A stretch of DNA of 64,000 nucleotides from Burkholderiales bacterium (lineage in GTDB: Bacteria; Pseudomonadota; Gammaproteobacteria; Burkholderiales; Burkholderiaceae_C), in assembly GCA_021414305.1 (NCBI GenBank), contig JAIOOS010000010.1:1-64000 (forward strand), read 5' to 3'. A model generated the notes under the pieces. That model saw only the letters and a list, made by a program, of their open reading frames with translations, had not been told where the DNA came from and did not search any database. Below are positions 1 to 64,000 of the stretch, in pieces. Within the stretch, counting starts at the first letter, position 1, and each line of letters opens with the position of its first letter. Made by a program: the position numbers and the translations under genes.

Positions 1-1049
1 GCCAGCGAATACGCTTCTTCGCCGCTGGAGCAGGCGGTGACCCACACGCGGAGCGAGGTGTTGGATTCGCGCTCGGCCACCAGCGGTTTGATCACGCGCT
101 CGCGCAGCGCTTCCCAGGCGGGGGCGTCGCGGAAAAATCCGGTGACATGAATCACCAGGTCGTCCGCCAGGGCCGTAACTTCAGATGGTGTGGTCCGCAG
201 CAGCTTGACGTAGTCCGCCAGCTTCAGCAGCTGGTGCAGGCCCATCCGCCGCTGGATTCTGCGGAGGACGGTGGGTTTCTTGTACCCGCCGAACTCCTGT
301 CGCGACCGCGCCCGCAACACCGCAATGATTTCGGTGAACGCCTGCCGTTCCTTGCGGAACATCTCCTGGATCGACGGGTCGCCCTTGGCGTACGGGTGGT
401 TGACGTAACGAACCAGCACCTCGGACATGTCTTGCGGCCGAAGGATGAAATCCGCCAGGCCTGCGTCGATCAGGCTGCGCGGCATGCCGGGGAATTTCGC
501 CGACTCCGGCTCCTGCGCCACGCACATGCCGCCGACCGCCTTGATCGACTGCGCGCCGCCCGTCCCGTTGCTGCCCATGCCTGACATGATCACGCACACG
601 GCGCGTTCGCGCTGCTCTTCGGCCAGGGATTTGAAGAAGTCATCGACAGGCCGGCGATAGCCCGGCTTTTCGACCGGTTCGCCCAGATGCAGATGCCCGT
701 CCTTGATCGTCAGCGTGCGCCCGGGGCGGATGATGTAGACGTGATTCGGCTCCACCGCCATGCCGTCTTCAATCTGAATCACGGGCATGCTCGTGTGCTT
801 GGCGAGAATCTGCGCGACCATGCTCTCGCGCTCGGGCGGCAGGTGCTGGACGATGACGAACGCCATGCCCGAGTCGGGCGATTGCTTTTCAAAAAATTCG
901 ATGAATGCTTCAAGCCCGCCCGCCGAACCGCCGATGCCGATCACCGGGAACGATAATCGCGGCGGCTCTTCCAGCGACACCGGCTCAGCAAGCCGATCGT
1001 GCTCTTCGGTTTGAGAAGGTTGGCTGTCGGAATCTGAAGTCGTACGCAT
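1..1049 (-). CDS. CheB-CheR hybrid chemotaxis protein, 5' part (3' end outside window)
   Basis: This encodes a fusion of a CheB-type protein-glutamate methylesterase with a CheR-type SAM-dependent methyltransferase. Such hybrids adjust the methylation of chemoreceptors or related sensors in the cytoplasm. The reading frame is open from the ATG at 1049 to base 1, about 349 codons, and is cut by the window edge. The CheB domain spans roughly residues 35-215, with GGSAGG (Ser42) and QHLPP (His69). At the place of the third catalytic residue the protein has GMGSNGT, so Asn161 replaces the usual Asp. The CheR N-terminal helices follow, and the frame leaves the window in the SAM motif TACSSGEEAYS. 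There is no receiver domain in front, as is usual for CheB-CheR hybrids. PAS and histidine kinase domains often follow in this family but cannot be seen here. It is divergent from the response regulator at 1201. Confidence 0.88.
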   Translation of the reverse strand, partial: MRTTSDSDSQPSQTEEHDRLAEPVSLEEPPRLSFPVIGIGGSAGGLEAFIEFFEKQSPDSGMAFVIVQHLPPERESMVAQILAKHTSMPVIQIEDGMAVEPNHVYIIRPGRTLTIKDGHLHLGEPVEKPGYRRPVDDFFKSLAEEQRERAVCVIMSGMGSNGTGGAQSIKAVGGMCVAQEPESAKFPGMPRSLIDAGLADFILRPQDMSEVLVRYVNHPYAKGDPSIQEMFRKERQAFTEIIAVLRARSRQEFGGYKKPTVLRRIQRRMGLHQLLKLADYVKLLRTTPSEVTALADDLVIHVTGFFRDAPAWEALRERVIKPLVAERESNTSLRVWVTACSSGEEAYSL

Positions 1050-1200
1050 GTCGTCTTCATCTTAACGCAAGGCTGGTTTACGAAAGTGCAGCGACCCAGC
1101 ATAGCTCGCTGCAGTCTGCGTGGCGAGCGCAACGGTAACGGAATTACTGTTGTAGAGGCGAGTTTTTGTCCTACCATTGCGTTGGAAACGAGGTCCGCAG

Positions 1201-1611
1201 ATGTCTCACACTGATTTTTCAAAACCGACAATACTCCTCGTCGATGACGATGTTGCGTTGTGCACGGCAGTTTCCGAATTCCTGTCCCAAAACGGCTTTG
1301 CGACGGTCGTGGCTTACCAGGGCAGCAGTGGCCTGCAGAAGCTCGACGGTCAACCCGTTGCGGCGGCGATTATCGACCTGCACCTGCCGGATATGACGGG
1401 ACTTGAGTTGGCCGAACAACTGCGCGGCCGATTGGGCGAAGGGCTGCCGATTATCGTGCTCAGTGGCGACAGTTCCATGGACACCTTAAATTCCCTGGCC
1501 GCCGCCGGCGCGACTTACTATTTCAACAAACCGGTAAACCGGCATTGGCTGCTGCAGCAGTTGCAATCGCTGCTTCATCCCAACGCCGCCGCTGCGAAAT
1601 CTCAAGATTAA
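1201..1611 (+). CDS. Single-domain response regulator (CheY-like receiver)
   Basis: This is a stand-alone phosphoacceptor domain of 136 residues without an output domain, so it probably signals by protein contact. The receiver hallmarks are the acidic pocket DDD at residues 15-17, the phosphoacceptor Asp59 in IIDLHLPD, and Lys110 in NKP. I chose the ATG at 1201, which follows the purine-rich AACGAGG; an upstream in-frame start at 1177 would add eight residues unlike the family. The gene is divergent from the CheB-CheR hybrid, and the roughly 150 bases between them must carry both promoters. A functional link between the two, with the hybrid's missing kinase part acting on this regulator, is inference from position only. 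Confidence 0.85.
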   Translation: MSHTDFSKPTILLVDDDVALCTAVSEFLSQNGFATVVAYQGSSGLQKLDGQPVAAAIIDLHLPDMTGLELAEQLRGRLGEGLPIIVLSGDSSMDTLNSLAAAGATYYFNKPVNRHWLLQQLQSLLHPNAAAAKSQD

Positions 1612-1669
1612 GTGATTTAACTGACAATCGGCGTAGCGAATGTTAATTCCGGCCACGACCCGCGAGAGG

Positions 1670-2437
1670 TTAGCCCGCGGCGGTCTTCCCCATCTGTTCC
1701 AGCACGATGCCGGTGATGAAACTCGAATCCGCCTCGCTGGCGAGAAACACGTACGCCGGAGCGATTTCTTCGGGCTGAGCGGGTCGGCCGAACATCGTTT
1801 GGCTGCCGAACTTCGCTACTTTGGCGGCCGATGCGCCGCGATCGGCGGTGTTGAGCGGTGTCCAGACCGGGCCGGGCGCGACGGCGTTCACGCGGATACC
1901 CTTTTCCACCAGTTCCATCGCCAGCGTTTTTGTGAACGCATTGATCGCGCCCTTGGTGGCGGAATAGGCGAGCAGATTCTTCGCCCCTTCAAGCCCGGTT
2001 TCGGAACTCGTCACGATGATCGACGACCCCGGCTGCAGGTGCTTGATCGCGGCGCGGCACAGCCAGAAGTAAGCATAAATGTTGGTTTGGAACGTCCGAT
2101 CGAATTCCTGATCGGTGACTTTTTCCAGTGAAGGAATCCGATTCTGATAAGCGGCATTGCTGACGAGAATATCCAGCTTGCCGAATTCGCGAACGGTCTG
2201 GTCGATCGCTTTCTGGCAGAACGACGCGTCCGTCAGGTCGCCCGGCAGGAGCAGGCATTGCCGGCCACACGCTTCGACGAGGCGCTGCGTCTCCTTCGCG
2301 TCCGCAGCTTCTGCGGGGAGGAAGACGATGGCGACATCGGCGCCTTCGCGCGCGTAAAGATTGACGACGGCCCGGCCGATACCGCTGTCGCCGCCGGTGA
2401 CGAGCGCCACCTTGCCTTCGAAACGTCGTTCGGTCAT
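1670..2437 (-). CDS. SDR-family NAD(P)-dependent oxidoreductase
   Basis: This is a classical short-chain dehydrogenase of 255 residues, close to the family's usual length. The Rossmann signature GGDSGIGRA lies near residue 15, SNAAYQ near residue 93, and the catalytic Ser and YSATK motif near residues 145-162. The sequence resembles the YghA/general-stress-39 subgroup, which is known for NADP-linked reduction of aldehydes or ketones of uncertain physiological identity. The ATG at 2437 is preceded by AAGGAGAA, a strong ribosome binding site. The gene is visibly less GC-rich than everything downstream. The substrate cannot be named from sequence. Confidence 0.85.
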   Translation of the reverse strand: MTERRFEGKVALVTGGDSGIGRAVVNLYAREGADVAIVFLPAEAADAKETQRLVEACGRQCLLLPGDLTDASFCQKAIDQTVREFGKLDILVSNAAYQNRIPSLEKVTDQEFDRTFQTNIYAYFWLCRAAIKHLQPGSSIIVTSSETGLEGAKNLLAYSATKGAINAFTKTLAMELVEKGIRVNAVAPGPVWTPLNTADRGASAAKVAKFGSQTMFGRPAQPEEIAPAYVFLASEADSSFITGIVLEQMGKTAAG

Positions 2438-2607
2438 CTCGCGTTCTCCTTCAACGTTCTGTCAGGGCGGGGCCATCCGCACCGCATGGGCATGCTGCGT
2501 GTCGAGGTACTCGCGCACCGCCGTCTCGCCCTCCATGGTCACGGCCCATTTTGCGCCGCCGCCCTTGCGGGCGGAGAATGGCGCTCACCCCGGTTTGCCG
2601 CTGCACG

Positions 2608-3816
2608 ATGCCGCTTCCGCCTCACACCGCGTCCGAGCTCGATCGCATCCGCGCCCAGACGCTCGCCGGCCGCCTCGAATGGCAGGACTCGACCGTGCCG
2701 GCGGCGCGCATCCCGGTCGAGAACTACCTCAGCGATTCGATCCGTGACGCCGAGGTCGAGCGCCTGTTCCGGCGCCTGCCTTTGATCGCCGGCCACGCCA
2801 GCGAGCTCGCCGCCGGCCAGGTGCTCGCGCACGACGATTACGGCGTGCCGCTGCTCCTCACGCGCGACGCCGACGGCCGCTTTCGCGCCTTCCTCAACGT
2901 CTGCCGGCACCGCGGCATGCGCCTCGTCGCCGCCACGGCGAAGGCCGAGCCGCGCGCCAGCGTCGTCTGCCCGTACCACGGCTGGGCCTACAAGCTCGAC
3001 GGCGCCCTGCGCCATCGCCTGCACGCCGAGGCCTTCGACGATTGCAGCGCGGCCGACACCAACCTCGTCGCCCTGCCGGCGGAAGAACGGCACGGCCTGC
3101 TCTGGGTCGTGCCGACACCCGGCGCCGCGATCGACATCGCCGCCTGGCTGGGCGGCCTCGATGCGGAGATGCCGTTCTTCGGCGTCGACCAGCTGATCCA
3201 CTTTCGCACCGTGCGCGCCGAATACCCGGCGAACTGGAAGCTGATCGTCGACGCCTTCCTCGAGGCGTATCACATCCGCGTGCTGCACAAGGAGACGATC
3301 TATCCGTTCTTCGCCGACGGCCTGACGGCGGGCGATCGCTTCGGCCCGCACCTCCAGTCGCTGGTGGCGCGTCGTGCCGGCCAGGAGTGGGCGAAGAGCG
3401 CCGACAGCACGCCGCCCGGGGACATGGCGGGCCTGTGCGCGCTGGTCACGCCGAGCCAGGTGATCTTCCCGAACACGATCACGATCTTCCATCCCGACTA
3501 CCTGAGCCTGATCACGCTCTATCCGGTGGCCGCCGGCCGCCTCGGCTGGACGCACCGGATGCTGATCCCGGCCGACCGGGCCACGCCCGACTGGGCGCCG
3601 CACTGGGAGAAGACCTTCCGCCTGATCGAGGAAGGCGTGTTCCAGAAGGAAGACATCGCCTGCGCCATCGGCATCCAGCGGGGCTTCGCGAGCGGCGCCA
3701 ACAGCCACCTCACCGCCGGCCGCGCCGAGCAGGGGCTGGGCTGGTTCCATGCCGACGTGGCGGCGGCGCTCGCGCCCGCCCCAGCCGCCGCGACCGGCAA
3801 GCTCAGTCGGGCTTGA
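2608..3816 (+). CDS. Rieske [2Fe-2S] aromatic-ring-hydroxylating oxygenase, alpha subunit type
   Basis: This is a two-domain Rieske non-heme iron oxygenase. The Rieske cluster ligands are Cys99 and His101 in CRHRG and Cys121 and His124 in CPYHGW. The catalytic iron site is in the stretch EAYHIRVLHK with His222 and His227. The length of about 402 residues fits the alpha-subunit family. I used the ATG at 2608; ATGs at 2551 and 2578 are in frame but would add a sequence unlike the family, and none has a clear ribosome binding site. No ferredoxin, reductase or beta subunit is adjacent, so electron delivery must come from elsewhere, perhaps the ferredoxin at 15227. It converges on the Bug receptor gene and overlaps it by 14 bases. 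The substrate is unknown. Confidence 0.85.
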   Translation: MPLPPHTASELDRIRAQTLAGRLEWQDSTVPAARIPVENYLSDSIRDAEVERLFRRLPLIAGHASELAAGQVLAHDDYGVPLLLTRDADGRFRAFLNVCRHRGMRLVAATAKAEPRASVVCPYHGWAYKLDGALRHRLHAEAFDDCSAADTNLVALPAEERHGLLWVVPTPGAAIDIAAWLGGLDAEMPFFGVDQLIHFRTVRAEYPANWKLIVDAFLEAYHIRVLHKETIYPFFADGLTAGDRFGPHLQSLVARRAGQEWAKSADSTPPGDMAGLCALVTPSQVIFPNTITIFHPDYLSLITLYPVAAGRLGWTHRMLIPADRATPDWAPHWEKTFRLIEEGVFQKEDIACAIGIQRGFASGANSHLTAGRAEQGLGWFHADVAAALAPAPAAATGKLSRA

Positions 3817-4801
3817 CCTTCGCCCGGGCGATCACCGGCTTCCAGCGCTCGCGCTCCTGAGCGATGAAGGCGGCGAATTCGGCCGGCGTGCCGCCGACCG
3901 CGATCGCCGCGTCGCTGTTCAGCCGCTCCAGCGCCGCCGGCTCGCGCATCGCCTTCGCCGCCGCCGCGGCGAGCTTGTCGAGCGCCGGCTGGGCGAGGTT
4001 GGCCGGCGCCAGCAGGCCGTACCACTGCGTCATCTCGAAGCCCGGCCAGCCCTGCTCGGCCACCGTCGGCACGTCGGGAAGCTGGGCGATGCGCTGGGTC
4101 GTGCCGGTGGCGATGCAGCGGAGCTTGCCGGTCCTGATGAACTGCAGGATCGCCGGGGCGCCGACCGAGGCGGCCTGCAGCCGGCCCGCGAGCAGGTCGG
4201 TGAGCTGCGGCCCGGTGCCGCGGTAGGGCACGTGCAGCACGAAGATGTCGGTCGCCATCTTCAGGTACTCGAACGCCAGGTGGCCGGCGCTGCCGTTGCC
4301 GGCCGAGCCGTAGTTGAGCTGCCCCGGCTTCGCCTTCGCGAGAGCGACGAATTCCTTCAGGTTCTTCGCCGGCACGTCCGGATGGACGACGTAGAGGCTG
4401 GGCACCTTGGCGAGCAGCGAGACCGGCTTGAAGTCCCTGATCGGGTCGTACGGCAGCTTGTCGAAGATGAACGGGTTGACCGCGAGCGTGCCGATGTGGC
4501 CGAGCACGAGCGTGTGCTGGTCGGTCGCCGCGGCGACCTCGGCCATGGCCACGTTGCCGGCGCCGCCGGGCTTGTTCTCGACGTAGACGCTCTGGCCCAG
4601 CAGCTTCGTCAGCTCGACCGCGGTCGAGCGGGCGACGATCTCCGAGCTGCCGCCCGGGGCGAAGGGCACGACGAAGCGGATCGGCCGGCTCGGCCACGCG
4701 GCCTGGGCCCGCGCCAATGACGGCAGCGCGGCGGCAACGCCTGCGGCGACGGCGGCCCGCAGGGCGGCGCGCCTTCCGGCGCTCGTGTCTCGTTCATTCA
4801 T
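3803..4801 (-). CDS. Bug-family (TctC) tripartite tricarboxylate transporter substrate-binding protein
   Basis: This is a periplasmic solute receptor of 332 residues. The N-terminus carries a double-arginine, alanine-rich signal sequence ending near ARAQA (around residue 33). The mature part begins WPSRPIRFVVPFAPGG, typical of the Bug receptors that are greatly expanded in Burkholderiales. The motif PYRGTGP near residue 195 and the conserved Asp-Val-Pro-Thr element LPDVPTVAEQG are also present. No TctA/TctB membrane partners lie nearby, which is common for orphan Bug receptors. The neighbouring Rieske oxygenase suggests an aromatic or carboxylic acid ligand, but this is inference. Confidence 0.9.
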   Translation of the reverse strand: MNERDTSAGRRAALRAAVAAGVAAALPSLARAQAAWPSRPIRFVVPFAPGGSSEIVARSTAVELTKLLGQSVYVENKPGGAGNVAMAEVAAATDQHTLVLGHIGTLAVNPFIFDKLPYDPIRDFKPVSLLAKVPSLYVVHPDVPAKNLKEFVALAKAKPGQLNYGSAGNGSAGHLAFEYLKMATDIFVLHVPYRGTGPQLTDLLAGRLQAASVGAPAILQFIRTGKLRCIATGTTQRIAQLPDVPTVAEQGWPGFEMTQWYGLLAPANLAQPALDKLAAAAAKAMREPAALERLNSDAAIAVGGTPAEFAAFIAQERERWKPVIARAKVKPD

Positions 4802-4869
4802 GGCGCTTCCCGCAAGCCTGGCATCGACCCATCTTAGCCAGCGGCGAGCGCACGTTATTCTTCGCCCCC

Positions 4870-6735
4870 ATGTACATGCGGTTCTTCGGCCTGAAGCAGG
4901 AGCCGTTCTCCCTCGCGCCCGACCCGCGCTATCTCTACATGAGCAAGCGCCACCGGGAGGCGCTCGCCCACCTGCTCTATGGCGTGGGCGGCGGCGGCGG
5001 CTTCGTCCTGCTCTCGGGCGAGATCGGCGCCGGCAAGACCACGGTCTGCCGTTGCTTCCTGGAGCAGATCCCCAAGCGCTGCAACGTCGCCTACATCTTC
5101 AACCCCAAGCTCACCGTGCTCGAGCTGGTGAAGTCGGTGTGCGACGAGTTCCGCATTCCGGTCGCCGGCGAGCGCGGCCAGCCGCCGACGGTCAAGACCT
5201 ATGTCGACGCGCTCAACGAATTCCTGCTGAAGACGCACGCCGTCGGCCAGAACAACGTGCTCATCATCGACGAGGCGCAGATGCTCTCGGTCGACGTGCT
5301 CGAGCAGCTGCGCCTGCTCACCAACCTCGAGACCAACGAGAGGAAGCTCCTGCAGATCGTCCTCATCGGCCAGCCCGAGCTGCGCACCATGCTCGAGCGG
5401 CCCGATCTCGAGCAGCTCGCGCAGCGGGTGATCGCGCGCTTCCACCTGAAGGCGCTGTCGTCGAAGGAGACCGAGCACTACATCCGGCACCGCCTCTCGG
5501 TCGCCGGCATGACGCGCTCGATCCCGTTCGACCGCAAGGCGCTGCAGCGCATCCACGAGATCGCGCGCGGCGTGCCGCGGCGGATCAACCTGCTCTGCGA
5601 CCGGGCGATGCTCGGCGCCTACGCGCACGGCAAGACCAGCATCGATTCGGAGATCGTCGAGAAGTCGGCGCGCGAGGTGTTCGGCAAGTCGGAACCGAAT
5701 GGTCCCGACCGCTCGCGCTTCGGCTCGAGCGCGGGACTGGGCCTGTTCATCGCCACCGGCCTGGCCCTGACCGCGCTGCTCGCGTTCGCGATCTACGGCG
5801 CGTATCGCAAGTTCGTCACGCCGGCGCCCGTCGCCGCGTCGGCGCCGATGGCGGCGTCGGCGTCGGCGGCGTCGGCGGCGACGCCGGGCGGCGCTTCGGC
5901 CCCGGCGTCGGCGGCGGCGTCGCTGCCGGCGGCATCGGGCTCGGCGGCGGGCTGGGGCGCGACCCCAGCATCGGCCGCGGGCTCCGCGCCGGCCACGCTG
6001 GCCACGGTCGCTGCCAAAGGCACGGCGAGCGGCGCCGCCGCCTCCGCCCCGGCGTCTTCGCTGCCCGCGAGCGCGGCGGTCGTCGCCGCGCTGCCGCCCA
6101 CCGCCGCGGCGGCGGGCGCCGTTCTCGGCGCCGCCGAGATCAAGGCGCAGTGGAAGGCGCTGGGTCGCGACGAGAAGGCGGCCTGGCGCGAGCTCGCGGC
6201 GCTGTGGAAGGTGGACCCGGGCGATGGCGATCCCTGCGCCGCCGTCGCCCGCCAGCAGGTGCGCTGCTACAAGTTCGCGACCACGCTGGCGACGCTGAAG
6301 AGCCTCGACCGCCCCGGCTTCCTGAGCGTGCGCGACGAGGCCGGACGGTCGACCACCGTGCTCCTGCTCGGCCTGCGCGACGACACCGCCACGCTGCTCG
6401 CCCAGGGCCAGCCGCAGCGCGTCTCGCTCGCCGCCCTGACGAAGCTCTGGCAGGGCGAGTTCGGCACGCTCTGGCGCATGCCGCCGGGCTATACGACCGC
6501 GCTCGCCGAAGGCGCCACCGGGCCGCTGGTCGACCGGCTCGCGACCCAGCTTGCCGGGCTCGCCGGCGAGCCGGCGCCGCCGCCGCGCCAGACCATGGAC
6601 TCCGGCTTGCGCGCCAAGGTCGTGCGCTTCCAGACGGCCAACGGCCTGAGCGCGGTCGGCAAGGCCGGACCGACGACCTTCATGCAGCTCAACCGCGCGA
6701 CCGGTGTCGACGAGCCGCGGCTCGCCGCGCCCTGA
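4870..6735 (+). CDS. gspA: GspA/ExeA-like AAA ATPase with peptidoglycan-binding domain
   Basis: This is an inner-membrane ATPase which, with GspB, helps type II secretion components cross or remodel peptidoglycan. It starts MYMRFFGLKQEPFSLAPDP, typical for ExeA. Walker A is GEIGAGKTT (residues 50-58) and Walker B is VLIIDEAQ (about 131-138). One membrane helix lies at about 290-313. A long Ala/Ser/Pro-rich linker (about 318-415) precedes the periplasmic part, and a peptidoglycan-binding domain of the VxxFQxxxGL type sits near 578-612. I chose the ATG at 4870; the frame is open further upstream, but that part has no family similarity. The gene is 19 bases from gspB. The rest of the secretion machinery is not in this window. 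Confidence 0.9.
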   Translation: MYMRFFGLKQEPFSLAPDPRYLYMSKRHREALAHLLYGVGGGGGFVLLSGEIGAGKTTVCRCFLEQIPKRCNVAYIFNPKLTVLELVKSVCDEFRIPVAGERGQPPTVKTYVDALNEFLLKTHAVGQNNVLIIDEAQMLSVDVLEQLRLLTNLETNERKLLQIVLIGQPELRTMLERPDLEQLAQRVIARFHLKALSSKETEHYIRHRLSVAGMTRSIPFDRKALQRIHEIARGVPRRINLLCDRAMLGAYAHGKTSIDSEIVEKSAREVFGKSEPNGPDRSRFGSSAGLGLFIATGLALTALLAFAIYGAYRKFVTPAPVAASAPMAASASAASAATPGGASAPASAAASLPAASGSAAGWGATPASAAGSAPATLATVAAKGTASGAAASAPASSLPASAAVVAALPPTAAAAGAVLGAAEIKAQWKALGRDEKAAWRELAALWKVDPGDGDPCAAVARQQVRCYKFATTLATLKSLDRPGFLSVRDEAGRSTTVLLLGLRDDTATLLAQGQPQRVSLAALTKLWQGEFGTLWRMPPGYTTALAEGATGPLVDRLATQLAGLAGEPAPPPRQTMDSGLRAKVVRFQTANGLSAVGKAGPTTFMQLNRATGVDEPRLAAP

Positions 6736-6754
6736 AGGCAAGGAAGGCCCGGCC

Positions 6755-7450
6755 ATGTCGTACATCCTCGATGCCCTGCGCCGCGCCGACGCCGAACGCG
6801 AGCGCGGCGCCGTGCCCGGCCTGCACACCCAGCAGTTCGGCGTGCTGCCCGACGACGAGGAAGGCGCGCGCCGGCCGCGCCTGCTGATCGCCGCCGTCGT
6901 CGTGCTCGCGCTGGCGCTGGCCGCCGTGCTGGCATGGAGCTTCTTCGGCGGCTCCGAGCCGCCGCCGAAGCCGGTGGTGCAGGCGCAGGTGGCGCCGCCA
7001 CCCGCGCCGGTGGCCGTCGCGCCGCCGCCGGTCGCGCTGTCGCAGGCGCCGCTCGCCTCGGCACCGCTGGCCTTGCCCGCGAGCGCGGCCCGGCCCGCCC
7101 CGGTGTCGCGTCCGCCCACGCCGCGCCCGCCGGTGCGGCGCGAGCCCGCCGCAACGACGCCGGCGCCCGTCGGCGGCGCCCCGGGAACGACGCCCGCGGC
7201 GACAGCGGCGGTGCCGGGCGACAAGATCTACAGCTTCGCCGAGCTGCCCGATGCGATCCGTCGCGAGCTTCCCAGGCTCACCTACGGCGGCGGCAGCTAC
7301 AGCGGCGACAAGGCGAGCCGGCTCGCGTTCCTCAACGGCCAGGTGTTCCACGAGGGCGACACCGTCGCCCCGGGCCTGCTGCTGAGGCAGGTGAAGCAGA
7401 AGGGCGTGGTCCTCGCCTACAAGGGCTACCGCTTCGAGCTCGGCAGCTGA
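6755..7450 (+). CDS. gspB: GspB/ExeB-like general secretion pathway protein B
   Basis: This is the membrane-anchored partner of GspA, 231 residues. It begins MSYILDALRRADAERERG, the N-terminal signature of this family. A single transmembrane helix follows at about 42-66, then a Pro/Ala-rich periplasmic spacer. The C-terminal GspB domain (about 156-231) contains LTYGGGSYSGDKASR and ends KGYRFEL. The ATG at 6755 is preceded by AAGGAAGG. The gene is 19 bases behind gspA, so the two are surely co-transcribed. A strong hairpin directly after the stop codon probably ends the transcript. Confidence 0.9.
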   Translation: MSYILDALRRADAERERGAVPGLHTQQFGVLPDDEEGARRPRLLIAAVVVLALALAAVLAWSFFGGSEPPPKPVVQAQVAPPPAPVAVAPPPVALSQAPLASAPLALPASAARPAPVSRPPTPRPPVRREPAATTPAPVGGAPGTTPAATAAVPGDKIYSFAELPDAIRRELPRLTYGGGSYSGDKASRLAFLNGQVFHEGDTVAPGLLLRQVKQKGVVLAYKGYRFELGS

Positions 7451-7472
7451 GCGGGCGGCGCAGGCCGCCCGC
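7451..7472. terminator. Hairpin between convergent genes gspB and dctP
   Basis: A perfect 9-bp stem, GCGGGCGGC paired with GCCGCCCGC, encloses a four-base loop directly after the gspB stop and just before the dctP stop. No T-run follows on either side, so this is a GC-rich hairpin at a convergent junction rather than a classical intrinsic terminator. A bidirectional end of transcription is the likely role. Confidence 0.6.
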
Positions 7473-7477
7473 GGCCC

Positions 7478-8515
7478 TCACGCCTTGCTGTTCTTGGCGA
7501 TCAGGTCCTTGGCCGTCTGGAACAGCTTCTTGCCGTCGAAGCCGCGCTTGTTCATGTCGGCGACCCATTCGTCGTCGATCGCGCTCGAGACCTTGATGTA
7601 CTCCTGCGCCTCGGCGGCACTCAGCGTGTAGATCTGGTTGCCGTGGTCGACCGCGGCCTTGCGCCCGAGGGGGTCGTTGCCCTGCTGCGTCTTGCCGAGC
7701 CAAGCCGAGGTCGCCTGACCGGAGTTGGCGTCGATCACCTTCTTCAGGTCGGGCGCCAGGCCTTCGTACTTGGCCTTGTTCATCGCCATCACGAAGGTCG
7801 TGGTGTAGAGCGAGGTGTTGGCCGGGAACTCGGTGTGGAACTTGGTGAGCTCGTGCACCTTGACCGAGGGCACCACCTCCCACGGAATGACGCAGGCCTC
7901 GATCGTGCCCTTGGAGAGCGCGTCGGGAATCTGCGGCAGCGGCATGCCCACCGGCGTGGCGCCGAGCGCGGCCAGCAGCTTGGTGACCTGGCGCGTCGGG
8001 CCGCGCACCTTCATGCCCTTGAGATCGGCCGGCGCCTTCACCAGCTTCGTCGCCGAATGGAACATGCCCGGGCCGTGCACGTGCAGCGCCAGCACCTGGG
8101 TTTCCTTGAACTCGTCGGGCGCCTGGGTCTGGATGTATTCCCAATACGCCTTCGAAGCGGCCTCGGCGTTCGTCATGATGAACGGCAGCTCGAACACCTC
8201 GACCCGCGGAAAGCGGCCGGCGGTGTTGCCGGGCAGGGTCCAGACCACGTCGACCACGCCATCGCGCGCCTGGTCGTAGAGCTGCACCGGCGTGCCGCCG
8301 AGCTGCATCGCCGGGTAACCCTCGAACTTGATCCGGCCGCCCGAATCCTTCTCCACCTTCTCCATCCACGGCTTGTGCATCGACAGCCAGACGTTGGACT
8401 GCGGCGCCATGAAGGTGTGGAACTTGAGCGTGACCGACTGCTGGGCGAGGCCCGAGAGCGCGGGCACACCGAGGGCCGCGGCGGCGGCGCCCTGCAGAAG
8501 CGAACGGCGTTTCAT
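7478..8515 (-). CDS. dctP: TRAP transporter substrate-binding protein (DctP family)
   Basis: This is the periplasmic receptor of a tripartite ATP-independent periplasmic transporter, 345 residues. It begins with a double-arginine signal, RRSLLQG, and an alanine-rich core ending near GLAQQ (about residue 26), compatible with Tat export. Family features include the GTPVQLYDQARDGVVDVVW segment and GMKVRGPT, which contains the conserved arginine that holds the ligand's carboxylate in DctP proteins. The membrane subunits DctQ and DctM are not adjacent but lie 5 kb away on the same strand (13380-15175). It is the only DctP in the window and is therefore the likely partner. The ligand is probably an organic or amino acid. 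Confidence 0.88.
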   Translation of the reverse strand: MKRRSLLQGAAAAALGVPALSGLAQQSVTLKFHTFMAPQSNVWLSMHKPWMEKVEKDSGGRIKFEGYPAMQLGGTPVQLYDQARDGVVDVVWTLPGNTAGRFPRVEVFELPFIMTNAEAASKAYWEYIQTQAPDEFKETQVLALHVHGPGMFHSATKLVKAPADLKGMKVRGPTRQVTKLLAALGATPVGMPLPQIPDALSKGTIEACVIPWEVVPSVKVHELTKFHTEFPANTSLYTTTFVMAMNKAKYEGLAPDLKKVIDANSGQATSAWLGKTQQGNDPLGRKAAVDHGNQIYTLSAAEAQEYIKVSSAIDDEWVADMNKRGFDGKKLFQTAKDLIAKNSKA

Positions 8516-8619
8516 GGCTGGGAATCTCCGGGTGGCAAAAGCGATCCGCGAAGGTACCGGAAATCGGCCGCGCCGCGAACGCGTTTTTCCCTAACGCGCG
8601 GCGTCGATCCGCCGGTTGC

Positions 8620-9282
8620 TCAGGCGCCGGCGAGCACCAGCACGGCGGCTTCGTCGACGCTGCCGACGATGCGATCGCAGGCCAGCGATTCGACCGGCCG
8701 ACCCTCGTTGTAGCCGTAGGGCACGCACCAGACCGGGCAGCCGGCGGCGCGCGCGCCGAGCACGTCGTTGGCCGAGTCGCCGAGCATCAGCGTCTCCTCG
8801 ACGCGGCTCGCCATCTGCGCGCAGGCGGCGACCAGCATGTCGCCGGCCGGCTTCTTGGGCCAGCGGTCGTCGCCGCAGACGACCGCGTCGAAGGCGTCGC
8901 GGATCCACAGGTGGTCGAGCAGGCGCTCGGTGAAGAGGCGCGGCTTGTTGGTGGCCACCGCGAGCGGCACGCCGCTGCCGAGCAGGCGGTCGAGGCCTTC
9001 GCGCGCACCGGGGTACAGCCGCGCGGTGCTGCCGGCGGTCGCCTCGTAGTGCGTCTCGAAGCGCTCGATCACCTCTGCCGCGTCGACACCCGAGCCGACC
9101 CGCTGCAGGGCGCGGACGATCAGCGAAGCGACTCCCCGGCCGATCAGCGCGCGGACCTCGGTTTCGGGCAGCGTGGCGAGGTCGAACTCGGCGAAGGCAC
9201 GCTGCAGCGCGAGGGCGATTTCGCCGGCGGTATCGGCCAGCGTGCCGTCGAGGTCGAAGATGACCGAGCGAATGGGATGCAT
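8620..9282 (-). CDS. HAD-superfamily phosphatase, phosphoglycolate-phosphatase type
   Basis: This is a haloacid-dehalogenase-like phosphatase of 220 residues with an alpha-helical cap. Motif I is FDLDGTLADT with nucleophile Asp10 and Asp12; motif II is VATNK; the Lys of motif III lies in WPKKPAGD; motif IV is LGDSANDVLGA. This arrangement matches Gph, which dephosphorylates 2-phosphoglycolate, but related enzymes act on other sugar phosphates. The start is the ATG at 9282; the frame is open far upstream but only as the shadow of the ABC receptor gene. It is divergent from that receptor, with about 50 bases between them. Confidence 0.85.
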   Translation of the reverse strand: MHPIRSVIFDLDGTLADTAGEIALALQRAFAEFDLATLPETEVRALIGRGVASLIVRALQRVGSGVDAAEVIERFETHYEATAGSTARLYPGAREGLDRLLGSGVPLAVATNKPRLFTERLLDHLWIRDAFDAVVCGDDRWPKKPAGDMLVAACAQMASRVEETLMLGDSANDVLGARAAGCPVWCVPYGYNEGRPVESLACDRIVGSVDEAAVLVLAGA

Positions 9283-9333
9283 GAGAATCGGCGGGACAAG
9301 AACGGGTGTGACTTCCGCCCCGAAGGAGACTCC

Positions 9334-10626
9334 ATGCAGTTGAAGTGGCTCATCGCCGCGGTGACGCTCGTCATCGTATCCCGGCCGGTCCTCGCCGACA
9401 CGATCACGGTCGTCACGTCGTTCCCGAGCGAGCTGACCAATGCCTACAAGGCGGCGTACGAGAAGAAGTATCCGAACGACAAGCTCGAGATCCTGAACAA
9501 GGGCACCTCGGCCGGCATCGCCTACGTGCGCGAGCAGCCCGCCGGCAGCCGCGCCGAGATCTTCTGGGCATCGGCGCCCGACGCGTTCGAGGTGCTCTCC
9601 TCGGCCAAGCTGCTCGAGAAGGTCGAGGTGCCGACCAAGGGTATCCCCGACAAGATCGGCAGCTTTCCGATCAACGACCCCGAGGGCCTGTACCGCGGCC
9701 AGGCGCTCGCCGGCTACGGCCTGATGTGGAACACGCGCTACCTGGCGGCGCACAAGCTGCCCGCGCCGAAGGAATGGGCCGACCTCGTGAAGCCGGTCTA
9801 CTTCGGCCACCTCGCGACCTCCGCGCCTTCGCGCTCGGGCACCACCCACCTCACCTTCGAGACCATCCTGCAGGGCGAGGGCTGGGACAAGGGCTGGAAC
9901 CAGATCCTGCAGATTTCCGGCAACTGCGCGGCCGTCACCGAGCGCAGCTTCGGCGTGCCCGACGGCGTGCAGAACGGCCAGTACGGCATCGGCCTGGTGA
10001 TCGACTTCTTCGGCCTCGCCGCCAAGGCCTCGGGCTTTCCGGTTGAGTTCGTCTACCCGAGCATGACCGCGATCGTGCCGGCGAACATCGCCGCCGTCGT
10101 CGGCTCGAAGAGCCCGGAAGGCGCCAAGCGCTTCATGCAGTACACGCTGTCGGAAGAAGGCCAGCAGCTCCTGCTCGACCCGAAGATCTCGCGCCTGCCC
10201 GTGCTGCCTTCGACCTACGCCAAGGCGCCGGCCGGTTATCCCAATCCGTTCAGCGGCACGATCCAGGCGAAGGTGAACTTCGACACCGCCGTGTCCGAGG
10301 CGCGCTACTACGTCGTCTCGTCGCTGTTCGACCAGGTGATCACCTTCCGCCACAAGGAGCTGCAGGCGGCGACCAAGGCGATCCAGGACGCGGAGAAGCG
10401 CCTCGCCGGGCGCCCGAGCCCGCAACTCGACGAAGCGAAGAAACTCGCCTGGACGCCGCCGCTGAGCGCCGAGCAGTCCAGGGACAAGGAGCTGCTCGCG
10501 GTCTTCAAGGCGAAGAAGGGCGACGACGCCGCGCTGAAGCGGAAGACGCAGATCGAGGAGGAGTGGAGCAGCAAGGCCAAGGCCAACTACGCCCGCGCCG
10601 TCGAGCTCGCCAGCGCCGCGAAATGA
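9334..10626 (+). CDS. ABC transporter substrate-binding protein, Fe3+/polyamine type
   Basis: This is a periplasmic solute-binding protein of 430 residues, first gene of a three-gene ABC import operon. The signal peptide covers about residues 1-21 (MQLKWLIAAVTLVIVSRPVL, then ADT). The mature part starts ITVVTSFPSELTNAYKAAYE, typical of the iron/2-aminoethylphosphonate/putrescine cluster of receptors. The region after about residue 340 is longer than in FbpA-like proteins and highly charged, which is unusual. The ATG at 9334 has the ribosome site GAAGGAG at good spacing. The stop overlaps the permease start (ATGA). Ferric iron is one possibility, but the ligand residues cannot be assigned with confidence. 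Confidence 0.85.
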   Translation: MQLKWLIAAVTLVIVSRPVLADTITVVTSFPSELTNAYKAAYEKKYPNDKLEILNKGTSAGIAYVREQPAGSRAEIFWASAPDAFEVLSSAKLLEKVEVPTKGIPDKIGSFPINDPEGLYRGQALAGYGLMWNTRYLAAHKLPAPKEWADLVKPVYFGHLATSAPSRSGTTHLTFETILQGEGWDKGWNQILQISGNCAAVTERSFGVPDGVQNGQYGIGLVIDFFGLAAKASGFPVEFVYPSMTAIVPANIAAVVGSKSPEGAKRFMQYTLSEEGQQLLLDPKISRLPVLPSTYAKAPAGYPNPFSGTIQAKVNFDTAVSEARYYVVSSLFDQVITFRHKELQAATKAIQDAEKRLAGRPSPQLDEAKKLAWTPPLSAEQSRDKELLAVFKAKKGDDAALKRKTQIEEEWSSKAKANYARAVELASAAK

Positions 10627-12296
10627 TCCTCGTCGCGGTCGCCCTGGCGATCGCGGCCTTCCTCGCGGTCTTCCTCGCCGCGCCGGTCGCCAGCGTCTTC
10701 CACGCCGCGTTCTCGAGCGGCGCCGGCGGCTTCACGCTGGCGCATTTCGAGACCTTCTTCCAGATCTCGCTGATGCGCGAGTCGTTCTGGAACAGCCTGT
10801 ATGTCGCCGGCCTTTCGGTCGTGTTCGCCTCGCTGATCGCGGTGCCGCTCGCCTACTTCACGGTGCGCTACCGCTTCCGCGGCGCGCTGGTGATCCAGAC
10901 GCTCGGCGTGCTGCCGCTGATCATGCCGCCGTTCGTCGGCGCGGTGGCGATGCAGCTTCTCTTCGGCCGCTCGGGCTCGGTCAACCTGCTGCTGAACGAC
11001 GCCTTCGGCTTCGCCGTCCCGTTCATGGACGGGCTGAACGGCGTGATCTTCGTCGAGAGCCTGCACTACTTCCCGTTCATCCTCCTCAACCTCGTCGTCT
11101 CGCTGCGCAACATCGACGGCGCGATGGAGGAATCGGCGCAGAACCTCGGCGCCTCGGGCTTTCGCCTGTTCCGCCGCATCGTCTTTCCGCTCGCCCTGCC
11201 CGGCTACGTCGCCGGCGCCTCGCTGGTCTTCGTCAAGGTGTTCGACGACCTCGGCACGCCGCTCGTCCTCGGCACGACCAACATGCTCGCGCCGCAGGCC
11301 TACCTGCGCATCACCTCGGTCGGCATCGAGGACCCGATCGGCTACGTGATCAGCGTCGTGATGGTGGTGTTCTCGGTCGCTGCGCTCTGGGCCTCGGCGC
11401 GCATCCTCAAGGGCCGCGACTTCGCCACCCTGCAGCGGGGCGGCTCCTCCCTGCAGCGGCGCGCGCTCTCGCCGCGGCAGCAGCTCGCGGCCTACTTCTG
11501 GGTCGGCCTGGTGCTGCTGCTGGTGCTCTCGCCGCACATCGGCATCCTGCTGATGTCGTTCTCTCGCGTCTGGAGCTTCAGCGTGCTGCCCGAGGGCTTC
11601 ACGCTCGCGCACTACGCCACCGTGTTCGCGCAGTCGTCGGGAATGATCGCCAACACCCTGGTCTACTGCGGCGCGGCGGCGCTGATCGACGTGGTGCTCG
11701 GCGCGGCGATCGCCTACCTGATCCTGCGCACGCGCCTGCCCGGCCGCCAGCTCCTCGACCTCGCCGCCTCGTCGGCGCTCGCCATCCCCGGCGTGGTGCT
11801 GGCCATCGGCTACCTGCGCGCCTTCCGCGGCCTCGAGCTGCCGCTCATGCAGACCGCGTTCACCGCCAGCGCGCTCGCGCTCGTGATGGCCTACGCCGTG
11901 CGCCGCCTGCCGTACGCGCTGCGCTCGTGCATGGCGGTGCTGGCGCAGCTCCATGTCTCGCTCGAGGAGGCGGCCGAGAACCTGGGCGCCTCGAAGGCGC
12001 GCACGGTGCGAAGGATCGTCGTGCCGCTGATGGCCGGCGGCATCCTCGCCGGCTTCGTCACCAGCTTCATCACCGCCGCGGTCGAGCTCTCGGCGACGAT
12101 CGTGCTCTCGTCCTCGGCCAGCCAGGCGCCGATGTCGTACGGCATCTACCTCTACATGCAGAGCATAGCCGGCCGCGGGCCGGGCGCGGCGCTCGGCGTG
12201 ATCGCGGTCGTGATCGTCGGCGTCGGCACCTATGCTTCGCACTGGCTGCTCGAGCGCCGCTCCGTCCCCGTGGCCGCCGCCCGGCCGATCGCCTGA
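10623..12296 (+). CDS. ABC transporter permease, fused two-unit FbpB type
   Basis: This is the inner-membrane permease of the importer, 557 residues with about twelve membrane helices. It contains two copies of the binding-protein-dependent permease domain. Both cytoplasmic EAA loops are visible: EESAQNLGASGFRLFRRI in the first half and EEAAENLGASKARTVRRI in the second. Such fused permeases are typical of iron(III) importers (FbpB, SfuB) and some phosphonate importers. The start ATG overlaps the receptor stop by four bases, so translation is coupled. The ATPase gene follows after seven bases. Confidence 0.9.
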   Translation: MILVAVALAIAAFLAVFLAAPVASVFHAAFSSGAGGFTLAHFETFFQISLMRESFWNSLYVAGLSVVFASLIAVPLAYFTVRYRFRGALVIQTLGVLPLIMPPFVGAVAMQLLFGRSGSVNLLLNDAFGFAVPFMDGLNGVIFVESLHYFPFILLNLVVSLRNIDGAMEESAQNLGASGFRLFRRIVFPLALPGYVAGASLVFVKVFDDLGTPLVLGTTNMLAPQAYLRITSVGIEDPIGYVISVVMVVFSVAALWASARILKGRDFATLQRGGSSLQRRALSPRQQLAAYFWVGLVLLLVLSPHIGILLMSFSRVWSFSVLPEGFTLAHYATVFAQSSGMIANTLVYCGAAALIDVVLGAAIAYLILRTRLPGRQLLDLAASSALAIPGVVLAIGYLRAFRGLELPLMQTAFTASALALVMAYAVRRLPYALRSCMAVLAQLHVSLEEAAENLGASKARTVRRIVVPLMAGGILAGFVTSFITAAVELSATIVLSSSASQAPMSYGIYLYMQSIAGRGPGAALGVIAVVIVGVGTYASHWLLERRSVPVAAARPIA

Positions 12297-12303
12297 GGTC
12301 CGC

Positions 12304-13383
12304 ATGCAGCAAGCCGTTCGCGTCGAAGCCCGCAACGTCCAGCTCTCGTACGGCGCGACGCCGGTGCTGCGCGACATCAGCCTCACGGTCGAGCCCGGCG
12401 AGTTCTTCGCCATCCTCGGGCCTTCGGGCTCGGGCAAGTCGACGCTGCTGCGGCTGATCGCCGGCTTCGCCCGGCATCAGGCGGGCGAGCTGCTCGTCGG
12501 CGGCAAGGACGTGACCGGCGTCGTGCCGTGGAAGCGCAACGTCGGCATGGTGTTCCAGAACTACGCGCTCTGGCCGCACATGACGGTGGCGCGCAACGTC
12601 GCCTTCGGCCTCGAGGAGCGCAAGCTCGCGCGCGACGAGGTGCGGCGGAAGACCGCGGCCGCGCTCGAGCTGGTGGGCCTCTCCGGCTACGGCGAGCGGC
12701 GGCCGAGCCAGCTCTCGGGCGGACAGCAGCAGCGCGTGGCCCTCGCCCGCACGCTGGCGATCGAGCCGCAGGTGCTGCTGCTCGACGAGCCGCTCTCCAA
12801 CCTCGACGCCAGGCTGCGCCTGCAGATGCGCCACGAGCTGCTCGCCCTGCACCGGCGGCTCGGCATCACGACGATCTTCGTCACCCACGACCAGGAAGAG
12901 GCGATGACGATCTGCGACCGCATCGCCGTCATGGACCAGGGCGTGATCCAGCAGGTAGGCACGCCGCTCGCGCTGTTCGACGAGCCGGCGAACCGCTTCG
13001 TCGCCGGCTTCGTCGGCTCGGTCAACCTGTTCGAGGGCGCGCTTCGCGCCGACGGCCTGTTCGCCTCGCCGGCGCTCGGCGACTGCCGGCTGCCGGAGGG
13101 CGTTGCCTTGCGTGCGCCGGGCCGGGCGTGCCTGGCGTTCCGTCCGCATGCCGTGCAGCTCGGCACGGCGGCTGCGACCTCGTCGAGCGAAGGCCTCGCC
13201 TTCGCCGGCAGCATTGCCGGCGCCGAGTTCCAGGGCGACGCGGTCCGCTACGAGGTGCGCGTGGGCGAGGCGGTGGTGATCGCCGAGCAGCCGCATCGCC
13301 GCGGCGGCGCGCGCTGGCCCGAAGGTACCGCCGTGCAGCTGCACGTGCCGGCCAACGAGCTGAGGCTGATCGCCCCTGGCTAG
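12304..13383 (+). CDS. ABC transporter ATP-binding protein (FbpC/PotA type)
   Basis: This is the ATPase subunit of the importer, 359 residues. Walker A GPSGSGKS is at 39-46, the Q-loop is in GMVFQNYALWPH, the signature LSGGQQQR is at 137-144, and Walker B LLLDEP ends with Asp161 and Glu162. The H-loop is in FVTHDQEEAM. A C-terminal TOBE-like regulatory domain (about 245-359) is present. The start at 12304 follows GAGGTCCGC. The stop codon overlaps the dctM stop on the other strand by two bases, because CTAG serves both, so the two operons converge with no spacer at all. Confidence 0.92.
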   Translation: MQQAVRVEARNVQLSYGATPVLRDISLTVEPGEFFAILGPSGSGKSTLLRLIAGFARHQAGELLVGGKDVTGVVPWKRNVGMVFQNYALWPHMTVARNVAFGLEERKLARDEVRRKTAAALELVGLSGYGERRPSQLSGGQQQRVALARTLAIEPQVLLLDEPLSNLDARLRLQMRHELLALHRRLGITTIFVTHDQEEAMTICDRIAVMDQGVIQQVGTPLALFDEPANRFVAGFVGSVNLFEGALRADGLFASPALGDCRLPEGVALRAPGRACLAFRPHAVQLGTAAATSSSEGLAFAGSIAGAEFQGDAVRYEVRVGEAVVIAEQPHRRGGARWPEGTAVQLHVPANELRLIAPG

Positions 13384-14705
13384 CCGACGTACTTCACCAG
13401 CCAGAGCGAGATCGACGGGAAGGCGACGAGGAAGGTCGTGCGGATCGTGTCGCTGATGAGGAACGGCATCACGCCGCGGTAGCTCTCGGCGATCGGCACG
13501 TCCTTGGCCATGCCGTTGACGACGTAGACGTTCAGGCCCACGGGCGGCGCGAGCATGCCGAAGCCCACGGTCATGAGCACCATGATGCCGAACCAGATCG
13601 CGACCGATTCCTTGGGCATGCCGAAGTCCAGGCCCATGATCATCGGAAAGAAGATCGGGATCGTGAGCAGGATCATCGACAGCTCGTCCATCACCGCGCC
13701 GAGGACGACGTAGAACAGCATGATCGCCACCACCACCATCACCGGCGAGAGGCCCCAGGCCTGGACCACGCCGGCGAGCTGCGCCGGCACCTGGGTCAGC
13801 GCCAGGGCCGAGTTCATCAGGTCGGCGCCGATGAAGATCAGGAAGATCATGGCCGAGGTCTCGGCGGTGGCGTAGAAGCAGTGGCGGAACTTCTTCCAGG
13901 TGATCTCGCGCTTGATCAGCGCGGCCACGAAGGTCGAGGCGGCGCCGACGCCGGCGCCTTCGGTCGGCGAGAAGATGCCGCCGTAGATGCCGCCGAAGAC
14001 GACGACGAAGATCACCGCGATCGGCACGACGCCCGAGAGCGACTGCATCGTCAGCTTCGCCCGGACCTCGTCGCCCTCGGGCGCCTGGCCCGGCACCACA
14101 CGCACGTAGATCGCGATCGCGATGATGTAGCCGATCATGGCGATGATGCCGGGGATCATCGCCGCGGCGAACAGCTTGGCGATGTTCTGCTCGGCGAGGA
14201 TCGCGTAGATCACCAGCGGCACCGAGGGCGGGATCAGGATGCCGAGCGTGCCGCCGGCGGCGAGGGTGCCGGTCGCCAGGCGCCCCGAGTAGCCGTGGCG
14301 GCGCATCTCCGGAAGCGCCACCGAGGTGATCGTCGCCGCCGTCGCCACCGAGGAGCCGCAGATCGCGCCGAACGCGCCCGAGGCGAGCACCGCGGCCATC
14401 GCCAGGCCGCCGCGAAAGCGCCCCATGACGACGCTGGCGAACTCGAACAGCGCCTTGGAGATGCCGCCCTGGGTGGCGAAGTTGCCCATCAGGATGAAGA
14501 GCGGTATTACCGAAAGGTCGTAGCTCGCGAAGCGGGCGAAGGCCTGGGCGTTGAGGAAGCTCGAGAACGGCACCCAGCCGGCCTGCGCCACGTAGCCGAC
14601 CGAGCCGGCGACGAACATGGCGATCGAGATCGGCGTGCGCAGCGCCATCAGCACGAGCATCAGGCCGAAGATCAGTCCGGCCATCGCCAGCGGCGTCATG
14701 CTCAT
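13380..14705 (-). CDS. dctM: TRAP transporter large permease (DctM)
   Basis: This is the ion-coupled transport subunit of a TRAP system, 441 residues with about twelve hydrophobic segments. Typical DctM stretches are ASGAFGAICGSSVATAATI, the loop GTLGILIPPSVPLVIYA, and a C-terminal repeat half with MLAPPVGLNVYVVNG. The start overlaps the dctQ stop as ATGA (14702-14705), so the two subunits are translationally coupled. A second in-frame ATG two codons later is also possible. It is the last gene of the run Rieske oxygenase, glutamine-synthetase-like, ferredoxin, dctQ, dctM. Confidence 0.92.
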   Translation of the reverse strand: MSMTPLAMAGLIFGLMLVLMALRTPISIAMFVAGSVGYVAQAGWVPFSSFLNAQAFARFASYDLSVIPLFILMGNFATQGGISKALFEFASVVMGRFRGGLAMAAVLASGAFGAICGSSVATAATITSVALPEMRRHGYSGRLATGTLAAGGTLGILIPPSVPLVIYAILAEQNIAKLFAAAMIPGIIAMIGYIIAIAIYVRVVPGQAPEGDEVRAKLTMQSLSGVVPIAVIFVVVFGGIYGGIFSPTEGAGVGAASTFVAALIKREITWKKFRHCFYATAETSAMIFLIFIGADLMNSALALTQVPAQLAGVVQAWGLSPVMVVVAIMLFYVVLGAVMDELSMILLTIPIFFPMIMGLDFGMPKESVAIWFGIMVLMTVGFGMLAPPVGLNVYVVNGMAKDVPIAESYRGVMPFLISDTIRTTFLVAFPSISLWLVKYVG

Positions 14706-15175
14706 TCCTCGACGCGGGGAAAGCCGCGCCAGGCCTGGAACAGCGCGATCGCCGCGGTCAGCGCCAGCGGCGGCACCATGGCGACGTAGATCACCCACTC
14801 GGGAAAGCCGATCAGCATCGTTCCCGAGCCCGACTTCCAGGCATTGATGCCGCCGAGCGTGGTGCGCCAGGTGAGCAGCGCCATCGCCAGGCCGAGCAGC
14901 AGCGCGCCGAAGCGATCGAGGCCGTCGATGGTGCGCGGCGACGCCTTGGCGGTGAAGAAGTCGACGATGATGTTGCCGCGCTGCAGCTGGCACCACGGCA
15001 TGAAGAGCGCGATCGCGGCGCCGGCCGCCGCCCCCACCAGCTCGAAGTCGCCGACGATCGTCATGCCGATCAGGTTGCGGCCGATCAGGCTGACGCAGGT
15101 CATCAGCGTCACCACGGTGAGCAGCACGCCCGCCAGGATGGCGCAGAGCTTGGCGAGCGATTCGAGCGGACGCAA
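14702..15175 (-). CDS. dctQ: TRAP transporter small permease (DctQ)
   Basis: This is the small membrane subunit, 157 residues with four predicted transmembrane helices (about 10-33, 43-62, 85-105 and 125-147). It contains the motif QRGNIIVDFF, which matches the conserved R-G-x-I-x-V-D element of DctQ. It connects the periplasmic receptor to DctM. It is located 51 bases behind the ferredoxin gene and overlaps dctM by four bases, so transport and catabolic genes appear to share one transcript. Confidence 0.88.
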   Translation of the reverse strand: MRPLESLAKLCAILAGVLLTVVTLMTCVSLIGRNLIGMTIVGDFELVGAAAGAAIALFMPWCQLQRGNIIVDFFTAKASPRTIDGLDRFGALLLGLAMALLTWRTTLGGINAWKSGSGTMLIGFPEWVIYVAMVPPLALTAAIALFQAWRGFPRVEE

Positions 15176-15226
15176 GGTGGCTGTTCTTGTCGTGGGCGGC
15201 GCGGTGCGAAGTATCGCGGCTCGCGG

Positions 15227-15550
15227 CTAGTACTGCGTGTCGGGTATGCCCGCCGTCAGGCCCGAGAGCTCTTCGTCGAGCACGATCTGGCAGCTCAGGC
15301 GGCTGGTCGGCCGGCGCTCGGCCGCGGTCATGTCGAGCATCGCGTTCTCGTCGGAAGAAGGCTCGGGCAGGCGCTCGGCCCAGGCCTCGTCGACGTAGAC
15401 GTGGCACGTGGCGCAGGTCATGAGCCCGCCGCAGTCGGCCTTGATCCCGTCGATGCCGGCCTCGATTGCGGCGCGCATCAGGCTCTGCCCGGCCTTGCCG
15501 GCAATGTCGTGCACCCGGCCGTCGGCCTCGATGAGCTGGATGACGATCAT
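15227..15550 (-). CDS. [2Fe-2S] ferredoxin, putidaredoxin/adrenodoxin type
   Basis: This is a small electron carrier of 107 residues. The cluster ligands are Cys40, Cys46 and Cys49 (Cys-x5-Cys-x2-Cys) and Cys87, a spacing typical of the putidaredoxin/ISC ferredoxin family rather than plant-type ferredoxins. The carrier is cytoplasmic and would feed electrons from a reductase to an oxygenase. The gene lies 13 bases after the glutamine-synthetase-like gene and in the same transcript as a Rieske oxygenase (17086-18480), which is its most likely partner. No ferredoxin reductase gene is present in the window. Confidence 0.9.
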   Translation of the reverse strand: MIVIQLIEADGRVHDIAGKAGQSLMRAAIEAGIDGIKADCGGLMTCATCHVYVDEAWAERLPEPSSDENAMLDMTAAERRPTSRLSCQIVLDEELSGLTAGIPDTQY

Positions 15551-15563
15551 GTTGCGCGCGGGC

Positions 15564-17072
15564 CTAGAAGCGGCTGAAGTATTCGCGGGCCTGCCAGGCG
15601 TCCTTGTCCTCGGCCTGGTCGTGACGCGCGAGCTCGGAGCGCTTCACCTGCGTCAGCCAGGCGACGACGGGCGCGCCGAACGCGGCGACCAGCCGCTCGT
15701 CGGCGGCGAGCGCGTCGAGCGCCTCGCCGAGGCCCACGGGCAGGCGGTCGGCAGGGTCGGCGCCGGTGTCCGCCCTCGCCTGCGCGTACGGCTCGGCGGT
15801 CGCCGGCGGCGCGGCGAGGCCGCGCGCCAGGCCGTCGAGGCCGGCGTGGATCTGCGCGGCCATGTAGAGGTAGGGGTTGGCGGCCGGCTCGCCGATCCGG
15901 TTCTCGATCCGCGTGCCCGGGTCGCCGGCGCGGCCGAGCACGCGCAGCATCGCGCCGCGGTTGTCGCGGCCCCAGACCACGGCGTTCGGCGCCATCGCGT
16001 TCGGCCGGAAGCGCCCGTAGGCGTTGATCGTCGGCGCGCAGAACACGGCCATCGACCGGCCGTGCGCGAGCAGGCCTGCGAGCCACGATTCGCCCGCGGC
16101 GGAAAGAACGTTCTGCGCGTCGCCGCCATCGCTGCCCGCCGCCGGCGCGTCGCGCATGAACGCGTTGCCGCCGCTCTCGAGGTCGCGGAGCGACTGGTGC
16201 AGATGCCAGCCGCTCGCCATCACGTTCGGAAATGGCGGCCGGCAGACGAAGCTGGCGTGATAGCCGGCGCGGCGCAGCGCCTGCGTCACGCCGTTGCGGA
16301 ATGCCACCATGTGATCGGCCGCGGTAAGCGCATCGGTCGCCTCGAACACCGCCTCGACCTGGCTCGGCCCGAGCTCGATCTCGAGCGAAGCGAGCGGCAG
16401 GCCAAGGCCTTGCGCGGTGCGCTGGACGATGCGCAAGGGCTCGTCCGCGCGGTCGGCCCAGCCTTCGGCGAGCAGGTTGTAGCCGGGGTGGATCATCGTC
16501 ATCGCCGGCGGCTCGCCGGGCCAGGCGGCGCGCTCGGGATCGAGCGAAGCGGGGTCGCGCAGCGGGTCGGCGAGGCGATAGATGTGGAACTCGACCTCGA
16601 GGCCGCAGGTGAGGCCCAGGCCGCGCTCGGCGAGGCGGTCGATCGCGTGGCCAAGGATGCGGCGGGTGTCGAGGGGCACCGGCGCGCCGTCGTCGAACCA
16701 GGCCTCGGCGCGCATCCAGCCGGTGCCCGGCGCCCACGGCAGAACGCGAAAGCTGGCCGGATCGGGCAGCAGCATCAGGTTGTTGGCGAAGCCGAAGCCG
16801 GGCAAGGCGTCGGTGGCGCCGGGCTCGAACACGCGATAGGCAGTGCGGTCGGAGGTGTCCTTGAGCAGGATCGTGCTCACCAGGCCGATGCCGCCGGCCA
16901 GCGCGCGCGGCACCGCGGCCGCGGTCAGCGTCTTGCCGCGCAGGATGCCGTGGGTGTCGCACCAGCCGATGCGCACGAGATCGATGCCCTCGTCGCGCAT
17001 CCGCCGGCTCACCGCCTCGCACGCCGCCGCGCGCGACGCGTCGGCGACGCCGCAGGCTTCGGCGAAGCTCAT
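15564..17072 (-). CDS. Glutamine-synthetase-like enzyme (gamma-glutamyl-amide ligase type)
   Basis: This is an ATP-dependent ligase of the glutamine synthetase superfamily, 502 residues. Metal and substrate motifs are in order: LEVEFHIY, IELGPSQVEAVFE, GWHLHQSL, INAYGRFRPNAMAP and RIENRIGEPAANPYLY, matching the conserved Glu, His and Arg residues of the catalytic barrel. The N-terminal beta-grasp part contains RIGWCDTHGILRGKTL. It is not a housekeeping GlnA: it lacks the adenylylation-loop sequence and sits between a Rieske oxygenase and a ferredoxin. In known pathways (aniline AtdA1/TdnQ, isopropylamine IpuC, putrescine PuuA) such enzymes attach glutamate to an amine before oxidation. The same role here is inference. 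Confidence 0.85.
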   Translation of the reverse strand: MSFAEACGVADASRAAACEAVSRRMRDEGIDLVRIGWCDTHGILRGKTLTAAAVPRALAGGIGLVSTILLKDTSDRTAYRVFEPGATDALPGFGFANNLMLLPDPASFRVLPWAPGTGWMRAEAWFDDGAPVPLDTRRILGHAIDRLAERGLGLTCGLEVEFHIYRLADPLRDPASLDPERAAWPGEPPAMTMIHPGYNLLAEGWADRADEPLRIVQRTAQGLGLPLASLEIELGPSQVEAVFEATDALTAADHMVAFRNGVTQALRRAGYHASFVCRPPFPNVMASGWHLHQSLRDLESGGNAFMRDAPAAGSDGGDAQNVLSAAGESWLAGLLAHGRSMAVFCAPTINAYGRFRPNAMAPNAVVWGRDNRGAMLRVLGRAGDPGTRIENRIGEPAANPYLYMAAQIHAGLDGLARGLAAPPATAEPYAQARADTGADPADRLPVGLGEALDALAADERLVAAFGAPVVAWLTQVKRSELARHDQAEDKDAWQAREYFSRF

Positions 17073-17085
17073 CGGCTTCGCGCGC

Positions 17086-18480
17086 TCAAGCCGACGAGCC
17101 CTCGAGCACCGATCGGGCGTTCGCTGCCCTCAGCCAGGCCGCGCCCGCGCGCTTGGCCGCGGCCGCGCCGGTCCAGTGCCCTTCCCAGGTGCCGGCAGGG
17201 GCGATGCAGTCGATCGTGTCGGGGCCGCTCAGCGCCGCCGCCTCGGCCTCGCTCGCCAGCGCCATCGGCGGCCGGCCGCCGGCACGCACCGTCTCGATCG
17301 CCTTCAACAGGGTGCGCCGGTTGGCCATGATCACCTTGTCGGTGGTGCCGAGATGCTCCTTCGTGCGGTCCTGGATCGCACCCATGCTCTCCACAGCCCA
17401 CTGGTCGTGCAGGTTGATGTCTTCCTCGCCCATGCCGAGGTAGGTGCGGCTCTGCTGCTCCTCGGGATCGAAGCCCCACTGGTTGTGCCGGCCCTTGAGC
17501 GGCGCATAGTCGGGCAGCGAGACGCAGGCGAGGCGCTGGGCGCGCATCGTTTCCTTGTCGAGCGGCGCGTCGAAGCTGGTGAAGAAGCTGTACCAGTAGG
17601 TGTGCGTGTCGTCGACCGGCACGTGCAGTTGCGTGATCGTGATCGTTTCCGAGAGCGGGATCACGAAGGTCGCGGGAAACGCGGCATGGGTCACGCGCAC
17701 GTGCGTGAGCTCTTCGGTCATCGGCCGAAGCGTGGTCAGGCGCAGCAGCCCCTCGGCGACGCTTTCGAAGCGGATCTCGGGCTGGCAGAACTCGCGCATC
17801 ACGCGCGTCATCGGCCAGCGCTCGCCGCCGACCTCGCCGGCGCTCGCGGCGCGGAACTGCCGGCCGTAGGCGGCCTCGAGCGAGGACTCGTCCTCGAGGT
17901 AGCGGTGCAGGAACGAAGGGTGCGCCGGATCGATGCCGACCTCGAAGGCCTGCAGCCAGTTGCAGCTCCACAGGCCCTTGAAGGCGAAGCTGTGGCTCGC
18001 CGGCGCGATGAACGCATCGAAGCCCGGCAGGGCCGGCGGCACCGAGCCCTCAGGCCCGAGCCAGGCGAAGACGACGCCCGAGCGCACCTGCACCGGGTAG
18101 CTGCGCTGGCGGATCCGGGTGCACAGGGTCGAGCCCGGCGGCTCGGCCGGCGTTTCGAGGCAGCGGCCGTCGACGGCGAACTTCCAGCCGTGGAACGGGC
18201 AGCGCAGTCCTTCGGCCTCGAGCCGGCCGAAGGCGAGATCGGCGCCGCGGTGCGGGCAGGCGCGGTCGATCAGGCCCCATTGACCCTGGCCATCGCGGAA
18301 CAGCACCAGGTCCTGGCCGAGCAGGCGCACCGCCTTCACCGGGCGCGCGGTCATGCGCGGATCGAAGCGCGGGTCGAACTCGTCGACCAGCGCGGCCGGC
18401 TGCCAGTAGCTGCGCATCAGCGCGCCGCCCGGCGTGCCGGGGCCGACGCGGGTGATCAGTTCGTTCTGCTCGGCTTGCAC
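17086..18480 (-). CDS. Rieske oxygenase, phthalate-dioxygenase-like large subunit
   Basis: This is a Rieske non-heme iron oxygenase of 464 residues. The Rieske ligands are Cys75 and His77 in CPHRG and Cys94 and His97 in CPFHGW. The iron site is recognisable as GIDPAHPSFLHR. The family includes phthalate 4,5-dioxygenase and related demethylases, usually working without a beta subunit. The start codon is GTG at 18480, giving MQAEQNELITRVGPGTP, a typical N-terminus. It is the first gene of a five-gene run in which a ligase and a ferredoxin follow at 13-base intervals. An amine or its glutamyl amide is the favoured substrate on context grounds only. Confidence 0.88.
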   Translation of the reverse strand: MQAEQNELITRVGPGTPGGALMRSYWQPAALVDEFDPRFDPRMTARPVKAVRLLGQDLVLFRDGQGQWGLIDRACPHRGADLAFGRLEAEGLRCPFHGWKFAVDGRCLETPAEPPGSTLCTRIRQRSYPVQVRSGVVFAWLGPEGSVPPALPGFDAFIAPASHSFAFKGLWSCNWLQAFEVGIDPAHPSFLHRYLEDESSLEAAYGRQFRAASAGEVGGERWPMTRVMREFCQPEIRFESVAEGLLRLTTLRPMTEELTHVRVTHAAFPATFVIPLSETITITQLHVPVDDTHTYWYSFFTSFDAPLDKETMRAQRLACVSLPDYAPLKGRHNQWGFDPEEQQSRTYLGMGEEDINLHDQWAVESMGAIQDRTKEHLGTTDKVIMANRRTLLKAIETVRAGGRPPMALASEAEAAALSGPDTIDCIAPAGTWEGHWTGAAAAKRAGAAWLRAANARSVLEGSSA

Positions 18481-18518
18481 GGCGACGTTCGGAAAGGCGG
18501 GGGACGATCAGTCTAGCT

Positions 18519-19736
18519 TCAGGCCAGCCACTGCCGAAGTCGCGCGTAGACGTCCGCATGGTTCAGCAGGTCGAGGTGACCCATCTCGTACCCGACCCAC
18601 TGCCGGTCCCTGGCGAAGCGCAGCGCTCGCGCCGGATCGCGATGCCGGCCGAGCGCGCTGGCCAGCGGCACCAGGCCGTCGCCGAGCCTTCGCGCCGGGC
18701 TGCCCTTGGCCGCGAGGCTCGCCGCGACGGCGTAGCAGCGCACGTCGTCGGGCAACGGCAGGTGCTGGCGATCGTCGGCACGCCGCGCGAAGCGATCGCG
18801 GCCGACCCAGTCCTCGTCGACCAGGTTGCCATGGCGAAGGTCGGTGATGCCGGCGCTCCGCACCTTGCCCAAGCGGGCGAACGGCGCCGCGTACGGCGTC
18901 GCTTCCAGCACCACGTCGGCCCAGTGGCCGGCGCGCTCCAGCGGCGAGCCGTGGTGCGGCGTGCCGAGGAACACCAGGTCGTCGAGCCGGGCCGGCCAGC
19001 GATGGCCCTCCAGCCGGGCCCAGTGCAAGGCGCTGCGCGCGACGAGGCCGCCCATGCTGTGGCCGAGGATCGCCAGCCGCTCGAGCGGCTGCGGCCATTG
19101 CGCGATCAAACGCTCGAGCGCGCGGGCGAAGGCGCGGCCGTTGAGCGAGATGTGGCAGCCGCTGTTGTACTGGAGATAAACCGGCGTGTAGCCGAGGTCG
19201 CGGCCGAGCGCGGCGCCGTGGTCGTGGCCCTTGCGCAGCCACTGCAGATCGCCCATGCACAGGCCGTGCGCGAGCACAAGCAATCGGCCGCCCGCGTCCG
19301 GCAGCCGCCGGGCGAGTGCCTCGCGCTCGAGCTCCAGCGCATGACCATCGCGGCGCAGCGCCATCGGCGTTGCCAGCGGGTTGTCGGTGGCGGCGAGGTA
19401 GTCGCCGAGCACGCCATTCAGCGCGGCGACGAGCGCCTCGCGCTTCGCGTTCGGGCGGCTCGGCGGATCGCGATCCGCGCCCAGCGCCGGACCGAGCAGG
19501 CCGAGCAAGGCGTCGATGCTGCCGCCGACGACCCGGGCGACGCCGCGAACGTTCTTGTAGACCAGGCCGGTGATGCCGCTCGTGCGCCCCGGCACCGCTG
19601 CCGGCTCGCGGCCGGGCAGGCGGGCGATGCGCTCGTGCATTGCCTCCACCAGGTCGGCGAGTCCGGTCGTGGCATCGGTGGCGAGGCGGGCCGCACCGCG
19701 CAGATCGGATCGCCGCGAGGCGGGGCGGGATGCCAT
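18519..19736 (-). CDS. Alpha/beta-hydrolase, lipase/PGAP1-like
   Basis: This is a serine hydrolase of 405 residues. The nucleophile elbow is GHSMGG, and the oxyanion segment is in VLAHGLCMGDLQW. The histidine of the triad is probably in MGHLDLLN near the C-terminus. FLGTPHHGSPLERAG is the conserved element seen in triacylglycerol lipase and PGAP1-like proteins. No signal peptide is apparent, so a cytoplasmic or membrane-associated location is likely. The N-terminal 120 residues are a less conserved helical region. The start chosen is the ATG at 19736; the frame is open upstream as the shadow of the aldehyde dehydrogenase gene. The substrate is unknown. Confidence 0.8.
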   Translation of the reverse strand: MASRPASRRSDLRGAARLATDATTGLADLVEAMHERIARLPGREPAAVPGRTSGITGLVYKNVRGVARVVGGSIDALLGLLGPALGADRDPPSRPNAKREALVAALNGVLGDYLAATDNPLATPMALRRDGHALELEREALARRLPDAGGRLLVLAHGLCMGDLQWLRKGHDHGAALGRDLGYTPVYLQYNSGCHISLNGRAFARALERLIAQWPQPLERLAILGHSMGGLVARSALHWARLEGHRWPARLDDLVFLGTPHHGSPLERAGHWADVVLEATPYAAPFARLGKVRSAGITDLRHGNLVDEDWVGRDRFARRADDRQHLPLPDDVRCYAVAASLAAKGSPARRLGDGLVPLASALGRHRDPARALRFARDRQWVGYEMGHLDLLNHADVYARLRQWLA

Positions 19737-19780
19737 GCGAACTCCGGCAGCGCGTCGGCGATGCCGCCTCGGTGACGCGC

Positions 19781-21226
19781 CTAGAGCCCGGCCTGGGTCA
19801 CGAACTTCGGATTGAGGTACGGCTCGATCGCCTCCGAGCCGCCTTCCGAGCCGTAGCCCGAGTCCTTGACGCCGCCGAACGGCACTTCCGGAATGCCGAG
19901 GCCGACGTGGTTGATCGAGATCATGCCGGTCTCGACCTGCGAGGCGATCGCGTTCGCCGTCTTCGCCGACTTGGTCCAGGCATAGGCGGCGAGGCCGAAC
20001 GGCAGGCGGTTGGCTTCGGCCACCGCGTCGTCGAAGGACTTGAACGGGTTGATGATCGCCATCGGTCCGAACGGCTCCTCGTTCATCGCCTTGGCGTCGT
20101 TGGCCAGCTCGGTGACGACGGTCGGCTCGTAGAAGTTGCCTTTCTCGCCGATGCGGTGGCCGCCGGTCTTCACCTTGCCGCCGTGCTTCGTCGCGTCTTC
20201 GAGGTTGACGTCCATCGCCGTCGTGCGCCGCGGGTTGGCGAGCGCGCCCATGGTGGTGCCGTTCTCGAGGCCGTCGCCGACCTTGAGGCGCTTGGTATTG
20301 GCGACGAAGGCCTCGACGAAGGCGTCGTACACGCCTTCCTGCACCAGGAAGCGGGTCGGCGAGATGCACACCTGGCCGGCGTTCCTGAACTTGCTCGCCG
20401 CCATGACCTTGGCCGCGACCGCCACGTCGGCGTCGTCGAACACGATCACCGGCGCGTGGCCGCCGAGCTCCATGGTCGCGCGCTTCATGTGCAGGCCGGC
20501 GAGCGCTGCGAGCTGCTTGCCGACGACGGTGGAGCCGGTGAAGGAGATCTTGCGGATCACCGGATGCGGAATCAGGTAGCTCGAGATCGCCGCCGGATCG
20601 CCGTAGACCAGGCCGACCGCGCCCGGCGGCACGCCGGCGTCGACGAAGGCGCGGATCAGCTCGGCCGGCGAAGCCGGCGTTTCCTCGGGCGCCTTGACGA
20701 TGATCGAGCAGCCGGCGGCGAGCGCGGCGGAGAGCTTGCGCACGATCTGGTTGATCGGAAAGTTCCACGGCGTGAACGCCGCCACAGGGCCGACGGGTTC
20801 CTTGATCACGAGCTGGTACACGCCCTCGGCGCGCGCCGGGATCACCCGGCCGTAGGCGCGCCGCCCTTCCTCGGCGAACCAGTCGATGGTGTCGGCGCCG
20901 TTGTTGATCTCGGCCTTGGCCTCGGCCAGGGTCTTGCCCTGCTCCATCGTCATCAGCATCGCGACCAGGTCGATCCGCTCGCGCAGCAGGTTGGCGGCCT
21001 TCCTCATGATCTTCGACCGCTCGTAGGCGCTGACCTTCTTCCAGACCGCGAAGCCCTTCGCCGCCGCCTCGAGCGCCTCGTCGAGGTCGGTCTTCTCGGC
21101 ATATGCGAGCGCGCCGATGGTCGCGCCGCTCGCCGGGTTGACGATGGGAATCGTGCGCCCGGCGCGCGCGGCGCGCCACTCGCCGTTCACCAGCAGCTGG
21201 GGGTTGGGGTAGACGCGTGTATCCAT
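19781..21226 (-). CDS. NAD(P)-dependent aldehyde dehydrogenase (GabD-like)
   Basis: This is a cytoplasmic aldehyde dehydrogenase of 481 residues, the usual length. Catalytic residues are Glu253 in MELGGHAP and Cys287 in GQVCISP, 34 residues apart as in the family. The cofactor site FTGSTVVGK and the motif [10 protein letters not shown] are clear. It resembles succinate-semialdehyde dehydrogenases (GabD/YneI group), although substrate specificity across this group varies. The start is the ATG at 21226 ([17 protein letters not shown]). It follows the hydrolase on the reverse strand at 44 bases, so the two may share a transcript. It is divergent from the lipoprotein gene at 21307. Confidence 0.9.
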
Positions 21227-21306
21227 GGTGATGATCCTCAGGCCTTCGAGTCGATTCCGACGTGCACGGGATCGCCACGATACGTCACCTCGCCGAGAAT
21301 GGCCGG

Positions 21307-21735
21307 ATGTCCCGAACCTTCCTTGCCGTTCTCGCCGCCGTGCTCGCGGCCTGCCTGCTGCCCGGCTGCAGCGACCGGCGCACCGACGCCGCGGCTTCTG
21401 CGGCCGCGGCCGCCTCGGCGGCCGGCAACAGCCTGGTCGCCTACCTGCGCGGTGCCGAGATCCAGGCCGAGACCGACGCCCAGCGCGACACGCTGCGCCA
21501 GGCGCTGCGCGACCTGCAGACCCTGCCGGCCGGCGAGCTGCGCACCGCGCGCTACGCCGGCGTCGACGGCCAGCCGGCGCAGCGCAACCTCGCCCAGGTG
21601 CTGCGCGGGCACCTCGCGCCGGCGGCGCCGCAAACGCTCGAGCTCGAGCCGCTGCTGACCGAGCGGGAGACCGAGGCCGGCCGTGCCGCCTTGCGCGAGA
21701 CGCTGGCGAAGCTCGACCCACCGCCGGCGAAGTAG
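21307..21735 (+). CDS. Small predicted lipoprotein of unknown function
   Basis: I do not recognise this protein. It has 142 residues and begins with a signal peptide ending in the lipobox LLPGC, so Cys20 would be lipidated and the protein anchored in a membrane. After an alanine-rich linker come short charged helices with an [12 protein letters not shown] stretch. It lies 28 bases upstream of the Cys-rich protein gene, in the same direction, and the two may form an operon with the dehydrogenase at 22291. The upstream in-frame ATG at 21262 would spoil the signal peptide and was not used. Confidence 0.65.
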
Positions 21736-21763
21736 GTTTCCCGGTACCCGCAAGGAGACGGAC

Positions 21764-22270
21764 TTGGCCAACTGCAGCATTCACCCCAGCCTGAAGAGCG
21801 TCGCCAAGGTCAACGGCGTCGACTGCTGCGAGAAGTGCAAGAAGGACATCGAGGCCGCGGTCAAGCAGGTCGACAAGCACGTCGAGCCCAAGGCCTGCTT
21901 CGTCTGGTACGAAGGCGGCAAGAACGGTTGGCAGCCGATCGCCGGCACCGGCTGCGCGCATTGGGTGGCGCACCAGCGCAACATCAAGAAGGGCGGCGCC
22001 TCCGAGCAGTGCATGCTCGGCTATCCGTTTCGGGTGAAGACGATGATCGGCGGCATGTCGGAGGTGAAGAAGCTCGCCGACGTCAAGGTCAACGACGTCT
22101 ACGTCACGCCCAGCAAGGACCACACCGGGCTGGTGGTCAAGGTGGTGCCCGACCCGAAGGCCGCCGACACGCCGAAGATCACGATCCGCCACGACTCGAG
22201 CGCGCAGGGCAAGGTCGGCGAGAACGAGTTCGCGACCCACTTCAAGGGCAAGGGCAGCTTCTTTCGATGA
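21764..22270 (+). CDS. Cys/His-rich protein, possible papain-fold (NlpC/CHAP-like) hydrolase
   Basis: This protein of 168 residues starts with TTG at 21764, chosen because AAGGAGA lies seven bases upstream and no ATG is in a usable place. There is no signal peptide. Two Cys pairs near the N-terminus ([10 protein letters not shown]) could bind metal. [11 protein letters not shown] followed about 70 residues later by [10 protein letters not shown] resembles the Cys and His blocks of the NlpC/P60 and CHAP peptidases, so a cysteine hydrolase is possible. This assignment rests on those two short blocks only. It overlaps the frame of the following dehydrogenase (ATGA at 22267-22270) and is likely co-expressed with it. 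Confidence 0.6.
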
Positions 22271-22290
22271 CAACCAAGGAAAGCACGAAC

Positions 22291-23193
22291 ATGGCAGCGA
22301 TCGGATTCATAGGCGCCTCGGGACTGATGGGCCACGGCATGGCCAAGCACCTGCGCGCCAAGGGCCACGAGCTGTCCGTCACGGTGCACCGCAACCGCGA
22401 GCGCCTGGCAGACCTGCTCGCCGCCGGCGCCACCGAGGCGGCCACGCCCGCGGCGCTGGCCGCCTCGTGCGAGATCGTCTTTCTCTGCGTCACCGGCTCG
22501 CCGCAGGTCGAGGCCGCGGTCGAAGGCACCGAAGGCCTGCTCGCCGGCGCCAAGGGCCGGAGCGGACTGGTCGTCGTCGACTGCTCGACCGCCGAGCCCG
22601 ATTCGACGGCGCGGCTGCGCGGCGTCTGCGCCGCGGCCGGCGTCACCTTCGTCGACGCGCCGCTGGCGCGCACGCCGGCCGAGGCCGAGCTCGGCAAGCT
22701 CAACGTCATGGTCGGCGCCGAGCCCGCGGTCTTCGCCCGGCTCGAGCCGGTGCTGCGCGCCTTCGCCGAGAACGTGTTCCATGTCGGCGGGCCGGGCGCG
22801 GGGCACACGATCAAGCTGCTCAACAACTTCATCGCCCAGGCGATCTGCACCGCCACGGCCGAGGCCTTCGCGGTCGGCGCGCGCGCCGGCATCGACCCGA
22901 GGAAACTGGTCGAGCTGGTCTCCGCCGGCGGCGTGAACTCGGGCCTGTTCCAGGCCATGGCCAAGACGCTCAGCGGCGACATGGCCGGCATCAAGTTCGA
23001 GCTCGACAACGCGAGGAAGGACATCCGCTACTACACCCACCTCGCCGAGGACCTGGCGATCACCACGGTGATGGGCGAAGCGGTGCACCAGTCGCTGGTG
23101 CTGGCGAGCGCGCTCGGCTACGGCAAGAAGTACGTGCCGTCGCTGGTCGAGGCGCAGGAGCAGCTCACCGGCGCGAAGATCGTGCCGCGCTGA
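22291..23193 (+). CDS. 3-hydroxyisobutyrate-dehydrogenase-family NAD(P) oxidoreductase
   Basis: This is a beta-hydroxyacid dehydrogenase of 300 residues. The Rossmann motif [14 protein letters not shown] is at the N-terminus. [22 protein letters not shown] corresponds to the conserved substrate segment, and [12 protein letters not shown] contains the catalytic lysine position of this family (usually G-x-G-x-x-x-K-x-x-N-N). I used the ATG at 22291, which has AAGGAA at good spacing; an ATG at 22267 overlaps the previous stop and is in frame. Possible substrates include 2-hydroxy-3-oxopropionate (tartronate semialdehyde) and 3-hydroxyisobutyrate. The glycerate kinase at 27510 would make the first attractive, but the two are not in one operon. 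Confidence 0.85.
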
Positions 23194-23211
23194 GAACGCG
23201 CCGGCCGAGGC

Positions 23212-24603
23212 TCAGCCTGCGCTCAGGCGCATTGCCGCGCCGTCGCCGCCGGCGCGGATGAGCAGGCGCCGCGCAGAGGTGCGTGCGGTGTCGAGCGGCT
23301 CGGCGCCCCGGGTTGCCGCGATCCGCTCGAGCGTCACCGCGAACGGCTCGGCCGGCGGCCGCTCGAGCAGCTTGCGCAGGGCGGCACGGTTCGCCTCGAA
23401 TTCGCCCTTGCCGACGTAGGGATCGCCACGCGCCGCCTTCTCGCAATCGACGAGGCGGGCGAACAGGTCGCGGTCCTGCTCGATGCTGCCCTGCAGCGCG
23501 GCGGCCGCGGAGGCGAGCGGATCGACCGGCGCGGCGGCGGCGGCATCGCCGACGGCCACGCGCAGCATGTGCGCGGCGGCGAGCGTGCGTGCCGCGATCT
23601 CCTGGATCCGCTTCTGTTCCATGAGTTCGCGCATCAGCGCCAGCGACTTCTCGACCTGGACCTCGCCGAAGCGCGACACCTTGGCGAGCGCCTCTAACGG
23701 CTGGCGCCCCGCGTCGGCCCGCTCGACGGCGTCGCGCCAGACGATCAGCGTGCGCTCGGCGACCTCTTCGATCCGCTCGCGGAACGCTGGCTTGCCGATC
23801 GCCGACGCGTAGTTCTCGCGCGCCTCGCGGGCGAAGCGCGAGAGGTCCTGGACCAGTGCCTTGAGGCGGCCGTCGGCGAGGCCGTTCGTCTTCGGCGGCA
23901 GCGCGGCGAGCAGGCTCTTGAGCTCGCGCATCTCGTCGCCGAGCGACTCGAGAAAGCGCTCGCTCGCCAGGCCGGCCAGCGACACCGCGGCGACGACCGC
24001 GGCGGCGCTGCCGTCGAGCCAGCGGCCGCCGGGCCGGGCCGCCGCAGCGAGGCTCCGCATGAAGGCGAGGTCGGCGCGCGCCACCGACATCGTCGCGCCC
24101 GGAGCGAAGTCGATCGCCACCACCGGCGGCGTGTCTTCGCCGGCGAGCGCCGTGGCCACCGAGGCCGCCTGCACCGGCGAGAGCGGCAGGGCGATGCCGG
24201 CGGCCCACTCGCCCTCGCTCGCCGGCTGCAGCGCCAGGACCCGCTCGATGACCGGCGCCGCGGGCGGCCGCGGCGGCACCATGATGACGGTCGGCGGCGT
24301 CAGCGCCACGGGCGGCGGCGGTGCCGCGGGCTGAGGTGCCGCCTTGGCTGGCGCAGGCGGGGGAGGCGCGGGCCGGGGCGCGGCGACGGGCGGTGCAACC
24401 GTCCGCATTGGCGCGGGCGCCGGCGTCGGCGGCGCGACCGGTGCCGGAACGACTTCGACCGGCGCGGCGACGCGCTCGACCGGCGCCTCGGGCAAGGGCG
24501 GCGCGTCGTCGCGGCGCGTTCGCGACTTGACGACCCACCAGCCCAGCCCCAGGCCCGCCAGCACCAGGGCGGCGGCGATGATCCATGCAGTCGTTGTCGT
24601 CAT
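23212..24603 (-). CDS. Membrane-anchored protein with Pro-rich linker and helical domain, unknown function
   Basis: I do not recognise a family. The protein has 463 residues. An N-terminal membrane helix (about 7-26) is followed by a Pro/Ala-rich linker (about 35-125) and a mainly helical C-terminal domain rich in Ala, Arg and Glu with coiled-coil-like stretches (about 200-330). This layout suggests an inner-membrane anchor with a soluble domain, cytoplasmic or periplasmic depending on topology. The start overlaps the stop of the PQQ-type dehydrogenase gene by four bases (24600-24603), so it is co-translated with that gene and may be linked to it. Confidence 0.65.
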   Translation of the reverse strand: MTTTTAWIIAAALVLAGLGLGWWVVKSRTRRDDAPPLPEAPVERVAAPVEVVPAPVAPPTPAPAPMRTVAPPVAAPRPAPPPPAPAKAAPQPAAPPPPVALTPPTVIMVPPRPPAAPVIERVLALQPASEGEWAAGIALPLSPVQAASVATALAGEDTPPVVAIDFAPGATMSVARADLAFMRSLAAAARPGGRWLDGSAAAVVAAVSLAGLASERFLESLGDEMRELKSLLAALPPKTNGLADGRLKALVQDLSRFAREARENYASAIGKPAFRERIEEVAERTLIVWRDAVERADAGRQPLEALAKVSRFGEVQVEKSLALMRELMEQKRIQEIAARTLAAAHMLRVAVGDAAAAAPVDPLASAAAALQGSIEQDRDLFARLVDCEKAARGDPYVGKGEFEANRAALRKLLERPPAEPFAVTLERIAATRGAEPLDTARTSARRLLIRAGGDGAAMRLSAG

Positions 24604-25754
24604 GGCGCGTAGCGAATCCGGTAGATGACGCCGGCCAGGTCGTCGCTCACGAGCAGCGCGCCGTCGGGCATCACGAGCACATCGGCGGGCCGGCCCCAGG
24701 CCGACTCGCCCTGCAGCCAGCCGTAGGCGAAAGGCTCGGGCTGGCCGGCGCGGCCCTGGGCGTCGACCGTGACACGGGCGATCTGGTAGCCGACCTTGCC
24801 GCTGCGGTTCCACGAACCATGCTCGGCGATGAACACGTTGCCGCGGTAGGCCTCGGGAAACTGGGTTCCGGAATAGAAGCGCATGCCGATCGCGGCGACG
24901 TGCGCGCCGAGCAGCGCCGCCGGCGCCACGAACTCCTTGCATGCGCGCTTCGCGCCGAACTCGGGATCGGCGCTGTTGCCCTGATGGCAGTACGGAAAGC
25001 CGAAGTGCTGGCCGGGCTGGGTCACGCGGTTGAGCTCGTCGGCCGGCAGATCGTCGCCGAGCATGTCGCGGCCGTTGTCGGTGAACCAGAGCGCCTTGTC
25101 GGCCGGGCTCCAGTCGAAGCCGACGCTGTTGCGCACGCCGCGGGCCACGGTCTCGAGGCCGCTGCCGTCGGCGTTCATGCGCTGGATCACGCCGTGCCGC
25201 TCGCCGGTCTCGCAGACGTTGCACGGCGCGCCGACCGGAACGTAGAGCTTGCCGTCGGGACCGAAGGCGATGAACTTCCAGCCGTGGTGGCGTTCGCTAG
25301 GGAAACGGTCGTTCACGACCACCGGCGCCGGCGGCTGGGCGAGGCGGCCGTCGATGGCGTCGAAGCGCAGGATCCGCGAGACCTCGGCGACGTAGAGGCT
25401 GCCCTCGCGCCAGGCGACGCCCGAAGGCATCTCGAGGCCGCTGGCGATCGTGCGCACCGGTCCGGCCTTGGCGCCGTCGACCTCGAACGCGTAGACCTTG
25501 CCGGCAGACCGGCTGCCGACGTAGACGACGCTCTTGCCCTCGGCATTGCGGCCGAGCGCCATCTGCCGCGCGTTCGGCACGGCATCGATCAGCAGCTCGA
25601 TGCGAAAGCCCGCGGGCAGGCGGAGCTTGTCGAGCTGCACGGCGGCCCTCGCGGGCAGCGCACTGGCCGCGCAGAAGGCAAGCGCCAGCAGCGCACCGGC
25701 CATGCGCCACGCCGGCCGCGGACCGGGCCCGGTCGAGATCGGAAAGCTGGGCAT
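24600..25754 (-). CDS. PQQ-dependent sugar (sorbosone/glucose-type) dehydrogenase, beta-propeller
   Basis: This is a secreted or periplasmic quinoprotein of 384 residues. A signal peptide covers about residues 1-37 and ends PARAA. The beta-propeller repeats begin with LPAGFRIELL. The element ERHHGWKFIAFGPDGKLYV and the later FTDNGRDMLGDDLP and FIAEHGSWNR motifs are characteristic of the soluble aldose/L-sorbosone dehydrogenase family. A Cys pair in PCNVCETG could form a disulfide. The substrate is probably a sugar or polyol. It is followed directly by the membrane-anchored protein gene with a four-base overlap. Confidence 0.82.
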   Translation of the reverse strand: MPSFPISTGPGPRPAWRMAGALLALAFCAASALPARAAVQLDKLRLPAGFRIELLIDAVPNARQMALGRNAEGKSVVYVGSRSAGKVYAFEVDGAKAGPVRTIASGLEMPSGVAWREGSLYVAEVSRILRFDAIDGRLAQPPAPVVVNDRFPSERHHGWKFIAFGPDGKLYVPVGAPCNVCETGERHGVIQRMNADGSGLETVARGVRNSVGFDWSPADKALWFTDNGRDMLGDDLPADELNRVTQPGQHFGFPYCHQGNSADPEFGAKRACKEFVAPAALLGAHVAAIGMRFYSGTQFPEAYRGNVFIAEHGSWNRSGKVGYQIARVTVDAQGRAGQPEPFAYGWLQGESAWGRPADVLVMPDGALLVSDDLAGVIYRIRYAP

Positions 25755-25791
25755 CGAAACGGATCGACGGGAGCGAAAACCCGCGAGGGTA

Positions 25792-26871
25792 TCAGCGTCT
25801 TCGGACCATTGCCTCGATCTCCCCGGCCGGCAGTCCGACCTTGCCGCCGGCGGCGACGATCTCGCCCCAGGTGACGGCGTCGACCGGCACCCCGGCCACG
25901 AGCCGCGCCGCCCGCATCGCCCGTTCCGGCTCGCCCGGCGTGAGCACGCGTTCCACGCCCGGCGCGGGCGGCGAGGCGGTGCTCCAGGCGACGAACGACT
26001 CCATCTCCTGCGCGAGGTTGGCGGCGGTGCCGAGCTTCCCGGCGTCGACGATGATCGAGAACATGCTGTTGAGGACGCGCCGGCGCCCGTCGGTCACCGG
26101 GCCGGCGGTGGCGCCGCCGGCGAGCGCGCCGCCGAGCAGCTCGCAGATCAGCGCCAGGCCCGAGCCCTTGTGCTCGCCGAACGGCAGCAGCGCGCCGATC
26201 GGCTCGATCACGGTATAGCGCGGGTTCGTGGTCGGCTCGCCGTGGTCGTCGATGATCGTGCCCGGCTCGAGCTCGACACCCTTGTTGAAGGCGACGCGGG
26301 TCTTGCCCTGGGCGATCTTGCTGGTGGCGAAGTCGAGCACGATCGGCTCCTTGCCGGGCCGCGGAATGCCGACGCAGAACGGGTTGGTTCCGATGCGCGC
26401 GTCGCGCCCGCCGAACGGCGCGACGATCGGCCGCGACAGCACGTTGACGAAATGGATCGAGACCAGGCCGGCGTCTATGCACTGCTCGGCCCAGTGGCCG
26501 ATGCGGCCGAGGTGGTGCGAATGCGCCAGGCCGACGACGCAGACGCCGTGCGCCTTCGCCCGCTCGATGCCGAGCGCCATTGCCTCGGCGCCTATCACCT
26601 GGCCGTAGCCCTGGCAGCCGTCGAGCGTGAGCAGGGCGCCGCTGTCGGCGCGCACGGCGACGTGCGCGTCGAGCTTCAGGCCGCCCTCGAGCACCGCGTC
26701 GATGTAGCGCGGCACCATGCCGACGCCGTGCGAGTCGTGGCCGCGCAGGTTGGCCTCGACCAGGTTGGCCGCGACCTGCGCGGCTTCGCGTTCCGAGGAG
26801 CCGGCGGCGCGAACCACGGCGGTGACGGCGGCGACAAGCGCTTCGGCGGGAAAGACAAGGGTGTCGGTCAT
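25792..26871 (-). CDS. Ldh-family (malate/L-lactate/ureidoglycolate-type) NAD(P) oxidoreductase
   Basis: This is a cytoplasmic 2-hydroxyacid dehydrogenase of 359 residues from the family that is not Rossmann-related (MDH/LDH2, YbiC, YlbC). Conserved elements are LRGHDSHGVGMVPRY at the N-terminus, the HSHHLGRIGHW segment, GTNPFCVGIP and LDFATSK. The start is the ATG at 26871. Family members oxidise malate, lactate, sulfolactate, ureidoglycolate or 2,3-diketogulonate, and the sequence alone does not decide between them. It lies just upstream of the PQQ-type dehydrogenase on the same strand, 37 bases apart, so a shared sugar-acid or hydroxyacid pathway is possible. Confidence 0.87.
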   Translation of the reverse strand: MTDTLVFPAEALVAAVTAVVRAAGSSEREAAQVAANLVEANLRGHDSHGVGMVPRYIDAVLEGGLKLDAHVAVRADSGALLTLDGCQGYGQVIGAEAMALGIERAKAHGVCVVGLAHSHHLGRIGHWAEQCIDAGLVSIHFVNVLSRPIVAPFGGRDARIGTNPFCVGIPRPGKEPIVLDFATSKIAQGKTRVAFNKGVELEPGTIIDDHGEPTTNPRYTVIEPIGALLPFGEHKGSGLALICELLGGALAGGATAGPVTDGRRRVLNSMFSIIVDAGKLGTAANLAQEMESFVAWSTASPPAPGVERVLTPGEPERAMRAARLVAGVPVDAVTWGEIVAAGGKVGLPAGEIEAMVRRR

Positions 26872-26980
26872 GGGCCTCGTTCCGGGGGTGCGAAGGTAAA
26901 GGAAAGCGAACGCGCTGCAGGACCTTCGCAACGGTGGCACAGTAGCGGCGGCGAGTGCTCTTCGCCTCGTCGCAAACCCC

Positions 26981-27532
26981 ATGCGCAGTTCCCGCAGCTC
27001 ATTGTTTCGCATCGAGTCTCTCGCCGCCGTGATCGCCGGGCTGGCCGCCGCCCTGCCGCTGGCCGCCGCCGCGGCCGAGGCGCGCACCGGCCAGATCTAC
27101 CAGCAGCGCGCCGCCGACGGTCGCATCGTCCTCACCGACCGGCCTTCGGCCACCGCGGTCACCGAGCGCACCTGGCTGGTCGAGCGCGAAGACCCGGCGA
27201 CGGCAGCGCAGCGCGCCATGGACGTGCGCCGCGAGGCCGAGGCGGTGAGCGAGCGCGTGCAGCGCCGCATCGAAGCCCAGGAGCGCCTTGCCGCGGCCGA
27301 TCAGGAGCGCGCCTGGCAGATGCAGCGCGAACAGCAGACGGCGCGCTACGAGGACTACTACCCCGCCTACGGCTATGCCGGTACCTATCCGAACCGGCCG
27401 TTCCGCTACACGAACACGAAGCCGCCGTTCTTCGAGCTGGGCACGCAGAACCTCGGCTTCGGCAACCCGCCGAAGAGGCCGATGCCGCATCCCTCGCGCC
27501 CGGGGCGGGTCAGCGCACCAGCATCGCCCTGA
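26981..27532 (+). CDS. DUF4124-like exported protein
   Basis: This protein of 183 residues has an N-terminal signal sequence (about 1-35, ending AAAAAEA). The segment QIYQQRAADGRIVLTDRPS resembles the DUF4124 pattern of a short beta-hairpin (Y-x-W/x-D-x-x-G-x-x-x-x-D). A helical, Arg/Glu/Gln-rich stretch (about 75-120) and a Tyr/Pro-rich tail with YPAYGYAGTYPNRPF follow. Many betaproteobacteria encode several such periplasmic proteins of unknown role. The 3' end overlaps the glycerate kinase gene on the opposite strand by 23 bases. Confidence 0.75.
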   Translation: MRSSRSSLFRIESLAAVIAGLAAALPLAAAAAEARTGQIYQQRAADGRIVLTDRPSATAVTERTWLVEREDPATAAQRAMDVRREAEAVSERVQRRIEAQERLAAADQERAWQMQREQQTARYEDYYPAYGYAGTYPNRPFRYTNTKPPFFELGTQNLGFGNPPKRPMPHPSRPGRVSAPASP

Positions 27533-28823
27533 AGTCGTTGACGTTGGTGAAAGTCGGGCCGGGCACCACCAGGTCGCCGAGCGCGCTGAAGAAGCCGTAG
27601 GCGTCGTTGCGGTCCAGCAGGGCCCGCGCCGAGAGGCCGAGGGCCGCGGCCCGCGCCAGGGTGTCGGGGGCGACGAACGCGCCGGCGTTGTCCTCGCTGC
27701 CGTCGATGCCGTCGGTGTCGGCGGCCAGCACGTGCACTTCCGGCGCGCCCTGCAGGGCGATGGCGCAGCCGAGCAGGAACTCGGTGGCGCGACCGCCCCG
27801 CCCCGGCTCGCCGGGGCGCACGGTCACCGTCGTCTCGCCGCCCGAGAGCACGACACACGGTCGCTCGAACGGCTGGCCGCGGCGCGCGATCTGCCGCGCC
27901 AGCGCCGCATGCACCTTGCCGACCTCGCGTGACTCGCCCTCGATCTCGTCGCCGAGGATGTAGGCGGCGATGCCCGCGGCCCGCGCCGCCGCGGCCGCGG
28001 CCTCGAGCGAGCGCTGCGGCGTGGCGATGGTGTGCACCACGTTGCCGGCGAACACCGCATCGCCCGGCTTGGGCGTCTCCAGCTCGCCGCTCTCGAGCCG
28101 CGCGCGAATCGCCGGCGAGACGGCGATGCCGTAGCGGTCGAGCACGGCGAGCGCTTCGGTGCAGGTCGTCGGATCGGGCACGGTCGGGCCGCTGCCGATG
28201 GTCGCGGCCGCGTCCCCGGGCACGTCGCTCACCAGCAGGCTCACCACCCGCGCCGGCGCGCAGGCCTGGGCCAGCCGGCCGCCCTTGATCGCCGACAGGT
28301 GCTTCCGCACGCAGTTCATCTCGTCGATCGCCGCGCCGCTCTTCAGCAGCGCCCGGTTGATCGCCTGCTTTTCCTCGAGGCCGATGCCGGCGGCGGGCAA
28401 GGCGAGCAACGAAGAGGCCCCGCCCGAGATCAGGCAGAGAACGAGGTCGTCGGCGCTCAGGCCGCGGGCGAGTGCGCCGATCCGCTCGGCGGCGCGGCGG
28501 CCGGCCTCGTCGGGCACCGGGTGCGCCGCCTCGACCACCTCGATCCGGCTCGCGCCGCCCTGCTGCCGCGCGGCGAATGCCGGCGGCAGGTAGTCGTAGC
28601 GGGTCACGACCAGGCCGCTGATCGGCGCCCCTGCAGGCCAGGCGGCGTCGACCGCGGCGGCCATCGCGCCGCCGGCCTTGCCGGCCCCGAGGACCAGGGT
28701 GCGGCCCTTGGGCGGCGCCGGCAGGAAGGGCGCGATCGTGGTCGCGTCGGGCAGGGCTGCAGCGACCGCCGCATCGAACAGCGAACGCAGGAAGGCACGC
28801 GGCTCGAGGGCGGGCTTTGGCAT
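27510..28823 (-). CDS. Glycerate 2-kinase, MOFRL/GckA type
   Basis: This is a cytoplasmic kinase of 437 residues that converts D-glycerate to 2-phosphoglycerate with ATP in serine-cycle, tartrate or hydroxypyruvate metabolism. The N-terminal domain contains VLGAGKAGGAMA and LISGGASSLL, and the C-terminal MOFRL domain contains VLSGGETTVTVRPGEPGRGGRATEF and ADTDGIDGSEDNAGAF. The start is the ATG at 28823; the frame is open further, but the family N-terminus begins here. The gene is divergent from the GGDEF protein and convergent with the DUF4124-like gene. Confidence 0.9.
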   Translation of the reverse strand: MPKPALEPRAFLRSLFDAAVAAALPDATTIAPFLPAPPKGRTLVLGAGKAGGAMAAAVDAAWPAGAPISGLVVTRYDYLPPAFAARQQGGASRIEVVEAAHPVPDEAGRRAAERIGALARGLSADDLVLCLISGGASSLLALPAAGIGLEEKQAINRALLKSGAAIDEMNCVRKHLSAIKGGRLAQACAPARVVSLLVSDVPGDAAATIGSGPTVPDPTTCTEALAVLDRYGIAVSPAIRARLESGELETPKPGDAVFAGNVVHTIATPQRSLEAAAAAARAAGIAAYILGDEIEGESREVGKVHAALARQIARRGQPFERPCVVLSGGETTVTVRPGEPGRGGRATEFLLGCAIALQGAPEVHVLAADTDGIDGSEDNAGAFVAPDTLARAAALGLSARALLDRNDAYGFFSALGDLVVPGPTFTNVNDFRAMLVR

Positions 28824-28968
28824 GGCGGCGATTGTCCCGCAGCGGCCGAGTTCGGGCGGGGCCGCGAACTGCACCACGTTTGGCCCCTTGTTCGCCGCGC
28901 CGACACGGCCCAAAGGGCCCAGCATCGCGGGCGCGGCGGCTTGCCGCGGCCCCCCCTTTACCCGTTCC

Positions 28969-30963
28969 GTGTTCGATCTCCGGCCCGCCAGGCCCCTGCG
29001 CTTCGGCATCCATTCCCGCCTGCTGCTCGTGACCCTCGCGATCGGCCTGCTGTTCGTCCTCTACATCGCGTTCAACACGGCGCGCCAGTCGGGGCGCGAC
29101 CTCATGCACGCGCGCGAGCAGATCCGGCTGGTCGCCGGCCTGGCCGGCGCGCGCCTCGACGAGCACCTCGGCGACGTGACCCAGCTCCTCCATTCGCTCG
29201 CCGCCACCCTCCCGGTCGAGAGCAACGAGGTCGAAAGCAACGACGCCTCCCTGCGCCGCCTGGTGCCGACCTTTCCGCTCAACCTGACCAGCGTCTCGCT
29301 CTGGGCACCCGACGGGGCGAATATCGGCTCGTCGGAGGAACTGCCGGCCTCCGGCCGCCCGAGCGCCGCCGACCGGCCGTTTTTCATCGCCGCGATGGCC
29401 GGCCCCGGCCTGTCGGTCGAAGCGCCGCTGCGCCTGCAGAAGGGCGGCGAATGGATCGCCGTGTTCGCGCTGCCGATCGTGCGCGAAGAGAAAACCGTCG
29501 CCGTGGTCTCGGTCTCGACCCGGCTGCAGACGCTGACCAGCCTGCTCGACCCCGAGTCGAGCCTGCCGGCGGGCGCGGTGATCTCGCTGATCGACGCCCA
29601 GGGCCGCATGGTCGGACGCTCGCTCGAGCCCGAGCGCTGGATCGGCCAGCCGGCGCCGATGGACCGGACCCTGCTGCTGCGCCGCTTCGGCGAAGGGCGC
29701 GGCAGCACCGAGAACACCGGCGTCGACGGCATCGCCCGGATCGCCGGCTTCGCCCGCGCCCGCACCGTTCCGTGGCTGGTCTATGTCGGCGTGCCGATGG
29801 ATTCGGCGATGGGCCCGGCCGGGACGAACGCGAAGGAGAGCCTGGCCCTCGGCGTCGCCATGCTCATGATCGGCCTGGTGCTCGCGGCCTGGGTCGCGAG
29901 CCGGATCGCCCGTCCCCTGCGCCAGCTCAGCGCCGACGCGCGCCTGCTCGGCGAAGGCCGCTTCGAGCACCGCACCGAAGTGGCGACCGGCAGCGAGATC
30001 GGCCTGCTGGCGCACACCCTCAACCGCATGGCCGCGGCCCTGCAGGAGCGCATCGCCGCGGCGCAGCGCAGCGAAGAGCGGCTCATGCTGGCGCTCGAAG
30101 GCTCGGAGCAGGCGCTCTTCGACTGGGACATCGCCGGCGGCAAGATCTTCTACAGCGCCCGCGCCTCGACCCTGCGCGGCGGACCCGAGCTGCCCTCGGA
30201 GATGACGCCCGCCGAAATGCGCGCGCTGGTCCACCCCGACGACGTCGCGGCCGTGCAGCTGCGGGTGAAGGAAGCGCTGACCGGCAAGGCGCCGATCTAC
30301 GAAGCGCAGTTCCGGGTCCGGCACAAGGACGGCCGCTGGCTCTGGCTGCACAGCCGCGGCCGGGTCGTCGAGCGCGACGCCGCGGGCCGTGCCCTGCGGC
30401 TGGTGGGCACCGACGCCGACGTCACCCGGCAGAAGGCGGCCGAGCAGCTGCTGCGCCAGCGCGCCGAGTTCGACGCCCTCACCGGCCTGCCGAACCGCGG
30501 CCTTTTCAACGACCGCCTGGAGGGCGCGATCGAGCGCGCCCGGCGCAGCCGCAAGACGATGGCGCTGCTGTTCCTCGACATCGATCACTTCAAGGGCGTG
30601 AACGACTCGCGCGGCCATGGCGCCGGCGACACGCTGCTGAGGATCGTCGCCGAGCGGATGCTGGCGACCGTGCGCGGCGTCGACACGGTGGCCCGCCTCG
30701 CCGGCGACGAGTTCACCGTCATCCTCGAAGGCCTGATCGAGCCGGCCGACGCCGAGGTGGTGGCGATGAAGCTGGTGGAGGCGCTGCGCCCGCCGATGCA
30801 GATCGGCGGCGCCCTGGTCAGCGTCTCGACCAGCGTCGGCCTGGCGGTGCTCGAGGCCAGCGACGACGCGCCCCGCCTGCTGCAACGCGCCGACGAGGCG
30901 CTCTACGAGGCCAAGCGGGCGGGCCGCGACCGCTACGTGAAAAGCCCCGCCGCCGCGCTCTGA
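28969..30963 (+). CDS. Membrane diguanylate cyclase (Cache-type sensor, HAMP, PAS, GGDEF)
   Basis: This predicted signalling enzyme of 664 residues would make cyclic di-GMP from two GTP. The first membrane helix (about 18-36) is followed by a periplasmic sensor domain of Cache type (about 40-285) with a VSVSTRLQTL stretch. A second helix (about 291-310), a HAMP linker, a PAS domain with the RHKDGRWLWL block (about 372-495) and a GGDEF domain (about 500-660) complete it. The active-site motif is AGDEF at 578-582, a variant also known from active cyclases. The inhibitory-site RxxD near 567 is not clear. The start is taken as GTG at 28969, since no ATG lies close to the first helix. The signal sensed is unknown. 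Confidence 0.87.
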   Translation: MFDLRPARPLRFGIHSRLLLVTLAIGLLFVLYIAFNTARQSGRDLMHAREQIRLVAGLAGARLDEHLGDVTQLLHSLAATLPVESNEVESNDASLRRLVPTFPLNLTSVSLWAPDGANIGSSEELPASGRPSAADRPFFIAAMAGPGLSVEAPLRLQKGGEWIAVFALPIVREEKTVAVVSVSTRLQTLTSLLDPESSLPAGAVISLIDAQGRMVGRSLEPERWIGQPAPMDRTLLLRRFGEGRGSTENTGVDGIARIAGFARARTVPWLVYVGVPMDSAMGPAGTNAKESLALGVAMLMIGLVLAAWVASRIARPLRQLSADARLLGEGRFEHRTEVATGSEIGLLAHTLNRMAAALQERIAAAQRSEERLMLALEGSEQALFDWDIAGGKIFYSARASTLRGGPELPSEMTPAEMRALVHPDDVAAVQLRVKEALTGKAPIYEAQFRVRHKDGRWLWLHSRGRVVERDAAGRALRLVGTDADVTRQKAAEQLLRQRAEFDALTGLPNRGLFNDRLEGAIERARRSRKTMALLFLDIDHFKGVNDSRGHGAGDTLLRIVAERMLATVRGVDTVARLAGDEFTVILEGLIEPADAEVVAMKLVEALRPPMQIGGALVSVSTSVGLAVLEASDDAPRLLQRADEALYEAKRAGRDRYVKSPAAAL

Positions 30964-30987
30964 CGCGCAGCCGGCGGCAAGCCCGCC

Positions 30988-31413
30988 TCAGCCGATCGAC
31001 ACCGGCTTGCCGGCGTTGAACATCCAGGCGGTGCCGAAGCGGTCGACCAGCATGCCGAACGATTCGACCCAGAAGGTGGGGCCCATCGGCATCGTCACCT
31101 TGCCGCCGGCCGACAGGGCATCGAACACCTTCTTCGCTTCGGCCACCGAGGGGTACGAAAGCGAGAGCGAGAACCCGTGCATGCCGGCGTAGGGCTGGCC
31201 CGCCATGGTGTCGGAGGCCATCAGGCGGCGGTCGCCGATCAGCAGGCTGGCATGCATGGTCCGGTCGGGCGAGCCCGGCGGCATGCCCGCCGAGGGCGGC
31301 GCCTCGGCCTGCGACATCATCATCTCGAGCTTGCCGCCGAGCGTCTTCTCGTAGAAGCGCATCGCCTCGGCGCAGTTGCCGTCGAAGAAGATGTAGGTGT
31401 CGAGCGTGCTCAT
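30988..31413 (-). CDS. VOC-family protein (PhnB-like, glyoxalase fold)
   Basis: This small cytoplasmic protein of 141 residues has the vicinal-oxygen-chelate fold and the PhnB-like start STLDTYIFFDGNCAEAMRFYE. It ends with the usual FGMLVDRFGTAWMF motif. Proteins of this subgroup often have no proven reaction. The start overlaps the stop of the DGPF-domain gene by four bases (31410-31413), a pairing often seen between VOC/PhnB and YCII/DGPF proteins. Confidence 0.87.
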   Translation of the reverse strand: MSTLDTYIFFDGNCAEAMRFYEKTLGGKLEMMMSQAEAPPSAGMPPGSPDRTMHASLLIGDRRLMASDTMAGQPYAGMHGFSLSLSYPSVAEAKKVFDALSAGGKVTMPMGPTFWVESFGMLVDRFGTAWMFNAGKPVSIG

Positions 31414-31838
31414 GTCGTCTCCCTGGGGGCCGACGCGCGCTGCATCTGCTCGAAGCCCTCGGCCGCCTTCTGCACGTCGGCAGGGAAGTCGGCCATTTCC
31501 TGGACCTGGCGAATCTCGATGATCTCGTTCGGCCCGCCCGGACAGCGCTTGGCCCACTCGATCGCTTCTTCCCTGGAGCGAACCTGGATCATCCAGTAGC
31601 CGCCCAGCACTTCCTTGGCCTCGGCGAACGGGCCGTCGGTGACCCTGGCCTTGCCGCCCTCGAAGCTGACCCGCGCGCCCATCGAGGGCGGGTGCAGGCC
31701 GTCGAGGGCGAGCAGCACGCCGGCCTTCTGCAGGGCCTCGTTGTATTTCATCATCGCCGCGACCGCCTGGGCGTCCGGCATCGTCCCCGGGGCGGCACTC
31801 TCGTAGCCCCTGGGGATCATCAGCATCATGAATCGCAT
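31410..31838 (-). CDS. YCII/DGPF-domain protein
   Basis: This protein of 142 residues belongs to the YCII-related family, marked by the motif VTDGPFAEAKEVLGGYWMI. It begins MRFMMLMIPRGYES, typical for the group. The biochemical role is unknown; DGPF proteins are often encoded beside VOC proteins and ECF sigma factors, but no sigma factor is present here. The ATG at 31838 is preceded by AGGAGC. It is translationally coupled to the VOC gene. Confidence 0.87.
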   Translation of the reverse strand: MRFMMLMIPRGYESAAPGTMPDAQAVAAMMKYNEALQKAGVLLALDGLHPPSMGARVSFEGGKARVTDGPFAEAKEVLGGYWMIQVRSREEAIEWAKRCPGGPNEIIEIRQVQEMADFPADVQKAAEGFEQMQRASAPRETT

Positions 31839-31892
31839 CGTCGTCGCTCCTGGTGAGTGTGGAGACCTCCCGGCCTCATCTCCACGACGTGC

Positions 31893-31930
31893 GACCGGCG
31901 CCGGTTTCGACACCGGCGCCGGCTTTTTTT
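31893..31930. terminator. GC-rich hairpin with T-run
   Basis: Two copies of the palindrome CCGGCGCCGG separated by eight bases can form a 10-bp stem, and seven Ts follow on the plus strand. The flanking genes (peroxiredoxin upstream, DGPF gene downstream) are both on the minus strand, where the A-run comes before the hairpin, so the intrinsic-terminator geometry faces the wrong way. It could still stall or end minus-strand transcription as a hairpin, or block antisense transcription. Confidence 0.5.
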
Positions 31931-31940
31931 GTAACAGCGC

Positions 31941-32597
31941 TCAGGTCGGCTGCTTGACCGTGCGCAGGTACGGCTTGTGCGTCTTGAAGCCCTCGGGGTA
32001 CTTCTGCTTCGCCTGCTCGTCGGTGACGCTCGGGACGATGATCACGTCGTCGCCATGCTTCCAGTTCACCGGCGTGGCCACCTGGTGCTTCGCGGTGAGC
32101 TGCATCGAATCGAGAACGCGCAGGATCTCGTCGAAGTTGCGCCCGGTGGTCATCGGGTAGGTGAGCATCAGCTTGATCTTCTTGTCCGGGCCGATGATGA
32201 ACACCGACCGCACGGTGGCGTTGTTCGCTGCGGTCCGGCCGTCGGCGCCGACCTCGTCGGCCGGCAGCATGTTGTAGAGCTTGGCGACCTTGAGGTCGAA
32301 GTCGCCGATCATCGGGTACTTGACCTCGGCGCCCTGGGTCTCGTGGATGTCCTTGGCCCAGGAATCGTGCCTGTCGACCGGGTCGGCCGAGAGGCCGATC
32401 AGCTTGGCGTTCCGCTTGGTGAACTCGGGCTCGATCTTTGCCATGTAGCCGAGCTCGGTGGTGCACACCGGGGTGAAATCCTTCGGGTGCGAGAACAGGA
32501 TCGCCCACTTGTCGCCGATCCACTCGTGGAAACGGATCTTCCCCTGGGTGGTTTCGGCTTCGAAATCGGGCGCGATGTCGTTGATGCGCAGGGACAT
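31941..32597 (-). CDS. 1-Cys peroxiredoxin (Prx6 family)
   Basis: This is a cytoplasmic peroxidase of 218 residues which reduces hydroperoxides. The peroxidatic cysteine is Cys45 in FTPVCTTE, and the Prx6-type C-terminal domain (VATPVNWKHGDDVIIVPS) is complete. No second Cys at the resolving position is visible, fitting the 1-Cys class. The start is the ATG at 32597. It is divergent from the VWA gene at 32685, so an 87-base region holds both promoters. Confidence 0.92.
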   Translation of the reverse strand: MSLRINDIAPDFEAETTQGKIRFHEWIGDKWAILFSHPKDFTPVCTTELGYMAKIEPEFTKRNAKLIGLSADPVDRHDSWAKDIHETQGAEVKYPMIGDFDLKVAKLYNMLPADEVGADGRTAANNATVRSVFIIGPDKKIKLMLTYPMTTGRNFDEILRVLDSMQLTAKHQVATPVNWKHGDDVIIVPSVTDEQAKQKYPEGFKTHKPYLRTVKQPT

Positions 32598-32684
32598 GGG
32601 GGCTCCTCGGGTCTTCTGTGGGGGGAGCAGTATGCCGCGCTATGCTTGTCCCCGAGAGGATCGCGCCCACCGGGGCCCGCCGCC

Positions 32685-33872
32685 ATGCTGATCAACTTCT
32701 TCTTCACCCTGCGCGCCGCCAAGCTGAAGGTCTCGGTCAAGGAATACCTGACCCTGCTCGAGGCGATCAAGTCGGGGGTGATCGACGACCCCGAAACCGG
32801 CCCCACGGTCGACAGCTTCTACTACCTGGCCCGCACCTCGCTGGTCAAGGACGAGGCCCAGTTCGACAAGTTCGACCGCGCCTTCGCCGCCTACTTCAAG
32901 GGCGTGGAGCTGCTCGCCGACTTCACCCAGGAGATCCCGCTCGAGTGGCTGCAGAAGAAGTTCGAGCTCGAGCTCTCGGCCGAGGAGAAGGCGGCGATCG
33001 AGAAGATGGGCTGGGACGAGCTGATGGAGACGCTGAAGAAGCGCTTCGAGGAGCAGAAGAAGCGCCACGAAGGCGGCAACAAGATGATCGGCACCGGCGG
33101 CACCTCGCCGTTCGGCGCCTACGGCTACAACCCGCAGGGCATCCGCGTCGGCCAGGAGAAGAGCCGCAACAAGAGCGCGGTGAAGGTCTGGGACCAGCGC
33201 CAGTTCAAGGACTACGACGACAACCTCGAGCTCGGCACGCGCAACATCAAGGTCGCGCTGCGGCGCCTGCGCCGCTTCGCCCGCGAAGGCTCGCAAGAAG
33301 AGCTCGACCTCGACGACACCATCAGGAAGACCGCCGCCAACGCCGGCTGGCTCGACATCAAGATGGTGCCCGAGCGGCACAACAAGGTGAAGGTGCTGCT
33401 GCTGATGGACGTGGGCGGCACGATGGACGAGCACATCCACCGCGTCGAGGAGCTGTTCTCCGCCGCCAAGAGCGAGTTCAAGCACCTCGAGTTCTTCTAC
33501 TTCCACAACTGCGTCTACGACTTCATGTGGAAGAACAACCGGCGCCGCTACAGCGAGAAGTTCCCCACCTGGGACATCATCAGGAAGTACAACAAGGACT
33601 ACAAGCTGATCTTCGTCGGCGACGCGACCATGAGCCCGTACGAGATCCTGCAGCCGGGCGGCAGCGTGGAATACAACAACGAGGAACCGGGCGCCGAGTG
33701 GCTGCAGCGGCTCACCAACGCCTTTCCCAAGTTCGCCTGGATCAACCCGGAGCCGCAAGGCGTGTGGGGCTACCGGCAGAGCATCTCGGTGATCCAGCAG
33801 CTCATGAACCAGCGCATGTTCCCGCTCACCTTGCCTGGGCTCGAAGGAGCCATGCGACTGCTCGTCAAATGA
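32685..33872 (+). CDS. VWA-domain protein (CoxE-like)
   Basis: This soluble protein of 395 residues has a von Willebrand factor A domain in its C-terminal half. The MIDAS-like motif is DVGGTMDEH, with Asp242 first, instead of the usual D-x-S-x-S, so metal binding may be altered; this variant appears intact rather than damaged. The N-terminal half is helical and starts MLINFFFTLRAAKLKVSVKE, typical of CoxE-like proteins that often pair with an MoxR-type AAA ATPase; none is found here. The stop overlaps the tamA-like start by four bases, so it is translated with the outer-membrane assembly pair. No function is assigned. Confidence 0.83.
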   Translation: MLINFFFTLRAAKLKVSVKEYLTLLEAIKSGVIDDPETGPTVDSFYYLARTSLVKDEAQFDKFDRAFAAYFKGVELLADFTQEIPLEWLQKKFELELSAEEKAAIEKMGWDELMETLKKRFEEQKKRHEGGNKMIGTGGTSPFGAYGYNPQGIRVGQEKSRNKSAVKVWDQRQFKDYDDNLELGTRNIKVALRRLRRFAREGSQEELDLDDTIRKTAANAGWLDIKMVPERHNKVKVLLLMDVGGTMDEHIHRVEELFSAAKSEFKHLEFFYFHNCVYDFMWKNNRRRYSEKFPTWDIIRKYNKDYKLIFVGDATMSPYEILQPGGSVEYNNEEPGAEWLQRLTNAFPKFAWINPEPQGVWGYRQSISVIQQLMNQRMFPLTLPGLEGAMRLLVK

Positions 33873-35752
33873 CGTTCGGCACAGCGCTGCTGCGGGCGCT
33901 GTGGATCGGATGCCTGGCGGCGCTGCTCGGCGGCTGCTCCACCCTCACCTCCTTCTTCGGCAAGGACGACGCGAAAGCGGCGGAGCCGCGCGAGCCCGAG
34001 GTCCAGCTCTACGAGGTCGAGGTCGACGCGCCGACCGAGGCGCTGCGCACCCTGCTGCTCCAGTACCTGGACCTGGCGCGCTTCCAGAAGGCGCCGAAGT
34101 CCGATGCGATCGCCGGCGCCGAGCTCGACCGGCTGGCGATCGTCGCGCCGGCGCAGGCCCGCGCCCTGCTCGAGACCGAGGGCTACTTCGACGCCGAGGT
34201 GAAGATCGAGCAGACCCCGGCCCGGGGCGGCGCGCTGCCGCAGATCAAGCTCACGGTCGCGCCCGGTCCGCGCGTGCGGGTGCGGAGCGTCGCCATCGAT
34301 TCCACGGTGCCGCTGGCGCCGCGCACGCCCACCCGCGAGGAGCCCTGGACCGACCGGCTCGAGCGGCTGCGCCGCGACTGGTCGCTCAAGCCGGGCGAGC
34401 CGTTTCGCCAGGCCGACTGGTCCGGCGCCAAGAACGCGACCATCGGCGAGCTGCGCAGCGACGGCTATCCCGCCGCGGCCTGGCAGGCGACGCACGCGCG
34501 CGTCGACGCCACCGAGCGCAGCGCGGCGCTCGAGGTGACCTTCGACCCCGGCCCGCTGTACCACCTCGGCCCGATCCGGGTGGAGGGCATCAGCCGCTAC
34601 GACGAGATCGCGGTGCGGCGCCTGGCCACCTTCGCGCCGGGCGACGTCTACAACGAGAAGCTGCTGCTCGACTACCAGGAGCGCCTCACCAAGATCGGCC
34701 TGTTCGAAGGCGGATCGGTCGAGCTCGACGCGACCGGCCCGCCCGAAGGCGCGCCGGTGGTGGTGAAGGTGAAGGAGCTGCAGAAGCAGCAGGCGACCTT
34801 CGGCATCGGCTTCAGCGCCAACACCGGCGGGCGGGTCTCGCTCGAGCACTACGACCGCAAGGTCTTCGGCCTGCCCTGGGTCGCGCACAGCACGCTGAGC
34901 TACGGCTCGGACCTGAAGTCGATCGGCACCGAGCTCACCTCGTACCCGAAAGAAAGGCTGTGGCGTGACCTCGCGGCCGCCAACTTCGAGCAGCTCGACG
35001 CCGCCGACGAAACGCGCAACAGCTGGACGGCGCGCATCGGCCGCTCGCAGGACACCTCTCGCTTCGAGCGCCTCTACTACCTCGAGGCTTCGCATGCCCA
35101 GGTGACGAGCGCGCCGCTCTCCAGCTCGGGCGAAGCGCTGTCGGCGAACTACCACTGGCTCAGGCGCGACCTCGACAACATCCTTGCGCCGACCGAAGGC
35201 AGCATGCTCGCGCTGCAGGGGGGCGTCGGTGTGGGCCGGGGCGTCGAGACGCGCTCCGACGAAGCGGGCGAGGAGAAGGCCCGCGGTCCCTTCGTCAGCG
35301 CCTACGCGCGCTACAACTGGTACCGGCCGTTCGGCCGCTGGTTCGCGAACGCCCGCGTCGAAGCCGGCGAGGTGTTCGTCAAGAACCGCATCTCGGTGCC
35401 GGACACGATCCTGTTCCGCGCCGGCGGCGACGGCTCGGTGCGCGGCTACGACTACCGCACCCTCGGCCCCACGCGCAACGGCGCGGTCGTCGGCGGCGAG
35501 GTGCTGCTCACCGGCAGCATCGAGTTCGAGCATCCGATCAGCGCCCGCATGCCGGCGCTGCTCGGCGCGGTGTTCGTCGATGCGGGCAACGCCGCCGACC
35601 GCTGGGCCGACATGCGGCCGGTGCTCGGCTACGGCGTCGGCGTGCACTACCGCAGCCCGATCGGGCCGCTGCGCCTCGACGTGGCCTACGGCCAGGACGT
35701 GCACCAGTTTCGCCTGCACCTGAGCGTGGGCATCAACTTCGGCGCCCGCTGA
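33869..35752 (+). CDS. tamA: Outer-membrane TamA-like Omp85 protein
   Basis: This is the outer-membrane barrel subunit of the translocation and assembly module, 627 residues. POTRA domains lie in about residues 45-290 (segments LLETEGYFDAEVKIE and GPIRVEGISRYDEIAVRRL are typical), and the barrel follows with the Omp85 signature VRGYDYRTLGP and the final strand ending VGINFGAR. The N-terminus contains a lipobox, LLGGC at about residues 20-24, so this TamA may be processed as a lipoprotein. The start overlaps the VWA stop (ATGA), and the stop overlaps the tamB start by one base. Confidence 0.87.
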   Translation: MTFGTALLRALWIGCLAALLGGCSTLTSFFGKDDAKAAEPREPEVQLYEVEVDAPTEALRTLLLQYLDLARFQKAPKSDAIAGAELDRLAIVAPAQARALLETEGYFDAEVKIEQTPARGGALPQIKLTVAPGPRVRVRSVAIDSTVPLAPRTPTREEPWTDRLERLRRDWSLKPGEPFRQADWSGAKNATIGELRSDGYPAAAWQATHARVDATERSAALEVTFDPGPLYHLGPIRVEGISRYDEIAVRRLATFAPGDVYNEKLLLDYQERLTKIGLFEGGSVELDATGPPEGAPVVVKVKELQKQQATFGIGFSANTGGRVSLEHYDRKVFGLPWVAHSTLSYGSDLKSIGTELTSYPKERLWRDLAAANFEQLDAADETRNSWTARIGRSQDTSRFERLYYLEASHAQVTSAPLSSSGEALSANYHWLRRDLDNILAPTEGSMLALQGGVGVGRGVETRSDEAGEEKARGPFVSAYARYNWYRPFGRWFANARVEAGEVFVKNRISVPDTILFRAGGDGSVRGYDYRTLGPTRNGAVVGGEVLLTGSIEFEHPISARMPALLGAVFVDAGNAADRWADMRPVLGYGVGVHYRSPIGPLRLDVAYGQDVHQFRLHLSVGINFGAR

Positions 35753-38700
35753 TGGCCGAGAGCGACGTCCTCGCCGAGACGCCGCCCGACGGGCCGGCGC
35801 CCGCGCCGCGCCCGGCGCCGCGGCGCCGCCGCCGCGTCCGCCGCTGGCTGGGCGGCGGCGTCGCGTTGCTGGTCGTGCTCGCGGCGATCGCCCTCGGCGT
35901 GCTCGCCTGGGCTCTGCGCACCGCCGCAGGCAGCGCCTGGGTCGTGACGCTGCTGCCGCAGCTCAGCGTGGTCGCGCCCCAGGGCTCGCTGCTCGGCGAC
36001 TTCTCCGCCCAGCGGATCGACATCACCCTGCCGGGCGCGAGCGGCACGCTGCGCCTGGACGCGCCGCGCTGGCAGGCGCTGGCAGCGAGCCGCGGCAGCC
36101 ACGGCCGCTGGCTGCGCCTGACGATCGCCACGTTGCATGCCGATCGCGTGACCCTGCTGCCGGGCAAGGCGGCGCCGGCGAGCACGCCGATGTCGCCGCC
36201 GGAGACCTTGCGCCTGCCGGTGGAGATCGAGATCCGCGACCTGCGCGTCGACGAGCTGCGGCTCGGCGCCGACGAGACCGCGTTCGCCCTGCACGCGCTG
36301 AAAGGCCGGGTGCACCTCGGCGACGAGGGCGGCGCGCTGCACCGCTTCGCCGAGCTGAGCGCGGACCACGAGCGGGCCAGCGCTTCGGGCAGCGCGACGG
36401 TGGGGGCCGATGCGCCGTTCGCGATCGATGCCCGGCTGGCGGCTTCGTCCGCGGCGGTGGCGGTGTCTGCATCCGCATCCGCGCCGTCACCGGCGCAGGC
36501 ATCCGCACCGCCAACAGCGCCGGTGGTGGCGCCGGCCTCCGCGCCCGCCCTCGCGTCGACCGGCCTGCCGGCCTGGCAGGCGAGCGCGACCGCCACCGGG
36601 CCGCTCGCCGCGCTCGCCGTCGCCGCGAGCGCGCGCGTCGCCGCAGCGCCGCCGCACGGCGCGCAGTCGCTCGATGCGAAGGCGGTGATACGGCCGTTCG
36701 CCGCCTGGCCGCTCGGCGAGCTGCAGGCCACGACCGAGGCACTCGATCTCTCCGCGTTCGCGCGCGGCGCGCCGGCAACGAGCCTCAGCGGGCGCGCCAC
36801 CGCCACCACCAGCGGCCTCGACCGCCCTGCGCTTGTGGCGCTGGAGCTGCGCAACGCGCGCGCCGGCCGCTGGAACGAAGGCCTGCTGCCGGTGCAGCGG
36901 CTGAGCGCCGAGCTGCGCGCCCGTCCCGACGACCCGGGCACGATCGACGTGCAGACGCTCGCGGCCGAGCTCGGCTCGAGCCGCCTCGGCGGCGGACGAA
37001 TCGCCGGCCGCGGCCGCCGGACCGCGGACCGCTGGAACGTCGAGCTCGATCTCGACAAGCTCCGGCCCTCCGCCCTCGACGCGCGCGCGCCCGAGACCGC
37101 GCTCGACGGCAAGCTCGCCGCCAGCGGCACCGGCTTCGCCGCGACGAGCGCCGAGGGGGCGCGCGTGGACCTGCGCGCCGACCTGGCCGGCCCGCTGGCC
37201 GACCGCCGCCGCGCGCGCGGCGCGCCGCAGGCCGCGCGCCTTCGCTTCGAGGCGAGCGCGAGCGCGAGCGAGGTCGATCTGCGCAGCGCCGAAGCCACCC
37301 TCGGCGCGGCCAAGGCGACGCTTGCGGGCAAGCTGACGCGGACCGCCGCAAACGCGCCCTGGCATGCCGCGGGCAAGGCCGCGCTCGCCGACTTCGATCC
37401 CGCGCCGTGGTGGCCGGGCGATACGGATTCGCTGCTCGCGCGCGGCGCCAACCGCCTCAATGCGAAGGGCGAGTTCGATCTGGACCTGCCGACGGCAACC
37501 GACGCGCCGGCGTTCCGCCTGCTCGCGGCCACGCGCGGCAAGGCGACGCTCGCGCTCGCCGAAAGCCTGCTCGCCGGCGTGCCGCTGCAGGGCGAAGCGA
37601 GCTATGCGAACAACGACGGCAACGCGCGCACCAGCTTCGACCTGCTGGCCGCCGGCAACCGGGTGCGCGGGCAGGGCCGGATCGCCGCGAACGCGGCGCA
37701 GGACGAGTGGCAGGTGAACATCGAGGCGCCGCAGCTCGTTCGCCTCGCGCCGCTGCTGCAGGCGCCGGGCACGAGCGCCGCGAAGGCGCCCGCGCTCGCC
37801 GGCACGCTGACCGCGAACGGGCGCATCGAAGGCCGCTGGCCCGACCTGCGCAGCGAAGGCGAGCTGCAGGCCGCGGCGCTGCGCTTCGGCAAGATCGGTG
37901 TGCGCCGCGGCGAAGGACACTGGCGCCTGGGCACGAGCGCCGACGCGCCGATGTCGGGCACGTTCACGCTCGATGGCCTCGACCTCGCGGGGCGCGCCAT
38001 CGAGAGCGCGCGCGCCGAGCTGAGCGGCACGGCGCGAGCACACAAGGCCGAGCTGCGCATCGAGTCGGCGGCGCTGCCGCCGGAGTGGGTGGACATGGTT
38101 GCGAGCGCGGCGACCAGCGCTTCGGCCGGAGGCTCGACGGCCGGAGCCGTCGCGCCGACGCCGCCTGCCGCCGCGGCGTCCTCGGCGGCCCCGTCAACGA
38201 CGACCTCGTCGGTCCCTTCGGCAACCTCGGCCACCTCGGCGAGCCGCAGCGTCATGCGCCTGAGCCTCGAAGGCGGCCTGGTCGAAGCCGGCGGCGAGCG
38301 CGCGGCAGGCTGGGCCGGCACAGTGCACGAGCTCGTGGCGCAAAGCCTGGGCGCGCCGAGCCGGACCTGGGTGCGCGCGCGCGAGCTGCGCGGCAACTAC
38401 TTCTGGAGCGGCGGCGCCCCGCGCGCGAGCCTCGAGCCGGGCACCGCCGAGGCGCTGGGCGCGACCGTGCGCTGGGGGCGCATCGCCTGGCAGGGTGCCG
38501 ACGGGCGCGGCAGCGGCGCGCGCCTCGACGCCTCGGCGACGATCGACCCGATGCCGATCGCGCCGCTGCTGCGCGCGAGCCAGCCCGACTTCAACTGGGG
38601 CGGCGACCTCGCGGTGAAGGGCCGGCTCGAGGTTCACGGTGCGCCCTCGGTCAGCGTCGACGCCGTTGTCGAGCGGGCCGGCGGCGACCTGACGGTGACC

Positions 38701-40212
38701 GACGAATACGGCACGCAGAAGCTCGGCCTCACCGACCTGCGCTTCGGCGTTGCCGCGCAGGCCGGCGTGTGGCACTTCACCGCGGCGCTCGCCGGCGAGA
38801 CGCTGGGCGTCGCCTCCGGCGCGATAACGGCGCGCACCGGCAGCGCCGCGGCCTGGCCCGAAGCGAACACGCCGCTCGAGGGCGTGCTCGAGGTGCGCAT
38901 CGCCCAGCTCGGCACCTGGGGCCGCTGGGTGCCCGCGGGCTGGCGCCTGGCCGGCGAGGTGCATGCCAGCGCCTCGATCGGCGGTCGCTTCGGCGCGCCC
39001 GAGTACACGGGCCGCGTCGAGGGCAGCAACCTCGGCGTGCGCAATTTCGTGCAGGGCGTGAACGTGAAGGACGGCAGCGTCGCCATCGCGCTGCAGGGCA
39101 CCACCGCGCGGATCGAGAAGTTCACGGCCAAGGGCGGCAGCGGCAGTGTTTCGCTCGAAGGCGAGGCGAGCTTCGACGAATCGCCCGCGGCCCGGCTCAA
39201 GCTCAGCGCCGATCGCTTCGAGATGCTGGGGCGCGTGGACCGGCGCATCGTCACCAGCGGCAACGCGACACTCCGGCTCGACGCGAAGACGATCGCGCTC
39301 GACGGCCGCTTCGAGGTCGACGAAGGCCTGGTCGACTTCACCCGCTCCGACGCGCCCACGCTGGGCGAAGACGTCGAGGTGGTGCGCCGCCCGGCCGGTG
39401 CGCCCGCGCCCGCCCCCGCCGCGGGGCCGGCGGGGTCGGCTTCGGCAGCCGCTACAGGAGCAGGCCCGGCGTCGCCGGTGCCCGCGCTGCCGCCGAGCCG
39501 GCGCAATGTGGAGCTCGACCTGCGCGTGGCGATGGGCGAGAAGCTGCGCATCCGCGGCCGCGGCCTCGACGCGGGGCTCCGCGGCGAGCTGCATCTCACT
39601 TCGCCGGGCGGCCGGCTCAGCGTCGACGGCAGCCTGCGGGCGGTGAAGGGCACCTACCAGGCCTACGGCCAGAAGCTCGCCATCGACCGCGGCGTGCTCA
39701 CCTTCGTGGGGCCGATCGAGAACCCGCGACTCGACATCGAGGCCACGCGACCGAACCTCGACGTGCGCGTGGGCGTGCTCGTGGTCGGCACCGCGCTCGC
39801 CCCGCGCATCCGGCTGTTCTCGGAGCCGGCCATGAGCGACATCGACAAGCTGAGCTGGCTGCTGCTCGGTCGGGCCAGCGAAGGCGCGGGCAGCGCCGAC
39901 ATCGCGCTGCTGCAGAAGGCCGCGCTCGCGCTGCTCTCCGGCGAAGGGCCGGGCGCCACCGACCGGCTGACGCACTCGATCGGCCTCGACGAGATCTCGG
40001 TGCGGCAGCAGACCGAGGGCGAGGTGAAGGAGACGATCGTCAAGATCGGCAAGCAGATCTCGAAGGACTGGTACATCGGCTACGAGCGCGGCCTCAACGC
40101 CACCGCGGGGAGCTGGCAGCTCATCTACCGGCTGGCGCGCCAGCTCACCGTGCGCGCCCAGGCGGGCGGGGACAACTCGCTCGATCTGATCTGGACCTTG
40201 CGCTGGCAGTAG
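35752..40212 (+). CDS. tamB: TamB-like translocation/assembly module protein
   Basis: This is an inner-membrane-anchored, periplasm-spanning beta-helical (AsmA/bridge-like) protein of 1486 residues. The N-terminal anchor is about residues 38-60 after a short Pro/Arg-rich cytoplasmic part. The TamB (DUF490) domain lies at the C-terminus with SVDGSLRAVKGTYQAYGQ and ends YRLARQLTVRAQAGGDNS. Three low-complexity Ala/Ser/Pro inserts are seen at about 222-265, 783-833 and 1213-1250; they are unusual interruptions of the otherwise regular repeats. It is expected to work with TamA in outer-membrane protein assembly or lipid transport. Confidence 0.9.
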   Translation: MAESDVLAETPPDGPAPAPRPAPRRRRRVRRWLGGGVALLVVLAAIALGVLAWALRTAAGSAWVVTLLPQLSVVAPQGSLLGDFSAQRIDITLPGASGTLRLDAPRWQALAASRGSHGRWLRLTIATLHADRVTLLPGKAAPASTPMSPPETLRLPVEIEIRDLRVDELRLGADETAFALHALKGRVHLGDEGGALHRFAELSADHERASASGSATVGADAPFAIDARLAASSAAVAVSASASAPSPAQASAPPTAPVVAPASAPALASTGLPAWQASATATGPLAALAVAASARVAAAPPHGAQSLDAKAVIRPFAAWPLGELQATTEALDLSAFARGAPATSLSGRATATTSGLDRPALVALELRNARAGRWNEGLLPVQRLSAELRARPDDPGTIDVQTLAAELGSSRLGGGRIAGRGRRTADRWNVELDLDKLRPSALDARAPETALDGKLAASGTGFAATSAEGARVDLRADLAGPLADRRRARGAPQAARLRFEASASASEVDLRSAEATLGAAKATLAGKLTRTAANAPWHAAGKAALADFDPAPWWPGDTDSLLARGANRLNAKGEFDLDLPTATDAPAFRLLAATRGKATLALAESLLAGVPLQGEASYANNDGNARTSFDLLAAGNRVRGQGRIAANAAQDEWQVNIEAPQLVRLAPLLQAPGTSAAKAPALAGTLTANGRIEGRWPDLRSEGELQAAALRFGKIGVRRGEGHWRLGTSADAPMSGTFTLDGLDLAGRAIESARAELSGTARAHKAELRIESAALPPEWVDMVASAATSASAGGSTAGAVAPTPPAAAASSAAPSTTTSSVPSATSATSASRSVMRLSLEGGLVEAGGERAAGWAGTVHELVAQSLGAPSRTWVRARELRGNYFWSGGAPRASLEPGTAEALGATVRWGRIAWQGADGRGSGARLDASATIDPMPIAPLLRASQPDFNWGGDLAVKGRLEVHGAPSVSVDAVVERAGGDLTVTDEYGTQKLGLTDLRFGVAAQAGVWHFTAALAGETLGVASGAITARTGSAAAWPEANTPLEGVLEVRIAQLGTWGRWVPAGWRLAGEVHASASIGGRFGAPEYTGRVEGSNLGVRNFVQGVNVKDGSVAIALQGTTARIEKFTAKGGSGSVSLEGEASFDESPAARLKLSADRFEMLGRVDRRIVTSGNATLRLDAKTIALDGRFEVDEGLVDFTRSDAPTLGEDVEVVRRPAGAPAPAPAAGPAGSASAAATGAGPASPVPALPPSRRNVELDLRVAMGEKLRIRGRGLDAGLRGELHLTSPGGRLSVDGSLRAVKGTYQAYGQKLAIDRGVLTFVGPIENPRLDIEATRPNLDVRVGVLVVGTALAPRIRLFSEPAMSDIDKLSWLLLGRASEGAGSADIALLQKAALALLSGEGPGATDRLTHSIGLDEISVRQQTEGEVKETIVKIGKQISKDWYIGYERGLNATAGSWQLIYRLARQLTVRAQAGGDNSLDLIWTLRWQ

Positions 40213-40228
40213 CGCCCGCGACGGCGCC

Positions 40229-40462
40229 TCAGGGCGCGGCGTCCCAGTCGGCCTTCTCGATGTGGTTCTGCAGGAAGGCGTCGACAGCAGCGGCGGCGGC
40301 GAGCTTGCCGGGATCGAAGTCGAACTGGCCGTCGTGCGAGGAGGCGCCGCCGTCGAAGGTGGCGCGGAAGTGGATCGCGGTGCCCTTCACCTCGTACTCG
40401 GCGCGATAGCGCACGGTGCGACCGCCGTTGCCCTGGGTGTGCGTGCCTTCGACCGTTGCCAT
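40229..40462 (-). CDS. Small conserved-looking hypothetical protein
   Basis: This is a 77-residue protein with alternating beta-strand pattern (RYRAEYEVKGTAIHFRATFDGG) and a short C-terminal helix. No signal peptide or membrane segment is present. Codon use (GC-rich third positions) matches the chromosome. I do not recognise a family. It is convergent with tamB, 16 bases away, and the last gene before the tRNA. Confidence 0.6.
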   Translation of the reverse strand: MATVEGTHTQGNGGRTVRYRAEYEVKGTAIHFRATFDGGASSHDGQFDFDPGKLAAAAAVDAFLQNHIEKADWDAAP

Positions 40463-40578
40463 GCGACCTCGCGTGCTGCGACTACCGGCGGAGTATGGCG
40501 CGGCCCGGTCGCCGGCCGGGCGGGCGCGGAGCCAGGTCTTAAACTGCCGCCCTCGCCGCGCAATGCGGCGAGGCTCCG

Positions 40579-40650
40579 CTCGCCGTAGTTCAATGGATAG
40601 AACGGCCGCCTCCTAAGCGGCAAATACAGGTTCGATTCCTGTCGGCGGGA
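40579..40650 (+). tRNA. tRNA-Arg (anticodon CCT)
   Basis: A full cloverleaf can be folded. The acceptor stem is CTCGCCG with CGGCGGG (one T-G pair), the D arm GTTC/GAAC, the anticodon stem GCCGC/GCGGC with loop CTCCTAA (anticodon CCT), and the T arm ACAGG/CCTGT with TTCGATT. The discriminator base is A at 40650, and no CCA is encoded. The mobile element begins directly downstream, as usual for P4-type integrases, which use the tRNA 3' end as attachment site. Confidence 0.95.
40631..40650 (+). other. Putative left attachment site (attL) in tRNA 3' end
   Basis: The integrase gene starts 185 bases from the 3' end of the tRNA, and gene content and composition change right after the tRNA. The recombination core is therefore expected in the T-arm/acceptor 3' half. 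The matching copy (attR) is not inside this window, so the core cannot be delimited; the coordinates are an estimate. Confidence 0.4.
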
Positions 40651-40698
40651 CTCTGGAAATTCATCCAGAGACATCCGAAAAGCTCTTTGAACGTCCCA

Positions 40699-40716
40699 GT
40701 AAATCCGACGATTTAC
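40699..40716. repeat. Inverted repeat between tRNA and integrase
   Basis: GTAAATC and GATTTAC form a perfect 7-bp stem with a four-base loop. Farther out a mismatch is followed by two more GC pairs. It lies in the probable integrase arm-binding or promoter region. A second short hairpin (CTCTGG/CCAGAG) follows the tRNA at 40651-40670. Confidence 0.5.
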
Positions 40717-40803
40717 CGGGCGTCAGGCCAGAAAAACAAGGTCTCGTGGCGTTCAGGGTCTTTGTAGGACTTTTCGGTCCGATTGGGAGTACGATCTAGG
40801 CTT

Positions 40804-40834
40804 GTTACCCCCACCAGATCGATAGGGTTACCCC
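40804..40834 (+). repeat. Direct repeats GTTACCCC next to the integrase start
   Basis: GTTACCCC occurs at 40804-40811 and again at 40827-40834, directly before the integrase ATG. Each copy is preceded at a similar distance by GATC plus TAGG or ATAGG. A 23-base period of an 8-bp word looks like a protein-binding site, for example for the integrase itself or an excisionase, and would allow self-control. Confidence 0.45.
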
Positions 40835-42253
40835 ATGCCGCTGACGGATGCAAAAGTGCGCAACCTGAAGCCGACCGAGAGGCCGCAACGCTTCTTCGAT
40901 GGCGACGGCCTTTACCTCGAGGTAAGGCCAAACGGCGCGAAGTGGTGGCGGTTCAAGTACCGCTTCGACGGCAAGGAAAAGCTCCTCTCCTTCGGAACGT
41001 ATCCCGAGGTTCCGTTGGCGTTGGCTCGCGCCCGACGGCTCGAGGCGCGACAACAGGTGGCCGCCGGAATCAACCCCAGCGCCGTGCGCAAGGAAGCCAA
41101 GGAGGCAAAGCAGCGAGCCCTCGCGAACACGCTGGAAAAGGTGGCGCGCGCCTGGCTGGCGCGCCGTGCTTCGGCATGGACTGAAGGCACACGGGACGCG
41201 ATCGAGGCCTCGCTCGAGAACCACGTGTTCCCGGCGCTCGGCAACCGCTCGATCCACGAGATCAGCACTCGCGACATCAGAACGGTCGTCCAGGCGATCG
41301 ACGAGCAAGGTTCTGGAGAAACGGCGGGGCGGGTCTTCCAGCGACTGCGCTCGGTCTTTCGCTATGCGCTCTCCGAGGAGCTGGCAGACTCAGACCCCAC
41401 GTTGCCGCTCAAGCCATCGGAGATCTTCAAGCCGCGAGTCACGAGCCATCGACCGTCGCTTGCCGAGGTGGACATGCCGGCGTTCTTCCGAAAGCTGGAT
41501 GCCTACGAAGGCGATCCGTGCATCAAAGCCGCGTTCGAGCTGCTCCTCCTAACCGCAGTGCGCCCCGGCGAGCTACGGGGTGCTCGCTGGAGCGAAATGG
41601 ACGAGTCCCAATCACTCTGGCGAATCCCAGCTGAGCGCATGAAGATGGCAACGGAGCATCTTGTGCCGCTGTCGAACCAGGCGCTGGCCGTGTTGCAGCG
41701 GATGAAGGCGGTGAGCGGTGGCCAGGGGTTGATGTTCCCCTCCACGTTCTACCCTGGCAAGCCGCTGAGCGACGGCACGCTGAACAGCGTTCTGGCACGC
41801 TTTGGCTACAAGGGGATGGCCACTGCGCACGGGTTTCGGACACTGTTCTCCACGTGCGCCAACGAGGCCGGCTGGGACTCGGATGTCATCGAGAAGCAGT
41901 TGTCGCACGAAGAGCGAGACGACGTTCGCGGCGCGTACAACCGCGCGCAATGGCTGCCCGAACGGATTGAGTTAATGCAGTGGTGGGCCGATCGATTGGA
42001 TTCGCTGCGTACCGGGCCGGGAACCCGCGTTGCATCGAAAAGGGTTGCCGCACGCAATTCAGTTGCGCGCCTCGGGAGCTTCGTCCGGGACGAGTCACGA
42101 GCGAGCGGACGGATCAATTCCGAAAGCCGCCAGCTGAATCCTCCTTCGATGCCGGCACCCGTGGCGAAGAACGCCCTTCCCAATCCAATTGAGGTACTTC
42201 GCGCGTTAGTAGCTGCGTTCGATCAGCACTCACCGCGAGTCTCGAAGACTTAA
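40835..42253 (+). CDS. Tyrosine integrase, P4 type (DUF4102 arm-binding domain)
   Basis: This site-specific recombinase of 472 residues inserts the element into tRNA-Arg. The N-terminal DUF4102-type domain starts MPLTDAKVRNLKPTERPQRFFDGDGLYLEV. A SAM-like core-binding domain follows, then the catalytic domain with Arg in AVRPGELRGARW, His and Arg in HGFRTLFST, His in LSHEERDDVRG and the nucleophile Tyr368 in GAYNRAQW. It has about 100 extra residues after the nucleophile, more than the usual few dozen, of low complexity and unknown role. The lower GC third-position use compared with zone 2 marks the start of the element. Confidence 0.93.
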   Translation: MPLTDAKVRNLKPTERPQRFFDGDGLYLEVRPNGAKWWRFKYRFDGKEKLLSFGTYPEVPLALARARRLEARQQVAAGINPSAVRKEAKEAKQRALANTLEKVARAWLARRASAWTEGTRDAIEASLENHVFPALGNRSIHEISTRDIRTVVQAIDEQGSGETAGRVFQRLRSVFRYALSEELADSDPTLPLKPSEIFKPRVTSHRPSLAEVDMPAFFRKLDAYEGDPCIKAAFELLLLTAVRPGELRGARWSEMDESQSLWRIPAERMKMATEHLVPLSNQALAVLQRMKAVSGGQGLMFPSTFYPGKPLSDGTLNSVLARFGYKGMATAHGFRTLFSTCANEAGWDSDVIEKQLSHEERDDVRGAYNRAQWLPERIELMQWWADRLDSLRTGPGTRVASKRVAARNSVARLGSFVRDESRASGRINSESRQLNPPSMPAPVAKNALPNPIEVLRALVAAFDQHSPRVSKT

Positions 42254-42287
42254 TCGGAACGCGTCCTCGCTGCCTCGCCCCATATCG

Positions 42288-43577
42288 TCATTTGCGCACA
42301 AAGGCACTTGAACCCGGCCATCGACCGACGCGTAGAACCAGCGAATCGTCGTGAACATCAAGGCAAAGCACAGTCACGACCGGAACGCGACCATTTGCCA
42401 TCGGCAGCCGAAACTCGGCACCAGCCACTTGTGCCAGCTCACTCCGCCACGGGTAGATGAGCGCCAGTTCACTGCATTGAAAGGCTGACGCGTAGGCGTG
42501 CATCTGGTACATGTCGGCCTCACTCGGCATCAGCCGATGCTTGCTGTCGCAACCCACGAGCTTCCACTTGGTGTCCGCGATCGCAACGACAGCATCGGAG
42601 CGACGAAACACGAGGTCCGGGCGCAGTTGGAATCCCAGCTCCACTCGATCCTGACTTACCACCGTCACCAAGGCTTGAGAGGTATCCTGCGCCTCCACTT
42701 CCAGCCCTGATTCTTCATAAACTCGCCGGCGCGCGACCGTGGCAACCGCCGACTCGAACAGCCGGTTCATGTTGAACAGCAGCGCCGGCGCCTCGGTACG
42801 TCCGGCGCGTAGTGCGGGTGCCAGCAGAGCCAGGATCCAGCGCGCCCAGTCGATGGCCACGCGATAGCGTTCGGCCTGGCGGTTGAATGCCAGCCGCTCC
42901 ACGTCGGCGCCGCTCAACCGGGCGTCATCCACGTCGTGCATCACCCCCATCAACGCGACCCATTTCCGGTTGAGCTCCACGCTGCGAATCCAGGGGCGCG
43001 TACAGCGGATCGCCTTCTTGAGGACTCGATTCCACATGTTGTCAACGGTCAACTCGTCGAACGCACAGGCCACCAAGTCGGGACGGTTCGCATGAATCCC
43101 GAGCTGGCGAGTGACGTCGATCCGCCCGCGCACGACGGTCAGGTCGTCTTCGTGCTCCAGGTATTGCTTCAGTAGACCCCCACGCGTGAGCACACTCACG
43201 GCATCGAAGAACGCGGCGATGAAGGCCTCAAGCAATGGCGCCCTGCGCAGGTGTTGGCCGACGGCCTGATGCTGGAACTGCGGAAATCGCTCGGTCAGTC
43301 GAAGCAGACGCAGCAGCACGCCACGGCAGTCGTCGGCCGACGACGCGGCATCTTGAGTTTTCGGCAATATCTCGAGGACGCGCTCGCCCAAGCCGACCAC
43401 ACCACAGAACTGCGCCAGCTTCACCTGGCGGTGCCCGACCTCGCAGAAGCCTGGCCGTTGCTCGCCGATCTGCGCCAGCCGCTCGGCTTCTGCCGGCGTC
43501 AGGCTCCAGCCACTGCCATCGGCGGTGACCGGTATGGGCCGGTGTTCCAGCGCCGTGAGGAAACGAGTCGAAGCCAC
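42288..43577 (-). CDS. mcrC: McrC, endonuclease subunit of McrBC-type modification-dependent restriction
   Basis: This is the nuclease subunit of a type IV restriction system, 429 residues. The PD-(D/E)xK site is LRPDLVFRRSDAVVAIADTKWK (Asp in RPD, Asp-x-Lys in DTK). Other family stretches are LPKTQDA and ARWILALL. McrC cuts DNA carrying modified cytosines when driven by McrB. The start is GTG at 43577, 17 bases behind mcrB; no good ribosome site is seen, so translation probably depends on coupling to mcrB. It is the last gene of the seven-gene block. Confidence 0.87.
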   Translation of the reverse strand: MASTRFLTALEHRPIPVTADGSGWSLTPAEAERLAQIGEQRPGFCEVGHRQVKLAQFCGVVGLGERVLEILPKTQDAASSADDCRGVLLRLLRLTERFPQFQHQAVGQHLRRAPLLEAFIAAFFDAVSVLTRGGLLKQYLEHEDDLTVVRGRIDVTRQLGIHANRPDLVACAFDELTVDNMWNRVLKKAIRCTRPWIRSVELNRKWVALMGVMHDVDDARLSGADVERLAFNRQAERYRVAIDWARWILALLAPALRAGRTEAPALLFNMNRLFESAVATVARRRVYEESGLEVEAQDTSQALVTVVSQDRVELGFQLRPDLVFRRSDAVVAIADTKWKLVGCDSKHRLMPSEADMYQMHAYASAFQCSELALIYPWRSELAQVAGAEFRLPMANGRVPVVTVLCLDVHDDSLVLRVGRWPGSSAFVRK

Positions 43578-43594
43578 GCTACGCGGCCCGGGAA

Positions 43595-45850
43595 TCAGCC
43601 GGTCACGCCCAGGTCGCCAGCGCTGTCGTAGATCCCCCGAAAGCTCTCGGACGTCCAGCTACCGGCCGGCGCGATGACAAAGCGAGAACGGTCACTCGGC
43701 ACGCCGTCCAGTCGCTGGCCGACAAAGAGTCGCCCAAAGTGCAGGGATTCCTCCTGCAGGAACGGCTGCTCGGCTGTGGTGGACAACACCAGCGCCACAC
43801 GCGAAAAGTCGTCGAAGAAGTACTCCTGCAGCAGCGGGATGATCTGTCGGGCAAAGGCTGCCTGGACGTCAGTAAGGGTTCTCGCCCGCATCAGGTACGC
43901 GTGGCCGATGCGATGGTCGCGATCCAGCAGGTACTCCAACCGGTCATTGATCCGCCGCAGCAACCGGCCGAGGTCGAGCCCGTCGACGTTGGCAGGCAGC
44001 GTCGTGTAGTCGGGCGCGCGCTCCTCGAACTGGAAGCGTCTCCGCAAGGCCACGTCCAGCAGAGCGATTGAACGATCTGCCGTGTTCATCGTGCCGTAAA
44101 TGTCCAGGTTCTTCGGCACCCCGAACGGCCGCTCGGCCACGTCTCCATCGCCGCCGCCCGGAAGCTGCACGGCCATGCCTTCGACCACGCGCCCGTGTGC
44201 ATCGAACACCGCCCGCTTGTCGGGCTCAATCAGCGTGATCAGTTCACCGAACACCTTCGCGATGTTGGCGCGGTTGATCTCGTCGATGAAGAGGGCGTAG
44301 CGCTTGCCCGGGTTCGCATGGGCTTCGTCGCAGATCTGCTTGAACTTGCCGTCCACCAACTGGAACTGTGTCGTCCCGTCCTCCGCCGAGGCCACGGGCC
44401 TGATGCCGCGCACGAAATCTTCGTAGCTGAACGACGGGTGGAACGTGACGACCTTGTAGCGGTGCACCGCTTCGGTAGCCGCCTTCGGGCCCGCCTTCAG
44501 CAGACGCCACAGCTCGGCCGATTCATCGTCCTGCTCTTGCCAGCCAGACAGCAACTGCCAGTCGCCGGCTTCGCGCTTATCAAACAGGAATGGCGGTCGA
44601 CGCACGCTGATATTTACCGTGCTGCTGGTCTGGGGCGTGTGCTCTTGCAGGTAGCCCCACAGCGTGGCCTGAACCCCGGCCGGCGCTCGACCTCGTTGCT
44701 GCGCCTTGGCCTGCACCCAGCGATGCGCGCGGATCTCAGGCACACGCGCCGGACGGCCCAGGTCGGCCAAAGCAGCTGCGATGACGCCGCGCCAGCCATA
44801 GTTAGTCAGTGTTTCATTCAGCCACGTGGCCTCGTCGACCTGGCCGGGTGTGTCTGTGTATTCGACAAACTTCTGCCGCAGCCAGTGCGTCTTGCCAGTG
44901 CCGGGAGGGCCGTAGAGGATGAGGTTGACAGGAGTGCCTGCGGCATCAGTTGGCGCTGGCGATGCGGGCTCAGCCACGTATGCTGGTTTGCTGGCGGAAA
45001 GGGGGACATTCAAAGTCGGTGTCTCCGCCGACTCCCCTTGACCAACGTCTGGCTTGCGCCAGCGGGGGCCTAGCGTGTCGTCGTAGAAGTCCAGCACTGC
45101 GCCCGGGCGCTGGGCCTCCTCGCGCTGGCGAAGCGTCAGCAAGGCATCGTCAAGTTGCCGGTCGCTCCAACGCTTCAACTGAGCCCGCGGCGCGACCTGG
45201 AAGCCTTCGAGTATTGAGATGCGGTCACGATTGGAAGACATGCGCTCCACTCGATCCGGGAACGCAAAGTAGCGAAGCATGTGGCGAAACTGGCGGTCGC
45301 CGTCGCGAGGCACCGTATCGATCCAGTCCATGAAGCGGTCGTAGTCACTCAGCACTGCGCGCCGGGCGTCCACGGCCATCGCCTTGATCGAGCGCACCAG
45401 GGCGATCAGGTAAGCCAGTTCCTTCCATCGCAGGTTGTTGTACGCCGTGCCCGCCGAACCTACGCCGTACAGAACGGCGTCGGTAAGCATGGCGTGAGTC
45501 GGCTGCAGTGACTCACCCGACCATGACCAGACGCGCAAGACATGCGCTCGCTTCACGTCGGCGCCAATATTGGACGGGAACAGCAGTAGCGCCCACATCA
45601 TCTCGGACATCAGCTGCTGCGCCGGGGCGCCTGTGTCTAAGAGCTGCCGCTCGAGCTTGGTCATGAAGTCATCGCCGCCGCTGTCGGGGCGTTCAACGAA
45701 GCCCGACTGCAGCCTGTCCGCGTTCGCCGTCGTCCAGAGGCCACGGCTGTCCGCAAGCAGGGACGCATCCTCGACCAGACAGCGGTCGATCCACACGCGT
45801 GCAGCTGCAATGATTGGAGACAGGTCGCGGTCGGTGACTTTGATTGACAT
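43595..45850 (-). CDS. mcrB: McrB, AAA+ GTPase of McrBC-type restriction
   Basis: This is the GTP-driven motor of the McrBC complex, 751 residues. Walker A is GPPGTGKT at 314-321, Walker B is FIDEINRAN, and the McrB-type signature MNTADRS is followed by LDVALRRRF. The N-terminal 290 residues are a separate region without the DUF3578 pattern known from E. coli McrB; this is where target recognition is encoded in the family, so the target may differ. The gene starts 36 bases after the HNH nuclease stop and is followed by mcrC at 17 bases. Confidence 0.87.
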
Positions 45851-45886
45851 GACAGATTCTGCTTGCGCTGGCTCGCGGTGTCCCGG

Positions 45887-46951
45887 CTACTGCGGCTGCG
45901 GCGCGCCGGTGAGGTCTGTGAGGATTGGAAAGAGCCTCTGACAGCCCACAGCGCACCTACGAAGAAGAAACCGAAATACCGCAGCCTTTAAGAAGGCCCG
46001 GTCTCCCAAACCACATCCGGCCAGGTACTGTTCATAGCGCTGCACCGCGACCACAACATCCCCATCTCCCGCGAACTGAAGCGCGGACGTCAAACAGTAG
46101 TTCCGAAACTCGCCGAGCCATTGCCTGAAGGTCTGCTCATCCAACACATCGCGCCTCCAGCGTTCCCGGATGTGGAAGATTTCATCCCAGGTGTCGACGG
46201 CTTCGCCCGCAGGCACGAATTCAATGACCCAATCCGAGACGACGGGACCTGCTGTCAACTCGTCGACAAGACTGTTGTCGACTGAGATCGTCAGGCCCGC
46301 TGTGTCATAGGGGTCGAATGCCAGCCGTCGCTCCCCGGTGGCCCGGCGCAACGGATCCTGAGTCTTTTTGTAGGCCGAATTGCATCGACCGCCCATTGGC
46401 GCCAAGTTGCGCAGGTTTGCTGCAGCGAACGGGTACTTGGAGCGCGGGATGTAGTGGTCGAGGTCCTCCTGCGGGGCTCCGGGGGCATCAAGGCCCTCGC
46501 ATCCGCAGAACGGACAGACCCGTACCGGGATGAGCGCGCACAGCGCTCTGTACTGGTGCTGGCGAATCTCGAATGGAGTGAGTAGGTCAAACCCGAAGGT
46601 AAATAGTGCCTTGGCCGGCTCACGGACAGCCAGCGGAAGGTCGACCAGCTCCGCGCAATCAGACTGGCGAGCCAGCAGTTCTCGAATCTTGTTCTGAGCG
46701 TCGAGCGCCTCAAGGACCGAGCTGCGATGCGCCTGGCTCAGGGCTCTGATGGCCTCTGCGTAAGCAGCGAAGCGATCGCGCAGGCCTGTTCGGCTGGACA
46801 ACTGCTTGCGATGGGCCTCAGGAATGATGGTGGGCCACCTAGGGAGTGGCTTGCCCTCATCCACAAGAGCGTGCACGGTCTTCACAGCCGTGACCATGCA
46901 CTCATGTAGCCAGTTCTCTCCAGCAGCTGAAACGGGATACGAGAACAGCAT
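45887..46951 (-). CDS. HNH endonuclease of a Septu-like (PtuB/TIGR02646-type) ATPase-nuclease pair
   Basis: This predicted HNH nuclease has 354 residues. The core is CPFCG (from Cys146), then LDHYIPRSKYP (His166) and RNLAPMGGRCNSAYK, which together form the beta-beta-alpha-metal fold. I selected the ATG at 46951, one base after the ATPase stop; a TTG at 46996 would extend it into the ATPase gene. Adjacent ATPase plus HNH protein is the layout of Septu (PtuA-PtuB) and of related pairs found with retrons and type I restriction systems. In those systems nuclease activity is released during phage infection. Equivalence here is by layout and motifs only. Confidence 0.82.
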   Translation of the reverse strand: MLFSYPVSAAGENWLHECMVTAVKTVHALVDEGKPLPRWPTIIPEAHRKQLSSRTGLRDRFAAYAEAIRALSQAHRSSVLEALDAQNKIRELLARQSDCAELVDLPLAVREPAKALFTFGFDLLTPFEIRQHQYRALCALIPVRVCPFCGCEGLDAPGAPQEDLDHYIPRSKYPFAAANLRNLAPMGGRCNSAYKKTQDPLRRATGERRLAFDPYDTAGLTISVDNSLVDELTAGPVVSDWVIEFVPAGEAVDTWDEIFHIRERWRRDVLDEQTFRQWLGEFRNYCLTSALQFAGDGDVVVAVQRYEQYLAGCGLGDRAFLKAAVFRFLLRRCAVGCQRLFPILTDLTGAPQPQ

Positions 46952-46952
46952 G

Positions 46953-48587
46953 CTATTGCTTGGATTGCCGTTGGAGTTGGCGGACTCGATCGGCAAGCAT
47001 GATCTTCTCTACTGAGTCGCCCAACTCAAGCATCCCCTCCTGGATCTTCTGGGGATCGTCGGACGTCTTCAGCGTCTCGATCTTCGTCATCGAGACCTCA
47101 GAGATTGGGGGGCGTATCTCGAAACACTCGGCCAAGATGGCGTCGAAGGTGGTCCCGAAGGTTTCAAGATCAGGGTGCCGCACGTCGATCCTTCCTGACT
47201 CGGCGTTCTTGCTGAAGATGAAGACCCGCTCCTTCGGCATGTCGGAGGGCACAAACGGGGAGTGAGTTGTCAGGATGCCATCTTGCATCGCGGCCCGGCC
47301 TTGCTCATCTCGCCGGCCGCCAGCAGTGGGAAGGGCGAGTACGTTCGTCAACAGCTTCACCCGCCACTGCGGATTGAAGTGAGACTCGGGCTCGTCCAGG
47401 AGAAAGAGCGCGTTCGGGAATGAGACCATGCACATGGTCCCCAGAAGCTGCGCCATCTGATGCTCGCCATCTGAAAGCGATACGTAGTCGACGGTTCCGT
47501 GTACGCCTGAGGCATTGAACACGACTCGCTCGAATCGAAAGACCTTGTCCTCGTCCTGTGGCTCGGGTAGTCGAGAAGCGAACTTCCGCTGCTGTGTTTC
47601 GCGTCGAAACCGCTCCCGCGTGGTCTTCGGTATGGCTAGGTCATTCAGCATCGCGAGTTTGTGGAGCGCCGCATAGAGCTCCAAAGAACTGGACCAGAAG
47701 CTTGCGAATGCCTTTCGCGTCTCGCCGTTAATCAGGAAGTCGAACGCGTAGCTGTCGGTGCCGGGCTCATGGTGGTAGCTCGTGGCGCACCGCTGAAGCT
47801 GGTTCAGGTACGACTCGAGTTCGGCGGTGAGCTGGATTCCCTTGCGTCTTCGTGTGCCAGGTCGTCCCGATGGCGCCTTGGGTGCCGCCGAGTGCGCCAG
47901 CTGAATGATGCATCGAAACGAATGCAAATCCTGAACACGGGCGTCTTCAAGTAGAGCAACCCGCTGCTCAGCCGATCCAAGCAGAAGATTTGCTACCAAC
48001 ACTTCAAGGTGGGTGCCATAGTCGATCAGCATCAAGCGGGTATCGGGTACGGCGCCTTGTCCCTTGGACTCGTCCAACGCGCGGCGGCCGACCTCATCTG
48101 CATACCCGCCGCGCGACACCAGGAACGGTAGGCTCAAGGTCTCGTTCGCCCCAGATGTGTAGCCGATCACCTTTGTAGGTAGTAGCGTCACCGTCTGCGG
48201 ATCGTTGAGGTCGCACTCGACCCACTCTTCAGCGATCTTCTTGGCAAGCTTGACTACTGGGCGGCGGCGGCCTTCAGCAAGCCGGGTTGCCTTGACATGA
48301 ACCGGGGCCTCTTGACCGTGCACGGGAATTGCGTACTCAATCACAAACTGCAAGTCAGGATTGCCTTCCGCGCGCTCCTCGCTTGGCACCGCTGCATGCA
48401 AGAGCAATTGGAAGGCTTCGGCGACGACCTGGATGAACTGTGACTTTCCGGCTCCGTTCGGGCCAATCAGGCAAAGCGGTTCAAACATCGAACCACTGAT
48501 CACCGAATCGCGAAGGCGAACATCGAGGCCGTCAAGCAGACCACCGCAGGATTGTGCGGTGACGACGTGAACGCGCAGGAGCTTCAC
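46953..48587 (-). CDS. Restriction-associated AAA (ABC-like) ATPase, PtuA-like
   Basis: This SMC/RecF-type ATPase of 544 residues has Walker A GPNGAGKS (42-49), a signature-like stretch VSLSDGEHQMAQLL and Walker B ALFLLDEPESHFNPQW; the H-loop is in TTHSPFVPS. It resembles the family annotated as restriction-system-associated AAA ATPases (TIGR04435), which come with an HNH partner. It overlaps hsdS by four bases and is followed after one base by the HNH gene, so it is coupled to both. A role as sensor and gate for the HNH nuclease is the likely reading. Confidence 0.82.
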   Translation of the reverse strand: MKLLRVHVVTAQSCGGLLDGLDVRLRDSVISGSMFEPLCLIGPNGAGKSQFIQVVAEAFQLLLHAAVPSEERAEGNPDLQFVIEYAIPVHGQEAPVHVKATRLAEGRRRPVVKLAKKIAEEWVECDLNDPQTVTLLPTKVIGYTSGANETLSLPFLVSRGGYADEVGRRALDESKGQGAVPDTRLMLIDYGTHLEVLVANLLLGSAEQRVALLEDARVQDLHSFRCIIQLAHSAAPKAPSGRPGTRRRKGIQLTAELESYLNQLQRCATSYHHEPGTDSYAFDFLINGETRKAFASFWSSSLELYAALHKLAMLNDLAIPKTTRERFRRETQQRKFASRLPEPQDEDKVFRFERVVFNASGVHGTVDYVSLSDGEHQMAQLLGTMCMVSFPNALFLLDEPESHFNPQWRVKLLTNVLALPTAGGRRDEQGRAAMQDGILTTHSPFVPSDMPKERVFIFSKNAESGRIDVRHPDLETFGTTFDAILAECFEIRPPISEVSMTKIETLKTSDDPQKIQEGMLELGDSVEKIMLADRVRQLQRQSKQ

Positions 48588-50218
48588 TTGCGGGCCCGCC
48601 TGAGCTTCATCGATCTAACTTTCACATCGAAGAACTGCTCAACGCCGGAGCTTTTGTCCGAGAGTAGTTCAAAGAGGTCACCCTTCAGCGATTCGTAGTC
48701 ACCGCCTACTACTTGTCGGAGCTCATCGAACGAGAAGTCCGCCTTGGGCATCCGATCGATGACTTCTAGCAGCTTTGGCTTTGGCGATGGCTTCAAGTCC
48801 GGACTCCTAGTTGATGGCGGCCCCGCGCGTGAGGGCGAGGGCGCTTGCTTTGCAGCGGCAACGCGTGCGAGCAACGTTCTGGCAGGCTCGTCGCTCGGGT
48901 CCTGCGGTACCAGCTCTCCACGGAAGCCCTTGGCCAGTAGCGCGGGAGTAAGGCGATCAACTTGGGCACGGGCAGTTACGAGGCGGGCCTCGATACTGAT
49001 AGCGACAGAGAGGAGTGAGTCGACCTGGCGAATCACTTCAGCTTGCTCCTCAAGCGACGGAAGCGGAATGGGCACTCGTCGAACATCGGCCAAGTTGAGC
49101 CCTGGCATATCGATGCCTCGGTAATGGCCGTGAAGCCATCGCTGAGTCTCGGGCGCTTCGAGCACCGTCGCTAAGTAGCGGGTGAGAATCTTTTGCGACG
49201 GGCGGAAGCGCGCAGTGCCCTGGGTGATGTTTGCGCCGTTCAGAGACTCAGGCACGACCGCGACCTTCGTCGCGCGAATGATCCCGAGCAATACGTCGCC
49301 GCCCTTTATCGACGCTCGGGCATAGCGCTGAGCAATCTCCGGGCTTGTACGCAAGAGTTGTTCAACACGGATCTCACCATTGACGATGTCCATGCCACGA
49401 ACATAGGGCACGCCTGCAGCCAACTTGGGTCCCGGCTGCACGATGCCATACACGATATCCGCGCCAGTCTCAACGACTAGCGAGGCTCGTTCGACCCGCC
49501 AGCCATCCGGAAGGTCGTCCATCCATTCTTGAAGCTGTCGGTCACTAGGCTTTTCGTCGACTGCCAGGCTGGAAAGGTCAGGACCGAGTCGCGGAGGACG
49601 GGCGCTATGGTTTGCTTCGGTCGCCTCCCTCCACGCCTGCGACAACTGTCCTCTGACCGCGGCGGAGAGTACTGCCTCCCTGAAGCGCTTGAGGATGGCA
49701 AATACGCGGTACAACCGGTCGCGGCAGGCGTCCACGCGGGCGAGAATGGCATCGAGTTTGTCGGCGATGCGCTTCTGCTCGGCAGCCGGGCATAGGGGGA
49801 CTTGAAGCTGCCGGATTAAGTCACCACTAATCGCGGCGAACGTCGTACCTGTGCCTTGCTTAGCCAGCCAATCCTGAATGCTTCGAAGGTAGTGAAGCAG
49901 ATATGTCTGATTGAGAGGCTGCGCGACTCTAAGTGCGGCCAGTCCGCGGCCGATGCAGCAGTCCGTCGCTGCAACGTTCGTCGGACCAACAGGCGCGCGA
50001 ACGGAGAGAAGAATGTCACCAACCCTTGCGACCTTAATCGGTTCGGAACACCACTTACGCACGGTCGGGTAGAGCGAACCAAATTCGGCCTTCCCCTGAA
50101 AGAACGGTAACCCAACTCCAAGGTCGTTGTACGTGGCCGAGTTGGGTGATTGCCCCATCTGGACCTCGGCGATCTCGCCAAGGAGCGCGTCGGTCCACGA
50201 TTCAGGAAGTCCCTTCAC
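48584..50218 (-). CDS. hsdS: Type I restriction-modification specificity subunit HsdS
   Basis: This protein of 544 residues has two target recognition domains. The first covers about residues 1-150 and the second about 215-380; each is followed by a helical conserved region (AEQKRIADKLDAILARVD and EEQAEVIRQVDSLLSVA). After the second spacer a Pro/Ser-rich linker (about 440-470) leads to an additional C-terminal domain (about 475-544) with SFDELRQVVGGDYESLK, which is beyond the typical HsdS length of 400-450. It overlaps both neighbours by four bases. The recognised DNA sequence cannot be predicted from the protein. Confidence 0.88.
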   Translation of the reverse strand: MKGLPESWTDALLGEIAEVQMGQSPNSATYNDLGVGLPFFQGKAEFGSLYPTVRKWCSEPIKVARVGDILLSVRAPVGPTNVAATDCCIGRGLAALRVAQPLNQTYLLHYLRSIQDWLAKQGTGTTFAAISGDLIRQLQVPLCPAAEQKRIADKLDAILARVDACRDRLYRVFAILKRFREAVLSAAVRGQLSQAWREATEANHSARPPRLGPDLSSLAVDEKPSDRQLQEWMDDLPDGWRVERASLVVETGADIVYGIVQPGPKLAAGVPYVRGMDIVNGEIRVEQLLRTSPEIAQRYARASIKGGDVLLGIIRATKVAVVPESLNGANITQGTARFRPSQKILTRYLATVLEAPETQRWLHGHYRGIDMPGLNLADVRRVPIPLPSLEEQAEVIRQVDSLLSVAISIEARLVTARAQVDRLTPALLAKGFRGELVPQDPSDEPARTLLARVAAAKQAPSPSRAGPPSTRSPDLKPSPKPKLLEVIDRMPKADFSFDELRQVVGGDYESLKGDLFELLSDKSSGVEQFFDVKVRSMKLRRARK

Positions 50219-51681
50219 GGTTCGACCTCGTCAGGTTCCTCTCCTAGCTCCGCGAAGACGCCGCGCAACTCCTCGAATGCGCCCTTGAGCTCTGCCATTG
50301 CTTCTCTGGCCAGCACTGCCGGCTCGAGCACATCGTCGGTACTACCGTCGCTTTCGTCCTTCAGCCAAGCGATATCAAGGTTGTCGCCACGCTTGGCAAT
50401 CCATTCGCGCGTGAATTTGCGGAATCGTCCCTCTTCACCCGTGTCCTTCCGATTCGCGAGGCTCTTTGAGTGGCCTAGCGAATCGTCGCCGAACGCCGAC
50501 TCAAACTCTTTGAAGTGGTCGCGCGCAAGCTGCGTACGCTTGCCGAACTGGGCCATGTTTGCGCGCAGGTCATATACCCACACCTCCTTGGTGTTGCCCT
50601 TTTCCTTATCGCCGCGGGTGAAAAACAGTACGTTGGTCTTCACACCCTGCGCATAGAAGATGCCGGTGGGTAGGCGCAGGATGGTGTGCAGGTTGCACTT
50701 GTCCATCAGGTCGCGCCGAATCTCGGTGCCCGTATTGCTCTCGAAGAGCACGTTGTCCGGCAGCACAACCGCGGCGCGGCCGCCTGGCTTCAGTGCCCGG
50801 TAGATGTGCTGTAGAAAGCAGAACTGCTTGTTGCTGGTCGGGAAGGTGAAGTCGTCGCGCGTCGGCAGGCCGCCGCCCTTCTTGGTGCCGAACGGCGGGT
50901 TAGTGAGGATCAACGTCGCACCGACCTTGCCAAGTGCCTCGCCATCCGGACCCAACGTGTCGCCGTAGCGGATGCCGCCCGCCTCGGGGTCGCTGTCGAT
51001 GCCGTGCAGCATCAGGTTCATCAGGGCTAGACGGTGCGTGTCCTGCACATGCTCCATACCGAAGAAGGTGTTGCGGCGCAGCTTGCGCTGCTGCTTCTCC
51101 GTCAGCGAATCGAAGTCGTGGTGCTCTCGCAGCCAATGGTGTGCGGCGATCAGGAAGCCGCCGGTACCGGCGGCCGGGTCCTGGATCACATCGTTAAGCG
51201 TCGGCTTCATCACCGCCACCATGCTGTCGATCAGCGGCCGGGGCGTGAAGTACTGGCCCGCGCCGCTCTTCTTCTCGTTGGCGTTCTTCTCCAGCAGGCC
51301 CTCGTACAGGTCACCCAGGCCCTCCTGCCGCGCGCTGTACCAGTCGAGCTTGTCGATCTCAGTGACCAGCGTCGAGAGCGTGGCCGGCTTCTTGATAAAG
51401 CTGCTGGCGTTGGCGAAGATCTCCTTCACCAACATCGAGCCGTGGCTGCCGAGGTGGACGAGGGTTTTCTTGTAGAACTCCAGCCGCTCCGGCGCGCTTT
51501 GCGCGGTCAGTTCGGCCCACCGGTAGCCTGCAGGCAGTTGGTCGTGCTGCCCTGTCTCCTCGGCCATCTTCAGGAACAGTAGGTAGGTTAGTTCGGTGAC
51601 GTATTGGTGGTAGGTGACGCCATCGTCCTTGAGGACGTTGCACAGGTTCCAGAGCTTGCCGACGATGTCTTGGGTGGTCAT
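50215..51681 (-). CDS. hsdM: Type I restriction-modification DNA methyltransferase HsdM
   Basis: This is an N6-adenine methyltransferase of 488 residues. The SAM-binding motif is DPAAGTGGF and the catalytic motif is NPPFG. The N-terminal helical bundle begins MTTQDIVGKLWNLCNVLKDDGVTYHQYV, typical of HsdM. With HsdS it methylates the recognition site and protects host DNA. It overlaps hsdS by four bases and follows hsdR by 33 bases. Confidence 0.92.
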   Translation of the reverse strand: MTTQDIVGKLWNLCNVLKDDGVTYHQYVTELTYLLFLKMAEETGQHDQLPAGYRWAELTAQSAPERLEFYKKTLVHLGSHGSMLVKEIFANASSFIKKPATLSTLVTEIDKLDWYSARQEGLGDLYEGLLEKNANEKKSGAGQYFTPRPLIDSMVAVMKPTLNDVIQDPAAGTGGFLIAAHHWLREHHDFDSLTEKQQRKLRRNTFFGMEHVQDTHRLALMNLMLHGIDSDPEAGGIRYGDTLGPDGEALGKVGATLILTNPPFGTKKGGGLPTRDDFTFPTSNKQFCFLQHIYRALKPGGRAAVVLPDNVLFESNTGTEIRRDLMDKCNLHTILRLPTGIFYAQGVKTNVLFFTRGDKEKGNTKEVWVYDLRANMAQFGKRTQLARDHFKEFESAFGDDSLGHSKSLANRKDTGEEGRFRKFTREWIAKRGDNLDIAWLKDESDGSTDDVLEPAVLAREAMAELKGAFEELRGVFAELGEEPDEVEP

Positions 51682-51714
51682 AGGTAAGGTTCGTGTTGGA
51701 GCGCGGTCGTGCCG

Positions 51715-54700
51715 TCAAGCGGCAGGCTTCGTCCAGATCGAGTCGTTGAAGGCGTCCAGCGTTTGCAGCAACTGGCCACCGAAGAGTTTGTCCAGCCGCG
51801 GAAATCCGCCGCCTTGGGTCTTGAACAGCAGATCCGGGTCGTCGAGAGCGTCGCGGTCGACCAGGGTGTTGGCCTTGGTCTGTGCAGCAATCTTCTTCAA
51901 CCAGTCTCGCTGCGGCGTGGTCCAGGCCTTGCCGGCGGGCGGATGCGCCAGCAGGTGGTTGAGTGCACGGTCCACGCGTTCAGCGTACGGTACCAGGGCA
52001 TCGCCGATAGCGGCCTGACGGATGTAGCCGATGATTCGCGCAGCGATGTCCTGGTTGGTCATTTCGCGCCAGGCCGTCGCCAGGCCCGTCTCGGTGAAGC
52101 CGGCCTTGTCCAGCTCCATCACCAGTTCGCGCAGTTGCTTGCGGGTGAGCTCGCGTGGCCGAGTCAGCACCGTCACCAAGGCTGGGATGGTATTGCTATG
52201 GCTCTGGATGAACGCGGTGAATTCGTGGAGGTAGTCCTCCGGCTTCTTGGCCCTACCGTAGCCACGGGTCACGTCCTTGAGTTGGTCGTCGTGGTCTGAC
52301 ACGAACACCGGGTCGCGCGGCCCGCTGCCCTTGCGGTCTAGGATCTCGCCGAGGTCCGGGTTCTGGGTGAACCAAGCGGCCACTTCGGTGAGCGGCATCC
52401 CGCGCAGCTTCTGGATAAAGGCGTCTGGCGGCATGCCGGCGCGGGCTTCGAAGTCCTTGGCTGCGTCGTGCCCCAGGTGGCGCTTCTTGCGCTGAAGTTT
52501 GGCCAGGAACTGGTCGCGGGCCAGCGCACGGGCATTTTCGTCGGAGACGGTGGCCAGCTCCTTGGTGAGTTGGGCGAAGCTGATGCCAGGGTTGACGACC
52601 ACTGGCTGCATGGCCGTCATGCCCTGCAGCGCTTCGAAGATCTGCACGGCATCGAAGACGCGGAACGCTTCCTTGTCGCCGTCGCCATCGATGTTCGGGC
52701 ACAGGCGGGTGGCGCGACCGAGCATCTGGTCGAACAGGATGCGGCTGTTCACCCGCCGCAGAAAAACCAAGTTGCAGATCTCGGCCACATCGATGCCCGT
52801 CGTCAGAAGATCCACCGTCACTGCAACATTGGGCAGCTTCTCGTTCTTGTAGCGACGGATCAGGGACAGCGGTTTGTCTGCGGCGCCGGTAATCTTGATG
52901 ACGGAATCGTCTTCGACCGCGCCGTAGGCTTTGGTGAACGCCGCCTTCATCAGGTGCACGACCAGATCGGCATGGGCGTCGTTGACGCAGAAGATGAGCG
53001 TCTTTCGTCGGCTGGCCGGGTCCAGCTCGCCGGCCAGGTATTCGCATACGACACGGTTGAAGCTCTCGGTGATGACCTTGCGGTTGAAGGCGTCCACTTC
53101 CAGCGTGATCTCATCCGGCGCCCTGAACAACTCGATCTGGTTGAGCTGAACGTCGTAGACCTTGAGCTCTTCGCCGGCCTTCCATTGGATGCCGCTGGCG
53201 GACAGATCCGTCGTGATCTGAATCGGGGGTTCGTAGTCGACGAGAAAGCCATCGATGACGGCCTCGCGGTAGCTGTAGGTGTAGACCGGCGCGCCGAAGA
53301 TCTGCGAGGTGTGCAACGCCGGCGTGGCGGTGAGACCGATCTTGACGGCGTCGAAGTAGTCGAGCACGCGACGGTACTTAGAGATGTAGTCCTCGTAGCC
53401 GCGGAAGGTAAGTTCGGTGTCCGACAGCTCACGGTCGAGCAGGTAGCCGCGGTGACACTCGTCCACCACGATGCAGTCGTATTGGTCCACGCTCGGCGGG
53501 CCGGCGTCGTCCGACGGGTAGAGCACGCGCGCCACCATGCCCTGGATGGTCGCGATGTGCACAGATGTGTCGCTGTCCGGCGAGATGTCTTCCAGTTCCT
53601 TGATGCCGAAGGTGTCGGCAAAGGTCTGGAGATTTTCCATCCGCGTGTCCTTGAACGCGTTGGTGGCCTGTTCGCCGAGGGCAGAGCGGTCAACGAGAAA
53701 CAGGATGCGGCGGAAGCGCTCCGCTTTTAGCAGGCGATAGATGAGTGCGATGCAGGTCTTGGTCTTCCCCGTGCCCGTGGCCATGGCCAGCAGCAGTTCG
53801 CGTTGACCTTTCTGGATGGCCAACTCAGCGGCTTTGATGGCGGCCTGCTGGTAGTGGCGCAGGGCGAAGCCGTAGTTGAAGGGTTCGTTCGCCAGCTTCT
53901 CGTGCGCCTTGGCTTCGTCGCGCTTAAGCAGTGCGACCAACCCTTCGGGCGTGTACCAACCATCCAGCGGCTGGCTCAGGTTATCTGTGCGCCGAAGATC
54001 GCAAAACCAGACGCCGCTCTTGGTGGCGAGTTGCCGGAGGAAGGGGCGGCCGTTGGAAGAGAACGCGAACGGAATCTTGATCGCGTTAGCTCCCTGGCCC
54101 ATGACGGACGGCATTTCGAGGTTATCGATGGCGCCGAAGTCACGGCTGTAGCGCTTGGCTTGCTGCAGGGAGCCCGAGACATCGACGTTCTTTCGCTTGG
54201 CCTCCACCACCGCGACTGGAGTGAGGCCGACAAAAAGAACGTAATCGGCCGGGCCGCTCTGTGTGGGCCACTCGGCGATGGCAAGGTTCTTGCCCCTATG
54301 CGGGCGAGCGCCCCTTGCGAACGTCAGTGATGCCGTGTCGGCTATCCAGCCGGCGGCGATGAGCTGCTCGTCGATCAGCTTGCGCGTATCGGCCTCACTG
54401 AGCTGCAGCGTGGCAGCTGCCGTGTTGGCAGCAGCGACCAGTTTTGTGACTATCTGGGCCGGTTGCGTGAGAGCCTGCGTCTGCAGGGCCTGAACGCGGG
54501 CGACAAGCTCCGCCTTCGCTGCCTCAGCCTCTGAAGCCATGGACTCCCAGAAGGCGCGCTCTTCCTCGGTCTCCTGGGCTTTTGCTTGGGTGGCCCGTAG
54601 CGCCTGGGCGGCGTCCTGGTGAGCTGTCCTGAAGGCAGCCATTTCGGCGCGCAGCGAATCGAGTTCGGCCTTGAGCTCAACGCCCTGGTCGGCGGGCGCA

Positions 54701-55119
54701 GTTGGCGGCAGGAAGGGGCCTGAATTGAATTCCGGTTCCTTGAATGTGCGGTGAAACCAGACGCTCAACTGCCAAGCCAGTCGCAGGGCCAACAGGGCGA
54801 TACGGTGATCCCCGGTCAGCTTGTGGTTGGCGTCGTTGCCGGCCTTGCGCACCTCGTGGAACAGCGCACTCACCTCCCGAGGCAGGATGCCGTGATCCTG
54901 GAGACGGCGAAGCAGGTCGGTCTGCTTCTCTTCGGCGCCGGCGTAAATGCCGACGCGGGATGCCGTCAGCTGCGCCAAGGCCTCGGTCAGCTGCCGCAGC
55001 TTGAGCAGGCAAGTGTTCGGATCTTCCGGAAAGTAGCGCTCCGCGAGCAGACCAAGGCGCACGAGCTGTTCGTCGTGCGCTTTCAAGTGCGCGAAGTTGC
55101 TGGCGCTTGCCGAGTTCAT
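51715..55119 (-). CDS. hsdR: Type I restriction endonuclease subunit HsdR (EcoEI-like, DUF4145 N-terminus)
   Basis: This translocase and nuclease has 1134 residues. An N-terminal DUF4145-like helical domain (about 1-150) and a coiled-coil region (about 155-220) precede the PD-(D/E)xK nuclease with VAVVEAKRKN. The helicase core has MATGTGKTKT, the box VVDECHRG and GLTATP, and then motifs VDLLTTGIDV and GRATRLCP. The C-terminal part contacts HsdM. I used the ATG at 55119 because GGGGGA precedes it closely; an alternative start 15 codons upstream exists. It is the first gene of the run that ends with mcrC. Confidence 0.9.
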   Translation of the reverse strand: MNSASASNFAHLKAHDEQLVRLGLLAERYFPEDPNTCLLKLRQLTEALAQLTASRVGIYAGAEEKQTDLLRRLQDHGILPREVSALFHEVRKAGNDANHKLTGDHRIALLALRLAWQLSVWFHRTFKEPEFNSGPFLPPTAPADQGVELKAELDSLRAEMAAFRTAHQDAAQALRATQAKAQETEEERAFWESMASEAEAAKAELVARVQALQTQALTQPAQIVTKLVAAANTAAATLQLSEADTRKLIDEQLIAAGWIADTASLTFARGARPHRGKNLAIAEWPTQSGPADYVLFVGLTPVAVVEAKRKNVDVSGSLQQAKRYSRDFGAIDNLEMPSVMGQGANAIKIPFAFSSNGRPFLRQLATKSGVWFCDLRRTDNLSQPLDGWYTPEGLVALLKRDEAKAHEKLANEPFNYGFALRHYQQAAIKAAELAIQKGQRELLLAMATGTGKTKTCIALIYRLLKAERFRRILFLVDRSALGEQATNAFKDTRMENLQTFADTFGIKELEDISPDSDTSVHIATIQGMVARVLYPSDDAGPPSVDQYDCIVVDECHRGYLLDRELSDTELTFRGYEDYISKYRRVLDYFDAVKIGLTATPALHTSQIFGAPVYTYSYREAVIDGFLVDYEPPIQITTDLSASGIQWKAGEELKVYDVQLNQIELFRAPDEITLEVDAFNRKVITESFNRVVCEYLAGELDPASRRKTLIFCVNDAHADLVVHLMKAAFTKAYGAVEDDSVIKITGAADKPLSLIRRYKNEKLPNVAVTVDLLTTGIDVAEICNLVFLRRVNSRILFDQMLGRATRLCPNIDGDGDKEAFRVFDAVQIFEALQGMTAMQPVVVNPGISFAQLTKELATVSDENARALARDQFLAKLQRKKRHLGHDAAKDFEARAGMPPDAFIQKLRGMPLTEVAAWFTQNPDLGEILDRKGSGPRDPVFVSDHDDQLKDVTRGYGRAKKPEDYLHEFTAFIQSHSNTIPALVTVLTRPRELTRKQLRELVMELDKAGFTETGLATAWREMTNQDIAARIIGYIRQAAIGDALVPYAERVDRALNHLLAHPPAGKAWTTPQRDWLKKIAAQTKANTLVDRDALDDPDLLFKTQGGGFPRLDKLFGGQLLQTLDAFNDSIWTKPAA

Positions 55120-55632
55120 GATCCCCCAAGCGTTCTTGTAGCGCCTCAGAGCGACAGGGCGCACTTTCTTCTCGATGTCTGCGATTCTGCTGGATCCTTC
55201 GGCGGCGCCAGCTAGCGCTCCGCAAGCACTCCGTCACACTTCAGCAAGTGTCGCTGCTCAGATCGTGCGAGACCGAATTGCCCATAGCCCGACGAGTGCA
55301 AGACCGGCTCGCGACATGCCCACATGGATGAAAAGCGGTGCCCAACCGGTGAGAAGGCATCAAGAACTTCGAGCCTGTTCGATTCCGATGCCTGGCAGCC
55401 ATTGCCGGCGCTCAGCCTATCCTGCAATCAATCTCTCTCGCGGATGTGACACATGCGGGTCACATCCGCATTGGAAGTGAGGCGAAAGCGGGCCAAAAGT
55501 GGAGAGAAGGCGGTGTAGGGCCGACTGCCGTTTCAACTCGACATCGACCACACGCTGGGCGTGCGAGACGCGGGAGATGATCACAACGCCCAGCCTTTAC
55601 TGCGATAAAGAACTTCGCAGTCGCAGCGGTGC
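55120..55632. other. 513-base non-coding stretch upstream of hsdR
   Basis: No convincing gene is found on either strand. It must hold the promoter for the hsdR-to-mcrC block and the end of the CoiA-like gene's transcript. A strong inverted repeat at 55440-55469 is the one clear structure. Confidence 0.6.
55440..55469. promoter_or_regulatory. Perfect 11-bp inverted repeat, possible operator
   Basis: GCGGATGTGAC and GTCACATCCGC are exact reverse complements separated by eight bases (ACATGCGG). The half-site contains TGTGAC. The symmetry and spacing fit a dimeric regulator site, or a hairpin ending the CoiA-like transcript. It lies about 320 bases upstream of hsdR. No T-run follows. Confidence 0.55.
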
Positions 55633-56415
55633 TTAGAAGCGCGACCGATGGCGTTGGCGGCGCGCCATGAACCGCTGAAAGCCGCTCGCCACTAGAGTCT
55701 GCTGTTGGGCCTGCTGCCGAACGAGTAGACCTTGCTCTCGTGCAATGTCCGCTGTGACTGCCTGTACGAGTTTCGGATAGAACTGCACGAATTCACCGGC
55801 CCCCGTCCGATGGAACTCGATGAAACCACCCCGGGGAAAGGTGGCGATGTATACCCTTCCATTCGCCGGGAAGACGAACCACAGCACGTCTTCGCCGAAG
55901 TCAAAGACAACCTGCGTGCGACTCCCGTGCCAGTCTCGCAGAAACGCGCAATCGTCTAAGAAGCCGCGCAGCCGCCATATTTCAGAGCTGATGGTCGTCG
56001 CGTCCTCCACCGCCCTGAGCAGCTGCGATCTGTCTCGTGATCGCCGCGTGCCATCAATGACCCACACCATCCGCTGGTAGAAGTCCTCGCGAGCTCGGCG
56101 CTCTTGAGGGTCCAAGGGAGAGTGCTGAAACTCGAGCACATAGCCTCGCTCGGTCTTCACGTCCGCGATGTGCTTCTCTCCGCTTGGAGCATGCTGGACG
56201 AGCTCCTGCCACTCGACCGGGAATTGAGCCTTCCAGTCACGGTGCCATGACGTCTCTTCCCACCAGGGGTCACAGACAAGTCTTCCTAGGTGAGCCCAAT
56301 GCCTGATCCGGACGTTCCCGCACCTGGCGACCATCGGATCGCCACAAGCCGGACACGTGCCTCGTAGACGGGGTTGGGCTTCCTGGCGCTGCCCATTTAT
56401 GAGTGCGAATCTCAT
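55633..56415 (-). CDS. CoiA-like protein (zinc-finger plus PD-(D/E)xK nuclease)
   Basis: This protein of 260 residues resembles the competence protein CoiA family. The N-terminus begins MRFALINGQRQ with a Zn-binding part: Cys21 and Cys24 (CPAC), Cys32, then IRHWAH. The following W-x-E-x-x-W-H region and the nuclease core with Asp85 (HIADV) and Glu95-x-Gln97 (LEFQHS) are characteristic. CoiA acts in natural transformation in Gram-positive bacteria, but CoiA-like genes are frequent on mobile elements and their role there is unknown. I chose the ATG at 56415, preceded by GGAG at seven bases; ATGs at 56433 and 56421 are alternatives. Confidence 0.75.
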   Translation of the reverse strand: MRFALINGQRQEAQPRLRGTCPACGDPMVARCGNVRIRHWAHLGRLVCDPWWEETSWHRDWKAQFPVEWQELVQHAPSGEKHIADVKTERGYVLEFQHSPLDPQERRAREDFYQRMVWVIDGTRRSRDRSQLLRAVEDATTISSEIWRLRGFLDDCAFLRDWHGSRTQVVFDFGEDVLWFVFPANGRVYIATFPRGGFIEFHRTGAGEFVQFYPKLVQAVTADIAREQGLLVRQQAQQQTLVASGFQRFMARRQRHRSRF

Positions 56416-56840
56416 GCTCATGCTCCAATCCATGCGAACACACTCGAACGCCCAAGAGCAACGAGACCGGGCTGGAGGTGGATGGGGGCGCGGGCCTTGA
56501 CCGCTGGAACTGTAGTCGGCCCTAAGGCTCTGGTTCTGTCAATCCATCGCCATTGCAGCGCGACTAGCTGACGGTGTCAACGACTCGTGCTACTCCCACC
56601 CATCCGCCCCACCGCTAGGGGCCGCCTGCCCAGAGGGCGCACTCGACCGTGGGATCAGCGTTGCCGCCGTCCGACGGGGCACGCTCGGAAGCGATTTCAA
56701 CTCAAGACTGGTAGCGGCCCTTCGCGGCTAGCGACGGAAGTGCTGCTTCCAACTCAAGGCGGACCTAGAAAGCGTCGACTCTGCATTCGCAAGCGATTAG
56801 GCGCCCAAGAGGTCGCGCATGACGCGGCTTGGCATAGAGA
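56416..56840. other. 425-base stretch without a supported gene
   Basis: Open frames here are short and have no family features. Two similar words, TTCAACTCAAGAC at 56696 and TCCAACTCAAGGC at 56748, lie 52 bases apart in a region with several related short segments; they may be remains of a degenerate repeat often found behind genes on such elements. The SLOG operon probably ends here. Confidence 0.5.
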
Positions 56841-57671
56841 TCAGGCGTGCGATGCCTTCGATCCGACCAGGCGCAGCAGCCCAATGAGAAGAATGGCAAC
56901 AGCTTGATCGATGTGAACAGTGCGAGCAAGCTCAGCGTTCTCCTCGGCATCGAGCCCATTGCACAACGAGGTGTGATCCCAGCCCTCGAAGTACTGCAAG
57001 CCGGGCCAGCCGTCCGCTCGATCCTGTGACCCTTGGATGAGGCCAATTTCCTCGGCAATGTCCCGAGCGCAACCACCGAAACCGCCCAGCACGAACAGAG
57101 GCTTGGCCGTGTTCAGTGACCAAAGCGCTTCCTCAGCAACTCCGGGCATGATTCCCTTGAAGCCTTGCGTCTGTCCGCCCAGAATCACGCGGAAGTCGCT
57201 CGCTTCAGTGAGGACGCATCGCTGCGCACTCATGCTCGCGGCCCATTCAGCGGCAGAGACTCGCTCGCGAGGCTTCGCGCGCAAGTCCTTAAGGCTCATG
57301 GGTACGCCGCGCCTGTCCAGGCAGATGATCCGAGCAAAGTCGCGAACGTCGTGCGCAAGCGCCTGCATGTCCTTAGCTGACCTTGTGACGTGGACAGGCC
57401 ACGGTACATAGTTCGTCACTGCTACCCGAACGTCGTTGACGTCTGCATCTCGCCTATGCCGTGTGACCAGCTCAAACAGCAGTTCGCTGAATCCATCCTT
57501 TCGAAAGTCACCGCCGTAGTTCAACCGTGCACCGAAAGCGAGCAGATGCCTGGACACTTCCGCCATCGCGTCTCGTAGGTGTTCGTGAGCGAGACCGAGC
57601 AACTCCATGTCGTCGCTGTCCGAAATCGAGATGGCGACGGCCTTGTCGCTTAGGGGCTCGCGGTAGTTCAT
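56841..57671 (-). CDS. SLOG-domain protein (LSDAT/TRPM-like nucleotide sensor)
   Basis: This soluble protein of 276 residues matches the SLOG superfamily, a Rossmann-like fold that binds nucleotide derivatives. Visible features are AISISDSDDMELLGLAHEHL, GARLNYGGDFRKDGF (about 47-61) and the C-terminal GGQTQGFKG, PGVAEEAL and FVLGGFGGCARDIAE (about 160-208). In Thoeris, the ThsA SLOG domain senses a cyclic ADP-ribose made by a TIR protein. Here SLOG is a separate protein whose start overlaps the double-TIR gene by four bases (ATGA). It has no effector domain such as SIR2 or a membrane helix, which leaves the output unexplained. Confidence 0.75.
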   Translation of the reverse strand: MNYREPLSDKAVAISISDSDDMELLGLAHEHLRDAMAEVSRHLLAFGARLNYGGDFRKDGFSELLFELVTRHRRDADVNDVRVAVTNYVPWPVHVTRSAKDMQALAHDVRDFARIICLDRRGVPMSLKDLRAKPRERVSAAEWAASMSAQRCVLTEASDFRVILGGQTQGFKGIMPGVAEEALWSLNTAKPLFVLGGFGGCARDIAEEIGLIQGSQDRADGWPGLQYFEGWDHTSLCNGLDAEENAELARTVHIDQAVAILLIGLLRLVGSKASHA

Positions 57672-58852
57672 CGCGTGACTGCTACGCTAGCAAGCCACTC
57701 CGTGAGGCTGCGTAGTAGGAACCTGGGGGCGATCTGCTCGAATAGGCGTTGCTCTTCCGCGCCTAGAGGAGGGTCGGGATAGACCAAGGTCTGTTTTCCT
57801 TTGCGACCACTGAGATTTGCAAGTGCGATGAGCTCAGGGGGACGCGGCAAGAATTCCACGCCTCTAGCTTTTGGCCCGGACGCAAGCTCGACACGGCAAC
57901 GCCACAGGAAATCCTTCAAGACCTCAACGAGTAGCCTAGCAACCACCTGATCAACGCGATCCACCTTGACAGGATCCATCCGCACAACCGGAACATTGCC
58001 CAGGTACGGAAAGCTCCTCTCGTCCGTATCCGTTAGACAGTTGGCGACGACCAGTGGGACGCTCCATCTCTTGGCTTCGATAATCTCGCGCCGGCACCAC
58101 TCGCGGGATGAAAAACTGTCGGTGTGGATTGCGACCACAGCACTCAGCTTCACCTCTTGCATCAGCGCTTGATCGAAGCGGACACCGGAGGGTATGTCTT
58201 TCACGTCGAAGAATGACGCCAGTCCATTCCCGTTGAAAAGCTGAGATCGGATCTCCTTTGCGATACGCTCGCCGTCGGAATCATGCTTGGAATGGCTCAG
58301 AAATATCTGCACCTTCTTAAGGTATTGCTGCAATCCGTTGTCAGCCACTTTGGGACGCCGAAGCCGCTCAAGATAGGTGCGCAGCATGCGGCAGAACTGA
58401 TAGGTGAGATCGCTTGTGAGGAGCAAGAGTCTTGCTTCCGGACTTGACCCGATCCACTTGTCCCACCGTACGGCTTGCTCTGTGAAGCCGACATCGTAGA
58501 AGGACTTGTCTACGGCAACGGGAAAGACTCGACTGCCGAGACCTGCCTCCTCGACCTGAGCCCCGACCTCTCTTGCCCAAGAAACATACCCCGCATTGGC
58601 GCAAAACTTTTCATCCAGCAGCAAGACGATCGCTGTCGTCTCGCCCTCCTCGAGATCGATCCGTGGTGGCGCATCGGCGCCTACGTCAGAAGCACTGCGA
58701 TAGATGACGCTCAGCCCGGCGCCACCGGCCACGTTCTGAAAAAGCTCTCGCCGATACTGATCGTAGAGGTGCTTCGCAATCGCGCGGCCCTCAGTAAAGT
58801 CTGGGTGCCAAGCGACATACAGAATGAGAAGTGGTCGAGTCGAGGTGGGCAT
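57668..58852 (-). CDS. Double TIR-domain protein
   Basis: This protein of 394 residues has two TIR-like halves. The C-terminal TIR (about 180-310) is clear: VQIFLSHSKHDSDGERIAK, FFDVKDIPSG, and the catalytic-type motif SREWCRREI with Glu256. The N-terminal half (about 7-130) follows the same pattern (LLILYVAWHPDFTEG, then IVLLLDEKFCANAGYVSWAREV) but lacks the WCxxE motif and looks like a divergent or inactive copy. TIR domains in bacterial defence split NAD+ or make NAD-derived signals. It is located between the glycosylase-like gene (9 bases) and the SLOG gene (overlap), so signal production for SLOG is plausible. Confidence 0.8.
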   Translation of the reverse strand: MPTSTRPLLILYVAWHPDFTEGRAIAKHLYDQYRRELFQNVAGGAGLSVIYRSASDVGADAPPRIDLEEGETTAIVLLLDEKFCANAGYVSWAREVGAQVEEAGLGSRVFPVAVDKSFYDVGFTEQAVRWDKWIGSSPEARLLLLTSDLTYQFCRMLRTYLERLRRPKVADNGLQQYLKKVQIFLSHSKHDSDGERIAKEIRSQLFNGNGLASFFDVKDIPSGVRFDQALMQEVKLSAVVAIHTDSFSSREWCRREIIEAKRWSVPLVVANCLTDTDERSFPYLGNVPVVRMDPVKVDRVDQVVARLLVEVLKDFLWRCRVELASGPKARGVEFLPRPPELIALANLSGRKGKQTLVYPDPPLGAEEQRLFEQIAPRFLLRSLTEWLASVAVTR

Positions 58853-58861
58853 GGCGGTGAC

Positions 58862-59539
58862 TCAAACGAAGAGTTTCTGTTGATCAATAGGAGCGCCGAG
58901 CACGCTCGGCTTAAGACCATGCAGCTCCGCAATGCCGCGACGGAAGTCCGCCACGCCGCCGTAGCTCGGATGCCGCACGACTTCGACTTGCAATCCGAAT
59001 CTGACGGCGTACCTCGCGGCGTCTTGACCGATCGAGACAATGCGCCGGGCGCCCAACCAAGCGAAAAGCACCGCGTTCAGTTCATCGACCTCCGCCAATT
59101 CCGCGGACCTAAATCGTCGATTGGTGAGGGGCTGATCACGCTCATGCGGGTGAAGCGGAAATACGTTCCAAAGCAGAGGCTGTCGAGGCAGCCTTCGCAG
59201 CGTCGCCCAGATCTCCGCTGCGGTGCGTTCGGCAAGCGCGACCCCTTTGGTTGCGCGCTCAAACGTTGCGGTCGGAAAGATCTGTTGAAGCTCGAGTAGA
59301 TGGTACTCATCGGTCAATGCCAGGCCGGTCCGGCGCCCGCCGCGGTGACCTAGATCACGACCCATCCAGACGGTATCGACTTCTTGCGCCGCGAGCGCAC
59401 CCAAGTACGAACGAAGATTCTTGCGGCGCGTCGAGGGGGCATCAGCCTTGTCGTAGACGGGGCAGACATCAGCGTATGGATTGAAGACGTCCTGCAAACA
59501 AACGGCGGACAGGCGCCGAACGAACGAATCAGGCGTCAC
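58862..59539 (-). CDS. Uracil-DNA-glycosylase-superfamily protein
   Basis: This protein of 225 residues fits the uracil-DNA glycosylase fold: the motif VWMGRDLGHRGGRRTG with Asp62, then LLWNVFPLHPH and the C-terminal RHPSYGG (His190-Pro-Ser). Activity could be removal of uracil or another altered base, or the fold may serve nucleotide binding only. I chose the GTG at 59539, with AGAAGG five bases upstream, which overlaps the MazG-like stop by 11 bases; a TTG at 59569 is the alternative. Its setting among TIR, SLOG, Nmad2-like and MazG-like genes is unusual for a repair enzyme. Confidence 0.75.
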   Translation of the reverse strand: MTPDSFVRRLSAVCLQDVFNPYADVCPVYDKADAPSTRRKNLRSYLGALAAQEVDTVWMGRDLGHRGGRRTGLALTDEYHLLELQQIFPTATFERATKGVALAERTAAEIWATLRRLPRQPLLWNVFPLHPHERDQPLTNRRFRSAELAEVDELNAVLFAWLGARRIVSIGQDAARYAVRFGLQVEVVRHPSYGGVADFRRGIAELHGLKPSVLGAPIDQQKLFV

Positions 59540-60788
59540 GGAGCCTTCTCGGGACTTCGGGTGCAACAAACGTCAATGTGTGAGCGATCATGTCAGCGAT
59601 GACAGTTCCACCGCGATTCTCGGGCTTCCGGAGCTCACGAAAGACTCGGAAGCCGTCGAGGATTGCTGCTTCCCACTGCCACATCGGGCACGCCTCCACT
59701 TCGTAGCCTTCGACCATGTCGCGTACCTGCTTCAAGATGCCGTATTCGAGCTTTCCGAGCTCCACGTCGGCATAGAAGTCTCGTCTCTTAGCGTGCCCGA
59801 AGACCCACGTTGCGATGCCCTCTTCGATGATCATCGCACGCGCGCCATCCTGGTTCTGATCGATGGCTGAGTCAGACTTGCGCTTGTACTTGAGGAGCGC
59901 TCTGATTACCGGCGACCATCCGAGGTGAGCGATGTACGCAAGGTGGAAAACATCGTGGAACCGGTAGTCATCAGGCTCCGTGCTGTTGTCCGTAAGACGG
60001 TCGCCGATGTTCACCTCGAACAATCGCTGGACGACATGCGTGTCCTTCCCTGAGCCTCGTTCTTCGAAGACGATCGGCAGAAGCCTGGGAAGCTGCTCGT
60101 ACGGCTTGAATGACGTGTCGAAGGGCTCCGCGTAGATGCGGTCATCTCCGGGCCAGCGTCCATGCGTCTTGTCCATATTGGCACGAGCGACGTCTTCGAG
60201 CTTGAGCCGAAAGGAGCCCGCCACCAGAGCGAGCATGGCAAAAAGCTGCCCGAGCAACTCCGCTGCCGTCAGTTGGCCGAGCGAAAGCTGGTAGGCAGCG
60301 TCGTGACCGACCACTTCACCGCTCTTGCGTGCGAGCTCACCAAGCAACTGCATCCGCTGACCCTCGCGGTCGCTTTCGTGTGCGTCAATTAGCCCGTCGA
60401 CCTGGCGAAAGTTGAATGCAAACTGTCCATCTCCGTGGTGATCGATGCCGGACAGACGTTTATGCAAAAAGGCGAAGCAGCTACGCCCAATGGACTCCAA
60501 CTCCACGTCTCGCTGTCTGCAGACGGCCACCAGATACCACAGCGCATCGCCAATCTCCTCGGCGGCTACCTCGGTTTGCGTCTCAATGCGCTTATCCCGA
60601 TGCACCTTCTTCAGCGCAGAAAGGAGGCTGCCGATCTCACCGAAAAAGCCGAAGGCTAGTGAATCGCCTCCATCGGGCACGCCCGCAAATCTGTTGGTCT
60701 TGTCTACCGAGATCGCGTACTCGGCGAGCGTAAGCGGCTGCCCCTGAGGACGGGCTGGCGGCAACGGCCTTTTGGCGTTTCTGAGCAC
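59529..60788 (-). CDS. Tandem MazG-like protein with helical C-terminal domain
   Basis: This protein of 419 residues begins with a MazG-like NTP pyrophosphohydrolase domain (about 25-115): GFFGEIGSLLSALKK and EEIGDALWYL, with Glu78 and Asp81 in the ExxD position, while the first ExxE is weakened (Glu51, Ser54). A second MazG-like segment follows at about 145-212 (LLGELARKSGEVV, then AELLGQLFAML) and lacks ExxD. A third, helical region has RFHDVFHLAYIAH (His278, His282) and EEGIATW (Glu322, Glu323), possible metal ligands. The start is GTG at 60788, since no ATG is near the family N-terminus. It overlaps the glycosylase-like gene. Confidence 0.72.
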   Translation of the reverse strand: MLRNAKRPLPPARPQGQPLTLAEYAISVDKTNRFAGVPDGGDSLAFGFFGEIGSLLSALKKVHRDKRIETQTEVAAEEIGDALWYLVAVCRQRDVELESIGRSCFAFLHKRLSGIDHHGDGQFAFNFRQVDGLIDAHESDREGQRMQLLGELARKSGEVVGHDAAYQLSLGQLTAAELLGQLFAMLALVAGSFRLKLEDVARANMDKTHGRWPGDDRIYAEPFDTSFKPYEQLPRLLPIVFEERGSGKDTHVVQRLFEVNIGDRLTDNSTEPDDYRFHDVFHLAYIAHLGWSPVIRALLKYKRKSDSAIDQNQDGARAMIIEEGIATWVFGHAKRRDFYADVELGKLEYGILKQVRDMVEGYEVEACPMWQWEAAILDGFRVFRELRKPENRGGTVIADMIAHTLTFVAPEVPRRLRDA

Positions 60789-60801
60789 GACGTAGCAGCG
60801 G

Positions 60802-61428
60802 TTAGCGCGCCCATGAGGAGCGGGCACGCTCCCATGTGAAAGGACTGGCGAGGTATCCCTGGACGTCGAGGTCCTCAAACCAATTGGTGAAGTCGCGAAT
60901 ATATTCCTGCGGGAAATTCGACCTATAGCCTCGCTGGATGACGAGTGTGCCTCCGTCGTGGTCAAGGAACTTTTGGGGGATATCTATCGCCTCATGCCCC
61001 CAGTACGCGAAGCGTCGCCCTACTAGGACGCCAAGTGACTGCGTGTCGTTGGCAATGTTCCTCGGATTGGGGCAGCCGTTCGCAAAACTGTGGTGTGAAT
61101 CAGATTGCTGCCAGTTGCTCGTGGGACTTGACCGGTGATAGATGTTGTCTCCGAAGAGTTGCTTGATGCTTCCCGTACGAGAGGGTTTCTTGTACTGGTA
61201 GCGACTGTCTGTCCAATATGAGTCATACGTGAGAATCTCGTCGACGCGCATGACATACACCAGTCCAGGAGTTTTGCGGTCGCGCGCACCAGCAAGGCCA
61301 ACGACCCAGTCGCCGACGGCGGCTCTCGCGCGTATTTCGGGCTTGCAAGTGGCGAGTGTGCAGACGCCACCGAACGGATTCGGTGCGAAACCGAAGTCGC
61401 GCGCGACAACGTACGAGAAGAGTCGCAT
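60802..61428 (-). CDS. Nmad2-like protein (nucleotide-modification-associated domain 2)
   Basis: This protein of 208 residues resembles the family described as nucleotide modification associated domain 2, recognised here by RLFSYVVARDFGFAPNPFGG, CTLATCKPEIRARAAVGDWVVG and later GDNIYH and SHHS elements. The family was defined by its neighbours in base-modification gene clusters, and its biochemical role is unknown. The match is from memory of the motif pattern. It starts at the ATG at 61428, six bases after the TIR stop, and is followed by the MazG-like gene at 13 bases. Confidence 0.72.
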   Translation of the reverse strand: MRLFSYVVARDFGFAPNPFGGVCTLATCKPEIRARAAVGDWVVGLAGARDRKTPGLVYVMRVDEILTYDSYWTDSRYQYKKPSRTGSIKQLFGDNIYHRSSPTSNWQQSDSHHSFANGCPNPRNIANDTQSLGVLVGRRFAYWGHEAIDIPQKFLDHDGGTLVIQRGYRSNFPQEYIRDFTNWFEDLDVQGYLASPFTWERARSSWAR

Positions 61429-61434
61429 CGACCG

Positions 61435-61908
61435 CTAGCAGGTGTAGCGGGGCGTGGCGCGCGGGGGAGGCAAACCGCCGTCCGGGTTCTCCCGATCGTT
61501 GATCTTGCCTTCGATCGCGTCACGTACGCGCTCCCCCTGCCATCCGACGACTGCGTCCGCATAGCGTTCGAGCGCAGCCGGCATGTCCGTCTGCGCTTCG
61601 CCGTGATCCCATACGCCGACGATGCGTTTACCCAGACGCTCAGCGCATTCAATCTCCCATGTCACCCAATCGCTGTCCTTGGTACCTGGAGAGATCAGGA
61701 CTACGAGAACGGATGCCCACTCGATCTGTGGTCTGAGAATGGACGACTTAATGTAGTCCACGCTCTTTGCCTCATTTGGCTTTCCGCTATGAATGGACCC
61801 ATCTCTGATTTCCATTCCCGCGCGCTGAAGCAGACTCCTCAAGGGAGCGAGCCGTTGGTCGTCCTCGTGGATGTGGCTGATGAAAACATGCTTTCGGTTT
61901 TCTGCCAT
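61435..61908 (-). CDS. ThsB-like TIR-domain protein (DUF1863 type)
   Basis: This single-domain protein of 157 residues has the TIR-like fold of the DUF1863/ThsB group: HVFISHIHEDDQRLAPLRSLL, DYIKSSI, VVLISPGTKDSDWVTWEIECAERLGK with a likely catalytic Glu85, and VGVWDHG. ThsB proteins in Thoeris systems recognise phage infection and make cyclic ADP-ribose isomers. No ThsA is present in the window. The ATG at 61908 has a perfect GGAGGAG site. It is the first gene of the six-gene block. Confidence 0.82.
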   Translation of the reverse strand: MAENRKHVFISHIHEDDQRLAPLRSLLQRAGMEIRDGSIHSGKPNEAKSVDYIKSSILRPQIEWASVLVVLISPGTKDSDWVTWEIECAERLGKRIVGVWDHGEAQTDMPAALERYADAVVGWQGERVRDAIEGKINDRENPDGGLPPPRATPRYTC

Positions 61909-62235
61909 TGCTCCTCCCGTGCGTTGGGCATCGTAGAACGGCGATGCCGTCGGGCGTTAGCGGCATTGGCGTGAACTTGTCACGATTCCAGCGACGCCGA
62001 AGGAGTGGCCTTGATGCCGGACGGTGTGGTGATCTCGGGGATATCGCGGTCAAGGCTTCCCGTGGGACTTTGGCATGGCGGACAGATGATGTGCTGGCCA
62101 ACCTCTTGCTCAGGTTCTCAACCGGGTACTCATGATCTCCGTCATGAAGTATTCGACTACGAGACGAGCAAAGGGTGGCGATCTGAGCCGGCTGGCGCCT
62201 CGCAAACAAAGCGACACTCGCCGCCGACGGCCCGA
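61909..62235. other. 327-base intergenic stretch upstream of the TIR operon
   Basis: No gene can be supported. The region separates the ParB-like gene's end from the TIR operon's start on the same strand, so it should hold the operon promoter. A short stem ACGGC/GCCGT lies near 61930-61942. I see nothing else. Confidence 0.5.
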
Positions 62236-63165
62236 CTATGCGGGCAAACGTGAGATCTTCAACTCGGTTAACGCGTGGATATCAGCCGTAGCCTGTTCCC
62301 CGTTTTCCCGGCTCATGACATAGACCGACGACGAATTTGAGGGCAACGCGCCGAGCTGCACACGCACTTCAGTGCCCATGTACTTGGCGGTCAATACCAA
62401 CCGGCCCTTTGGGTTTGGCTGCGTACGAAAGGAACGGCCATACGGAATAGGTCGCTGGGCGCCTGGGCCTTCGCCTTTGGCTTCTGGTTGCGACAAGCGC
62501 CCGCCGAGCGCTTCAGGTTGCGCAACGTCGTCGCCCTTCTTCAGACGCTCGATATCACCGCTGCCAACCCGACCAAGACTATCCACCCGTTCCTCGACAC
62601 CCTCCGGGTCGGTCTCGTGCAGACGCCGCAGCTCGTACAGCTGAGCTGCGTTGCGACACTTTCCCGATCGATAGACCTCCATCAGCCAAGGCGGCGGATC
62701 GATCATCGCTCGCACGAACGTGAGGTACGTCTGGCTCTTGCCTAGACGCCTGGCGATCTCCGCCTGCGAGTCGCCCTTGTCTAGCCGGCGCTTGACGAAG
62801 AGTGCAAGCTCGAGCGGCTTCAACCCCTCCCTCTGCTCGTTCTCGATCACCTGGTCGTAGCTGTCGGCCGACTTGTCTTCGAATGCCGGGAGCTCGGTCA
62901 GGCCGGCCAGCTTCGCTGCACGCAGTCGCCGTGCGCCGTAGTTGAGGAGCCATCGCCCCGGCGACGTCGGATGCGGCCGTACGGAAACCGGCGAGCGCAC
63001 GCCTCGCTCCGCGATCGTCGTCGCGAGCTCCTTGAGTGACTCGTCCTCGAACTCCACGCGAGGCTGGTCCGGATCCTCATCGATGTCCGCGATCCGAATG
63101 AGTAGCGGTCCGCCGACGCTTTGTAGCGCGTCAAGATCTAGCTGTATCGGGCGCAGCCTGAGCAT
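62236..63165 (-). CDS. ParB/KorB-like DNA-binding protein
   Basis: This is a plasmid-type ParB-family protein of 309 residues. The N-terminal ParB domain has IRIADIDEDPDQPR and the box NYGARRLRAAKLAG; a helix-turn-helix follows with QAEIARRLGKSQTYLTFVRAM. The C-terminal beta-rich part (about 235-309) resembles the KorB dimerisation domain. I chose the ATG at 63165 because AAGGAGA precedes it at ideal spacing; an ATG at 63288 is in frame and would add 41 residues. KorB proteins act as partition factors and repressors of transfer genes. No ParA gene lies inside the window. Confidence 0.8.
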   Translation of the reverse strand: MLRLRPIQLDLDALQSVGGPLLIRIADIDEDPDQPRVEFEDESLKELATTIAERGVRSPVSVRPHPTSPGRWLLNYGARRLRAAKLAGLTELPAFEDKSADSYDQVIENEQREGLKPLELALFVKRRLDKGDSQAEIARRLGKSQTYLTFVRAMIDPPPWLMEVYRSGKCRNAAQLYELRRLHETDPEGVEERVDSLGRVGSGDIERLKKGDDVAQPEALGGRLSQPEAKGEGPGAQRPIPYGRSFRTQPNPKGRLVLTAKYMGTEVRVQLGALPSNSSSVYVMSRENGEQATADIHALTELKISRLPA

Positions 63166-63539
63166 GGGATGTCTCCTTGTAGTCGCCAGCACCTGCTCAC
63201 TTGACTGACGCAGAAAGTCGGTGAATCGCGTGGCGATGCTGGTCTTGCCATCACTGCGTCTTCGGCCGGGAGGAAGGGGTGGCTTCATGACGGCTTTCTT
63301 GGGTGGCGCAGTCGGCGCAATGCCGGCGGTCGATCAACCGGCGCCTGTGTTCTGCGGCCCGGCATCGGGCGTGGCGGGTGGCCGGGGTGACGATCTGGAC
63401 CGGTGGGAGCAGCGCACCGCGCTGCGAGGGACGAAGGCCAGTTCGGCAGCGGTCTCGTTCACGCGCAGCGTGAAGGAACGAGGGACCGCGCACCCCGGGC
63501 ACGGGAACGGGCCGCATCCTGGTACTCATGGCCAGCGAC
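63166..63539. other. 374-base stretch between the relaxase-like and ParB-like genes
   Basis: Only weak open frames are seen here on the minus strand, including one of about 92 residues beginning at the ATG at 63529, and the possible longer N-terminus of the ParB-like protein. A third frame without a start codon contains two Cys-x2-Cys-like groups (PCPGC). None is strong enough to call. Confidence 0.4.
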
Positions 63540-64000
63540 CTATCGCTCCATCTCCGGGCCCTCGCGGGACCTGGAGACGACCCGCGGCATTTCGGGGATG
63601 GCACGGGTGCGCTCTTGCTGCGCCTTCGCCTGCTCACGTTTCTTCCGCATGAAATCGATCGCGAATGGAGTGCTGCGCACGAAGCTGTCGGCCTCGACGG
63701 CCAAGGCCCGATCCTCGGCGCTCTGCGACCGAGACAGTCCCCTGATGATTTGGTCCCACGCCTGGATCGCAAAGGCTTGGCTCCTGGCGAACCCGAGGCC
63801 GGACCTTTCTGGCGCCCTGGCCGTCGTCAGCCGCCCTTCGGCACCGGCCTTGACGCGCCAGGTGGGCTCGTAGTTGCGGATCTGACCGCGCGTGGCCTGC
63901 CGCGTCGCCTCGGCGTCGATCCCCCAGCCGCGAAGCCTTTCCGCGAAGGTCTCGCGCCAGCGTTGCAGGTCGGCCTTGCGGGGATTGAGACGCTTGCCGT
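63540..64000 (-). CDS. C-terminal part of a probable relaxase (MobP/TraI type), 5' end outside window
   Basis: The last 153 codons of a gene that enters from beyond base 64000. The visible sequence begins GKRLNPRKADLQRWRETFAE followed by LRGWGIDAEATRQATRG, a stretch that I associate with the C-terminal half of relaxases/mobilisation proteins of conjugative elements. The end is Arg/Glu-rich and basic. The catalytic Tyr and three-His motifs would be N-terminal and are not visible. With a tRNA-linked integrase and a KorB-like protein, it indicates a mobilisable or conjugative element. The identity is only moderately certain. Confidence 0.6.
   Translation of the reverse strand, partial: GKRLNPRKADLQRWRETFAERLRGWGIDAEATRQATRGQIRNYEPTWRVKAGAEGRLTTARAPERSGLGFARSQAFAIQAWDQIIRGLSRSQSAEDRALAVEADSFVRSTPFAIDFMRKKREQAKAQQERTRAIPEMPRVVSRSREGPEMER

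Follow-up and report, generated by a model that had tools for sequence, protein, structure and literature searches.

Gene order, recurrence and possible function of a seven-gene HsdRMS-AAA/HNH-McrBC run on a Burkholderiales genomic island

The locus considered here lies in a 64,000-nucleotide stretch of a Burkholderiales contig (the window), where genes for type I restriction-modification (R-M), an AAA ATPase, an HNH nuclease and McrBC follow one another on one strand. The question raised is whether these seven genes make up a single layered restriction operon or are separate defence genes that came to lie side by side.

Gene content, packing and island setting

The genes were found in the order hsdR-hsdM-hsdS-AAA-HNH-mcrB-mcrC as a single minus-strand run from 55119 to 42288 (Table 1). 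The intergenic gaps from hsdR to mcrC were 33, −4, −4, 1, 36 and 17 bases, so that hsdS overlaps both hsdM and the AAA gene by 4 bases, and the largest gap within the run is 36 bases. The positions and spacings of the initial annotation, which had described a compact co-directional run, were reproduced exactly. A terminator scan gave no terminator-like site between any two genes of the run, while a scan for sigma-70 promoters gave zero matches at all and was uninformative in this GC-rich host. Judged from the spacing, the seven genes are presumably carried on one transcript.

Table 1. Window coordinates of the seven genes and of the neighbouring integrase and tRNA gene
Feature	Position	Strand	Remark
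tRNA-Arg(CCT)	40579..40651	+	ARAGORN
Tyrosine integrase	40835..42253	+	Arm-DNA-bind_3 and Phage_integrase; convergent with mcrC, 34 bases apart
mcrC	42288..43577	-	ORF
mcrB	43595..45850	-	ORF
HNH nuclease	45887..46951	-	ORF
AAA ATPase	46953..48587	-	ORF
hsdS	48584..50218	-	ORF
hsdM	50215..51681	-	ORF
hsdR	51715..55119	-	ATG start; ORF opens at GTG 55164

HsdR matched NCBIfam PRK11448 with 1541 bits (cut-off, 729) and contained a Walker A motif, DECH and a VEAK nuclease motif, corresponding to an SF2 motor and a PD-(D/E)XK nuclease. From this family match and these motifs it was assigned as the type I restriction/translocation subunit. HsdM was assigned as the N6-adenine methyltransferase subunit (PF02384, 254 bits), with DPAAGTGGFL as motif I and NPPF. 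HsdS carried two Methylase_S stretches (PF01420), corresponding to two target-recognition domains, and a C-terminal extension. With HsdR, HsdM and a two-domain HsdS in a single predicted operon, the set belongs to type I R-M by gene content and motifs, and by its motifs it is conventional. Every catalytic motif looked for in the protein sequences of the seven genes was intact.

The AAA protein, encoded directly after hsdS, matched NCBIfam TIGR04435 with 443 bits (cut-off, 300) and PADLOC PtuA1 with 138 bits, and it contained GPNGAGKS, LSDGE, LLDEPE and THSPF. It was also a distant match to retron PtuA structures and was deduced to be a restriction-associated AAA/ABC-type ATPase resembling PtuA. 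The HNH protein contained CPFCG...LDHY...CNS, and its gene is considered real and its product a PtuB-like partner of the ATPase. Its PADLOC matches were all weak (PDC-M01B, 2.9e-10; PtuB, 1.8e-4; also PDC-M62B), its predicted structure was too poor for use (mean pLDDT, 53), and it matched 0 NCBIfam families at E ≤ 0.001. The pair had initially been labelled as of TIGR04435/TIGR02646 type; the first half of this label holds, and the second, since the HNH protein has no TIGR02646 match, is a resemblance only. A PtuA-type ATPase adjoining an HNH protein is what defines Septu/PtuAB, and the two PADLOC matches place the pair there. A retron-type PtuAB was rejected, as NF041760 (retron I-A PtuA) gave 34.7 bits against a cut-off of 500 and the run contains no reverse transcriptase.

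McrB possessed an AAA_5 domain with Walker A/B and the NxxD motif of the McrB GTPase and matched McrB structures at 1e-32 to 1e-44. The match to PRK11331, the E. coli-type family, was below the cut-off at 119 bits. McrC (PF10117, 220 bits) is the PD-(D/E)XK nuclease subunit, with the motif LRPDLVF...ADTKWK. An assignment to MADS was rejected because MAD2 (105 of 720 bits) and MAD5 (38 of 400 bits) were far under their cut-offs.

The last 16 bases of the tRNA-Arg(CCT) gene (TTCCTGTCGGCGGGAC, 40636-40651) recur as a direct repeat at contig positions 71375-71390, beyond the window, and at this right-hand repeat the GC content steps from about 0.60 up to 0.72. Given the integrase beside tRNA-Arg(CCT) and the 16-base repeat, the seven-gene run lies at the integrase end of an island that measures about 31 kb and reaches past the window end, and forms part of the island's cargo. 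The same island holds, on the minus strand, a SLOG cluster-2 protein overlapping a TIR-domain protein by 4 bases (56841-58852), which resembles a nucleotide-signalling defence pair, a protein whose matches are to a MazG C-terminal domain (254 bits) and, weakly, to MazG pyrophosphohydrolase (59529-60965), and a ThsB-type TIR protein (61435-61908). Past the window, Fic-like, NYN/PIN-like and nucleotidyltransferase-like genes, as read from the sequence, extend up to the right-hand repeat (contig 66588-71363).

Recurrence of the gene order and relatives of its parts

Besides the window, 34 TIGR04435 neighbourhoods of about 20 kb each were collected with the TIGR04435 model and an AAA alignment as queries, plasmids and public contigs included. 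They came from Pseudomonadota, Bacteroidota, Bacillota and Cyanobacteriota, with one from a viral-collection contig. The scan of public contigs with the AAA alignment contributed at least two loci, one of them the key Flavobacterium copy. In nearly all 34, hsdM, hsdS, AAA and HNH occurred together, and almost every TIGR04435 locus had HNH directly after AAA; the subfamilies of HsdR and HsdM differed widely from locus to locus. The hsdS-AAA-HNH core is thus a recurrent cassette. In two neighbourhoods hsdM did not precede hsdS but lay downstream of HNH, followed in one of them by a second partial hsdM.

A search of these neighbourhoods with McrB and McrC profiles detected mcrBC in 3 of the 34, about 32 of which are informative (two end <200 bases past HNH, and in one no HNH was detected). 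All three are Flavobacterium: F. xueshanense (L041) and two more genomes, one intact (L127) and one decayed (L126). In each, mcrBC follows HNH immediately and on its strand, with HNH-mcrB gaps of 23, 9 and 84 bases, respectively; none of the 34 carried mcrBC upstream, reversed or at any other position. The initial remark that mcrBC is less usual downstream of such a set is therefore borne out, with the addition that the arrangement recurs and always uses the same slot. The fraction of 3/34 is no unbiased rate because Flavobacterium was sampled after L041 had turned up there. In L126 the full seven-gene set has frame breaks in hsdR, hsdM, AAA, mcrB and mcrC, and loss of the cassette by decay is possible. 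Other occupants of the slot after HNH were GmrSD (L124), a NucS-like nuclease (L051) and PDDEXK_13 (L098). In L124 (11800-15694) there are two GmrSD-type genes, of a modification-dependent family, after hsdRMS-AAA-HNH, at 331 bases from HNH.

From the other side, the window's McrB was searched in 300 genomes of the host's order, and 20 neighbourhoods and six plasmid ones were inspected. A cassette directly upstream of mcrBC was found in one genome of this order (L128/L148), with the complete seven-gene order. A scan of viral contigs with the McrB motor gave no match. The seven-gene order thus occurs in five genomes falling into two groups, the host's order (the window and L128/L148) and Flavobacterium (L041, L127 and L126), so that all copies outside the host's order belong to one genus.

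The nearest relatives of the two halves were particularly informative. L128/L148 has the closest McrB relative (motor, 68% identical; McrC, 56%), with a cassette unrelated to that of the window (HsdM, 27%; AAA, 28% over 190 residues; HNH, 24%). Its McrB has a DUF3578-type N terminus, in contrast to the helical domain of the window's McrB, and the McrB proteins of L127 and L041 likewise have N termini other than the window's. The nearest relative of the cassette is L051 (HsdR, 72%; HsdM, 65%; AAA, 60%; HNH, 47%), which is without mcrBC and has the NucS-like gene in the slot. Since the nearest relative of each half is without the other half, the assembly is deduced to be modular, and the patterns of L128 and L051 indicate that the halves were exchanged independently with the order kept. 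Independent inheritance of mcrBC and hsd, which the initial annotation had named as evidence against its reading, was thus found, and it does not argue against a single operon.

The five coupled copies needed 3 changes in the tree of McrB motors, which rejected a single clade (AU p 0.0003). In the AAA tree they needed 5 changes, or 4 without the longest branches, and a single clade was again rejected. The McrC tree, in which long branches are present, also needed 3 changes, and one clade was not rejected (p 0.118). As such changes may be gains or losses, the trees make repeated assembly of the seven-gene order the likelier reading and do not prove it.

The same order might also arise by plain accretion in a defence island, with the R-M/AAA-HNH cassette and an independent mcrBC as mere neighbours, the 3' end of the operon as a harmless landing place, and no functional link or cooperation. 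This is somewhat unlikely. It would account for the other nuclease genes in the same slot, for the unequal third-position GC of the blocks (hsdR/M, 0.81-0.83; hsdS/AAA/HNH, 0.65-0.70; mcrBC, 0.74-0.79), and for the plasmids of Sinorhizobium, Rhizobium and Ketogulonicigenium on which mcrBC with the window's N-terminal type occurs by itself as a pair of genes. Against it, wherever mcrBC was found close to a TIGR04435 cassette it followed directly on the 3' side in the same direction, never upstream or reversed, and the order is common to five genomes on different backbones. The tight co-directional packing with 4-base overlaps and the intact motifs likewise favor a layered operon; the absence of mcrBC from most TIGR04435 loci counts against one.

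Comparison with known systems

Operons joining hsd to mcrBC have been described before, as have most of the parts. McrBC of the K-12-type branch often accompanies type I R-M, as a rule in one direction and potentially in one operon (Bell et al. 2024, PMC11090510). As in the E. coli K-12 immigration control region (mrr-hsdRMS-mcrBC) and this branch, type I R-M adjoins McrBC in the run (PMC11090510, PMC12707154); for the K-12-type loci, however, no AAA-HNH genes have been described between hsdS and mcrB, and the run's McrB has a different N-terminal domain. With type I R-M operons containing TIGR04435 and HNH genes, the run shares the hsdS-AAA-HNH order, the 4-base hsdS overlap and a score above the cut-off, but most of these end at HNH, whereas the run continues into mcrBC. 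Like Septu and retron I-A PtuAB, it has an adjacent ABC-type ATPase and HNH nuclease; it differs in being far under the retron PtuA cut-off, in being without a reverse transcriptase and in placing the pair inside a type I R-M operon. An effector gene inside such an operon is also found in EcoprrI-PrrC, although PrrC is a single anticodon nuclease and the run has an ATPase/HNH pair. No paper on McrBC, PtuA and type I R-M together, or on TIGR04435/TIGR02646, was found in the literature searched, most subscription journals lying outside the search, and the added AAA-HNH pair was not found described there.

The McrB N-terminal domain and a possible layered function

The GTPase of the window's McrB is preceded by a domain of about residues 1-290. 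The model, built from six sequences, was all-helical and of moderate confidence (mean pLDDT, 66; pTM, 0.59), and structure searches with it gave no significant match. There was no Pfam match in nine members of the domain family, including none to the known modified-base readers DUF3578, EVE and YTH at this N terminus, and no PDB match. The family is present in further McrB-like proteins and heads both the solitary plasmid pairs mentioned above and the McrB-McrC pairs L140, L141 and L150-L152. Because it also heads other McrB-McrC pairs, the domain is likely a reader. From the homology of its motor and nuclease, this McrBC is a putative attacker of modified DNA.

Alternatively, this McrBC may not depend on modification, the helical domain recognising a DNA structure, an unmodified site or a partner protein, in which case anti-unmodified and anti-modified activities would not be paired. 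Action on unmodified sites is known for some McrB relatives, such as LlaJI (PMC12707154), and a helical domain matching nothing in Pfam or the PDB is consistent with this. The model is of only moderate confidence and rests on six sequences, however, and the occurrence of the family ahead of other McrB-McrC pairs points to a reader; we consider this explanation unlikely. Bolder and more doubtful is the proposal that HsdRMS, AAA-HNH and McrBC are a type of three-layer system that arose on several occasions, its McrBC motor retained and its N-terminal reader exchanged; the helical domain would then be a novel kind of McrBC sensor, which may respond to something other than a base. It is improbable that mcrBC instead guards the epigenetic territory of the operon, cutting or killing in response to genome modification by a rival methyltransferase, with phage DNA not the main target: E. 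coli McrBC answers foreign genome methylation by host killing, as summarized in PMC2614495, and this would fit the pairing with a methyltransferase-bearing operon, but the marks of HsdM are predicted to be on adenine.

We therefore return to a mobile, modular, repeatedly assembled layered restriction operon, the reading that we favor as moderately probable. Its first layer would be HsdRMS, marking self DNA with N6-methyladenine and cleaving unmarked DNA. The second would be the AAA/HNH pair, a PtuAB-like effector nuclease presumably coupled translationally to hsdS. For related pairs, retron-Eco7 PtuAB depletes tRNA-Tyr and Septu PtuAB has been reported to be active on nicked DNA (PMC11555353), while a 2026 abstract reports tRNA-Tyr cleavage for Septu (PMC13096335). 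PrrC in EcoprrI is an effector within a type I operon that can be triggered by inhibition of restriction (PMC12707154). By analogy with PrrC, we infer that the trigger of the AAA/HNH pair would come from restriction itself, most likely when it is engaged or defeated, through DNA ends or nicks or through an inhibited HsdRMS. McrBC, joined at the 3' end, would form the third layer and cut DNA that escapes the first; such DNA may carry another modification, by analogy with E. coli McrBC.

The probable repeated assembly of an identical gene order in distant bacteria suggests a layered defence that is selected. If the layers cooperate, the run would be one transferable cassette against unmodified phages, restriction-blocking phages and DNA-modifying phages. 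The same order on unrelated backbones offers a natural experiment on whether selection acts on defence layers as a set, and the helical N-terminal domain of McrB is a candidate new specificity module of McrBC.
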